DNA of 64,000 nt from Tubulanus polymorphus (lineage: Eukaryota > Nemertea > Palaeonemertea > Tubulaniformes > Tubulanidae). Location of the stretch: contig NC_134026.1 of NCBI RefSeq assembly GCF_964204645.1, positions 4,712,001-4,776,000 on the forward strand. Direction: 5' to 3'. The notes under the pieces are model-generated. The model saw only the letters and a program-made list of their open reading frames with translations. It was not told the origin of the DNA and made no database searches. The translations under genes were made by a program, and so were the position numbers. Within the stretch, counting starts at the first letter, position 1. Each line of letters opens with the position of its first letter. Positions 1 to 64,000 of the stretch are shown piece after piece.

Positions 1-581
1 CTGATACGTACTCAAGATTTATCGATTAAAAAATTCATTTATCATCCTCATTTCAAAATGACACTATTTCGAATACATTAAATACATAAATTTTATGTGC
101 TTTAATGTATATGTGTCCACTGTAGTTACAGTTAACCTGCCAGTAGATTTGAAAATTAAGCTGGGTTGAAATAGTTTTTCAACAAAATTTCCACGCGTTT
201 GTTGCTACACATAGCCTTGATTATTTATTGGTGAACTGAATCAAATTCACTCAACTGCGTTATATAAGAGCCATTTTCATTATGTCTTACTGTATTGCAA
301 TCAAAGGGTTTAAAGTGTTATTAAGAGCCGAGCGAAAATGCACTAAAACAGCAGAACTTAGGATTATACATTTTATCCAATAGACCCCAGTTTGTGAATT
401 CATATTCGAGTATTTATAATGAGATATATTTTATGCATTGGAAACGAATGCCGGTAATACTTTATTGCAATATACATCTGGATAGAGCGACTTTCACCGC
501 ATATATATAATAATGAGATATATATATATATATATATGATAATATACATGAGGCCTACGTGTCGAATCGCTAAATTCAACC
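1..581. other. Non-coding sequence upstream of the first coding exon
   Basis: No exon with convincing splice sites is visible. A short TA-rich microsatellite lies at about 504-538. The stretch may hold the promoter, 5' UTR or upstream exons of the coiled-coil gene that begins at 582, but nothing in the sequence decides between these. Confidence 0.4.
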
Positions 582-3500
582 ATGGATCAATTGACAGACT
601 TAGAACAGTTCGATAAAATACAAAATTACCTCGCAAAACTCATGGTAGGCGTCATCCATTTGTTATTTCTAAGACATTGTAGGGAAGCATCTTAGATTTG
701 AATCGTTTTCTGACTGAAAATTCCATTGTATTTGATGAATATGTCACAGTTAAAATGTTTCTTTTTCTATGGAAAATCTATGATGAATTTCAATTGGTTT
801 TGTTTTTTTGTTTTTTTTAGTCACAAGTAGCGCAGGGTGAACATGACATGAGCAGTCTTAAAATCCGTGAACTTACTCGCGGCATGCAGCAGGTGAATAT
901 CTTCTACATATGCTTACAAAAAACTAAGAGGACTGATTTTCTTGAACGAGCTAGACACTCAATAATCTATTAATTCTTGCAATAACAGAGTTGATGAACT
1001 GTTAATAGTATCTTCTTTATTCTTAACCTAACTTTTTATGTATGATTCATATTGTTTTTTTCTATCCTTTTGTCAATATTAATTCATCGTATTGGAGCTG
1101 TCTTTAAACATTGTTGCAGTTCATTTCTCATGATTGCCACATGCATGTCTTTTTTTTCATCCCTGCCAACTACTCTATGTGTTTAGCGTTAGTGATTATG
1201 GCCTCTGCTTATCAACCTGAAACAATGACCATGACGATATATAATCAATGGATGCGAATTAGACTCTTGATACTTTTTCGTACCCCTACGGATTAAAGAA
1301 ATTGAATGCTTCATTCTCCTATTCTTCAAAACTAATCGATGAGCCTAATCATTTTATTGATCCTAACTATCATAACTAATATATTAATATTTTTGTTTTG
1401 TTGGTTTCTGCCTTTCTTTTTGCATGCTCGCTCAAATCGATTGGCTCGTATTTCAGGAGATAAACAAACTTCAATTTGAATTGGAATATCGGCAAAGTAT
1501 GCTAATGGATAGTCAACAGACTTGGGCCCAACGTTTTGATAGGTAAAATCTATAATCTTCATGTTATAAAATGAGGTGTATGAAACTGTTTCATGCCGGG
1601 ATCTGTTGAGTTGTAGACATTTTTAGAATTCTGTCAGAAGCTGCGGATTCTAAAATAACTAACTTCCGTAAACAGGTCCCACGAGCTAAGGTGAAATTGA
1701 TGATCATTTCTTTTGCTACAACTATTTGTTCAGTCCCTTTTAAATTTTGCTTGGTTCTACTTTTCTTCCGGGTTGATTTTGTTTTTTGTCTTTTTTTTGT
1801 GTGGTTTTTTGCCTAAGGACCTAGTTACACAATTGATTATTGGATTTAACTCAAACAGAGTTGTACATTTTTCATGTCATAACTCAGGTCTGTGTAACTG
1901 GGTCCTGAGTGTCATTATGATGATAAACAGTGACTAAAATATATAGTCAACTGTTGAGTAATTCATTGATTAATCGGAGTAGATTATTCCTCAAAAATCA
2001 GTTAAACGGGTGTGTGATGTGTATATATGTTTTCTGTAGATACCGTCTGACGAAGATCTTCAAGAACTTTGCCATTTTATAGTCACATCACGCGAAGCTT
2101 TGTTCCTACGATATTTACATAGGTATACTACAGTTTGTCAGTGAAATAGTTGTAATTTCAAAACCTGAAGGTTGATTGCGAAACATCAAAAAAACTCTTT
2201 TTCGAATAAATATCATTCTTGGGCCAGTTTCATCGACTCTCTCCTTTCTTTAAGTCATGTACTTTAAGCCTATGTCAAAAAGTACAAAATCCAAATTAAG
2301 GAAAAATCAACCTTAAGGGTCATATGGCAAATAACTTTACTCTAACTCTTGATAGCTATTAACAGATATTTCTTAAGTATAAACATACTATATCCACCTA
2401 ACCTTTGCATTTTTTGAATTTCTTAACTCATTTTTTCCAACAACAAAAAATGTGCACTATCCCGCAAATCCAATTGACTGATTTGCTATGATTGTAATGA
2501 TTTTTGTATGTTGATGCCTGTTATGAAATGTAGTCGGACGCAAATTACCGGATTAAACTTCTCTCTCGAGATATTTTCGACGTACAAAGACTCGATGCAT
2601 AATTAAGGCTCATTTCCCGGAGCGAATTGAAATGATTTGATCTATTTCGATGCAGATAATACTGAATCTGCATGTGGAATTTTATGGCCGCATATATACA
2701 CATCTGTGCACTGAGTACGCCATATTATATTGTCAGCTGAAATCTCCACGAACAGCTGTCAGTCTTCATCGGTGGAAGAAACTTCGCTTTTAAGATCATT
2801 GATTCGTTTCTCTTGTATTTTTCACTATATATATATCTCTGTTCTCGTCTTATCCGAGTCGAATTCATTCAAGTCGTCATCGTTTAAGTCATCGCATCAT
2901 TGAGTCAAAATTTGTATTTATAATCAAATTAACGTAGTAAGTAATCATTCGGATCATGGATGTATAAACTAGATTATACTATCTGGTTAATACGTCCATG
3001 TTTAGATTGAGTGGTCAACATAATTATGGTCGCAGCTATGGCGACTTGAGCGAATTTGACTTTACTTACTTTCATATGAAGAAAAGAATTAGATAAATTA
3101 CAGGTTGGCCACTGACCCGGAAGACTCAGGGAATCAGGAAAATTCGGGGAATTTGACCAATATTACAAAAAAAAACCTGGAAAACTCGAGGAATTTGGTT
3201 AATGTTATTGACCGTGTTTCTTTATGGTTACCTACAGGATTCATAAAAAAATGAATGATTGTAACGTACTAAATTAGAAATTTGTCTGATTCACTCAGGG
3301 AATTTTGTATTATCACATGGAAAAATCAAGGAAAATTCTGTGGCCACCCTGTATTAGTATACCTGATGCGAACCACCAGCTCTACTTTCTCTCATTGGCA
3401 GATAAATCATTTTTGGGAAAAAAATCTGTACTCTACCATTTTCTAAACATTAACCAAGACAATAATATTATAATATATCTGGCCTGTCTCTAACTAATGT

Positions 3501-6277
3501 ACTTTCTAAATGAGGTGAATGGTATTCTTTTATTTCTTTCATTTACCAGGAGGTGGCACCGTTAGTATGTATGGGTGATCTGAGCACTATGGGAAAATCT
3601 CGCTTTACTCTCTTACAGGAACGATGCAATAGGTGAATCTTTCTGTGTAAAATGATAAGCATGTTTGAACGGTGGTTTAAACGAACTGAGAAAGTTTGCA
3701 GATTCATTCGGCCTACGTACACATACGCGGATGCACTGTGTATTTGATGACAGCTGTTTCTGCAGCATATGGCACGCAGTTGTGGTATTCTAATAAGTGC
3801 TGCAATTTTTCGCTTCATAAACCCATAGATATAACACCCGATACCTTAAGACATTTCTGCACATATTTTCATGGTGTTTATGATTATAATCGCGACTAAT
3901 GATTTAGATAAATGACTATAAATTTTTTCATGCTTATGTGCTGCATTACGAAGAAATCCTATGCTTAATTGAATTAGCTTGTCCGTGGCATTATTGCAGT
4001 CATTTGTTTTTCAGTTGTTCATAGTCACAAAATGTTATTGAAAAAACCTCGCAATATTAGTTTGTGTATGTGTTTCGTAATTTTTCGATATAGAACATGC
4101 AAAGAGAACGCCTCGCTTATGGCTACTCTGGACGAAAGAACTTTAGAACTTAAACGATTGCATGCTGAAAAAATGGGTGAATATCTGATAATTGAAATTT
4201 TCATCGAAACTTACTCCTTGAGAGATCCTATAATCGTTGAAATTTGTTGATGATTTGTAGCCGTGCGTAGAGAGAGGGACGAGTTGCTGGCGTTACTCGA
4301 CGTTCAAGAGCGCATGAAATACGAACGAAATCGCACTTCACAATCGGACGACGCGTATAGTGATTTTTCCTCGAATGAGGTATATGTAAGTGCAACGTGT
4401 CAGCGTGGGACTGCCACTGGTTTCAAACATACTACCGCTTTTTTGTTCGAAAAAAGAATGCTCTAGGTCCAGTAGTATTGGACAAACATTTCTATCTAAT
4501 TATATCAATATCTTATATCTGTCAATCAACCTTTTATATACTACCTATATGGTATCTATGTTACTCTCTTTTGCTGTTCAATGTTTTGACTATCTTTTGT
4601 CATTATCTTATTGTATTGTTTGAAACCTTTTACAGTTTATGCAACACTTTGTCACTGTTCTATAACTGGACGCACTTCATCCTGGGTTGCGCAGTCATGG
4701 TTCAAATCTTGAAATTTGTATTGACGCCACCCATGACTGTGCTACTTACTGGGTCTAGCTTTACTTTGATATATGGCCAAAACCATGACTATACATGGAG
4801 ATTAAAAGATTATACTCGTCTCACAAAGATTATGTGTTGCGCTATAATCTTTTCATGTATGCATAGTGTTGCTATGGGACCAGTTGTAACCTATCCATTT
4901 TCAACTCCATGTACCTATCTGTGCTGAGGAAATTAACAAGCTCCTCTATATTCATGTTTATGCATGATTTAAGTACTGTTCATATTTTTTATATTACAAA
5001 AAATAACAGATAACTGATGAAATATGTTTTGTAGCTGGCAGTATTAGGAGCCTGTAACTGTCGCCAGACAAACCCGGAGCCTTGTGGTTGTGCCTATGCT
5101 GCCGCTAATCTTCGTAAAGAAACCATCAAATTACGTGAAGATGTAAGGTTTCAGTTGAAGCTATACATTTCTTCATTTTTGTGCGTAGCAGATGTGTTGA
5201 ATATTGAAATATTTGCTTACAGATCGAACTTCACAAGGGTCGACGGGAAGAAGCCTACACTACGGTCGACGCGTATAGAATGGCTTTCGAAGAACAGTTA
5301 CATCGAAATCGATCACTAACAATGAAAATCGCTGAACTAACGGCACCGACTGAGAAAAAATTCAACAAAGCTAAAAATGTACTACGATGGCTAGTCAGGC
5401 AGCTGAATGAAGGTAACTGTGCATTCAAGTTATTTGGACAGCTCCATCATTGGATTCTATCACCCACCCAAAAAATTATTCAAGTTTAGTAATGAATTTT
5501 AATATAAATAGCTACTTGACCAAAAAATGTTTAATGACGTAGCTTTAGATATAATATCAAATGTAGAGAATACCACAATAATACTGAAAAAAGTAATATA
5601 AAGTCCTAAAATATTCCCTTGAGCTAGTAGTTTATTCGACGTTTCGACTATATTTTAGTAGTCATCTTCAGGAATACTGATCCCATACTCCTGAAGATGA
5701 CTATAAAAATATAGTCTAAACTTCGGATTATGTACTAGTCACAGGGACATTTTCGGCCTATATATAATTTTTTCGATATTATTGTGGTATTCTCGACACA
5801 ATGGTTGTATGATATCAAGCATTACTATTTAACTGCCTCTTAACTTAGTTTTCCACAAAAGGTTAAGTTAGAATGTAAGCCATGAATTCACTGCTCGATT
5901 TCGTAGTTACTTGACATAATTTGTCATAATGTATTTTCCAGATCTCACTTACGATCAGACGATCCCTACGGTGGAACCGCTGAATGAGAACGGTAATGTC
6001 AGCGATCGTAATTCCAATGATTTACTCAAGTGCCAGAATGAACAAGAAATCATTGCTTATCTTCTCGAAAAGGTAAATCGATATCAAATGATACCGATAC
6101 CTATTAAACGACGTGCGTAGAATTGAATTTGGTACAATCTCTCTGGTTCTCTTTCAGTTAAATGATAAATCAGAAGCTTTAGCCCACCAGCGCCTGGCCG
6201 CTAGAATGTTAGCCAGTCGGACGAAAGAACTCGAGGAACGACTGCATTTAGTGGATGAAACAGTACCTCGAACTTGA
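582..6277 (+). CDS. Coiled-coil protein with a CxC-x7-CxC cluster (12 exons traced, about 400 aa)
   Basis: Exons traced by GT-AG signals and reading phase: 582-644, 821-892, 1457-1542, 1627-1690, 2040-2122, 3550-3632, 4094-4176, 4261-4379, 5035-5142, 5223-5412, 5942-6072, 6158-6277 (TGA). The first ATG at 582 is the earliest in-frame start seen; upstream exons are possible. The protein is rich in E, K, R, L and Q with heptad-like stretches (for example around INKLQFELEYRQ and ERTLELKRLHAEK), so it is probably a coiled coil. The exon at 5035 encodes a conspicuous CNC-x7-CGC cluster followed by a helical segment. Phases agree at every junction except between 2122 (phase 2) and 3550 (phase 0), so a small exon in that 1.4-kb intron has been missed or one site is wrong. 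It resembles metazoan CCDC-type cytoskeletal or centrosomal proteins, but I cannot name the family. It is convergent with the next gene. Confidence 0.72.
3101..3351. mobile_element. MITE with CAGGKTGGCCAC terminal inverted repeats
   Basis: Starts CAGGTTGGCCAC and ends GTGGCCACCCTG, a 12-bp terminal inverted repeat with one mismatch. The interior is low-complexity, with repeated words such as 'ggaa..ctc.gggaattt'. It sits inside an intron of the coiled-coil gene. There is no transposase, so it would be non-autonomous. CAG-starting ends suggest a hAT-like source, but no clear 8-bp target duplication was found. Confidence 0.5.
5630..5738. repeat. Short inverted repeat (foldback)
   Basis: The segment 'cgactatattttagtagtc' followed by 'atcttcaggaa' is mirrored about 35 bases later by 'tcctgaagatgactata' and then 'aaaatatagtc'. 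The two arms are about 35-40 bp each. It lies in the intron between the exons ending at 5412 and starting at 5942. Confidence 0.5.
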
Positions 6278-9174
6278 TCATATTGATAGCGTAGATCAGT
6301 TTATTGATTTGATTCGGTTTAGAGATAAGCGCAACTGTTGGAAATTCCTGTAATCTACATAGTCGTGAGTACAGTGCAATGCGAACTGCCTTGACCAAAA
6401 TGTTAATTGAAAGCTTTAAGTTCTGTCCATACGCGTATAGTCAAGTTGTGGAGTCAGATTTATATTTGCAATGAAAAATCACTCTTATATGTGTACAGTA
6501 TACATCACTCAGTGCTTCCAGTTCAAGTAAGATTTCATGTACGCCTCCATTATTCATGCAACTGATGTTGAATGTACATGTACATGTACCGGTATGTATA
6601 TACAGGCGCGTTGGAAGCAATTTTTGCGGTTCTTATATGTAGCCGCGGCGAATTTACTTCAATTTCGTCAAAACATGATATTCAACGAAAACGAACGTCA
6701 TTCAGTAAATTATTGCCACGGTTTCATCACTGCTGTCGCTGCAGTTCCAACGCCACTGATATATAATATGTATCTAGTCGTTAATTAAAATGAATATGTA
6801 GAAAAGAGGTCCTTGTCCATACACACAGGTCGCTGATCCAGTTAATCAATTTTATATACCTCTGACAAAAAGGGCCTTCTCAAAAAGAAGTTAGTTCCTA
6901 ATTCATGATGATGACCATGTTGATATTCACCGTAGGGACCATTCATTTATTACCTACGCATTAGGGGAGGGTTAAGTGCAATCGCGTACTGTAATGCTTA
7001 AAGTATATGAAAAAATGGCAATTTTGCGCACAGGGGGGGTTAAAAATTCAAATTTCATGCGTACGTAATAAATGAATTATTCTGTATTAAAAATGAAATA
7101 TGTTAGTCCTCGAAAGAAGGGGAGATCGAATCTTTTTAATACCCTGTGTGAGACAGAGACGCCTTAGATGCACCACTGAGCATCAAATAAAGCTGTATAT
7201 AAGCTTTAAGATGTTAGAAGTGTAGAAAGGCATTTAAGGGTTATCATATTCAAACTGCCATCTTTGTTTATCAGGAATCGCATCTATCGACTTACAGGAT
7301 ATTAACTGAATTTTAGTCCTGTAATTATGTTGAACTTTGTTATGTCCGTGCATATCGTGTTATATAGATTTAAAACAACTTATTTGCAATTTTCTAATAG
7401 TCTATGAATTCAATTAAGGAGAATGACCAACCTAAGAGTCGAGTCGAAAGACTAATCATCAGAAGAGAAATAAATCTGCTGTTAGAAGGATGTTGCAATT
7501 ACTGAATCATAGATCTCTGTCTCTTGAGAAATTATTGCTGCAGGAATGTTGATATAGTTTTGTCATACAAAGTTGTTACTGCTGAATCACATCTGTCTTG
7601 TTTCAGTTCTTTCAGAAAAATAACCCTTTTTGGGTTAAGCAAATTGGCGTAGTTAGAAAATAATTTCTTTGATTAAATCATATATCTTTGATTGAAGCAT
7701 ATATTTTAAAATCGGATAGTATATATTTAGGTATACCCATCAGACTGACATCGTAAATAATGTCTCATATAGTATTGTAATAGATGGGGTAATAGGGCTT
7801 TTATCTATACACTGTATAGTTAATTACATATGGGAGGATGATATATTTCATTCAGAGTTGATGTTAATGCAGTTTGAACTAATGTAAGCAAGTGTGGATC
7901 TGAATGTTACAATGTATAACAACGTGATGATGTATTGTGCAAAGTTTATTTTATATCCATGTTAAAAAATATTATTTTGAAAAAATAAAGTACATACGTA
8001 TATATGTAAAATCTGAAGTTTTAATAGTGGCATTCTCTTATGGAACTGATAAAAGCTGCAGTTTTGGAGGTTCTATCTACGTCTCTATTGGCAACATTGC
8101 TGTTTTTCACATGTCTTGGTCATTGACTTTGGGTTTACCAAGGTTACCCTGATCCCCTCGGAAATTGCATCTTTTCAGATATCTCTTCTATTTTCCAAGA
8201 TCTACCTCCGTGTACATACACATTCCTCAAGATTTTGTTGCGAAGATCCACACATCATTCAAAGATATTACACTAAAGAAGCTTTTGTTCTATTATTCTT
8301 TTTATTAAATCACATACAGTTAAAAAATTACAAAACTGTCAATGGTAGATAAAAAGGAAATAACCATATATTTTTACTTTGTACACTACTGGCAGTAAAT
8401 GATCTCTCAATGTATTTTTCTTATTCCTAAAAAACTTAACTACATTTTTAATGAATACTAAGAAGCAGCATATCCGTATGAATAAATAAACAGGATTCAT
8501 AGGCATGCACATTAATTTATTATGCTGGTGAAAAACAACACATACCGGTATATAGCAAGATCAGAACTCATCAAATACAGGTTTTTTACTTCGTACATGT
8601 ATGAACATGCAAAATTGAAGCCAACAGTTTCCCTTTTCTTCATGACTAGAGCCATTCATTTTATTGTACACGTACATGTAATACTATATGCAAATAATCA
8701 TTGAAAACTTGTAATAAAACTAAATGGAATATACTGCAATACAGTATCCAGATGATGAGGACATTCATCAAGTACGTAACCCCTTACCATACATATTAAA
8801 GCATTAGAAGACAAATGGCAACTTTCCTACCATCCACTCCATTTATTAACATTCCCTGTTTGAAACTCATTCAACGGCACATCAATACTGGAAAACACAG
8901 AATTTCAGAACTGGGATCATACCCGGTATCTATACAGGAAAATGTCACACTCGCCCAGTAAATATCTAATAAATATATAAAATTGTATATTCTTGTAAAT
9001 TGGACAACATATATCAGCAAAAAGTTGTAAACTTTATAACCATTAAGCAGCTAGCTATTCATGCCATCAGTAATACTGGTATATCGTTTTAACCTTATAA
9101 AGTACAACGGAATACTCTCTCTTTTAAGGATATTATGTCCATCCTTTGGACAATCCATCGATCGAAATCTTTCA
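6278..9174. other. Convergent intergenic region: two 3' UTRs, one MITE
   Basis: AT-rich sequence between two genes that converge. Candidate poly(A) signals are AATAAA at about 7186 for the plus-strand gene, and TTTATT (AATAAA on the minus strand) near 8839 and 8516 for the minus-strand gene. Apart from the MITE at 6935-7079, no coding exon is supported. Confidence 0.45.
6935..7079. mobile_element. MITE copy 1, family with GGGGTCATTCATTTATTACG ends
   Basis: About 145 bp. The ends are inverted copies of a motif that reads TTCATTTATTACSTACGCAT. The interior ('gtgcaat.gcgtactgtaatgctta..gtatatgaaaaaatgg') matches the copy at 28017-28177 almost word for word. This copy is diverged at its termini. 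No ORF, so non-autonomous. Confidence 0.7.
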
Positions 9175-12100
9175 TCATCTGGCAGTCGAATGTCCGAGGA
9201 ATATTTCACTGGCGACTGATTCCGTATCGCTTAGATCTAAACTCAACACATCTTCATCCAAACCTGCAATAAAGAGGAAAAACACAGTTATTATTCTGTC
9301 ACTTAGAATAATTCTAAACAAGCCTCAATCGTTCTTGGGCTCAGGCTTGAATCTGGAACTCTGAAATTCCCATGCGTTAGTTCCCATTGCATTTTGGATA
9401 TTGTATCTAGAGCCGATAGCTAAATTCTCTTGAGACAAATTTTTGAATCTCGACCCCGTTCCTGAAAGGCAGTTTTTAGTGCCTAGTTCTGTCATTAGTT
9501 GGCGCACTGGGTCCATTCTTTGAACCGCAACCCCAAACTAACCGAAGTGGTTGCACATGGCTTCATTCTGAATACTCACCAGTCAACAAGGGCGTTTTCT
9601 TCGGTGAAATAGAGAAGTCTTCACTATCGTAATCAGCAAGTGATGCACTCAAACTGATATCCTCGTCAAACAGATTGCCATACATGAGTGTATCATTCGT
9701 ATCCCTGGCTACTTTTCTGGTTTCATGGCCGCCATTTGTTGTGGCTTTATCATCATTCAATCGTGAAAACGGTTCAACTTTTTTGGAATTCGCTACATAT
9801 CAAAATATAAGACTAATCGTTGAAATTATGCGCAAAATGCATGTATTGATGTATGTATAGTCTAGAGTTTCACTTTGGGAAGAGTTATACAAGCATTCAA
9901 CCATGAAATACCTCTAAACCTGGGCCTACCTAAATTCGTAGGTATCGATTTATCAATTGATGTCTCCAAACTCATGATTTTGTCTTGAATTATTTTCATG
10001 GAGTTTCTGCAATGAGAACAAAAGCATCTCATGTATAACTGTCCACGTGTAAAAAAATTTCATATCAATGTCATCTAAAGAGAAATATACTAACTGTAGT
10101 TCATGGACTTGCATAGTACCCTTTGTACTACCAGATAGTGGTGATTTTGAAGGACTGTTTCCTGATCCAGGGAATGTGATCTCACGAATTGACTAAAAGA
10201 CAATATAGTCTGTCACTATCACAAACATTTCATAAAAAATTCTACTAACAATGAGTTTCTTTCTTACATACAGTATGGTAAAGTGAGATGTTCTAAGAAA
10301 ATGTTTTGTGACAAAACCTAACAAACCTATTTCATTAGCAATCATCCTCAGTCATAATTAAATCGATAGCATCATGAGGATCTTTATAAGCCAGATACAA
10401 ATTGTTACTACCAAGTATCCTTATGTAAATAAAACATTTTCACATCAATAAGTACCTTTTCAATTCTTTCATTTCTTCTACTTAAATCTTTGTTATCGGT
10501 CGCAATGGAAGCCAACTCTAATTCCACCCTGACTAAAGACGCAAAACCAATGATGAAAAATTTGGTATCGCTATATTTTCAATACCCGCAAGAAAGGATA
10601 AACTGATGAAATAAAATATCATACCCAATCGACTTTTCATCGTTTCCAATTCTCGACGCAAACCATCGCATTCTTCTTTAGCATATCTTTTCCTAAATCA
10701 CAGAGTAGAAAATATTTCACCCCAAACATATCATAAATATTAACTATCTTAAACCAGGCTAAGTTCATTAAAAGGCCCAGGGTATGTCAGTATCGTGGAA
10801 ACTAAATTTCTTCTGGGAGCAAAGTTATATAGTCGTCAATAGGTGGATATGAATAATGGGATCAAGCGGTACTGGTCTCATCAATCCAGGTTACTTGGGT
10901 TTGAATCCTGATTTCTTGCCTCTCCGTCTCATAACTGGGAAAAAACCCCTAGCCTTCTTATAAGGAGTATCATTTTGAAGTGAAATATACTACATGTATT
11001 TATGTGTGACTTGATTGGTCGGGCTGGACAGAATTTAATTTCAGTGGAAATTTTCGTAAACTTACATATCCTGAATTTCTCTAGTCATTGAAGAGAACTG
11101 ATTTTCCGAAGTGTATTTTTCATCTTCGAGATGTCTGTATCGCGTCAATTGCGTCTGCAAACGATTCAGTTCCGTATCGGTTTCTCGTTTCCATCGGTCC
11201 AATTTCTTATCGGTTTCCATGTCGACGCCTCTTTCCGTCAGTCGTCGATTAATGGATCGCATTTCATCTAAAACAACACAAATAAACGGATATAGTTTCC
11301 AACATGTGTTCTCATCCTACCTCAGAGGGGACTCTAATCTGATGGCATCCGAGGCTTCCATGCACCAAAACCTGCCTCATTAGGCCGAGTAATCAGCTAC
11401 ATATGCTGCTTAGATGATATCATTATTAGCCAATCAAAAATAACACTTCATTTTAGCCTGGGTTAATCCTTTCTAAGTTATCCATGAAATTTGCCTCAGC
11501 AATTAGACAACAGGCAAACAGAGGTTTGAGCCATGGCTGAGTCTCGTGATGACATCAGATTCAAATTCCTGCCAAAGTAGGATGTATATTCTCAGAAGAC
11601 TAATTTCTCAGAAATTAGCTGTTTGACTATCATACCTCGGAGCATGTCCATTTCTCTCGAGTTCTGGTCCCTTTCATTTTCGACCCTACGAAGCGATCGC
11701 TGCAAGTTTTCAATTTCCTAAAAGGAAATCATTAATATTTCTATTCATCCGATAACTTGTGTAGAAGATCCTTGTTTGCAATGTGATATAGACCTCTGTA
11801 TCTTATTAGACAAATCTGGATTCTCAATTGAGCCTCAGCATACAAGGCCAATATGCTGTAGGCCTATACCTACTTGATTTTGACAGTCAATACGATCGGA
11901 TAGGGCCATCAATAATCCGTTATCGACAGAACTCAGACCGTATTGAGTCTGTTGCGCTGTCATCGGTGGTTCGGTTCCGTTGACTGCTCCAAATCCCGAA
12001 GGCACAATCGCAGTCGGGGTAGGTTTAAATGCGGAAAAATTTGGCGAAGATGTGAACGGCGTCACACCTACTGCCGAGAAGCTGTTGCTATACGGTTTAA

Positions 12101-13249
12101 AGGCGCTGTCTGAAATGAGACAAAAAACTAAATACTACTGTTTTATGCTAAATTGCTTTATAAATTTCTAAATTTCATTTTGATCAATTTTCAATATTCA
12201 TTATTGAAGTGAGAATATAAAGAACATTTTCAGGACTATCGAAACTTCATTCAATCTGTTGCTTACCTCCCATTGTTAAAGCGGATTGAGATTGAAACCG
12301 GGCGGATCCAAGACGACTCTGAAAACGACAAAATAGAATTCAATCAAACAGTAGGCCTAAGCCTTAAGTACACTGATTATTAGGTTCACCGACCGATGCA
12401 TTGAAATTAACTTATGAGTTATAAATCGTCACACAACAACTCACATAAACAGTCTTCTAGTAATATGAATAGCTAAGCATAACTAAAAATATTAATGAAA
12501 ATCTTTTAGGTCTACTGAACAGGTATAAACGTAAAAAGACTAAATGCTTGACTGGTTTGGTGCACAGGCAATACATGTAAGCCGACATATAGTACGCGGG
12601 TATCAGTCTGCAAAGAACCACCCGTTAAGCCAGGTCTAAACATTTCTATCAATATCCACTGCGATAAGTCTATTCGACACAGTTACAGAGAAATGTTGTT
12701 GTTGATAAACCATGCTCAATAGTTCCAGTTCAGCTACAAGTTAATTCATAGAATCAGTCAGTATCTTATAGGCCTATACTAAATACCAATTTTCAGAATA
12801 CTACTGGGTATAACTAAAAATGTAGGTCAAAACCTGTGTCAGGTAGACAGTATCCCCTCGAATCTGATGGTACGCCACACACACCCGCCTGATGATCAGC
12901 ACGAGTCCGCAGTATAAGGCTGCTGCATGAAATCAGGCCGCACCAATCACTAATCAGATTGCCTGTTAATCGCTGCGTAGTAGCTATAGGCTACTCAGTT
13001 TAGTATCATTTAGAACATGTTTGGATCACTGCCGATGGAGGATGAGTGATTAGACAGGCGATGTAACTATCTCTCCACCTCCTCCACCTTTTTAGATTGA
13101 TTGGTCAATAAAAATATATAACGTTGTTGGTTAGGCTCTGAACTGAACGAAGATCATACAACTTACACCTTTCATACGCCTACCTTAATCCTGTTGATAT
13201 TGGATTCAGTTTCTCTGACTACCGACGAGAATCTATCTTCCCAACTCAT
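9175..13249 (-). CDS. Coiled-coil protein, 11 exons, 419 aa (unnamed)
   Basis: Reading on the minus strand from ATG at 13249, exons are 13249-13184, 12318-12267, 12109-11874, 11717-11636, 11267-11066, 10692-10625, 10532-10456, 10192-10095, 10006-9930, 9792-9580 and 9263-9175 (TGA). Every junction has GT-AG sites and compatible phase, and the total is 1260 nt with no stop. The N terminus (MSWEDRFSSVVRETESN) is followed by a Ser/Thr/Pro-rich segment (residues about 40-118), then a long charged coiled coil (about 119-270) and an acidic tail containing a repeated SLS/SLD-type motif. There is no signal peptide, membrane segment or catalytic motif. The layout fits a cytoskeletal or centrosomal adaptor; this is inference from composition and I do not recognise the family. 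It shares a 1.1-kb divergent promoter region with cyclin J. Confidence 0.8.
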
Positions 13250-14328
13250 CCTGGACTGCAATCGCTGATTAGATTAGGGTACCGGCGTTCAACAAACCGA
13301 CACAGCGACTCTACTACCACTGGTGGCCATTTGTAAACGTTTCCAAGGAATTAATCGTTGGGGAAATCCAAAATTTATTTCCGGGTTTGGTTAAGTCGAT
13401 CACATTTGTAAAATCTCGATAAATCTTATTGTTTTTTTTTCAAAATCTAATCAAAATATAAAAAGGCCAAGAGCTTAAGGATCTTTATTCAGTAAAAAAA
13501 GTCTCAGCCGCAGCTTTCCGCTTCCAGAAGGTGCTGCCACCTAGTAGAGGCGCTGAGAATGAACAGCTGATTTTGACAGGTGAAGCGTGACGCATGTGCG
13601 ATGCGTCTTAGCCCCATTATTACTCCAAATTTAAGCGTCGGTATGTTGTCAAAATGCTCTTCTAATAAATTACACAACCCTAATTTAACGTCAGGAGACT
13701 TCGCCTTAAGTAACCACACATGCTTAGGCCTACTGGCTTGGCATTTTTTTTGGATGGTTGCCGCTGACGACAGTCCGGGTCAATCTTCTTGGGCTACATA
13801 AGATTTTGTGGTCATGTAGCTTTTCATTCGGAAGGCGAAGCAACCAACTAACTAACTGTGGCTGAACCTGCGAAGTCGATGCCAGCCCTGAAGAAACCCA
13901 CCCCCTGAAATTAATGATGCCCAACCATGTGGCTTAACCGCCTGTAGCGCGAGGATGCATTGGTTTTGTTTTTAATTTGGTGGGGACTTTGGTCAGATTT
14001 TGAAGATCTGATGCTTCGATATGGCCTCTAAGCGATTTGTATTAATAAGGCTAGGTCTAACATGAAATTTAATAGGGTGTTATAATACTTTAATATTTCA
14101 GCTTAATATTTTTTCTTATGTCGAATTAAAGGAAGCAAAACTAAATTCATTTTGGGGGGGGGTTAGTGCTACGGGTTAACCATATCATTTCCTGGTCTTG
14201 CTTATTATTTGCTATACTACTCATCTCTAGACTGAATACCAGTCATTGTTACCGGTTTGTGAAACGGCGGCTAGGTACTAGACTATACTCTTCTCATGCC
14301 TACTAATATTTGACAGGTTGAATGCACG
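13250..14328. other. Divergent intergenic region between the coiled-coil gene and cyclin J
   Basis: Holds the two promoters and 5' UTRs. A possible acceptor (ttgacag) lies at about 14310-14316, just upstream of the cyclin J ATG, so cyclin J may have a 5' UTR intron. Several short ORFs here overlap on both strands with no splice context and look spurious. Confidence 0.4.
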
Positions 14329-16594
14329 ATGCTCGGAGACTGCTGGTGGGAGGACCCAGTGGCGAGCGATGTCCACAATACGCTACGCCAGAAAGAAAAA
14401 CATATAATGCCGTACCATTCGCATTCTCCACAAATCAATGCCCGGCGTTCATTAGTCGACTGGTTAGCTGTCATTTGCGATAAAATCGAGGTTTGCGTGA
14501 ATGCGAGACATTTGGCAATTCATCTGCTTGATTACTTCATGGATAATTTCGACATCGGACCTGATAAACTTCAACTGGTTGCATTCGGGAGTCTCTTAGT
14601 CGCAAGTAAGAAAAATTGGTCACCGTGTTTCTTTCTTGTTTTGAAAACAAATAAAGCAGGGGCAGATTTATGGGACTGGTCTCCTGCCTTCCCATTGATG
14701 TTGCCCTTTTTGTCAGATATAGTCAAAACCTGCTAATTTCACACTCATCGTCTCGAAATTTTAAGATGTGTTTAAGGATATATTCCTTCAAAAATATGTT
14801 GACACTGAGGGTGAAACCGACTAACCGACTCTTCTTTTCTGGACCCGCATTCTTAGCATTAACTCATTCTTGGAAATGCAGAGAACAAGCTTATGAATCA
14901 GTTTAATATTTTTCATTTTCCTGTAAAATCTCAGGGCAACTTGTCAATTTTAGGTCGGTGGGCATCCCCTGGCCCTGCACCCTCCCCTTGGATTCACCCT
15001 GAGAACCAGAAGTACAAGTGTAATCCTATAGCCGGCAGCCAACATGTTTTAAGTTTTTCTAACTTCAAGATTAAGACAGAAAAAACCATTTTGATGACTT
15101 AGAATCCAACCCTTATGACACATTCCACGTATATTTTATGAGGTCAAAATTATTCGTATTTTATTTAGGTAAATTTCAGCAAATGGATTGTCAGGTGTCA
15201 AGGTGGAAAACGTTGAATGGATTTTTAGACTCTCCTGGTTACACTTCCATCGAATATATGCAAATGGAACTCATGATTTTGGAATTTTTTCGTTGGAATA
15301 TTACGGCACCAACTGCCGCTGATTTCGGACCGTACTACATGGTTGCGTCGATGTTGGATAATAGTTGCCCTGGTGATGATACTCACGGTGATTATCGAAG
15401 GAAAGCTTTTAGTTTTTTGCAGAAATATATGGATTATTTCCTCGAAATAAGCCTACAGGGTGAGTGTTGGCGCAGTTTGTGAAAAACCTCAAAATCAGGA
15501 CAATTTGTTGAGGTTGCTAGATCGTTTCTGTCTATGTCTTACATATTTGACTGTTAATTGACTGGAACCAATTTGCATGTCAGGGATTAGTCAAGGAAAA
15601 GTCGGGGAAAAAAGCAAGTGAAATCAATTGAATCGTGTAACTGAAATGAACCGAACTCTTATATTTTCAGATTATATCTATCGATTTTATGACCCGTCAC
15701 TTGTAGCGGCGGCGTGTGTGGCTGCCTCGCGGATTTGTGTACGTCTAGTCCCAACATGGCCTCTGTGTATAGAAAAACTTACGTCGTACAATTGGGAACA
15801 AGTTTCGTCGGTTGTTGATTTCATGCTCAAGTAAGTTGCTCTTGATTTGTACGGATTTTTGAAAGTCTTGGAAGGTTTGGGAAAATTCTTTTGGAAAAGC
15901 TATGGAATTCTTTTTTCTCTATGGCTAAGGAAAAGGTATGGAAAATCAGAAAATGGTCTGAAATCAAATTTTCCTACTGTTTCTAATTTAAGGATATATG
16001 CTTAAACGCGTTACTACGCTTTGTCGATGGTATTGATATTTGGAACTAATTTACTTTGAATGGGCCTAAATTGCCTGTTCTAGGTTGGCAATGTGTGGGT
16101 ATGGAAATCTGGGTATGGAAAATTAAATTTGGAAACCCGTAAAAACCCTGTCATTGCTCGAGTTCATACTGAGATCGATGTATAAAGCTGATGAATATCA
16201 ATGAGTTACCTTAGTCAATACCTGTAGATCTTAATTTTGGATCTATTTCTTCATCATTAACAACTTGCAGAGTTTCTTTTTTTCAGAGCACTAAACGCCG
16301 ATGAAGAAAGTGCAAAACAACAAGATTTGCCAGAAAACAAGTCAAACTGTGATTCAAGTCCTGCAAGTAGTTGCTCCAACCATTCCTTAGGTAAAATTGT
16401 TGAAATTTAGTTGGAGTTTTGCTGAAACTATGTAAAATGAGGTTTAAAATATGCCTAATTCGTCAAATGTGCAATTATAAAACGTTAACTTTTGAAGTTC
16501 TAAGTGCATGTAGATTAGTTTGAAACCTTTTAAATTTTTAGGATCTGATGGCATGGGCGATACTTATGACAGAAATGGTGAAAGCTATGTGTGA
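14329..16594 (+). CDS. CCNJ: Cyclin J
   Basis: Five exons: 14329-14605, 15169-15459, 15671-15830, 16287-16390, 16542-16594 (TGA), 885 nt, 294 aa, all junctions in phase. The N terminus (about residues 1-30, with a WW pair and LRxKE) and the first cyclin fold (RRSLVDWLAVICDKIEVC, ARHLAIHLLDYFMD) match cyclin J as I recall it. The second fold carries the diagnostic PSLVAAACVAASRI and TWP motifs. Cyclin J is an atypical cyclin: in Drosophila it is ovary-enriched and binds Cdk partners, and its vertebrate roles are less settled. The C-terminal tail is short and Ser/Asn-rich. The ATG at 14329 is favoured because it gives the conserved N terminus; the ATG at 14322 is in another frame. A poly(A) signal AATAAA lies at 16836. 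Confidence 0.93.
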
Positions 16595-18636
16595 ATTGAA
16601 CTGGCGCGATACACACATCTAACAATTAAGCGGCTCAAGAATTTTGCATTTGTGTGGACACTTATGTTTTGATCAGCATAGAGTGCACTGGTATTAGTCT
16701 AAAAAGGCGACTTTCTGCATTCAATATTACATCGTAGGAACTATTGTATGGTCTCACCGTTTGCTGTACATTGTATATGGGTGAATTTATATTACAGCCC
16801 GATATTATAATGGGGTATTTTCTACATCAATGATCAATAAAATTAATTGAAGTGCCTTCCATTCTGCAGCCACTTAAATGGCCAATAAAATACGCAATAA
16901 AATACATTCCACCAGCAATACATTTTTTTTCCTCGTGTTTCATATGCTTCACTAAGTTTGACAAACGTTTATTTTGTAATTTTCAAAATTTAAAAATATA
17001 AGCGTTTCATTCCTATGTTAGTTTTCTTTCATATTTTTTGTTTGACAGTTCATCGGGCCATTAAGAATTCAAATAACACCGCTTTAGGAATTGTTATTAA
17101 AGCTTTCTGCTTTCTAGCCCACTACTCAAGGCTTTAGTCCCATAGGGCTATTACATTCACTTTTCATCTGTTCATCTGTATTAGGCAGAATTTAGTTTTC
17201 AACCGGCTTTGATGTATGGCCTTTATATTTGGTTCCTGTCTGTATCCATCCGCTAGATGCATCTTGCAGCTGAAAATTTAGCCCGATTGCAATCAAGATG
17301 GCCGACTTGTGGCTGTTGTTGGTAAATCAGCATTTTCACGGATCCGTTTGGAAATTTTGAAGATACATTCATCAACGGTCTTGAGATTTGGTAATAGGAC
17401 AAAGCATCGCAAAAATAATTGGGTCGATCGAAAGATGGCATTTTGTTCCAAAAAACGTCATTTCAGGTCTGAAAGTCGTAGGCCTCTAGCTTCTTTATGC
17501 CTAGTGACATTTAAATTTGAGATGAGCATAGCAGACCGGGTTTTGGATCATCTGATTTTCATGCAGTTAGTGGCCATGGAGACCGACTTCGAGGATAATA
17601 TCAACAGGTTTTAACTCATAATCTTGTTACCAGGGTGTTGAATATTGTTATTGTCAGATAGTCGAGCATTTCAGGTAACTTCCCTAGTGGGTATGGTGCC
17701 TCCTGGACCCCTAGTTTACAAAACATTGCCAGCTGTTTAGACATTTTTGGTAAAGCCCCAACTTTAGAGTATACACCGGTATGCATTTCACTGATTGCCC
17801 CATATTAAACCAGTTTGGAATTGTACTGCGTTATTCAAGCTTCAAGCCAAGAAAACAGCACAGATTGAGCTAAGCGTCACTAACAAATATTGATAAATAT
17901 GTATATATTTTTATTAGCCTATCATAATGCATAGCACATTCATTAATCAAAAGATACAAAATTGTGATTGAATTTGTGTAAATAGTGTTCTTTTCGACTT
18001 AACTACAAGACTTCAAGTTTCCAGGCCAAGAATGAGTAATAGGAAACTTAATATTTACACATTATTACTGTTTGGTATACAATTTAATTTGTCAAATGCC
18101 GCACTAAACAACACAAGTGTTAAACATTCATTTTTCTCGATTATTGAAACTATTGCCTGAAATCTCCCAAAATTTGATTCTCTATCAAGTGTTAAGAATA
18201 CTTATAACAATTAAATAATATGATACGAAGATTAATATTATTTGATAAATACTGAAAATTGGAAAAAAAATCTATTGAATGTATGAACTCAATATAATTG
18301 CCCACAACTGAGCCACACTAAGAGCAAGATACTTACGACAAGCTATCCCATGAGATGGTGTCAAATTCAGTCAGCGTAGTGAGACTTTGATAAATTCTAC
18401 TCAATTCGAGACCCATTATTAATTTTCTACATCTAGATATCATATGTATGATACATCTGTCGATATTAACTTTTCATATTTCTTGTCATGTATCGCTTCA
18501 ATTTTAATCGAAGAGAAAAAACTAGCAAAAACTAAACCCGTTAAAGGAATAACTGGAGCAATAAAAGATCAAGGTTAGCATAATCAAATAAGATGTTTCC
18601 GAGCAGAAATTGACAAATCTTGCGCGAATATCACAT
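16595..18636. other. Convergent intergenic region between cyclin J and WDR1
   Basis: Contains the cyclin J 3' UTR (AATAAA at 16836) and the WDR1 3' UTR (minus-strand AATAAA candidate at about 17910-17915). A locally less AT-rich stretch at about 17260-17620 has a YY1-like 'caagatggccgac' at about 17296 and an ORF tail; see the separate entry. Confidence 0.4.
17309..17614 (+). CDS. Doubtful small ORF, possibly an orphan exon
   Basis: The C-terminal part (starting MSIADRVLDHLIFMQL, encoded from about 17523) has protein-like composition, and a candidate acceptor (catttcag) lies just upstream of 17467. A donor-like AACAG|GTTTTA follows at about 17609, but no partner exon fits before WDR1 begins on the other strand. 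It could be a fragment of a degraded gene or chance. No family recognised. Confidence 0.15.
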   Translation: MAVVGKSAFSRIRLEILKIHSSTVLRFGNRTKHRKNNWVDRKMAFCSKKRHFRSESRRPLASLCLVTFKFEMSIADRVLDHLIFMQLVAMETDFEDNINRF

Positions 18637-21600
18637 TTAGAATGAAGGAACTTTCCAAACACGAATACAGCAATCATTGCCTGCGGACATCAATCTGTTA
18701 TCATCCGTCCAACATAAGCCATTTATAACATTCATCGGATGAGCCCCTGAAAATAGTCATTAGGGAATATAGTTTTTCAAGACCGCTGAACAATAACATT
18801 AGCCAAAATCATCAGGAGTCCGATTTTAAACTTAAGCTTGGGTTCTACGTGCTCGTTAATTGAATTAGCATAACACGTTAAAACCATGATCATCTAAACT
18901 CCTAAATATATAAACTAATCCTCAATATTGAATCTATCACTGAGCGCATTAGCTTTGTTATCAAACAGGAGACTTACCTTTTTCCAATATTGTTTTATTC
19001 TTTTGGTCTACATTGTAAACACACAAGTTAGTATCTAGACTACCAGAAACTATGTATTTGGAATTCGGCGCCCAAGCTATTCGGGTGATCCTTGCAGTAT
19101 GTTTCACCCATTCTCCCGCTTCCTAAAACAAAATTATTTCAGTAATTTCATTGAATTTTCTCAATTTTCTGGAGGGCAGCCAACAAAGGACATAAATCCC
19201 ATTAGCCACTCGCACCACGTAAGAGAATATTTTGGACGACTTACTTGGTAGTCCGGCAGTGTATAGAGTGCAACTCGCTGTTTCCTATCTGCCACAGCCA
19301 GATATGTGCCATCCGGTGAGTATTTGACATCTGTAACACCTCCGAGACGTTCAAGTCTGTTTTCAGTTTCAGTCAACGTATCATCGGATAAAGTGTAAAT
19401 ATGGACAAGACTATCCTAAAATCATTAAACTAATTAATTAATTAGATATTACATGAAACTGGAAACCTAGTGAAACTAAGTGATCTATGTAATGTATTGG
19501 ACACAAATATATCAATATAATTTTCAAATTATTCAAACTAGCCTTGAATTAAAGTTTAACTTTTAATGCCCCATGTAACTACGGGGTGGTCTACTTCCTA
19601 CTTCTTCCACTGATTGAATGTGGAAGCATCATCCACTGTTTGATGATTATCTATCATATTACAAAAATTCTTTTCTCAAATTGGAAATGACAGGTTAAGT
19701 GTCTCAAACTGAAGTAAAAGATCATACTGACCTCGGCACCACCAACGGCGATTTCATTTTGATTTGGATGAATTGAAACCTTCGATGCCTGGTATTTAAG
19801 CGGTAACTTGTGCACTATTTTTCCACTGCGAACAATGACGAGTTGTTCTAAACACGCCACAACTATAAGCGTACCAATAGCATCACAGCCACTCGGCTGA
19901 CTATCAAGACCTATCCCATCCCTGAAATCGAGGACGTACACAATAAATCAATCTCAAAACCTATGTCTTAGGGAAGCGGGTTGAAGAGGAGAATGAGATG
20001 AGTAAACCTGGTGTCAAATCAGTAAAACATAAGACAGGGCCCAGTTTCACAAAAAAGTTAAACTGGAATTTTTGTTGTAATCGCTATTAGTTATTCAATT
20101 AGCTATTTCAATGAGGACAACAATTCAAACTTAACTGTTTTAGGCTTAAACTTTTTCCTGAAACTGGACCCTGGTAGTACTTTGAAGATTAACTAGATTT
20201 ATCTAGTTTTCGCTGCTAGTGCATAGTAACTTCATCAGGTAAATGAGTGCTGGAAGCTACCACGCTTCAGTTAACTTCCAAAGTACTATCTGCCTTTATG
20301 TTTTACTGAAACCATGTAGAAAGAATTAGACACACGATGTCTTTCTTCAGAATGAAACTACTAGTAGTTACAAATCATATGGAATGATGAGAATGATAAA
20401 CAAATAACATACCCCTCAAACTGATGGTCAGCGCATCGTGTCAACCTTAATGTGTCATCCATACCTACACTTATTAAGGTATCTTCTGTGACAACCATAT
20501 CCTGGACCTGATTAGTGTGTCCTCTTCCTTGTACGATGTCACAAGCACCAGTAGCACTGTCCCAATAGCGTGCATAATCCGTCAAGGAAACTAGCGATCC
20601 TTAGTGAAATGCTTGACAATTTCAATATTCAATGCCCCCCTAATGAATGGATACAGTATCGATAACCTTGAAACTCACCACAATCATGTAACGAGCTACT
20701 ATTTTGCAATTGATAGCAGTTAGTAACAATATGAAGTGGCACCTTTGATATAACAATTGATCAGTTATATTATACATATATACATATGAAATATCAAAAT
20801 TATTGATCGCAGCATTATCTTCAAAAGTTCCTTTTTGAAAACATCAAAAATGTTTTAAGAAGGCTGATTTCACAGTGAAGCACAATGGCTACCAGTCGGT
20901 TATCATGATTCTAATCACACCAGTTTTTTTGCTACAGATTTGTCCAAGAACAATCCACCGCAGCATCTTCAAAACTTCCTAAAATAATTGGATTCTGTCT
21001 ACACAATTGGCTGTTTAATTTTCGGTAAATGTGAAACAGAACGATCCCCCATCAGCATATTCATACACACAAGAATGATTGATAACATGTGCGACTGATG
21101 CAATTTACTCAAAGGATATAGATTCGTCCTTCGAAGCTTGCAGTATAGACGGTTTTCTTATCAGGTGAAACAGCGAGTGAAGTGATCGACTTGTTGTGGC
21201 CCTATAAAAGTAGATAACATAATTTTGGACAGTCAGTTATTCATGCAAACCTTCTTAACATAATAGTAAGGAAGCTGACTATATGTACGAAACATTGTAG
21301 TTGCAGCGACTGGTTGCTTGTTACATGTTGATGTAATTGATATTAATAACATTTCTCAAAACAAAACAAAAGAATATGAAAAATCTTTAATTCTAAGTCA
21401 GGCATTATAGCTAACTAATACTTGCATCTAAGACAAATTTGACTGCATAACTTATTTTTAAAAAAAAGGCAGGGCGGATGCAGGAAGCTTGAGCGCTATT
21501 CGTTTAACAAGTTACCTTTAAAACTTTCTTCGGAACGGATGGGTTGCTTGGATCTAAATAGTTAATAGCACCTGACAATGATACAGTCAGAATATGATCT

Positions 21601-24600
21601 CCTGACCATAAACAGCCGACTTGTTGATCCATTACCTCATTACCGATTTGGAAATGACTAAAAATGAGAATTAAAACCTTCCTTCGATAATTTGAAAACC
21701 TTTAGATATCTCATTAGCCTAAGTCCTATTCCTATGTAAATACCATGATCCCACACCCAATGACTTATTGAATTGCGATTGTCAACTTACGTCACTTCAG
21801 CTCGCGATTCTACGTCGAAAATTTTGGCAGTTTTATCACCAGACACGGTTAGCACCTGTTTACTGTCCGGACTATAACAAACCTGAAAACAAGAACGGAC
21901 TATAGGTACTGCAAAATAAATCTTTTATCAGCGGGTAAGATTAATGTGTTTTCCTTTTATTTCAATCAACTATTTCAAACTACTATTGTAAAATATAAAA
22001 GGAGTACTACAGCAAATTTACCGCATATATTCCACCCTTGTGAGCTTTAGGAGAGCCCAGTTCTCCGATAACATCTCCAGTCTTACCATCATAAACAATC
22101 ACCTAACACAAATGAAAATTCAATTAAAAAACGAAATAAATAATAGAAGGTGGCCATTTGTTTCATTCCCCCATTCCGCAAGAAATTTTCTAATAAGACA
22201 GGTAAAATGATGCTGATTATCGGAAACTTACTTTTCCATCAGATCCACCAGATACATATGAAGAGCCATCGGGGGCATAGCGCACCGCATTAACAAAATT
22301 GGTATGTTCCTACAAATCGATAACAACAATAGTCTGCATTCATAGTCTGTGTTCTAAATTTGCATAATGGTACCATAGCCCATACACTATATATATACAC
22401 TATATATACATATAAATAAGTGACTAAAAAAAAAGAATATATCACCTTCGATGTGCCCTTGAATTTAAACGGAGGTCCTTCATAGAAACCGACAGTTCTA
22501 TCTTCCGATCCCGTGATGACCCGATATGGGCGACTTTTGCGCATGTCGACTGAGTTGATCGATTTGCTATGGCCGGTTATTTCACCCGTTGATGATCCGC
22601 TATCCCACAGAAATGCATTGGCATATCTGCAAATGAAAGTCACAGCGAATTGCAAATCATTGCGCAGATTGGACCGTCAGCTTTTTTATCGACGATCATA
22701 GGACTATAGCCTAGCGATACAATTATATTATACATCATTTCATATTAATTTCGCGTGTTTTTAAATAATGAATCTATAGAATAAATTTGAACTTGAATAC
22801 ATTGAAAAATTACAAAACCGCAAATTTGTAAATACATGCACAAACTAATAAATATTCAATGTAGATTTTTGCATATATAATTTCTACACTGATGTAAATG
22901 TTGCTTTTTTCTATAATTGACGGACTCTTAATTGTAAATAGTCTAATGTCATAATTTCACAGAGAAATATAGAGAATATTAAATTGAATTTGGATCAACA
23001 CTTGAAGTTCATACTCACTTCTCTCGGCCTTCACCTGCAACTACAATACGCTTGCTATCCTCTGACCAGCAGATATCCTTTATTTTGCCACTGAGAGGCT
23101 GATATTCATATTTCAGAATATGTTCCGCATTTACAGTATCCCAAATTCTTAGTTTTCCCGCCGCATCTGTCACAAGAAAAATAACAAATATTATGCAAAT
23201 AACGTTATCCGTGGATCCTCTTTTGACGGGGCAAAAGTTTTTCTCAGAATGAATGAAAATTATAAACCACAATCCTTTACCGCTATCATGGCTACCGGTA
23301 GGTATTAATTCAAAATTATTTCATTCCAAAGTTGTGTCATGAATTACAGGAGAATCCACTAATTATTTGGGACCATCAAGATAAAAAACAAGAAGCCTGT
23401 CGGCTTATATAGCTCCGCTGTCTTTGTTGTGGCTTGGAGCATAGACTATCACATCAGTATCTATTTGAAACTAGATGTTCAGGGACATTATAGCCACTTG
23501 GAGAAGGGCCACAATACCAATAATCATACTAACATACTCTAAACTGACAAACTGTTGGAACTGAAGTCATAAGTGGAACAAACTGTAGTCCCCAAGTATA
23601 GGCACCAAGTGAAATTTATCAAAAATCTATGCAATTGCTTCGATATAGAATGGCTCTATACTTTTGTAGGCACTCCCCAATAGATCATTCATATGAAGTT
23701 TGGTTGAAATCTACTGAAAACTGGAGTAGAAGTAGCAATTTAAGTGAAAATCTAAAAATAGCCCTAATTTGCATAATTTATGCAAAATCAAAAGTATGGC
23801 TCTATACTTTTGTAGGCACTCCCCCATACATCATTCGTACCAAGTTTGGTTGATATCTACTGAAAACTGAAGTAGAAGTAGCGATTTAAGTGAAAATCTA
23901 AAAATAGCCCTAATTTGCATAATTTATGCAAAATCAAAAATATGGCTCTGTACTTTTGTAGGCACTCCCCCATAGATCATTCATACCAAGTTTGATTGAA
24001 ATCCGCTGAAAATCGATGGAGGAGTAGCGATTTTAGTGAAAATCTAAAAATAGCCCTAATTTGCATAATTTATGCAAAATCAAAATTATGGCTCTGTACT
24101 TTTGTAGGCACTCCCCCATAGATCATTCATACCAAGTTTCATCAAGATCCCATCAGAACTGTAGGACTAGTAGGGATATAAAGAAAAAGTTGACGCCGGA
24201 CACCGAACACCGAACGGACGGACGACGACGACGAACCCCCTAACCCATCAGCTCCGCTGACCTTCGGTCACAGCGGAGCTAAAAATTTACGGGAAATCCG
24301 GATCATAAGTCATTTTCTCGTAAGTTGATGGACAAAAGGACTGAAATATTGACCGGATTAGACCAGAATCCAGATTAAGCAGGTTTGCGCTTCTCCATAC
24401 CGGTAATTGTGGGCGAAGTAGGCTTATTGACATGCTACACCACGCCCCTATCCTCTGAACCTTCCTTCGACAGTCAAACAAATAGCAATGTCACTTGTAC
24501 AATCTCTACAGGAAAATAACAGTCAAAAAGATGACAAATGCCGACTTCAAAATCAGCACGTACCTCCAGACGCAATATAGAATCCACTTGGTGAATACAT

Positions 24601-26509
24601 CGCAGCACTAGGGTCTTTAGAATGCTGAGCATACACATCACAAGACGCCGTATTCTGTGAAATGGATAAAGAATAAATTTCACGAAAAAGAACATTAAAC
24701 CGTTCAACTATCAACGTTGTCACGACGATTCTTCACTTACTAACCTCGATATCACGAATAACCACCGTATTACCAACTACATACAAAAAGTTTTTTCCTT
24801 TCGGATCCGGGCCTAGAACCAAAGCTTGGCCCCGGTTTGTAGCGGGCAAAGCCGGATAGATATTTTCTGTAAGACGAAATTCTGCATATTGAGGATAGGA
24901 CAAGGGTCTACAGGGTGAAAAATGGGTTATAGTTTAACGGATTTTGTGGATTAGGTTTAGAGATTGTATTTCATATCAATTCATCTTGGATAATTGTGTC
25001 ATTTCGGTAATCAAGCATGACTGGTCGGATATGCAGGGTAACCCTCTAAACAGCTAGACGTGTCAGAAAACCCTAATAAATTATCAACACTTAGCATAAA
25101 AATCAGGGCTCCAAAAGTGCCATCCTCTAGATTTAGAAACTATGTGTAGAGAGCACGGAATACAATGATTCGAGAATATACACAATATCCATGTAAGATG
25201 GATAACGAGAGAAATCCCAAAATAATTCAATTAAGGTAAAGATGAAAAAATTAACTTTTGGCAGTGGATATTTTCCCGTATACGGCAGAGTATTTATTTC
25301 TGCTATTTTACCGTACATCGTCGCTGATTGACTGATTTATGCCGCGCATGCGCACAGAGGTGCGCGACTTAGAAATTCAAGGAAAGTGTGGAGAACAGAG
25401 TTAGAGAAAATAGAGCGGATAGAGCGAGACTCGAACCCGGGCCAGTAAATTACTAGTGCAGCGTTATACCTCTAGACCACCGAGCTCGCTGAAAACCACC
25501 CGAATGTTTTAACCATCTATAGTACCTCACCTTATCCTAATCCTATCCCTAGGGGTAAAACGGAACCCTCTGGACCCTCTTCTCACCCTCACGACACTAA
25601 TTCTATCGAAAGCCTAACCCAATATAATGATTTTATTGTTACTTTTTATTAGTTGCTATATATATAGTAATAATGTAAGGTAAAATAGCGGATGTAAATA
25701 CTTTGCCGTATACGGTTAACGAAGTGGCTACTCGTACGAATAATTCCGTAGGCTATTCGTACGCACCCGTCGGATAACTCTGGAATTATTCGTACGGGAA
25801 AGGATAGGGTTAGGGTAAGGTGAGGCTATATGTAGTTAAAACATTCGACCGACTGTCAGCGAGCTCGGTGGTCTAGTGGTATGATGCTGCGCTAGTAATT
25901 TACTGGCCCGGGTTCCAGTCTCGCTCGATCCGCTCTATTTTTCTCTCTAACTCTATCATCCACACTTTCCTTGAATTTTCTAAGTCGCGCACCTCTCTAC
26001 GCATACGCGGCGTTAATCGGCCAATCAGCGACAGTTATTAGCGTACAGATCCTAGTTCCGTACGAATAGCCTCCAGAGTATTTCGTACGGATCCGTACGA
26101 GTAGCCACAGCGTACGGTTAAATATCCACTTTGTTAACTTTTCATCTTTTTGACTGAATTATCGTGGGATTTCTCTCATTCAGTTAGCACGGAATACACT
26201 GACTGTCAGATTGAATTATCAGTATGACTAAGCCAGTATGCGAAGTTAATGACCTGATGACCTAGCCATTAGACACGGCTTAAAAATTATAAAAACTGAA
26301 AAAGGCGAAAAAATGGGTGGGGTGTAGTAGTAGACACATGAAATGAATGGAACACATCCGACACGCTCACGCTTCACAAAACGCTCAACACGCCATGAAG
26401 AAGTCGCGTCACTCGATACTGAAACTTACAAACCGCCAGACAATAGGAGCATATTAACTAGCGCGTGGATTGCAATTACGAAGTCCAGCTTACCTTTTTC
26501 TAACGGCAT
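18637..26509 (-). CDS. WDR1: WD repeat protein 1 / actin-interacting protein 1
   Basis: Fifteen exons on the minus strand: 26509-26494 (ATG, MPLEK), 24881-24745, 24654-24564, 23166-23019, 22626-22446, 22309-22232, 22102-22022, 21882-21791, 21657-21516, 21201-21120, 20569-20413, 19921-19732, 19415-19245, 19122-18978, 18746-18637 (TAA). The sum is 1821 nt, 606 aa, the length I recall for vertebrate WDR1. Hallmark stretches include [47 protein letters not shown] and [12 protein letters not shown]1/AIP1 forms two seven-bladed beta-propellers and works with ADF/cofilin to disassemble actin filaments in the cytosol. The start exon is tiny and is chosen because its phase 1 end fits the internal acceptor at 24881 and restores the family's MPYE-like N terminus. 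One intron, 20570-21119, is AT-AC (U12 type). Introns carry a pearl-like element and a tRNA-like foldback. Confidence 0.95.
20039..20173. repeat. Short palindromic repeat with 'cccagtttcac' ends
   Basis: The left end 'gggcccagtttcacaaaaaa' is mirrored by 'tttttcctgaaactggaccc' on the right, an imperfect inverted repeat around an AT-rich middle. It is in a WDR1 intron. A related arrangement ('cctggacccgctttcacaaa' ... 'ttgtgaaacctggtc') occurs at about 57596-57733. Confidence 0.5.
20570..21119 (-). other. U12-type (AT-AC) intron of WDR1
   Basis: On the minus strand the upstream exon ends ...GGACGAATCT and the intron begins ATATCCTTT (21119-21111), the AT-AC U12 donor consensus. It ends with AC at 20571-20570, and TTCCTTGAC, the U12 branch-point consensus, spans 20589-20581. 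The branch A at 20582 is 12 nt from the intron end. Joining the exons this way yields GRI-C-YWD, aligning without gap to the family's GHINYWD. No GT-AG alternative keeps the frame, because the only nearby GT follows an in-frame TGA. Confidence 0.93.
23411..24280. mobile_element. Pearl/helentron-like non-autonomous element with 146-bp core repeats
   Basis: It begins with agctccgctg (23411) and ends with a hairpin, agctccgctg...cagcggagct (24250-24280). Inside are four head-to-tail starts of a 146-bp unit ('atggctctrtacttttgtag') at 23650, 23796, 23942 and 24088, followed by a short cggacggacg-type microsatellite. Core tandem repeats, an ACGG-like microsatellite and a 3' hairpin are what I recall of the pearl/CvE elements of bivalves, which are related to helentrons. 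There is no Rep/helicase ORF, so it is non-autonomous. It sits in the WDR1 intron between the exons ending at 23166 and 24564. Confidence 0.75.
25422..25490 (-). repeat. tRNA-derived SINE-like block, left arm
   Basis: On the minus strand it reads GCGAGCTCGGTGGTCTAGAG (A box region) and GGCCCGGGTTCGAGTC (B box region), closely resembling a tRNA gene. The anticodon arm does not form a clean five-pair stem with a seven-base loop, so it is unlikely to be a functional tRNA. Confidence 0.6.
25859..25927 (+). repeat. tRNA-derived SINE-like block, right arm
   Basis: Inverted partner of the block at 25422-25490. The A-box region TGGTCTAGTGG is a better match than in the left copy, while the B box has GGTTCCAGTC in place of GGTTCGAGTC. 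The box pattern is closest to glycine-type tRNAs, but the anticodon arm is degenerate. Confidence 0.6.
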
Positions 26510-27074
26510 CTTTCTGACTCAGTAAAGCTTCGGCCTTCGCGATATACAGGAAGTGAAGATTGGGGAAAACCGTCCAATTGGTATAGACTAAAACGTGGAA
26601 CAGGATTATCATTAAAACACGGTATTGGACTAACGTGGGAGTCGGGCACCGCTCAGTCGACATGCCGATAAAGCTACGATCCTAATACATCCACTTTTAG
26701 GGGATCTGTTAAGATCTTTATCAATTTTTTATTGCTATTAAAACAACAGAATTGCTTAATGATGACAGCTCTGGGGAGATAAAGCTAGTCAGCAGCCATT
26801 ATATCAAGTCATTTTAAATTGCACGGGCCGCCGTGATCGCCGTTTCGCGCTGCCGAGCCAGTCGCTTGATTCAATTGTAAATTTTGAATTAGTCTTAAGA
26901 CCTCTTAGACTTCCTTTGGTATGGGTCAGTATCGCTCCCCTACCCGAATTCTACAGGCAATTCGGGAAAAGCTTTAGCTAAGCGAGTTCGAATGTCCACT
27001 TGGCGAGAGTGAAAATGGGTAGCGGGAAAATTAGTCCGGTTGCCTGTCCTGCAACCAGTCTTCTCTTCTCAGTC

Positions 27075-27330
27075 ATTAGGCCCATTTGTTTGAAATCGGT
27101 TTGCGCAAACCAGTTTATATCGGTTTATTGCGCCATAAACCTGCTTTGCCGTAGTGTGAACAAATGCGACAGCACGAAAAAGTCGGTTAGGGTGAGCTTA
27201 CCGCAGAAATTTCCTTATTCGGCCATGTTGGAGAAGTCGGTTTGATGATGCAAACGCTCGCAAAGTGGTTTCCTGACCAAAGACAATTTTCCTACAAACC
27301 GAAACCGATTTCAAACCTAAGGCCTTTTTT
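27075..27330. mobile_element. Putative MITE with 'tttgaaatcggttt' inverted ends
   Basis: The left end has 'ggcccatttgtttgaaatcg' and the right end, read in reverse, 'ggccttaggtttgaaatcgg', giving an imperfect inverted repeat of about 23 bp around an interior with scattered 'aaaccg' words. Only one copy is seen in the window. Confidence 0.4.
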
Positions 27331-27599
27331 ATGAACACTCGATTAGTATGCAAAACCTTTTCATGAGCACTTTTATGAACATTGGTTACTGATCATAATC
27401 GATTAGCATACTCAGCATACTCGCTCGGCGAGCAAGTATGACGATTATCTAATCCAACCAATATGGTGTTCTCGGTAGAAGTCGCTGCTGAGTGGGTCAT
27501 AATTGGATAATTTCTACCTGGCGTTTTTATCAACCAACATACCCGGTTATGATAATTGAGACTAATCGGTTATATAATCTAAATAGCTAATCTATTCCG

Positions 27600-27800
27600 A
27601 TTTTGCTGGTTCATGTACACCCCTGTCCAACTAATTGAAGGTAGACCGGCAACCAGTCTACATACATGAGAGACTTCTACCGTCAAGGGATTCGAACCCA
27701 CTACGCTGAAGCCGTTCCCTGAACCTATCGACCTCAAGAGTCGTTATTAGCCGACCAGAATCCGGTCGTACCGATCACAGCGCTTGTAACAAACCGACAG
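27600..27800 (-). repeat. tRNA-derived SINE fragment
   Basis: On the minus strand a B-box-like GGGTTCGAATCCC lies at 27687-27699, preceded by 'gaggtcgataggttcaggga', which could be a degenerate A-box side. There is no clean tRNA fold. Treated as a tRNA-derived SINE remnant. Confidence 0.35.
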
Positions 27801-28016
27801 TAGACTTCTGTTGGTTTTCCGTTAAATGGACCAATCAGCGAACGTTTTACCGAACAAGGAAGTATTTCGCAAATCGATATATGACGTCATGCGCAACGGC
27901 GCCAGTAATGAAATCACGCTTCGTGAGGCCGGGGCTGGTGGAAGCGAGTTCGGGAGCGATACTGGACCCCGTATACTGGCTGTGATACTGGCACACGTGT
28001 TCGGGTGGATGCGAAA

Positions 28017-28177
28017 GGGGTCATTCATTTATTACGTACGCATTAGGGGAGGGGAGGGGTCAGTGCAATTGCGTACTGTAATGCTTAATGTATATGAAAA
28101 AATGGCCGATTTTGCGTACAGAGGGGAGGGGGTTGAAAAATTCAAATTTTATGCGTACGTAATAAATGAATGACCCC
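28017..28177. mobile_element. MITE copy 2, intact 27-bp terminal inverted repeats
   Basis: 161 bp bounded by perfect inverted repeats that start GGGGTCATTCATTTATTACG and continue TACGCAT (27 bp). The interior matches the copy at 6935-7079. The flanks read 'gcgaaa' and 'aaagcg'. It is non-autonomous; the superfamily cannot be fixed from the ends alone. Confidence 0.8.
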
Positions 28178-28593
28178 AAAGCGATAAATGACAAAACTGG
28201 TCTAAGGTGACGGAATAGTAGTTTGAATGGCAGTTAGAGATAATCACAACTAAGGTTGTCGCCCAAACTAGTTTTATCATTACGCTTACACCCCAAAATC
28301 TAGATCCGGGTTTCGGATATGGAAGATTATCAATCGAGGATTTGGACAAGTTTAGTGAAATGATGATTTAAACAAAGTTTCAAATTAGCGATTTTAGACT
28401 GAAGTTGATCTAAACATAAACATAAAACTGTTCTATGGTCTAAAACTACAATGTGTAACACCGGATCCAGAATTTTGGAGGGAGTTGACATAAAAAACTT
28501 GAGCGGATCACGTGATTGAATCACCACAGATCGCGACGAATAAACAACACAACACAATAATAAATACATTTATTCAGGTTTACAAAATAGATT

Positions 28594-28769
28594 AGGCTAA
28601 AAAAATTGATACCTTGTTTCTCCGCTCTGCTGAGCTTAAATGTTGACCCGGCCGGCCGGCCGTTATGTTACCATAACAGACCCGGCCGCTATAGAAATGA
28701 ACTGTTTACAAATTTTACAAAAATTACCCGGCCGCTGCGGAGAAACAAGGTATCATTTTTGTTTAGCCT
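28594..28769. mobile_element. Palindromic MITE, 'accttgtttctccgc' family, copy 1
   Basis: Ends 'gataccttgtttctccgc' and 'gcggagaaacaaggtatc' are perfect inverted repeats that extend outward through aggctaaa/tttagcct. The interior holds several 'cccggccg' blocks. A second copy in opposite orientation lies at 55916-56104. Confidence 0.75.
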
Positions 28770-29039
28770 TATGCGTTTAAATTATGACTATAAGCCAGCT
28801 GTATTGCATCTCTAATTCTATCAATGACAACCACGTTTTCATTGATGAGAGTTAAAATAAAAAATTAGTATTTATTATATTAGAGAGAGATGAGATAGAA
28901 GTGATTGTGCAAGAGGTTTAGAGGTGATTGTGCAAGAGATTTTATCAAAACATGGCTGTAACTGATAGGATTAAAGAACAGCGACTGTTCTCAAGTTCAT
29001 TCACAAACAGAAAATCAATCATACAATTATACTGGCAAT

Positions 29040-29190
29040 CTGAAATCGCTGGTCATTGCCTGGCCATTGGTCATTTCTGGTCATCTGGCAAATTGGTCAT
29101 CCCGGGTCTTCTGGCAATTGGTCATCCCTGGTACATGTAGTTGGTAAATTGGTCATCCCTGGTCTTCTGCAGGTAATTGGTCATCTCCTA
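29040..29190. repeat. Degenerate tandem repeat of 'ttggtcatccctgg'
   Basis: The phrase ttggtcat(c/t)(c/t)ctggt recurs about six times with variable spacers ('cttctgg', 'acatgtag'). Non-coding. Confidence 0.55.
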
Positions 29191-29899
29191 ACAGGTCAAA
29201 ACAAAATGTAGAATCATTAAGGATACAAGCTGGTCTGCCAATCTAGTCGGGTAAGACGCAGCTCCAAACTCAAACAGTTACTGAGAAGCCGAAACCGAGG
29301 TGAACTAAAGACCCAACGTCACCTGACCTCCTTCAGAGCGGGCAATCTGGGATTGCAGGAGGACTGATTGCCTCCTCAGGATGCACACTGCTACTTAGGA
29401 GGAGGCAGAACTAGATGACGATGATGATGAGGAGGAGGCAGAAATAGTGTGATTTATTTAAATTGTATCCATACACATGTAATACATACCGTTAATGTGT
29501 GTAGCTGACTGTGAAAATCAGTTCTATATCAGATTCTACAACTCCCCAGCAATGATTGACACTGAAATGAAAATAACAGATTCTTCAATTTATCAAATTC
29601 ATGACATAAACTGTTGAAATTCTGTTTTCATACACATACCAGATATCGTGTGAAGTTGAAAATGTTCAGGACCAGGATTCAGTTTTTTTCCTAAAAAGAT
29701 TAAAACAAATTGGAGAATCATTAATTAAGAAATAAGTGTTTCAGATAAACTCTTATTGAATTTGTCTCTGTCGACATACGTCACATGTCTGAATAAACCA
29801 GTGGAATCTGTAGATTGATCCTATACTGTTCACATTATAATGATGAACACTGAAATGAAAAAAAAACAAATTCTTAATGACATCAATTTATCAGATTCT

Positions 29900-30840
29900 A
29901 TTACAGGAAACCATGAAATGTATTGATGGAGGAGTTGAAACATGTTCAGGATCAAAATTCAGTTTATCTTCTAACAGACTAAAACAAAATGTAGAATCAT
30001 TATAACGGTTATCGAATATATCTCCAGCAAGTATCTGTGTCAATCTTCAGCTCACTTCACACACAGCTATAGATCAGAGTTCCTTACAGCGACCACTGAA
30101 TCAACCTAATCATTACAACTGAAATAATGATTACAGATTCTATATGAATACATATGAAGCACATCTAAAACCAAAGTGATAGAAAAATAGAAAGTTGGAA
30201 AATGTTTTCTGACGCAGTTTGATTTGTGTCAGATTGTAACTGTAGAAGTTTCACTCATTGTTTCAGTCTAATAGAGATATAACTGATGTACATGTAACAC
30301 TGACTGTGTAACACTGCAGTCATTTATTCACTTATTCCTCCTCAGTTTGAAGAATGTTTGTTCTCTCATCTTCATTTGCAATAAGAATCATTCTCATCCG
30401 TGTAACTACAACATCGTAACATTTCTACATATTCAATCATAGAGGGAATGAGGAGTATGGCGCTTGGGTATGGAATGAGACAGGGTATGGGAGTTGACAC
30501 GTTAGGGTAGGATAGGACATTGTGACAAGGTAAGGTCAGGTTGGATGATGCAGGGTTGTTTGATATGGCTGGATTAGATGATCAGTTTAATATAGAACTG
30601 TTTGGGGTGGGTGTATGTGGTAGTGTACGGTGTATAGTTAGAGAGGTGTCTGATAACGGATTGAAAGGTTGCTGGTAGAGGGCGGTACAGGTGTGATGTT
30701 TGTATGGTATATGTAAGGTTGGGGGTGGTGTGTGTACTGTGTTAAGGATAGGATAAGGTACAGTTAGGGTAATATGAAAGTGTAAGTTCGGGTAATGTGG
30801 GGTCAGGATGTTTGGTGTTGTTGAGGTGAGGGTGAGGTCG
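29900..30840 (+). repeat. Left arm of a large inverted duplication (empty-site copy)
   Basis: Its reverse complement is found at 32738-32824, 34261-34325 and 35605-36400. Matching blocks include 'ttctgacgcagtttgatttg' with 'caaatcaaactgcgtcagaa', and 'gtggtcgctgtaaggaactc' with its inverse. This copy lacks the two transposons that split the right arm, so it records the pre-insertion order. Confidence 0.75.
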
Positions 30841-31706
30841 GGGGTGGTGTCTGTGGAAGGTTGGGAGGTACATGATGTGATATAAGGGGTGGAGCTAGGA
30901 CAGTACACAGTGTGATGAGTGATTGATGGGGTCGGTCCGTCTCTCAGCCGCCTCCAGGCCGCTCCCTTTGGACATCTCAATACTTCTCCAACCCTCCCAA
31001 TCCCTCAAACTACTCCTCAATTCCATGTGAAATACTAGGAGACGATACCTGCAAGATATTGAATATTAAGACACATCAAAACAATGACAAATCAGTAACA
31101 GTATTTTATATGTGTGTCACATGATTCATTTTAACAAGTGAACGATTCATGAAGCAAATGACGGCAAAATCTTCTGATTCACAAATATCTGAATAGTTTT
31201 TACCCAACTACAAGCTTTACAAATAGCAAACTGATGAGAAATAGACTCTGAACCCACAATAAAATCATTCAAGATTTTCTGTGAAGTATTTCTCTTATAT
31301 TTATCACGTTACACCCAGTGATACATGAAACTCAGCCTCAGCCTCACTCATTCTCACTCTCACTCTCACACACTTTCTTATTTGCCATTTTTTGCAAACA
31401 TTTTTAAGCACGTGAGGTAGGAATAGACCACTGCCAGTAGTGGACTACCCTTTGGAACCCACTTTTGTGCTTGGTGGCTTTAAGCTCACCTTTTTTGAGT
31501 TGAGGTAGGAATAGACCCCTGCCCGCTCGCTAAGCCAGCAGAACACTAAACCTTCGAATTGCTCTCGGACCCCACTCTATATATTTTTTCTTTTTTTGAG
31601 CCGAGGTAGGAATAGATCCCTGCCCGCCATCTAAGCATGCAGGACTCTAAACCTTCGAATTGCTCTCGGACTTCACTCTTTTCATGTTCTTTCTTTTTCT
31701 TATGGC

Positions 31707-31744
31707 TCTGTCTCTCTCTCTCTCTCTATTTCTCTCTCTCTCTC

Positions 31745-31815
<71 letters not shown>
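31707..31815. repeat. (TC)n microsatellite
   Basis: About 108 bp of nearly pure TC dinucleotides with two 'tatt' interruptions. ORFs across it that encode only Ser/Leu are artefacts. Confidence 0.95.
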
Positions 31816-31817
<2 letters not shown>

Positions 31818-32469
31818 CTATGTATCAGTAGCACCTGGCAGTACGTGAATATATAGGAAATATAGTAATTGAACTGGGTTTAAATCCATCTAAATCAGTG
31901 CTTTTAAAACCAGTAGTATAAGGCAGCAGTTCACTATAGTCAATCATATCATAGTTTGATGATATTGTTTATTTGCAACACCATTTGTTCCATGAAAAAA
32001 GTTTCAATTCCTAAATGAATCGATGAATTCAATCTTCAATAGCATCATTCTCGATGTATCTCATATGGAGATTTTGGAATAGTAGGCGCGAGAAGGAGGT
32101 AAAGAAGGTAATGCCAGTCCGGACAGGACCACTTTCTCTGAATCACTACCCCAACATCACCCACGCTGTACTGTCCTATCACCATCCATGTCACCATTTC
32201 CAGACATATATAGAGACTAATAAGACAAAAACAGCATTCTATCTGGAGATTTCTATCTAAAGAAGTTATAGTGGGGGAACTTTCTCCTGGTGAGTGAAAC
32301 GCCAAGAGCATCACTCACCTTTGTTCAAATCAGAAACTGTGGTTCCATCTATTACCCACTACGTAATCAATGACTCTCTAATCAAATAATCCTAAGTCAA
32401 CTGGATTACACGGATCAGACCTGAATCCATTTTTCCAAATTTGCCACTTAGTCATTTTGATTTTTGGTT

Positions 32470-32640
32470 CTAACTGATTTTGGTTCTAAAAACTTAAGAC
32501 CAGTCTACGCTCATTTTGGTTCTATAGCCAATCTAACAACTAAGACCAGTCTAAACTCATTTTGGTTCTATAGCCAATCTTACAACTTAAGACCAGGCTA
32601 AGACCATTCAAGTTCTTTAGCCAATCTAACAAGACTGGTC
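32470..32640. repeat. Tandem repeat, about 57-bp unit
   Basis: Three diverged copies of a unit with 'ttttggttctatagccaatc' followed by 'taacaacttaagaccag'. Non-coding. Confidence 0.6.
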
Positions 32641-32828
32641 TAATGATTTTAAAAGCCCATTTTCTTAGCTAAACTCAAAAATAATTTTCCAAATTTGCCA
32701 CTTGGACACTTGACATGGATAAATTCTACTGAATTCACCCTCACCTCAACAACACCAAACATCCTGACCCCACATTACCCAAACTTACACTTTCATATCA
32801 CTCTAACTGAACCTTACTCTATCCTTAA

Positions 32829-34260
32829 AGGGTAACTGACACTTTTTTTTATTTGAAAATATGATGTATTCTATTGACCTATACACTCATCTTCAACCAT
32901 TCCGTTTCCAAAATGTTTAGTTTATGCGCAATTTGTGATTTTGTAACAAGATTTTTTACCTCATTTCGTTGTTTACATCACTTACTTTTCAGCGTCGGCT
33001 AAATCAGCAGGTGTGCGCTGCAACGTCATTAAAGGCAGAGCTAAGAAATAGCGTCTATAGAAATGCGATGAATTTTGAGGAAACTGTGTGTATTTTCTGT
33101 TATATCTCAATGCCAGATTATTTTACAGCTTTGAAACTGGCCAGGGAGGAAAAAAGATCTATTGTCTATCGCATAAACCTATTTCAAAGAATCACTGAGT
33201 AATTTGAATAGGCTAAATCGATCAAATTGAAGATGCAGATTTCAATCCGCTGCCATGAAGCTATTAAACTACGCTATGCTAAGCTCTCAGCACTGTTACT
33301 GCTGCTCCATAGTTCACCTATAGTTCAGCACCACAAGCATACTATACAGTTCCTTATAAGCGATCACAGATTTCGATCTCGCAAAAGAATAAATAGATTT
33401 ACTATTTTTCATAGTCATTTAAGACTAAGTATTTTGAAAACTAACGCTTCAAAACTCTACAAAAACTTTCAATAAATTTCTGCAGCCTGTACAACAAATA
33501 TTCAAAGGAATTTTTATTTTTAGGAAGTTTTTCGATTAAAGTTTCACGCTGCAGAAGAGTTTTGATAGATACATCACAAATCATTCACAAACATTATTTC
33601 TAAGTTTTAAAATAGGATGGATGAGGAAATATTCTAATTTTGTGACCAAAGCCGCTACCAATACGAGGTATATTTCAAGAAAAGAATTGAAATTGTTCTT
33701 GCGGCTAATTTTGTCTAAGTTTCATCAGTTCATAAGTCAAAATATTCTTAGATCTAACCATGATCTTACTTACTATCACTAAATGATAATACAAAACAAT
33801 GATTTAAACATCCGTGTTCCTTGCTGTCTACTAGAAAATGCCATGGATTGCTATTCAAATCCTATTTTTGCGCTTAGTTTGAACGGATATGGTTCGTTCA
33901 ACAGCTAATTATAATCATTAATATGTAGACTTTCAAAATCAAGAGGCATTTCGTCTCAATTCCAATGCCAAATAGGTATATAATTAAGTTGAATTGCTCA
34001 TGCAGCATATTTCCTATTCATTTCTATAGACGTCATTTCCGAGCCGTCACTTTAGTGACGTAGTTCTATTAATAGACACAGTACCACGCGTTCAGCAGAA
34101 GCAATGTATACACTGAACAGGTGCGCGAACATCAAAATCATCAATTCCGACTACATTGAAAAGATTTTTCCAATTATGAAATCACCTAGCCTTATTGTAT
34201 ACTATAATATATCGTTTAGTGTAAAAAGTAGAAAATCTATAAAAACGTGTCAGTTACCCT
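32829..34260. mobile_element. TTAA-flanked non-autonomous transposon (piggyBac-like), 1432 bp
   Basis: It begins AGGGTAACTGACAC and ends GTGTCAGTTACCCT, 14-bp perfect inverted termini that extend into T-rich sequence. It is flanked on both sides by TTAA (32825-32828 and 34261-34264). The other arm of the inverted duplication has a single TTAA at the matching position (about 30745) with continuous sequence, an empty site. TTAA target duplication is the signature of piggyBac-type transposition. No transposase ORF is visible, so it is probably mobilised in trans. Confidence 0.85.
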
Positions 34261-34769
34261 TTAACACTCTACAAACACCGCCCCCTACCTTACACATACC
34301 ATACCAACATCACTACTACACATCCTCACTCGCAAAGGTCTGGTTGCCTTCCGCTGAAACTCACAAACACTGATCAAACTTGTAACTGCGTGGCTCATGT
34401 CGGTCGCTAGGTCCATAGCGCACACATCGACAGCAACTGAGATGTGTAATCTAGCAAATATTCTCAGGGCAACTCGAATCACGTGACAAATTGCTTTGTT
34501 TTAGTCCGTTGCAACCATGTGTTGTTGATTATAGAGTGCCCACATTGACGGATATGACAGCAACTGAGTACAACTAGTTGATCAAAAGTAGAACATGGGC
34601 AACTGGGTGGAACTTGAGATAGATGGACACTAACCAATCGTAAGCTAACTCACACTGATTGTATCCAGCCAGTTCCTCTCGCGCGCTGAAAACTGCCCGG
34701 CAACTAGTTGTCTCCAATCGCTGTGTCAATGTAGGCTTTAGACCACTGCCAGGCGAACAGGTCACTGCC

Positions 34770-35165
34770 AAGGGTCGGGTGGGTTGCCGTGTTGGCAAAC
34801 AGGTGGTCACTGCCAGGGGTCGGGCGGGTGTTGAGTGGGTGGGTTGCCGTGTTTGCAGACAGGTGGTCACTGCCAGGGGTCGGGCGGGTGTTGAGTGGGT
34901 GGGTTGCCGTGTTGGCAGACAGGTGGTCACTGCCAGGGGTCGGGCGGGTGTTGAGTGGGTGGGTTGCCGTGTTGGCAGACAGGTGGTCACTGCCAGGGGT
35001 CGGGCGGGTGTTGAGTGGGTGGGTTGCCGTGTGGGCAGACAGGTGGTCACTGCCAAGGGTGGGGCGGGTGTAGAGTGAGTGGGTTGCCGTGTGGGCAGAC
35101 AGGTCACTGCCAAGGGTCGGGCGAGTGGAGAGTGGGTGGGTTGCCGTGTGGGCAGACAAGTCACA
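34770..35165. repeat. 60-bp minisatellite, about 6.5 copies
   Basis: The unit 'ggtggtcactgccaggggtc' + 'gggcgggtgttgagtgggtg' + 'ggttgccgtgttggcagaca' repeats with exact 60-base period, the middle copies identical. Because 60 is a multiple of three, every frame stays open and produces long repetitive ORFs on both strands that are not genes. It is strongly G-rich on the plus strand. Confidence 0.95.
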
Positions 35166-35398
35166 GCCAGGTCACATGATTAGACCTTGACCCTTGACCT
35201 GTGGACAGCTCAGACAAATACAATGATTTCCTGTGATGTTTTTTTCCCGATCTGGAACTTAACTTACTCTTTATCGAAGTTTATTGAAGGATATTCGCCA
35301 ACAGTAAAACATGTACCCCTCATTGTGACTGGCATAATGGTAGTCGATTAGAGTTTTCGCTTACCGAGGGTCCAACACAAGAATAATGTATATTTCCA

Positions 35399-35500
35399 TA
35401 ATTTTCATTGGCTGGATAATTCCTCTGTTTTCATTGGCTGGATAATTCCTCTGTTTTCATTGGCTGGATAATTCCTCTGTTTTCATTGGCTGATAATTCC
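35399..35500. repeat. 26-bp tandem repeat, four copies
   Basis: Four head-to-tail copies of 'ttttcattggctggataatt' + 'cctctg', the last one lacking two bases. The unit contains the inverted CCAAT word ATTGG. Confidence 0.85.
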
Positions 35501-36436
35501 TTGTATTCCAACAGACCGATGGATAAAGTTGCGGTCAGCGTGTGTCGTTGTGAGCTTCAACGGGAAGCAACCCGAGCCCTGGTGAGTGAGGATGCTACTG
35601 TACCGCCCTCTACCAGCAACTTTTCAATCCATTATCATACACCCTCCGAACATACACACCGTACACTACCACTTACATCACTTACCCCCAAACAGTTCTA
35701 TATTAAACTGATCATCGAATCCAACCACATCAAACAACCCTGCATCATCCAACCGACCTTACCTCATCAAATTACCCTATCCTACCCTAACTGTCAACTA
35801 CACCATACCCGGTCCCATTCCATACCCAAACCTCATACTACTCATTCCCTCTATGATTGAATAAGTAGAAATGTTACGATGTTATAGTTACACGGATGAG
35901 AATGATTCTTATTGTTAATGAAGATGAGAGAACAAACGTTCTTCAAACTGAGGAGGAATAAATGAATAAATGACTGAAGTGTTACACAGTCAGTGTTACA
36001 TGTACATCAGTTATATTTCTATTAGACTGAAACAATGAGTGAAACTTCTACAGTTACAATCTGACACAAATCAAACTGCGTCAGAAAACATTTTACAACT
36101 TTCTCGTTTTCTATCACTTTGGTTTCAGATCTGCTTCATATGTATTCATATAGAATGTGTTATTATTATTTCAGTTGTTACGATTAGGTTGATTCAGTGG
36201 TCGCTGTAAGGAACTCTGATCTATAGCTGTGTGTGAAGTGAGCTGAAGATGGATACAGATACTTGCTGGAGATAAATTCAATAACCGTTAATGATTCTAC
36301 ATTTTATTTTAGTCTTTAAAAAGATAAACTAAATTCTGGTCCTGAACATCTTCAACTCCTCCACGCAATAAGTGGTATGAATGAAAACATAATTCTAAAA
36401 CTACTTATCTCTTCTGTGATTCATTCAGATGCTCCT

Positions 36437-36630
36437 ATGATACTCCTGCTACTCCTATGATACTCCAGCTGCTCCTACGATACTCCAGCTGCTCCTACGA
36501 TACTCCTGCTGCTCCTACGATACTCCTGCTGCTCCTACGATACTCCTGTTACTCCTACGATACTCCTGCTGCTCCTACGATACTCCTGCTGCTCCTACGA
36601 TACTCCTGCTGCTCCAACGATACTCCTCCT
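36437..36630. repeat. 20-bp tandem repeat, about 9-10 copies
   Basis: Repeats of 'tactcctgctgctcctacga' with a few substitutions. Non-coding low-complexity DNA. Confidence 0.9.
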
Positions 36631-38084
36631 CTAATGCTCCTACAGCGTTGCTCTTGACTCAATCTTATTTCATACCACAGTAAACAGGAATTGTGCCTGA
36701 AATAAAGAATATTGGATTTAAATGTGGTATCTGATTGTACACTATTCACAGATATCAGTTATACAATTCACCTTTTCTCAAAGATGATTAATAGATCTCA
36801 ACCTAGTTACAGTCAGTAAGGGGGAGGGGCAGTTGTATTTTTGTTTTTAACTGATTCGAACTGACTGTTGAAGGAAGGATCGATTGATGAAATCTGTTGA
36901 TTATATCTGTAACAATAAGAAAAGGAGGTCACTGTAATTAATACTGGTAATATCCAATATAATCTGTTAACAGTTATAACATGTTTTAGTTTAATCATCA
37001 CAACTGACACTGTCAACAGTATACTTCTCACTCCCAACAACAATGTCACTAAAAAGCAGGTTCATTTGCATAGTAAGTAGTTTTGACCAACTACTAGGGT
37101 CACATGTAACTAATTCAACAGTTTGTTCTACGTGTGTTTGAGTAATTATTGTAGGATAACTGGGATAATTTCTCCCTCCCCATGCGGGGCCATGATACAC
37201 GTAGTAAGCAAGGCGGCGAGGTGCGGACCACCGGACCGTGACGACACAGGTGCCCTACTGCAAATACGATTTTGAATATAGTTTGGCGGCGGGTCTTAGG
37301 TCAGTTTTAGAGACGGTGTTTATTGCCTGCATCTCCGGGGTTTATACCGAACTGTTAACTTAAGACATGGATATAATTCGAGGATAAAAAACCGGAAAAT
37401 TGCAAGACTTACCAAATTTCAATATGGCGGGTCACGACTCCACACCGGAAGTGATGACTCGCAGATTCTCCATGCATGTGCCGTTACAAGTTAAGATCAT
37501 TTGCCGAGCTACAGATTTATTTTCGTATTCAATTTGATTTATTTGGTGTAAGAATTATATAATAAAGATTAAAACTGACCAGTGTAAATCACGCACGTTG
37601 CTTGATCAATGCATCATTGCTTGCCAGGGTTGGTTGCCTCTGCAACCGGAGCTTTCCGGATACCAGCAATGGTTTTACTCGCTTCCCTGTGTACACTCAG
37701 CTTCCTCTGCTGGTTGGTTTTATCCTGGAGCCACCTCACGCTGGCCCTGTATTTATCGTAGACGGTAAATGTGTGAACTGACTTTTTAATCACATGCCGC
37801 AGTAGGGATACTGTATCATTGTGTTAGTTCGTATATTCACCACTAATGATAAATCTAGAGGCAGCACTAGACGGTTCAGATCTATAAACGTTGGGACCGA
37901 AATATGGTGATGGTAATTAAGTATCAATAATCCATTGGTTATTGAGCATTATCAATTAGCTTGGGTCCAGTGGGTAAACTGCATCTCAATCGAGGAACTC
38001 GCACCTGAGTATACAGTCTGTAGAAGATGACAATCTCTCTCTTGCCTGGTCTTTGAACGCCTCTGTCACGACTGGTGCAATTGG

Positions 38085-38225
38085 CCGATCCAGAGTGGTC
38101 CTGATGCTGAATAGGAATGTCCCGGGTTCGAATCCAGTAATTATTGATACTGATTCAGAGTGATCCTGATGCTGAATAGGGGATGTACAGGGGTGTCCCG
38201 GGTTCGAACCCAATAATTACCGATA
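38085..38225. repeat. Tandem pair of tRNA-like (B-box) fragments
   Basis: Two adjacent copies of 'agagtg(g/a)tcctgatgctg' ... 'gtcccgggttcgaa(t/c)cca' ... 'taattaycgatac', about 70-80 bp apart. The GGGTTCGAA core is a polymerase III B box, so these are probably tRNA-derived SINE tails duplicated in tandem. Confidence 0.5.
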
Positions 38226-39163
38226 CCGATTTATCGTGCAAAATTGTTATCATGATCTAATTAACCTAATTGTTTAGCTAGTTGCTAATGAATTATAATG
38301 CATTATTTATTACTTACCATTGCAATCTTATATTCTATGTTTTTACAATTTATCACAATACTATCATTTTGCGAATTGACATCCTTTCACAAATATTTGT
38401 GTCTCAAAGTACAAGCTTGATTTTAATCTCTGACGCAGCTTGACTCTCTTCTGCGTCATTTTGTTTCAATCCTGAAAGCTTTATATCAAAAGGAGAATTC
38501 TCTTTTAGAATGAGCAATGGAATCCCCTCACTTTCATTCCTTAGTCCGCGTGGTCCGCATTTCTGTCGACAACTCTTACCAATTGATAATGAAGTAAAGA
38601 AGGAAACTTACTTAAAAAGTTTATTGACGCCTTGAAAAATAAAACATTGCTCTACATTATCAAATAATGAAAATTTACTAAATAGAAAATAAATCGTGAA
38701 AACTAATTTGATACAAAATTAACGCCAATTCACACAATTGCAATTGTTATTTTCAAACGCCCAAATATTGATGACGTAGTCCGCCACTCAATCCGACATA
38801 CACTACTCTTTAAGCCTGTGGTTTTCACGAGCGGTTTCCAGCTAGCTTTTTCCAGCCTTAGATAGAATACAAGTCCCACGATCACAAGATTGAAAAAGAT
38901 CGTAAAAACTGAAACTATTAAAATTTATCAAAAACCCGAATTTTCGGTTTTATACTAAAAACAAATTTCAAGAGTTAACCATTGGTTTCACCATTTTACC
39001 ACGTTACTCTTTAGATAACTTATAGCATGTAGTAATGTATGAAAATATTTTTGTAGCGGTTTTTACTGCGTCAAAAATAATGATATACAAAAACTAAGTT
39101 GAACTGATGCAATAACGCGCGGAATTCCTCATACAGCAGCCGATAGTCTTGCAATTTATATTC

Positions 39164-41917
39164 TTAAGACGATGGCACAAACCCTTTCGTGAATTTTGCA
39201 TCCACCGGGAACGTCATGGCAACACTGTTGCAAAGACTTGGTCTTCTTTGCGTTTCATTTGGCTTAATACTATTTCGTCGATTACCCTGAATCACTTCAA
39301 CAGATTTTGCCGATGCAGTGTCTATTTTCTCAGTTGGTCTAGTAGGAGTAACTGTACTGCATAAAGCTGCGGATGAATCTGTTTCGTTACGGGAGTCTTT
39401 GTCTCTGTTTCGGCGAAGAACGGGTTGCCTACGTTTTTCAGTTGAGTTATTAGTTGTATTATTGAACGTACCCACTTTGATCGGAATATTGTTAGGTGCG
39501 GAGTGGATGTCAGGTAAATGTAGAGGTTCCGTAGAATTGATATTCAAATTTCTATACGAATCACGACGCTGATTTGAATTTAATTTATCTACTCTTAGAT
39601 GAAGGAGTTTTAGAGCTCTTAGTAATATTTTCTCTTTTTTCATCAGTCTCTCTGTCAATTCTTTCCAAGAATAATCCTTATTGCTTAACGCCGATTCCAC
39701 ATATCGACTGCAGGTTGGACTAGCGTCATTTATGTAATCGATCGTGTCGTCGATGGCCAGTAAGATATTATCCATGGTTTCAAAAGCCAACGCTAAATGG
39801 CTCCTCTCGACGGTGGATTCTTTTCGTAGTTTTTTCACTACATCTGGTAGATTACAAACTGATGCGTCTTCCGGTCCAGCCATGTATAACAAGGCGTCGC
39901 GCAAGTCTGACTCTCTCCGTTCAATTTCATCCGCACGACGCTCACCCATCCGGGATTTGAAGAGAAGGCGGTCCACACTCTTTTCAAGCACGGACATTCT
40001 CATCATGTTTTCGAATTCTTTTGAATCCGATTCATCAATTTGGTCCTCGTTGAAAAACTCGTGGATCCGAACATTCAAGCGTTGTATTTGACTATCGAAT
40101 ACAGTTAATCGTTCTTTTAGCCGCCTTATTTCGTTCTCACCTGCCATCAAGGCCCGACACATGCGATCTAGGTCAGCTTTTTTGGTTTTCTTTAAACATT
40201 CGATTTCTGCCTTCAGACTCACTATTACTCTGTCCTTTTCTTGAACCAATTGTCTTTCGGCTGAGACATTCCCCTTTAAGTCGTTAACCTATAAGGTGTC
40301 AAAGAAACAGCGGATCGGATACATCAATTTTACATATGAAATTTTATTTTGTGGTTTTGTGTTTCTCAATTAATCTTCTCTCATTCTTTGAAATCCAAAA
40401 AGAAATATACATAGACAAAGAACAAAAACCTCTTTATTCTTCCTGTTAATCGCATCGCAGTGCTTCGTCGTGTGTTCAACCAATTCCGACCTGGCTTCCA
40501 GGATTAGTTCTTTGTCGGTTCCCACAGACATCCAGTCTATACGAATGTGTTCCTCTTTAATCTGTAAAAACCCCACGGAATATTACGAGATTAGTTTGCG
40601 ACATTTCTAGTTCAGACCAGCTTTTGTTTTGATAAATTCATTTCGTTTTTCGTTACTTTTTCTTTGATGTAATCGGATAGTTGTTCTTTCACGGCTTTGG
40701 GCAGTAATCTTTCTAACGAAGGGATTTTTCTGAAAACGTCTGAGCCGTCAGTGGAAGGCATGGCTACAATGAATTGATTTAAAATCGGTAAATACATTTT
40801 ATGTAAGTGTATTGCACAATCTTAAAAAAGATTATTTGAAAAAAAAACCGTTTCAACGTCATTCATAATCTTTTCTTAAACAGCCTACTGATTTACTGTA
40901 ACTACGGAGGCGTGGTGGCCGATTATAAAATTGATTTCTTTAAAAGAGTTGTTTTCAACACGTCTTGCAAACAATCAGTTGATTTAAGCGCCCAATTGAA
41001 AACAACTTGTAGGTCATAAAAAGGTGAGGTCCTGGAAAACAACTTTTAGTTGCTTTCAGGCTCTAATCCTGAAACAATTGGTTTGATTTCAGTACCTTCT
41101 GAAATTAAATTGTTCTCAGCACACGCTAAAACAACTTTGCATCCAGGAAATAACTAAACTAAACTGTCACTAAAAGTTGTTTCCAGGATCTACATAAAAC
41201 ACCTCAGTGAGAGCCAAACCCAACTAATCGGTTTCAACGGGTGCTGAAAACAGCTTTTTTAGACAACTTTGGTCCGCATCAGCTATCTCTTATTAACGTA
41301 GGCACGTCATTATTTGACTTCAGTTCTCTTTCGAAGTGATGGGACAAGAATTTCAACCGTTATCGCCCTACCATAATTTCTGATATGGTCGCTGAGGTAA
41401 ATGTGTCCTGATTGGTGGAGTACATCTATGAATTTATCAGCAGACGACGAACACGTGACTCGCAGTAGGCTTAACAGGGTGCGATTTCTTTCTTCTCGGT
41501 TGGAAGCAGACTTCAATAAAGCAATCCAATATCATTATTAAAGACCGTTTCTATTAGATCGACAATCTGCGGTATATTCAGTTATCTACTGTTGGTTAGG
41601 CTTATCCGCGATCAGAAAATAATGCACAAAAAGTGGTTTTCAAGAAATCATCAAAAAGATATTCATTCCAAATATAGGACTAGAAAGTATCGAAATGAAA
41701 CAATCGCCGTGGTCATATACCGTTACTCTTTTTACCAATGAATCTTTGGCCTACTTACGTTAACCTCTTGAATCATTGTTTCCGTTAAAATGTGGTACTT
41801 CCGTAACAACGTCTCAAATGTGGGCGTCCAAATCATATTGTTGAGTAATAATATATGATTGTCATCCAGAACTTGCAAACCTGTCTTTTTCCCCCTTTCA
41901 AGACGTCTGGTGGACAT
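39164..41917 (-). CDS. CARD and coiled-coil protein, 566 aa
   Basis: Five exons on the minus strand: 41917-41759 (ATG), 41510-41372, 40763-40618, 40561-40430, 40288-39164 (stop), 1701 nt with all phases consistent. Residues about 12-99 read as a caspase recruitment domain: a helix with LLNNMIW, then LLRKYHILTETMIQEVN, then NRTLLSLL and ADKFIDVLHQSGHIYLSDHI, the usual CARD pattern. A linker helix (about 100-190) leads into a coiled coil (about 193-290), a second helical block, and a basic Ser/Thr/Asn-rich, probably disordered tail (about 420-566). CARDs assemble signalling filaments in apoptosis and innate immunity. CARD-plus-coiled-coil recalls CARD9/CARMA scaffolds, but no MAGUK part is present and orthology is not claimed. 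Two donors (GTCTGA, GTTTTT) are weak. It lies about 0.5 kb downstream of the Ig gene, same strand. Confidence 0.8.
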
Positions 41918-42402
41918 TTTTATTATCTTTTCCGAGCCTTTGGAGAGTACAAATGTGTCGACTTTCAACAGGAAGTCCTATACTATACTGATCAGCTGTG
42001 ATAAACATCATGGGTGCAAGAATAATCTAAGGTGTTGGTGTTGTAAACACAATGATATCCTATATCATGGCTACAGAAAATTTCAGATTCCTTGGAAACG
42101 AGTATACATACGCCATCAGCCGCCATATCCACATGTGGGTTTATAACTAGTAGACTGATATTAATCGCGGATCTAGAGTTAACGAATAAAAACCAACATT
42201 TGATATAAAAAGTCATATTTTATAACAGTTTTGGGGTTAATCTAAACCTTATCATCAGAGAAATCGAAATGTGGGATTACGCTTAGCCGCTCATTGACTG
42301 AGGGGGTACGAAACACATTGACCTGCGCCACGGTATGACGTGCAAGTTGTACGGCAAAAATGACCCATCAAACGCGAAATGATAATGATCAAACGAATAC
42401 GT

Positions 42403-42560
42403 TTATTCACATATACTATGATTACAAGAAACGTGTTCAACGCTACATTGTTCAACGACTCCCATTACATATGTACTAATCGTATTTCTTACTGGTATTT
42501 CAGCTATGGATTCGATTTCGCCAAACCTTAAAAATGAAGGTGATAATGGTCGACATTGAT
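42403..42560 (-). CDS. Terminal exon: degenerate Ig3 tail of the Ig-array gene
   Basis: The acceptor AAAACAG lies just beyond 42560. In phase with the preceding exon it encodes [14 protein letters not shown], a remnant of the last strand of an Ig3 domain ([15 protein letters not shown] elsewhere in the gene), and then a novel Cys-containing tail ending [13 protein letters not shown]. The two domain cysteines of a normal Ig3 are missing. AATAAA (minus strand, 42407-42402) overlaps the stop codon, giving a very short 3' UTR if used. Confidence 0.65.
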
Positions 42561-45500
42561 CTGTTTTAATATATGTGGTCACCATAAGCAAAATCCATTT
42601 TGTAACGTGTCTGTCTCCATGCAGTATGGAACAACGAATCAGTATTATTAGCCTATTAATCGACGCATGTCTTACCTCGAACATAAAGATTTGCAGGATA
42701 GGAATTAGCTGTTCCTACACTGTTCACTGCCATACACTCGTATCTACCCTCATCCGATTCTTGACTGCGTTCTATTTGAAGAATTCCTGAAGAAAAATAT
42801 AATTCACAATTTTTATTCTGACGATGATTTCTCTCACCCGGGCAGAGAAATTCCGACGAATCGAATGAAAGTGTTTGTTTACCCGAATCGAGCAAAGTCA
42901 ATCGTGGATCAGTCGTATCTAGCGGAACCATATCTCTCAACCAAATAATCTGTGGTTTCGGGTTCCCTGTGGCTTCACATATCATCACCGTATCGTGGGC
43001 TTTCTCGACTGCTTTTAAGCTTGGGTTTTTCGTGATTCGTGGAAACCCATTTGGCAATGCTGCAAAAAGGATCTTTTTATGTCAACAAATGTTATTATAT
43101 ATTCATGATAAATAGAAACGAACAAAGAAGATACAATATGATGCACTACATTCGCCTTACGGGAATTTTTTGCGAAAACGGACAAACTTGCTGATCGCTC
43201 AACTGTTGGGTCAATATCACTCCTGATTTCACAGGTTATCGTTGCACCGTTATCAAATCTCGCTTTCACGGGATCAATCCTGAGAACAGATCCGCCAGGG
43301 ATGTCAATGATCACGTATCTTGACCTTTGAGGAACGCGTAATCGATTTTTGTACCAACGAATTTTTGGTTCTGGGTTTCTTGGGGTTTTGCAAAAGAACG
43401 TAGCGACTTCTCCATCTTGCACCTTTTGATCTTGTGGATTTGTACTGATTCCTGAAACGAACAAATATGATCCTACCAAAAACAACTAAGCAGGGAAACG
43501 ACAGATAGAAATTACACACATTAATTAGAAACTGATCAAATGTGTTTTTGCAGCAAACAATGATTAATTCAGAATTTACTGATATTCGAAGCTTTTCCAA
43601 CTTCTAAATAATTTGTGTCTTGTTTTATTAAGTTTATACCTTTCACTCGTATTTCAGCTACAGATTCAATTTCTCCCAACGTTGAAGCAGCTACGCAAGT
43701 GTAATTCGCTGATTTCTGTACATTCGTTAGCATCAATACGTTTCTACCACTCGGAATTTCATCTTCATTGGTCAGATCTTCCGAGCCTTTTCGCCATTTC
43801 ACATAAGGCATTGGTGAACCAGTGGCAACGCATGTCAAATTAACAGACTCTCCGGCGAAGGCATCGGCGCTTTCTGGCTCGATAATGAATCTTGGTGGAA
43901 TCCTGCGCACTGAAAGGATGGACATCCCGGGATATCTAAGTCTCGTGATGTAAACGTAGCATGAAATCGATTTTTGTGATTAACATAGAATTACATGTAA
44001 ATATGTTAAAACACATCAATCGCATGCATACATATTGTAATATCGTATCATAACTAACCTCGAACATAAAGATTTGCCGGATAAGAAGTAGCTGTTCCTA
44101 CACTGTTCTCAGCAATACACTCATATCTACCCTCATCAGATTCTCGACTGCGTTCTATTTGAAGAATTCCTGAAGGAAAACATGATTCAAGTTATTTCTT
44201 CTGAAGATATATCTCTCTCACCAAGAGAAGAGAAATTCCAGCGAAATGATACCTATCTACCTGAATCGAGCAAAGTCAATCGTGGATCAGTCGTATCTAG
44301 CGGAACCATATCTCTCAACCAAATAATCCGTGGTTTCGGGTTCCCTGTGGCTTCACATATCATCACCGTATCGTGGGCTTTCTCGACTGCTTTTAAGCTT
44401 GGGTTTTTCGTGATTCGTGGAAACCCATTTGGCAATGCTGCAAAAAGGATCTTTTTATGTCAACAAATGTTATTATATATTCATGATAAATAGAAACGAA
44501 CAAAGAAGATACAATATGATGCACTACATATTTTGCCTTACGGGAATTTTTTGCGAAAACGGACAAACTTGCTGATCGCTCAACTGTTGGGTCAATATCG
44601 CTCCTGATTTCACAGGTTATCGTTGCACCGTTATCAAATCTCGCTTTCACGGGATCAATCCTGAGAACAGGTCCTCCAGGGATGTCAATGATCACGTATC
44701 TTGACCTTTGAGGAACGCGTAATCGATTTTTGTACCAACGAATTTTTGGTTCTGGGTTTCTTGGGGTTTTGCAAAAGAACGTAGCGACATCTCCATCTTG
44801 CACCTTTTGATCTTGTGGATTTGTACTGATTCCTGAAACGAACAAATATGATCCTACCAAAAACAACTAAGCTAGGAAACGACAGATAGAAATTACACAC
44901 ATTAATTAGAAACTGATCAAATGTGTTTTGCAGCAAACACTGATTTAATTCAGAATTTATTGATATTCGAAGCTTTTCCAACTTCTAAATAATTTGCGTC
45001 TTGTTTTATTAAGTTAATACCTTTCACTCGTATTTCAGCTACAGATTCAATTTCACCCAATGTCGAAGAAGCTACGCAAGTGTAATTCGCTGATTTCTGT
45101 AGATTCGTCAGCGTCAATACATTTCTGCCAACAGGAATTTCATCTTCATTCGTCAGTTCTTCAGAGCCCTTTCGCCATTTTACGAATGGCATCGGTCTTC
45201 CAACGGCAACGCACGTCAAATCTATGGACCCTCCCGCAAGAACATCAGCACTTTTTGGTTCGACACTAAAACTAGGTGGCGTATAGCGCACTGAAAATAG
45301 ATTATTTCTAATAACGTGAGAAATATAAATCTGACTTATCAGAATACATCGTTTAATTTCTTATAGACTACGATTAATCAAACAGCGATTTATGAATGAT
45401 ATTGACAGAACAGTATATTACGAACTTCGACGGAGGTACTAAATGAACTAATATGATAATCGTCAACGGACACGTCGTAATGTATGGGGGACCAGATACT

Positions 45501-48500
45501 ATATAAGTATCGTATATGGCTGCAGTATGGGATGACGAATAGATATTGAGCTACATCAGCCTAATTCAGCCTATCAGGGACGACGAATCAGTATCAAGCT
45601 CCATCAGCCTACTTGATCGATGCATGACTTACCTCGAACATAAAGATTTGCCGCATAGGAATTAGCTGTTCCTACACTGTTCTCTGCCATACACTCGTAT
45701 CTACCCTCATCCGATTCTTGACTGCGTTCAATTTGAAGAATGCCTGAAGAAAATATCATTTACAATTTTTATTATTAAAATTTTTCTCACCCGGGCAGAG
45801 ACATTCCGACGAATCGAATGAAAGTGTTTGTTTACCCGAATCGAGCAAAGTCAATCGTGGATCAGTCGTATCTAGCGGAACCATATCTCTCAACCAAATA
45901 ATCTGTGGTTTCGGGTTCCCTGTGGCTTCACATATCATCACCGTATTGTGGGCTTTCTCGACTGCTTTTAAGGTTGGGTGTTCAGTAATCCGTGGAAACC
46001 CACTCGGCAACGCTGGAATGTAGACAAACGAGATTAATATACTATGATTATCTTCGACACTCGAATTCAGGTGAAAATATAAACGGCAATCCAAACGCGT
46101 GAAATCTAAAGCAAAGGAAAATGAGATTGCCTTACGAGAATTTTTGGGGAATACGGACAAACTTGCTGATCGCTCAACTGCTGCACCAATACCGTTACTG
46201 GCTTCACAGGTTATTGTCATGTTATCATCTCCCACATTCACAGGATCAATCCTTAGAATAGATCCACCAGGGATGTCGATGACCGAGAATGGGCTTGACC
46301 TATGGTGAATATGAACATGTTTGGACCAATGGATCGTTGGCTTCGGATCTCCAGCAGCTTTGCACACGAACATAGCGAAATCTCCATCTTTCACCTTCTG
46401 ATCTCGAGGAGCGAGTGTGATGGAAACTGAAGTATGATCACAACACAAAGGCAAAGATTATCATCCCCAGGACGACTGCGTAGATATCAAATAAATATCT
46501 CCATGACACATCATTATATATCTTAGATAGGTTCTTTTGTAATTCTAGACCTAAGGTTACTGATTTAATATTGTTCGTTATATTTCAAGGCTTTGTGATA
46601 CGTATTCTTGGTGGGATGAATACCTTTCACTCGTATTTCAGCTACAGATTCAATTTCACCCAATGTCGAAGAAGCTACGCAAGTGTAATTCGCTGATTTC
46701 TGTACATTCGTCAGCGTCAATACATTTCTGCCAACAGGAATTTCATCTTCATTCGTCAGTTCTTCAGAGCCCTTTCGCCATTTTACGAAGGGCATTGGCG
46801 ATCCGATAGCAACACATGTTAAATTTACAGACTCTCCCGCAAGAACTTCTATGCTTTCTGGTTCGATTTTGAAACTAGGTGGAATCTTGCGTACTTTAAG
46901 AAAATTATTTCTGATAAGTAGAATATGATATCACATAATGAATACAATATTAGTCCTAATTTCCTTTTTAATGGATTAAAAAAATTCACATCAATCAAAA
47001 CTAGAGGCGCCACATTAATTTGTGATTTATGAGTCTTTCATTTTATCCTAATAAGCTGTGAAATATGGGTATTTGAACGCACAAGAATAACGAATGCAAA
47101 ATATATCAAAATTGACCTGAAAGAATTTTTTGTAGCGACAATGCCATTGATTCTGAGAAAATACGTGAATACGGCAGGCTTACCTCGAACATAAAGATTT
47201 GCCGGGTAGGAAGTAGCTGTTCCTACACTGTTCTCTGCAATACACTGGTATTCACCATCATCCGATTCCTCGATCCGTTTTATTTGTAACGACCCTGCAA
47301 CGGAAGGACATCGAGGCCTTTTCAATCTTAATTGATTTTAGACGACCCAACTTGCAATAACTTAGCACTCGTCTTAGCAGGCAAATTAAGCTTCTATCAA
47401 TAAGCATTCGAAAAGAAATTGCACAGATGACTCAGACGTATACCTGAATTAAGCAAAGTCAATCTTGGATCAGTCATATTGACAGGAATCCTATCTTTCA
47501 GCCAAGTAATCTGTGGTTTCGGGTTTCCTGTGGCTCGACATATCATCACCGTATTGCGGTATATTTCGACTGCTTTTAAGACTGGGTTCTCAGTGATTTG
47601 TGGGAATGCTGGAATTAAGAGAACAATCAGTGACGACAGCTAACAATGATAAAAGGCATATTGGTTTATTCGAGGCAAGCAATAGGCCTAGGTCGATTGG
47701 ATTGGTCTAGGTCTAGGTTATTACGAACTTCGACGGAGGTACTAAATGAACTAATATGATAATCGTCAACGGACACGTCGTAATGTATGGGGGACCAGAT
47801 ACTATATAAGTATCGTATATGGCTGCAGTATGGGATGACGAATAGATATTGAGCTACATCAGCCTAATTCAGCCTATCAGGGACGACGAATCAGTATCAA
47901 GCTCCATCAGCCTACTTGATCGATGCATGACTTACCTCGAACATAAAGATTTGCCGCATAGGAATTAGCTGTTCCTACACTGTTCTCTGCCATACACTCG
48001 TATCTACCCTCATCCGATTCTTGACTGCGTTCAATTTGAAGAATGCCTGAAGAAAATATCATTTACAATTTTTATTATTAAAATTTTTCTCACCCGGGCA
48101 GAGACATTCCGACGAATCGAATGAAAGTGTTTGTTTACCCGAATCGAGCAAAGTCAATCGTGGATCAGTCGTATCTAGCGGAACCATATCTCTCAACCAA
48201 ATAATCTGTGGTTTCGGGTTCCCTGTGGCTTCACATATCATCACCGTATTGTGGGCTTTCTCGACTGCTTTTAAGGTTGGGTGTTCAGTAATCCGTGGAG
48301 ACCCACTCGGCAACGCTGGAATGTAGACAAACGAGATTAATATACTATGATTATCTTCGACACTCGAATTCAGGTGAAAATATAAACGGCAATCCAAACG
48401 CGTGAAATCTAAAGCAAAGGAAAATGAGATTGCCTTACGAGAATTTTTGGGGAATACGGACAAACTTGCTGATCGCTCAACTGCTGCACCAATACCGTTA

Positions 48501-50162
48501 CTGGCTTCACAGGTTATTGTCATGTTATCATCTCCCACATTCACAGGATCAATCCTTAGAATAGATCCACCAGGGATGTCGATGACCGAGAATGGGCTTG
48601 ACCTATGGTGAATATGAACATGTTTGGACCAATGGATCGTTGGCTTCGGATCTCCAGCAGCTTTGCACACGAACATAGCGAAATCTCCATCTTTCACCTT
48701 CTGATCTCGAGGAGCGAGTGTGATGGAAACTGAAGTATGATCACAACACAAAGGCAAAGATTATCATCCCCAGGACGACTGCGTAGATATCAAATAAATA
48801 TCTCCATGACACATCATTATATATCTTAGATAGGTTCTTTTGTAATTCTAGACCTAAGGTTACTGATTTAATATTGTTCGTTATATTTCAAGGCTTTGTG
48901 ATACGTATTCTTGGTGGGATGAATACCTTTCACTCGTATTTCAGCTACAGATTCAATTTCACCCAATGTCGAAGAAGCTACGCAAGTGTAATTCGCTGAT
49001 TTCTGTACATTCGTCAGCGTCAATACATTTCTGCCAACAGGAATTTCATCTTCATTCGTCAGTTCTTCAGAGCCCTTTCGCCATTTTACGAAGGGCATTG
49101 GCGATCCGATAGCAACACATGTTAAATTTACAGACTCTCCCGCAAGAACTTCTATGCTTTCTGGTTCGATTTTGAAACTAGGTGGAATCTTGCGTACTTT
49201 AAGAAAATTATTTCTGATAAGTAGAATATGATATCACATAATGAATACAATATTAGTCCTAATTTCCTTTTTAATGGATTAAAAAAATTCACATCAATCA
49301 AAACTAGAGGCGCCACATTAATTTGTGATTTATGAGTCTTTCATTTTATCCTAATAAGCTGTGAAATATGGGTATTTGAACGCACAAGAATAACGAATGC
49401 AAAATATATCAAAATTGACCTGAAAGAATTTTTTGTAGCGACAATGCCATTGATTCTGAGAAAATACGTGAATACGGCAGGCTTACCTCGAACATAAAGA
49501 TTTGCCGGGTAGGAAGTAGCTGTTCCTACACTGTTCTCTGCAATACACTGGTATTCACCATCATCCGATTCCTCGATCCGTTTTATTTGTAACGACCCTG
49601 CAACGGAAGGACATCGAGGCCTTTTCAATCTTAATTGATTTTAGACGACCCAACTTGCAATAACTTAGCACTCGTCTTAGCAGGCAAATTAAGCTTCTAT
49701 CAATAAGCATTCGAAAAGAAATTGCACAGATGACTCAGACGTATACCTGAATTAAGCAAAGTCAATCTTGGATCAGTCATATTGACAGGAATCCTATCTT
49801 TCAGCCAAGTAATCTGTGGTTTCGGGTTTCCTGTGGCTCGACATATCATCACCGTATTGCGGTATATTTCGACTGCTTTTAAGACTGGGTTCTCAGTGAT
49901 TTGTGGGAATGCTGGAATTAAGAGAACAATCAGTGACGACAGCTAACAATGATAAAAGGCATATTGGTTTATTCGAGGCAAGCAATAGGCCTAGGTCGTA
50001 AAGCTCTTCTATTTACTGGCCAAAATATTCTATAAAGGCAGGAACGGGTCTTAAATGAACTGATTTTAATGTCACTGATTTAACAGAATCAAACTCACAG
50101 TCGTCGGTATTTGTCGACGTAACCACCATCAACAAGACAGCGAGTAGAACCGATCTGATCAT
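42403..50162 (-). CDS. Secreted protein with 14 LAR-type Ig domains, 1389 aa
   Basis: The minus-strand ATG at 50162 opens a signal-peptide exon (50162-50099, hydrophobic LLAVLLMVV). Exons that follow: 49911-49747, 49597-49487, 49196-48927, 48729-48439, 48315-48139, 48046-47936; the same six shifted by 2303 (47608-47444 to 45743-45633); 45290-45021, 44832-44542, 44437-44261, 44169-44059; 43909-43640, 43451-43161, 43059-42883, 42786-42676; 42560-42403 (stop). The sum is 4170 nt in one frame, and every intron is phase 1. Domains match Ig1 ([14 protein letters not shown]), Ig2 ([10 protein letters not shown] ... YPANLYVR) and Ig3 ([30 protein letters not shown]) of LAR-family receptor tyrosine phosphatases. 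Order: 2-3-1-2, 2-3-1-2, 3-1-2, 3-1-2, partial 3. There are no FN3 repeats, transmembrane helix or phosphatase domain, so it is probably secreted. It may be a soluble adhesion molecule or decoy of LAR ligands (inference). Confidence 0.88.
42676..43909 (-). repeat. Ig3-Ig1-Ig2 tandem unit D
   Basis: Four exons (43909-43640, 43451-43161, 43059-42883, 42786-42676) repeated from the unit at 44059-45290 with a shift of about 1380 bases. The intron between the Ig1 and Ig2 exons is almost identical in the two units, so the duplication or a conversion event is fairly recent. Confidence 0.85.
44059..45290 (-). repeat. Ig3-Ig1-Ig2 tandem unit C
   Basis: Partner of the unit at 42676-43909. The Ig1 exon differs by only a few residues (for example GGP against GGS), while the Ig3 exon is more diverged ([18 protein letters not shown] against [18 protein letters not shown]). 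Exon boundaries and phases are the same. Confidence 0.85.
45418..47698 (-). repeat. 2.3-kb tandem duplication, copy B (Ig2-Ig3-Ig1-Ig2)
   Basis: Matches 47721-50000 base for base with a shift of 2303, introns included. The one difference I noticed is 45997 a against 48300 g, which changes Phe to Ser in the Ig2 exon. The junction between copies is a short 'gattggattggtctaggtct' filler at about 47699-47720. Confidence 0.93.
47721..50000 (-). repeat. 2.3-kb tandem duplication, copy A (Ig2-Ig3-Ig1-Ig2)
   Basis: Proximal copy, directly after the signal-peptide exon. It carries exons 49911-49747 to 48046-47936. The near-identity with copy B makes it either a very recent expansion or an assembly artefact from two haplotypes; the phase 1 junction between the copies is open in frame. 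Confidence 0.93.
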
Positions 50163-50953
50163 TTCTCGAGCACTTTTCAACCGGCGATATCTATGTAAAA
50201 TGAAACATATTCGCTAATATATCATAGGCTTAAACGTAATATCAGTTACTTCTGGCATGATAAAACAGATTTGATACCTACCCCCTCCAATACTCATTCA
50301 GCAATGCCAACTACACAATGTACTGATCGTGTTTTGCATGATATTTATTTGTACGAAGTCATAACGAATATGGCTAATGTGTTTGTACGAAACCAATTTC
50401 ACAATGGTTTTAGCAAATTACACATGATATGACTGTTGTCCTAGTTATTAGATTCATCATGAAATATCGCAAAAACGACTATTTTCTAAAAAAGAGCTCT
50501 GATTGAGTAGATATCGTTGTATGGAGAGAAGAATTGAACAATACCATGCCCCAAATATGCGAAATGAAAATGGGAGTTACAAGTAGAAGTAAACACTTGC
50601 TTTCTGGTACAGTATTTTCTATTTCTTACAAGCACACGATCGATTTGCCGTGCACGAATTCTTGGTCAAAAATAGATTTTTGGGCATTGATGATTGAGAG
50701 CCAATTAATGACCGTGACCTAACAGTGTCTAGGCGCGATGATCGTTGATTACATGTTTGTATCGGCTAATTCGTGCTCATGCTCGCCGATGTTGTTATTA
50801 CTCATTGTTACTAATTAGTTGTTTGTGCAAATGACTGCTCTTGTTTTAGTTTAAAGAATGGACGCAGTATCTGTTGATGACGCATTACGACCGTTTTTGT
50901 GCAACGATCAAACTAACTGTTGAGAAAATCCGACACCCGCTGTTAAACGAAAG
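50163..50953. other. Divergent promoter region between the Ig-array gene and the 308-aa ORF
   Basis: 790 bp separating two head-to-head start codons. No TATA box in a convincing position on either strand and no conserved exon seen. Presumably holds both promoters and 5' UTRs. Confidence 0.4.
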
Positions 50954-51880
50954 ATGGCAACAACGTCCACGCCGAACAGTTCGAAGAAATCATTCCATTT
51001 CCCGCTGTTGAAGCGTTTCAAACGTAAGAAATCTACCGCAGTTCTGGAGCAGCAGCAGTGTAGGAACTTTGCGGGATCTTGTGAAAGTATCAGTTCGTTT
51101 GATTTGGCCATATCTTCGCCTGCGTCACTGAAAAACGCCCAAAACGTCAGGGTAATGGAAACTAATGATGTAAGTGTGGTGCTGCTCGATGAACCACACT
51201 CACCTGGAATAAATTCTCACGGTCAACAAATGATAACACCAAAGATGTTCCGGATATTTGCAGCTGGTAAACGCTCCGGGATGAATTCGAAAAGTCGACT
51301 TACCGAACTTCTGGCATCAACTGAAAAAAAGCCGAGTGTATCGAAAGTCGACTACCAAAGAAATCTTTCGATGGATGTGGACGAAAATATTCAAGCTTCC
51401 GCATCATTCGAACAAAAGTATTCTATAACGGATATAAAATGTGAAATGCAAAAGAAAAAGTTCAACAAACTGCGAACGAAGTTGTCGAATTTAAAAGCGA
51501 AAGACCGCGCGATCGTAGAAAAGTTTAACGAACTTCGGCAAAAACGTGAAACACTTCGTCAACGGAATAAAAGTGTAGATTCACCGATAAGAGCGAGACC
51601 GTATCCCAGTCCGGCTCAACTCCGACAGAATTGGCACCAACAGCAGCGAGCACGGCGTTGTCGGTCTGGAAGTGACTTGTCGTTTGTGCTGCCATCAAAC
51701 TCCCCAATACGTTCGGATAAAGGCGACGTTTCGTCGAAATTGCGCAGATCAGTCACCGAATCAGTGATATTTTCTCCGATCAAAACAGACGCTGATGTCC
51801 AGTCATCACGCAAGGCATTCCGGCCTGCTTATAGACCCATTACAGTGATTAAGGATGGCATTAAATTGACTATATGTTGA
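50954..51880 (+). CDS. Intronless 308-aa basic protein with SP motifs and a coiled coil
   Basis: Uninterrupted ORF from ATG at 50954 to TGA at 51880, with AATAAA at about 51966. It begins with a basic patch (SSKKSFHFPLLKRFKRKKS), has a helical Lys/Arg/Glu-rich coiled-coil stretch (about residues 155-208) and three SPI(R/K) motifs (DSPIR, NSPIR, FSPIK) that look like proline-directed kinase sites. No signal peptide or membrane segment. Composition is less AT-driven than the flanks, and the length and nearby poly(A) signal support a real single-exon gene. No family recognised; a retrocopy origin is possible. It is head-to-head with the Ig-array gene. Confidence 0.65.
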   Translation: MATTSTPNSSKKSFHFPLLKRFKRKKSTAVLEQQQCRNFAGSCESISSFDLAISSPASLKNAQNVRVMETNDVSVVLLDEPHSPGINSHGQQMITPKMFRIFAAGKRSGMNSKSRLTELLASTEKKPSVSKVDYQRNLSMDVDENIQASASFEQKYSITDIKCEMQKKKFNKLRTKLSNLKAKDRAIVEKFNELRQKRETLRQRNKSVDSPIRARPYPSPAQLRQNWHQQQRARRCRSGSDLSFVLPSNSPIRSDKGDVSSKLRRSVTESVIFSPIKTDADVQSSRKAFRPAYRPITVIKDGIKLTIC

Positions 51881-54800
51881 ATAATGCTATGTTTGAACAA
51901 ATTTAATTTATTGAGGTACCACATAAAATGTATATAGACAATATAATACTTGTAATATGAAATACAATAAATTTTTCTATTTATGTTTGAATTTCTATTG
52001 TTGTTCACTCTGTAGATATTACGGACTCGAACCTACATTCTCGGCCAGCTCGAAGCTGCCATCTTTCGTCAAAAATATTCAACAACGCGGAAAAATGAAG
52101 CCGTTCAAACATTATTAATCGTGAATTTAGGGTCTTGTGACGATTAGCAGCTTGATTGGCACATTCATATCTTGTGGAGAATAAGGCTGCGCATCAAGAT
52201 GACAAGGAAGATGTAGCTTAGGTAAGCTTTTAAGCGTTTGTATTGTCTGTCAAATTTTGAAAAGAATGCCGAATGTGCACGCACCCGCATGGTTGCTGCT
52301 GCTGAAAGCTCAGCTCGCTTCGCAGGTGCCACGTGCGTGCCCGTAACGATGAACTGATTTTAACTCGGAGTCAAATTCAACTAACGACTGACCCTGGAAA
52401 TGGGTCCTGGTGTTCGTTGAATGATTTTTTGATATCATGGATCTATGCAGGCCCTTGGCCTTGCTGAGCTTTTCGTGGGGCTGTTCTATTTCAAGAAAAA
52501 ATGTTCACCCAGTCCTGGCAGTGGTTTGCCTCCACAGAGATCTCCGTCGCTCTACGATCCTCGTGTAACCAAATAATCTGTGGTACATCAGACACTAAGG
52601 TTCTTGGCGATGAAAAATGACCTTTTTCACCGTTAAAGGGGTACTTTATTATTGAAAAATAAAGATGAATATATGAATATATATGAAGTGCCTTAAGAAG
52701 TGCCCGGGTACCTAAATAAATCATTTGAGAATGGATGACTTGTCATTTTTTCAATAAAAAGAAACGTATCCAAATTTCGAAAAATTTTGACCAACATTTT
52801 TTACACTTAATCTTTGAAGGGCAATTTTAGGGGGTTCGTTCGCAATCCACCGAATCTCCCACGATGGTTTAACTAGAATGGTTTAGGAAGTTGTTTTTAC
52901 GCGCTAGGCATGACACTAGTTGTCGTGACCTCACTGTAAAACCAGAAATTATTTGCATCCTATGCTCACCTCATTCGACCCGATTTTCAAGGCAATAAAC
53001 GTAGGTTTACTATACGCTATAGTATCTCAGGTTTAATAGTCAATGTATTCGGTTTACCCGATAGACGCACCACGTGGAAATGCATATAAAATTGCCGATA
53101 GGGTATATGGGTGTGGTCACGAAGACATTTGCCTTAAGCGTTATTTATTGGCACCGGTTGTAGATAATTAAATTACCTTTTCTGAAAAATATTACTATAT
53201 TCTGTTGATTTTAGTAGGCCTACAAAGTCATAAAATTTGAAATCAAAATTCTGTGTGTATCTTGAGAAGAATTCGTTCCAAATTTCGTATGTGTTAGAAA
53301 AATGTGTATGAGATACAAACACATGTAGAATTATTGCCTTCCGATTCATTTTCTATATGTAATAGCCCAAATAATGAAATGAAATCCATTTGCATTCATA
53401 TTTGTATTTCAGTTAGTAATGAGCAATTATTACTAATTGGAGCTCAAGGAGGAGCGATTAAACATGTTTTCTACAGTACACGTCTCTGAACCTGTTCCCT
53501 CTCCTCGCTTTCCAGCCATGATTACATGATTTCCAATACGAAATGTTATAAACGCGTCATGATTTACATGACGACTCTAAGCACTGGACCGGTTATGATT
53601 TAAAAGTTTAGTTCATGGATGGTTGGCGGCACGATCACAAAAGGATGGTTGCTTGGCAACAGCATCTTCGGGTAAATGAAGCTCTGTGTAATACACAAAT
53701 ATCGCATTCAAGCATTCAAGCATTGATATGGTTCAATTCTATTAATACATTGAAGCCTTTGTTTAGGCTCAATGGCAGGACTACACCTATCATTTGAAGG
53801 GGGGGGGCAGAGAAACCCTAAAAAGGCAGTCAGCCCACCTTAAGTCGGACATCAATAGGCCTATAACCATTCTTATCATCGGCCTTTACAAAAACTCAAC
53901 TTTACAATAAACAACTACGGGCAACTGATCCCTAATGATTATAGTTGAATCGTATCAAATGAAATGAATAATCTTAAGAAGTTATGATCAAACATTCACT
54001 GAAATCTTTATCAAAGAGGTCGAATCTTACAGATTAAGAATCATATGGCTCGCTCGAGATGCCTGGGTATTACACATTAACGACAGTTCTATGATGACTA
54101 CATCGCTCACTCATCAAATTATAATGTATAAATTCAATCTATATCTCGCGGATTGAGTGTAATGTCATTTTACTGCTCGGCTTTCTTGACGAGTTGTAAA
54201 TTTACTTGTAAGCGACGACGATGAAGCAAAATCATGGACTATAAACTTCGTATTATAGACCACGATTTAACCGGTACCTCGCACCACCTATGAACATAAT
54301 TATCAGCCTAGCATCTTACCGTCCTCGCCTCGTGAGGACTGTACGACAAGAGCATTGAGATTTACACTCGATAAAGTATCACCAATACTTACGTCTTCCA
54401 CTCAAGCAAAATTTCCAATTTACTGGAGGCTAGAAACCTTTTTTAACCTGGATGAGAGGCGTGTTTAAAGTATACACAAAATACATGTTTCAGTCAATGA
54501 CTTTTTTAAATACATGTAATCGCCGTCAATATTCCAGTGTTTACATCATCTTGTAGAACATCGTTTCAGACGTCGAATACAGAAAAACAATGCTTTTGAT
54601 TTCGTCTTCATTATTAATTCACGATGAAAATTCCGTTTCAAATATTTCCACTCGAGGTTCAGTTGAAACGGTCCTTTGATTTGCCGAAAGCGAAGTCAAG
54701 TGATAAAACGCTTTTCAGCGTCGATGTGTGTCGACGTTGCTTCTATATCTGATAAACGAATGCCGTTCAACCCGGTTGAAAATAAGTTTCCATTAAAAGA

Positions 54801-55915
54801 TGTCGGTGAATTTTCTCGCAGTTCAATCACTCCCCGTTTCCTTCTTTGGAACGAATGTTCATTTTTGCCTCTTAAAATATTTACAACTCCACGCGGTTGG
54901 AGAATAATTCATTTCATCAATTTTCTACGAAAATACACGAAGTGAATGAACCTTTAAGAAGGTATTTTATTAGTGCGTTAACCTTTCTGTGACATTCACT
55001 GGAAATAGAAAACTAAATCCATTTTTCATTTACACTCATTAAATTTCTTCAACAATCCTTTTTCATTTCTTTTTAATAACCTTTGTTAATACCCTCAACC
55101 CATTGAAAGCCACACAGGGCTTTATCAGCGGGTTCCCAATTGGGAAGAAACCAGAACCTTCGACCAGGAAACTCTGTCGCCATCAGGATTCGAAACCGTG
55201 GACCCATGCTTCAACAATTCCAAAGGTATACAATGATTATATTTTTCTTACACAACAATTAGTCTCAAAGGCAATGTCCGTTTTGGAATTTTCCACAACT
55301 GATGCTATTAGTCGGGTATATTCTACGGATTTGAAGATTACAGAGATTTCGACTTAAAAAATTACCGGGTATTAATCACTGAGATCAGCGGTGACAGCGT
55401 AATGCTAGCTAGTATTGTGACATTTAATTTATCATCGCACACACACGGAAAATCACAGATGAAATGTCGCAAGCCGTGTAAAGTAGATACGGCTACAATC
55501 TTCTCGATGATTGAGCAAAAAAGGCTGACGGCAGCTTTATTCTACTCGTAAGCACGAAAATGATCTCGTCACAAAACGTCCAAAAAAAAAATCGTATACG
55601 GATTTTTCCTCAGCAATAATCGCGATGGGTTTTTTTGTAAGGTGAGTAACCGTGTGATGAGGCAATGTCTAGAATGGTTTTTTTCACGGGTGACTGTATT
55701 CAACACCTTTAACATATTTTGATAATATGAACCTATCCCGTTCACATCCAGCGGGTTTTACTTAACTATCGTGAACAAATTGTGCATCAATTTTCGAATT
55801 CATTTTTCTATTGACGATCTACGTATTGTAACGAGAACATTCAGTAATTAGTGCAAAAAAGTTTGAACATTAAAGATCCCACTCAGGAGTTAGGCTAATT
55901 AGGGAGGACCCCCTG

Positions 55916-56104
55916 GGCTAATAAAGAATGATACCTTGTTTCTCCGCATTGAAATTTGTAATCAGTTCATTTCTATAGCTGCCGGGTCTGTTATGGTTAG
56001 CCTTATAATGATTTAAAGAAGGTTATGTACAAGGTAGACTGGCGGCCGGCCGGGTCAACTTTTAAGCTCAGCAGATATGAGAAACGAGGTATCATTTTTA
56101 GCCT
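55916..56104. mobile_element. Palindromic MITE, 'accttgtttctccgc' family, copy 2
   Basis: Ends 'gataccttgtttctccgc' and 'gagaaacgaggtatc' with outer 'ggcta'/'tagcc' match the copy at 28594-28769. The interior words 'tgctgagctt' and 'gacccggccggccg' appear in reverse orientation relative to that copy. Confidence 0.75.
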
Positions 56105-58809
56105 TATCATTCTGGCTAATTACTCCACATCTCATAGAGTACTAGATTACTTGAAGCCGTATTGAATCCACTGGAATAAAACTCCGTTACCGATGAAATC
56201 CTTTTGGCGTGGACAATCCAGATTATACGTAAAGGCCTGCATTTAGTATTTTTTTGCGCTTCGCAAATGTTCGTAGTTCTTACGCTTTAACTAGAACAGT
56301 ACTGACAGTAACGGCTTAGACGAATTCAGCGCATTTTCCTATTTGTATATGGAGGGATGCATTTAGCTGATTGTCTGTGACCGGATGATATTAATGTCTC
56401 CTGCATCGTAAATGCGACTGTTCGAAAAGAGGCGATGACGGAATAGAACGAGATGCATATCGTGCAAATGGAAGAAAAACCGTCGTCTTGTGCCAGCATT
56501 ACGTAACTCGGAATTGATTCCGAGATGAAATAATCGCGCTGACTGTCTTCGGTTTGCTGATAAATCTGGTTGAGTAACCACGTTAAAGCGTTCGATTTGG
56601 TGTATAGTATACTTAAATGGATAGCGTACATGACAATGACTGTAATTTATTAACTAATGAAAACCGCCTCCTTTTTCTGTTGAAAATATCGAGAGAAATG
56701 ATTACAAAATCTTCGTAGTCGATGGACATTCGTCGAAGGTTCATCTTCAGTATAAAATCGAAGAATAGAACATGTTTCGGTGAAATCAGGCGTGCTCGTG
56801 ACATTGACAGGGTCCCATAAAAATACAAATATAGCCTAATCGAGGGCTGTCTTTTTTCCCAGTATAATGGTATATACATGTATATATAAGTAGGGGTTTT
56901 CTTCTCCTTTCGTATATTCATGTACATGAATAATTTTTGTGCAAGGAGTTGCTCTCAGAATATCCGAACTATGATGCACAATCGTCGAGACTATATGGCG
57001 AGGAGGTCACGACGTACGATCCTCGAGCCCGTTTGTTTTTTGCACGAAGTGACCGGTTGCATCGATGATGGTGATGCCGTGTGTTCAACGATGTCGCTTA
57101 TCGCGAACTCGATGCGGTTACGATCTCTACTGTGCATTCTGCGCCTTTCCACTGCTGCTGCTAATGCTGCCGCTGCTGCGTCGAATTCACGTGTTCATGA
57201 TGGCGACGAGGACAGTGTTTATACTTGCGCGTCTTCGCCTTATCAATGCAGCCGACTGTGTAATGAAATTTGCAACGAATTCACTCACCCGTGTTCACGG
57301 GGCCTTATCTGATCTAGTCGTCCGATCTCACCATACGCCCGTTACATAAATAGGCAATGATAAAACGGGCGGTTGGTTTGTGTATATCGTGATAATGAAT
57401 GAACAACGGAGAGCGGTAACGAAACATGAAATTCGAGTTTCGTATTTTCATCTCTCGTATTTTCAATTCTATCATATTGGTTATCATTTCAGTCAATTTG
57501 ACATACGATTCACTCCCAGACTTCTAGATTTCCCGATTTGAACCGTGAATCGGTGCACCGAGATTCCATCGCTGTCCGAGATATAGAGATCCGACCTGGA
57601 CCCGCTTTCACAAAAAGATTAATTGAATTCGTCAAATCGATCTAACTTTTTCTAGTTGAATTTCAAACCAGTTTAACTATAGAGTTTAAATCTTAAATCG
57701 ATTATGGATTTAAACTTTATTGTGAAACCTGGTCAAGCCTGGACCAGGGACTGTATTCTAAATCTTTTATCGCGTGTATCTGTTCTACATCACGTATTAA
57801 TAAAATTTTTCATAATAAAAATCATTGACTTTCGTCAGGTTTTTTTTAGTAAGAATGCTCGCGTGCACTTCTGACAGGTATCTGTAGTGACGTGTATCCA
57901 TTAGCTTGGATGCAATGAGAATTACACTAAATCTAATTGAGTGTGTACATCACCGCGCGCATGTGGGTTGTCATTATCTACAGTGGGTGTAATCAGGATA
58001 TGCCGCGCAAATCCGGATTAAACGCTGAAATTAAGAAGTGACATTCTCAGATTTGAATTCACCACGGCGACTGTCTAACGCAGATTTGAATTTGCATTAC
58101 ACAGATATCTCGTTGATGAAGAAGGGGTGCAGAGACATTTTTATCGTGAATATCTGTCGACAGGCTGATATGCATTTTAATGGCTCTTCTACCACCTGCT
58201 CGGTGGATTCCGAGCTGAAATCATATTCAATTTTAGAAAATCTAGTCCAATTTCTATTCACAGCTATGGCTCGTTATAATTTTAATACGAAATTCTAATT
58301 TCAAACTGAAACATCTAATATAAATCTACTTTTTGCCATCATTTATATTTCGAGTATGCCTGCAAGGAGTCATTGTCGTGAAATCGAAGGATACCGTTGA
58401 TAATGTGAAACGAATCGACTCGTATTACCATAAGTATCTATAATACCATTTTTACCTAATTGATAATTCTAGAAAATGCTGGAATGATTTTGTTCAATTT
58501 CTATTTTCTTGCGATGGCTTGATGCATGTATTCAATAGAAAAAATAAGCTACCCGTTGACTTGTGACTAATGACGTAAATGTCAGCATTGAAGAAATTCA
58601 TGAAACATGATACATTGTCTGTCATCTGGCTTTTAACATGATTGCGCTGTGGACTGTGTCTTTGGAAAGTTGATATCAGAGAGCTGACATCGAGCTATCT
58701 TCGATATATTTTTGATCTGCTCTTTTCTCGTTTCATCCACGCCGCAGCGATCTATTCACTGGCTGAAATAGCTGTGATTCGTTGCGCCTAGATCGACAAC
58801 AAATTGCTG

Positions 58810-58811
<2 letters not shown>

Positions 58812-58890
<79 letters not shown>

Positions 58891-58969
58891 GTACGTACGT
58901 ATATATATATACGTACGTACGTACGTACGTACGTACGTACGTACGTACGTACGTACGTACATACATACA

Positions 58970-58997
<28 letters not shown>
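58812..58997. repeat. Compound (TA)n-(TACG)n-(TACA)n microsatellite
   Basis: About 75 bp of TA repeats pass into cgta tetranucleotides and then into cata tetranucleotides. The Tyr/Ile/Thr/Val-repeat ORFs on both strands are artefacts of this tract. Confidence 0.97.
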
Positions 58998-59002
<5 letters not shown>

Positions 59003-59205
59003 TCGTATTCCTTGCTAATCAGTTTCGTATATCTCTTAAATCTAAGTCGTCCGATGTTCGTTCGTGGACTGTGGACGACCGCTATCCCGATCGCAGACGG
59101 TTTAGGATTTCGAAACAATTCTTCGGTTCATTGGTACGTTACCTACTTAACATGTGTATATATGTTTAGATATACATATACATACACTCCACACTTTTCT
59201 TGTTC

Positions 59206-59357
59206 AGGGCCGTATTTAGGAGGAGGGGGGACTTGCATCCCAGAAATTTTGGAAAAGTGCCCTTTTTGCAAATATTATTGTTATATCCAGTACAACTGCC
59301 CTTTTTCGGATATTTCTGACCCCCTTCCCCTAACTCAAATGCTTGGTACGGCCCTGA
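59206..59357. mobile_element. MITE with CAGGGCCGTA ends, copy 1
   Basis: Starts cagggccgtatttag and ends tggtacggccctg. The inverted ends share CAGGGCCGTA. The interior is short and G- or C-rich near the ends. No ORF of note. Confidence 0.65.
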
Positions 59358-61255
59358 TATCTGGTATTGTAGCGTAGCCAAATGAGAACCATTTAATGCC
59401 GTTTGACACGAGATATACATTTCGTTTGTCATTATTTTCTAGCGCACGTTTCGCTGGTGGTGCATGATTAATATAGATTTTCTGAATACAACAAGATGCG
59501 AGTGCTGGGAAATTGTGTGACGAATTGTATCCATTTTGATCGATTGTTGTCCCAGGGTTTGAAAAATAAGCCTTTTTTATTGTGCACCGCGCTAAAACCG
59601 TGATTTATCCATCAAGTAGGCTGTCTATGAGATAGGTATATAGCGAGATCATCCATTGCCGCGTGTGACGGTTGGCCCTGAAATGACAAGATATTTAGGG
59701 TGTTCAGCTTCCGTATTTGAATTTCGAGAACCGTTCATATTTTGGATAAAAGATGTTCCACTTATGCGATTGAACACGTGACACTCTTGCTGATGAGTTG
59801 TCGAATCTGAATTCATTTTAAAATCTGAATTTTTATTCCGTAGTAAATTTTGTTTATAGTTGAAATTATTCCTGAGTGTGTGTCTCTCTCCCTCTCTCGC
59901 TCTGACTACCGTCGAATCCTCGGCATTTTAAGCTGTCGTCATAAATTGCCGCGACGTCTGACAAGCACGAGATTAAACGACTTAGCAATTATTGATGACT
60001 GCCGTTATTTAGGATTAAAACTCGTCTCTGGGAATTTACCGCGAAATCATTTGTTACGAACAGAGAATTGAATGCGTATCGCCCGGGACGAATCGGGGAC
60101 AAAAATGAAATACCTACCCATTCCACGGTCTACGCTAATACCCAATGCTAACCTCGGTAGAGCTATGCGCGTGATCTAATCTTTTAATCCTAAGAGCTGC
60201 GGATTCTTTGTCGTATTCGGTATATTGAATTACAGTCAACAGTTTTTTTTTCTGAGAACGGAACATTTGTATCTTGTCTCGGAACTAGTCAAGATAAACC
60301 CTCGATATACCAGGTAACTAGTAGGTGACTAACGGAATGTAGGATATTTACCGGGGGATTATTACTTGTCACAACACCACTATACTCTCCGATAACGCCA
60401 CAATCCTGTATCGCCGATGTGGATGGTATTTTATCCATGGTTTGACTAGTTTTAACAATTTCCATATACTTAGATCTCCTTATAAACAAACTCACTTGCA
60501 AAGGGTAAGAAAATAATTTGTGATCAAATTCATGTTTATCGTGTTCAAATACGATGTTTAAAACATTGTCTTTCTAGACATTGTCTACATTTACGTCTAG
60601 CAGCATCAGCGGGTCATCATTCTGATGTATACGTCATCCAACATTTATGGTAATTCGGACCTTATCTTCACAGCCAGGCTTACCGTAGTTATGAATATAA
60701 ACTAAGGGATAGACATATTTCTTAGGATCCAATCGTAATATCAAGACGGATTACTTTCCTACCGTCATGCTCAACAGTCTGACACAACATTCTTAGCTGT
60801 GAATCTTATGAAATATTAATCGAAATTTCTCGATTCTGCGACGCACGCATTTGAGATTTGGACCTCAGTTTTTCCGGATGCAGTCCCAGTTCCACATCGT
60901 GATGTAGTCGGTAATCTTGCGGTGGTGCGCCGAACTGTATCTAGGATTTCAGGTTTGTATGCAACAGGTGGTCAAATGAATTACCATACGATTATTTAAT
61001 TACGATATTTGTTATCTAATTATCTCGAATGGAATGAGACCGAATCCCATGGCGATACATAGCTTTGCTATTGCAGTTTATTGACCATCAGAGATAGGCG
61101 GACGCGTGGAGAAAGGGATGGATGACAAATAATGATAGCGGGTGAAGGTCTACATTATTTTCAAACGCTGGTTTTCAGTCAAAAGGTATAAAATACATAA
61201 TGCGCTGATATTGAACAGTTTCATACGTAAGTAAAACTTCATTGAAACAACCACA

Positions 61256-61393
61256 GGGCCGTATCTTGCATTTGAATTCTAGGGGACAGAGGAACCCGAA
61301 AAAATGACGCTTCTAGGGTATAATAATGATATTTTGAAAAATGGAACTTTTCAAAAGATTCTATGGGGGACAATTGCTATATACGGCCCTGAA
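61256..61393. mobile_element. MITE with CAGGGCCGTA ends, copy 2
   Basis: Starts cagggccgtatcttg and ends tatatacggccctg, the same terminal motif as 59206-59357. The interiors are diverged. CAGGG ends are common among hAT-type elements, but no clear 8-bp target duplication is visible at either copy. Confidence 0.65.
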
Positions 61394-63607
61394 AAAGTTC
61401 GCATAGACACAAAACGTTTGCCCAAATTTGAGTTGTATTTTCACTTGGAAAGGTTACCCCAAGGAAGAAGATGAGCGTTGAATAACTGCATTTCTACCTG
61501 ATTCAGATGTCATTTCTGTCGGTAGCCAATAGGGAATTTCAGACATGAACTCATCATTTAATCATACACTTATTACGTAAGTCATATCAGATTTCCAGTG
61601 CATCTTTACCTTTTGAAGCGTATCAATTCTGTGGATCCGAAAGCGGCTTGTGTCGGCTATCGGTATTTCTGGTTGTCGTGCTGGATATGCCTCAATATAA
61701 TGTCTAATGTGTAGCTACAAGGTCTGATAGATTGTCACTAATGTGCATCTTTTGTTTTCTATTCTCTGTTGCTTGGTCACGTTCTTTTTGAGCGGCATTA
61801 TTTTCCAATATTATGTTGTGTCTTCATGATTGTCTCTGTTGTCATGTTGTAGAAAGTAAATGCAAAATAACCATGTTTGTCCATCCACAGGATCCACCAA
61901 AAAGTCGCTATACACGGACTTGTTTCAAGATAGTTGTTGGCTCCTAACCTGAATTACGAGGCTCTTGTACTTATACTTAAGCTGATGAATATTGTAGTAC
62001 CTACTCCATTAATCAATTTAAATTGGTCATGCTCGTTTCAAACGAGTTTACACAATCGAAGACGTTCTTCTCGTTTTACATATATTCATCATCATTATAC
62101 CTTTTAGTCAATCTGTTAATCACAGCTGAAGCTCTGTTAGACGCTTTTCGCATTTTTAAGAATACCTACCGTAGTTGTTTTCGTTGTCATCCTGGGCTTG
62201 AATAATAAACCGCGTTTACTTCTTTGTGTTATGATCCAAATGGCTCTTAAACAACACTTTGCTGTTCTTATTCATTGTTTGCGAGCTATCGGAAAAAAGT
62301 GGTACATTTTCATAACCATCGTATGGCCGTCGTTTGACTACGACATGCCATCGATCCAGACCAACTAACAGCCAATAAACAACAGCAACGAGACTAGCCA
62401 TATGCGGGGAGCATTTCTTACCCTTGTAACTTCCAACTCTTAGTCACCAACCTGAACAGATGTTAAGATTTGTTCATTTTATTCAAGTAAGATCGTTGTA
62501 TTCTAGTTGAACCGAAGTCCGTCATTAGCTCACTCGCACCGCGCTTAATGTATTTGCAGTATTTGCCGATTGTTCGAGCTTATAGTTTTCCGGCATTAAT
62601 TCTATGAGAAATGCCCTTCGGGGTTTTCGCGTGCTTCGCCACTAAATGTTACTGATATGAACCGAGGGCAGCGGTTCACAAACTGTCTCAACTTCATTAG
62701 CGGTTCGTATTGATTTTATTAATATCTCGCCGGAGCTAGACAAAATTCTACGTTATTAAGAATATATTTGATGTGCCCACTTACATACATTGATTATTTG
62801 CGGGGCTGTGCCGCGATAACAATTACGAATTTCGTCTATAATTTTCGTACACGGCCGACATATCTCTGCATCCGAGACCACACTGTATACGACCTTCACG
62901 AGGTTCTCGTCCTGCGCGCGCCGATTCAACAAGTTCAACGCGCGCGCATAAACAACCTTCGAATGAACTTGCTATCCCATCAGATACTCGCGTGCTTTAT
63001 GGTGTCAATCGCGGCTTATTAAGGAAGTGATAAAACGTCAATTTGTCATGTAAATATCTCCCGACACAATCGCACAAATCAAGTTGTTTTATTTATTGCT
63101 TCGAGGACTTGCTTTTTCCTTCGTCGATAATCTGTATCCCCATGAATGATTAATGTAACAAAGATTTCGCTGATTTTCTAACATAGATCATCTTGTTTTT
63201 CTTCTATGATGCTCTCTCGTCGACGGACTCGAAATACGAAAGTCTTCATCAATTAGACGATTTTGCTTTCGATATTATTCGTTCACGGCTGTCACTTTGC
63301 GGCGAAGCTTCGACCTAGATTCCAGCTCCTTTGAAATGTTGAAATCCTATTCCGTGCGGAACGACTTAAATGGACCTCGTGGATTTGATTCTGTCGTTTG
63401 TTGCATGCAGTCTCCATTTCAGCGAACATCGCCGGGCAACAATGTGGCTAATTGCGGCAGTTATCCGTAGGGATGTTAATAGACGGTTGGAAAGGAGTTG
63501 AATGCAAATGGTTAGATTAACAGTAAACAGTATTCCGGTACATGGACATTTATTTCGTGGCCAGTCATCACCTCTCCATTTGCTATATGTAGCATGTTCT
63601 ATATCAT

Positions 63608-63945
63608 TTATATATATACGAATGTGCACTTTATGCCGAAAATATACATAAATTCCCTTGTAATATTGATTAGACCCATATGATAAGAAATGCCACCAAT
63701 CCCTGAAAATGTTTCGTGATGTATCTGTATCTGTATCGTAAAACTGTATCTTCTGTTCCTAATAACAGTGGATAAGTCGACGTTGACAACTTTCCCATTG
63801 ACATCTATGAAAAACGTCTCAAACATCTGCAAGGTTGTTGTTATGTTCCTCGGTCGGTCTTGGCTGAATTTCTGCCAAGACACGCCGTCATTTCCTGCAG
63901 GATTAATGATAACAAATATTTCAACATTGGTTTTTGTTTTCTCTT
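63608..63945 (-). CDS. Possible partial exon of a gene beyond the window
   Basis: On the minus strand an acceptor-like TGTCTATAG is followed by an open frame with protein-like composition (GCKEKTKTNVEIFVIINPAG, then NDGVSWQKFSQDRP). No good donor or neighbouring exon was found, so the 3' limit is uncertain. The 'NDGVSWQ' phrase recalls discoidin-like domains, but this is weak and no assignment is made. Confidence 0.2.
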
Positions 63946-64000
63946 TACAACCTATAGACACTGTGGATCTTTGAAATGGCTTACAGGTACCGTATATTAT

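Follow-up and report, generated by a model that had tools for sequence, protein, structure and literature searches.

The minus-strand gene running from 50162 to 42403 in the 64-kb stretch of DNA analyzed (hereafter, the window) appears to code for a secreted protein that consists solely of repeated Ig domains of the three types found at the tip of LAR, a nerve-cell receptor. LAR-type receptor phosphatases (RPTPs) are well-studied synaptic and axon-guidance receptors in which Ig1 and Ig2, together with Ig3, form the ligand-binding part. They have three such Ig domains, whereas the gene described here encodes 14 and starts with Ig2. A 22-exon model of 4170 nt, translating into 1389 residues plus a stop codon with no internal stops, exactly reproduces the single continuous frame, with signal peptide and 14 Ig domains, that the first-pass annotation had put forward. 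All 21 introns are GT-AG and, as had also been claimed, in phase 1, which makes the exons phase 1-symmetrical; all 20 Ig exons are open and have GT-AG sites, and two cysteines are present in each of the 14 whole domains. After the signal peptide, the domains follow the order 2a-3-1-2b / 2a-3-1-2b / 3-1-2 / 3-1-2 / 3' remnant, in two blocks and two triads (the latter delimited by exon model and domain typing, the individual domains by exon model):

50099..50162, minus strand: exon 1 with the start codon and the signal peptide (21 protein letters not shown), phase 1
50099..50162 (exon), minus strand: strong donor of exon 1, ACT/GTGAGT (cut after ACT)
47719..49998, minus strand: block A, Ig2a, Ig3, Ig1, Ig2b; near-exact copy of block B
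47696..47718, strand not given: filler of 23 nt between blocks B and A, short CTAGGTC-motif repeats, the motif coming from adjoining sequence
45416..47695, minus strand: block B, Ig2a, Ig3, Ig1, Ig2b
47608-47444 and 47294-47184, minus strand: Ig2a of block B
46893-46624, minus strand: Ig3 of block B
46426-46136, minus strand: Ig1 of block B
46012-45836 and 45743-45633, minus strand: Ig2b of block B
44059..45290, minus strand: triad C, Ig3, Ig1, Ig2
45290-45021, minus strand: Ig3 of triad C
44832-44542, minus strand: Ig1 of triad C
44437-44261 and 44169-44059, minus strand: Ig2 of triad C
42676..43909, minus strand: triad D, Ig3, Ig1, Ig2
43909-43640, minus strand: Ig3 of triad D
43451-43161, minus strand: Ig1 of triad D
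43059-42883 and 42786-42676, minus strand: Ig2 of triad D
42403..42560, minus strand: terminal exon, about 45 nt of Ig3-exon remnant, then the stop codon; weak acceptor

The piece that closes the gene had been listed as 3' in the domain order. Its derivation from Ig3 holds: it aligns with about 45 nt from the end of the Ig3 exon (score 45, against at most 27 in 100 shuffles). It is a remnant only and not a domain. An AATAAA at 42407-42402 overlaps the stop codon of this exon.

The assignment of the domains to the LAR Ig1, Ig2 and Ig3 types was borne out by blastp, the best match being the claimed type of PTPRD or PTPRS for all 14 whole domains (E from 2e-11 to 1e-43), equivalent to about ten independent domains, given that a single residue separates blocks A and B. 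For one stretch with Ig1, Ig2 and Ig3 in order, the match to PTPRD reaches E=5.3e-82, and the best non-LAR chain is Robo2 (2.8e-53); 14 PTPRD/PTPRS chains rank first, followed by Robo2 level with a two-domain Drosophila Lar chain. At the level of sequence, the resemblance to LAR is far beyond chance. A chance string of open reading frames is ruled out by the E-values, and an origin from titin, Dscam, Robo or contactin by the ranking. In alignments, the exon junction inside Ig2 and the Ig2/Ig3 junction coincide with the PTPRD inserts meA (ESI) and meB (ELRE), respectively, two micro-exon sites of LAR-RPTPs described in PMC8711739. A second in-frame donor, found in three of four Ig2 copies of one kind (Ig2b of blocks A and B, Ig2 of triad D; absent from Ig2 of triad C), could insert 15 residues at the vertebrate meA position and so give rise to further variants. 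The Ig1-Ig2 linker reads PLPxGFP in three of four pairs and GSP in the fourth, resembling human DQLPSGFP. With human PTPRD, PTPRS and PTPRF and Drosophila Lar, members of a LAR-type family that also includes C. elegans PTP-3, the array has in common the types and order of its Ig domains, the Ig1-Ig2 and Ig2-Ig3 linkers and the meA and meB exon junctions.

Ig1 has diverged from that of LAR-RPTPs and has partly lost its basic residues, falling into two types, one histidine-rich (blocks A and B) and one arginine-rich (triads C and D). The glycosaminoglycan-binding and TrkC-site residues of LAR-RPTP Ig1 are described in PMC5645493 and PMC4239663; we placed them by our own mapping on the NKKGKK and PLRTPRD stretches. 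On that mapping, basic residues occupy two of the four glycosaminoglycan-binding lysine positions of human Ig1 in the C/D type and one of four in the A/B type, and one of the two TrkC-site arginine positions in the C/D type and neither in the A/B type. The suggested binding of heparan sulfate fits weakly. An AlphaFold model of Ig1, built on a two-sequence alignment, was too poor for use (mean pLDDT 39.4).

LAR-type RPTPs continue from their Ig domains into FN3, transmembrane and phosphatase parts, but none of these was found at the array locus, in line with the first-pass annotation. No 19-residue stretch of the protein is more hydrophobic than the signal peptide (mean Kyte-Doolittle value 1.6), and a scan beyond it revealed no further hydrophobic stretch of that length (best mean 1.1, within an Ig domain). 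If the weak last acceptor is unused, the frame ends six residues past the last Ig2, so that an anchor is missing from the product in both cases; by simple hydrophobicity, it is predicted to be secreted. The PTP motif HCxAGx[GS]R[TS] does not occur in the six frames of the window. A phmmer search of the window gave a best E of 9.4 for a PTP domain, and nothing above chance for FN3 in six-frame open reading frames of at least 25 residues (best E 0.2); both queries were consensus sequences, run without a positive control for FN3 or PTP in this genome, and an Ig3 query run alongside did find the array. What seems to be the start of a CARD-encoding gene lies about 485 nt downstream, on the same strand as the array; it has a Pfam match only when two exons that we joined are taken together and none for the first exons alone. 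Given this start and the lack of FN3 or PTP matches, a direct continuation into FN3 or PTP exons within the window was rejected.

A neighboring WDR1-like fragment scores 85 bits against WDR1 chain 9qfq, which we take to be the human protein, and 69 bits against AIP1 chain 1nr0, presumably from C. elegans. Searches with the Ig3 exon of triad D gave 25 pattern stretches in viral contigs and 138 in prokaryote genome contigs, with no confirmed relative in either, as expected of an animal gene. No tRNA was found, and Rfam yielded no match at gathering scores.

The history of the array is more complex than the growth by cassette repeats that had been proposed. Without block A, the order is indeed 2-3-1-2-3-1-2-3-1-2-3', in 1-2-3 register; however, what repeats is a 3-1-2 unit of about 1381 nt and a 2-3-1-2 unit of 2303 nt, and divergence is uneven within the triads, which speaks against a clean repetition of 1-2-3. 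Synonymous divergence between B and C is 0.24 for Ig3, 0.67 for Ig1 and 0.21 for Ig2, and between C and D 0.58, 0.03 and 0.10, respectively. Because identity between units shifts abruptly within exons, patches have probably been copied between them. Judged from these patterns, the history is mosaic: duplications of 3-1-2 and of 2-3-1-2 units, overlaid by conversion-like patches whose edges lie within exons. Between blocks A and B there is one mismatch in 2280 nt, introns and exons included, and this sole change alters an amino acid (GFP to GSP).

Diverged copies show dN/dS values of 0.13 to 0.51: 0.13 for Ig3 of B and D (P=6e-10, uncorrected for several tests), 0.22 to 0.44 for further pairs of Ig3 or Ig2 domains, and about 0.5 for Ig1 of B against C and D. 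Under a neutral simulation with substitutions only, the open frames have a chance probability of 0.004 to 0.009 per domain type; gene conversion between units blurs both sets of figures. Together with frames that are open throughout, the low ratios speak for past function. Between recent copies, the similarity is too great to demonstrate present constraint (A and B by their single change, Ig1 of C and D with P=0.22), and the constraint on the domains may partly stem from an earlier stage.

We consider it probable that the gene is the 5' part of a LAR-type gene, expanded by duplication and conversion of Ig exons, and that its likely product is a secreted, multivalent LAR-Ig protein. The source would be the signal peptide and Ig exons of a LAR-type (type IIa) receptor phosphatase gene, truncated within an Ig3 exon, with loss of the first Ig1, the FN3 repeats, the membrane anchor and the phosphatase domains; repeated duplication and patchy conversion of the symmetric phase 1 exons would then have lengthened it. 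Presumably transcribed, it would most likely yield an elongated protein with four Ig1-Ig2 pairs that binds LAR ligands or matrix proteoglycans and competes with, or bridges, the membrane receptor. Against it counts that the gene begins on Ig2 without an Ig1 and closes in an Ig3 remnant, as expected of a broken copy, and also that Ig1 retains its basic ligand surface only in part. The first two defects also agree with a decaying partial LAR duplicate, little or not at all transcribed, whose duplications are neutral turnover, as do the near-identical recent A/B duplication and one Ig2b copy with an altered conserved residue; yet the 20 open Ig exons with GT-AG sites, dN/dS values for Ig2 and Ig3 that stay far under 1, and open frames improbable under neutrality render such a leftover unlikely. 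It is possible, though we rather doubt it, that the A/B duplication is a haplotype or repeat error of assembly and that the real gene has ten Ig domains (2-3-1-2-3-1-2-3-1-2): the identity of A and B extends through introns, and the unusual 2b-2a order is confined to their junction, but the filler between them carries local repeat motifs, as in end-joining repair, and the reading frame continues across. Such an error touches copy number only and is compatible with a secreted LAR-Ig protein.

The two readings that give the array another product fare worse. Exon phases and junctions would allow the array to serve a working LAR receptor as an alternative 5' section, spliced to FN3 and phosphatase exons that lie beyond the 64 kb searched; this is very unlikely, given 42.4 kb of downstream sequence in the window with no FN3 or PTP match (with the same consensus queries and no positive control), the apparent start of another gene so close by, and the loss of most of the last Ig3 exon, which would be needed to lead into FN3. 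A polyprotein that is cleaved at Ig2/Ig3 junctions to release individual modules is highly improbable: a furin-type RVRR site occurs at the junction of Ig2 in C with Ig3 in D, and PMC4239663 describes a potential furin motif in the RPTP sigma Ig2/Ig3 linker, often cleaved in crystallization trials, but the site is kept at only one of four junctions, since the other three read RVRK (twice) and RVRY.

The product of the array would be a soluble counterpart to a receptor otherwise anchored in the membrane. Shed LAR ectodomains (named in reference titles of PMC8711739) and engineered PTPRS Ig decoys (Ig domains as inhibitors, PMC12427967) are likewise soluble LAR Ig parts able to compete for ligands, as this product might; they differ in that the array would be a separate gene for the soluble form, with several ligand-binding copies. 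Tandem duplication of Ig exons is shared with arthropod Dscam genes (PMC3236188), but duplicates there are mutually exclusive alternative exons, whereas those of the array, all in phase 1, can be spliced in series. No description of an Ig-only LAR-derived gene was found among the matches listed from an open-licence library, judged by titles and abstract openings. A bolder and rather unlikely extension is that a LAR ectodomain has turned into an independent, fast-turnover secreted Ig array, in which copy-number variants among individuals secrete differing multivalent decoys or recognition molecules and conversion maintains similarity in Ig2 and in the second half of Ig3, with Ig1, which faces the ligand, split into two types.

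Should the gene be a dying partial duplicate, its interest would shrink to that of an example of exon turnover. Competition among soluble and membrane ligands of LAR receptors is a live question, and a gene with many ligand-binding LAR Ig copies and no phosphatase would lend itself naturally to acting as a decoy or a bridge. Such a gene would also make it possible to ask which surfaces of the Ig domains are conserved after signaling has been lost, and it is a clear candidate for the conversion of a receptor ectodomain into a free-standing secreted gene through duplication of symmetric exons.

The 22-exon gene model of the array was rebuilt on the minus strand of the window with GT-AG splice sites, and the coordinates and length (1389 aa) proposed in the first-pass annotation proved exact to the base: exon 1 is followed by 20 Ig exons and then by a terminal exon.

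50162-50099, minus strand: exon 1, with the signal peptide and a strong donor (ACT|GTGAGT)
47719-49998, minus strand: block A, Ig2a-Ig3-Ig1-Ig2b
45416-47695, minus strand: block B, in the same order
44059-45290, minus strand: triad C, Ig3-Ig1-Ig2
42676-43909, minus strand: triad D, Ig3-Ig1-Ig2
42403-42560, minus strand: terminal exon

All 21 introns (91 to 342 nt) are GT-AG and phase 1, and exon lengths recur exactly, with 270 nt for Ig3, 291 nt for Ig1 and two exons of 177 nt (165 in Ig2a) and 111 nt for Ig2. The spliced frame of 4170 nt has a single stop. Within Ig2 of triad D (43059-42676, minus strand), the 96-nt intron is itself open and in frame.

All 14 whole domains were checked against Ig1, Ig2 and Ig3 of PTPRD and PTPRS. 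The proposed LAR typing was borne out: the best match was the claimed type in every case (weakest E = 2e-11), with only ~10 of the 14 domains being independent because block A repeats block B. Identity to PTPRD/PTPRS is 52 to 66 percent for Ig2 and Ig3, and 37 to 41 percent across 63 to 79 residues for Ig1; Pfam reports plain I-set/Ig_3 domains in four stretches within the first 396 residues. The in-order Ig1-Ig2-Ig3 stretch formed by B.Ig1, B.Ig2b and C.Ig3 matches PTPRD at E = 5.3e-82, the top non-LAR chain being Robo2 (2.8e-53). The PTPRD insert ESI aligns at the intron within Ig2 and ELRE at the Ig2/Ig3 junction, positions at which vertebrate LAR receptors are described as having their mini-exon sites meA and meB (PMC8711739); the exon junctions of the array coincide with these sites, and its gene structure agrees with the LAR identity of the domains. 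In copies A, B and D, the Ig2 intron has a further donor (gtgaga) 45 nt past the first, which would add 15 residues at the meA insert position; it is not among the donors listed for copy C.

Blocks A and B differ at one base in 2280 and are separated by a 23-nt filler, and triads C and D are 3-1-2 units ~1381 nt apart. The annotation had the gene growing by repetition of a three-Ig cassette; the repeating units are 3-1-2 and 2-3-1-2, and clean 1-2-3 repetition does not explain the uneven divergence among domains of one triad or the identity jumps inside exons. Synonymous distances for Ig3, Ig1 and Ig2 are 0.24, 0.67 and 0.21 between B and C, 0.63, 0.71 and 0.13 between B and D, and 0.58, 0.03 and 0.10 between C and D. 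Measured in 75-column steps, B-C identity rises from 0.79 to 0.99 within the Ig3 exon and drops to 0.47 in the following intron, C-D identity holds at 0.96 to 1.00 over the span running from the Ig3/Ig1 intron into the Ig2 exon, and B-D identity reaches 1.00 where Ig2-N ends. Both patterns are accounted for by duplication combined with patchy conversion or unequal exchange.

In LAR, the Ig3 exon leads on to FN3. The terminal exon of the array forms no domain, and the array appears to be cut inside a fourth Ig3 exon, since only ~45 nt of this last exon align to the end of an Ig3 exon, with a score of 45 against a maximum of 27 among 100 shuffles. Its acceptor is weak, and the stop codon sits within an AATAAA. 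Were the acceptor unused, the frame would end six residues past the last Ig2, leaving the product still without an anchor.

Apart from the signal peptide, the 1389-aa protein is free of hydrophobic segments, no PTP signature occurs in six frames of the window, and no FN3 or PTP match above chance was found there with consensus queries run without a positive control. The description of a chain with a signal peptide, and with FN3, transmembrane and phosphatase parts missing, held within these scans, and by a membership test the product is not a LAR-RPTP. Splicing from the array into phosphatase exons would need to skip an apparent downstream gene and exit the remaining 42.4 kb of the window.

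39164-41917, minus strand: CARD gene, seeming to start ~485 nt past the array's stop

Its first two exons, joined manually, give a CARD domain (PF00619, E = 3.7e-7), neither having a Pfam match alone, and farther along a 374-codon open frame (39164-40288) resembles a coiled coil by eye. One source reports invertebrate CARD-coiled-coil proteins only together with Bcl10, and Bcl10 as missing from Ecdysozoa (PMC5978004); the CARD gene may bear on this report or on the taxon. Elsewhere in the window lie the following.

50954-51877, plus strand: divergent open frame of ~300 codons, whose start lies ~790 nt away from the start codon of the array; no Pfam hit with E <=0.01
22293-22676, minus strand: WDR1/AIP1-like fragment (ORF versus WDR1, 3.7e-23)
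14314-14733, plus strand: Cyclin N-terminal domain (PF00134, E = 7.9e-12)
34577-35179: tandem repeat, minus-strand translation CLPTRQPTHS
~58736-59374: microsatellite, translation YIYIYI / RTYVRTYV

Constraint was assessed by dN/dS, by Fisher tests of synonymous versus non-synonymous change (P uncorrected for several tests) and by a substitution-only neutral simulation of the tested copies staying open, all figures being approximate owing to conversion between copies. Among diverged copies, Ig3 has a dN/dS of 0.13 to 0.38, Ig2 one of 0.23 to 0.44 and Ig1 one of 0.48 to 0.51; Fisher P for diverged pairs is 6e-10 to 0.0095, with 0.022 for Ig2 C-D; and simulation P is 0.004 (Ig3), 0.006 (Ig1) and 0.009 (Ig2). 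Ig1 C-D (P = 0.22) and the identical Ig1 A-B pair are too similar to inform. Because this constraint could in part date from an earlier stage of the gene, a present function of the array is likely rather than proven.

The register retains four Ig1-Ig2 pairs, three with the linker PLPxGFP, resembling human DQLPSGFP, and the fourth with GSP. In RPTP sigma, Ig1-Ig2 is described as V-shaped, and full TrkC affinity as requiring Ig1-3, Ig1-2 alone being ~five times weaker (PMC4239663); Ig1 lysines are reported to bind glycosaminoglycans in competition with TrkC (PMC4239663, PMC5645493). With our own placement of these contacts on the alignment, C/D Ig1 has K, N, L and R at the four glycosaminoglycan lysine positions and K and F at the two TrkC-site arginine positions; in A/B Ig1 the corresponding residues are K, H, H and I, and N and D. 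Ig1 plus linker carries 16 basic versus 11 acidic residues in C/D, and 10 versus 10, with five histidines, in A/B. Heparan-sulfate binding is uncertain, and would fit half of the Ig1 domains at most.

The array is real and was well described at first pass, with its history and 3' end now refined. No description of an Ig-only LAR-derived gene was found among the matches listed from the open-licence literature. A LAR ectodomain has apparently been converted into a secreted multi-Ig gene, whose product would best be explained as a soluble multivalent binder competing with, or bridging, the membrane LAR receptor.
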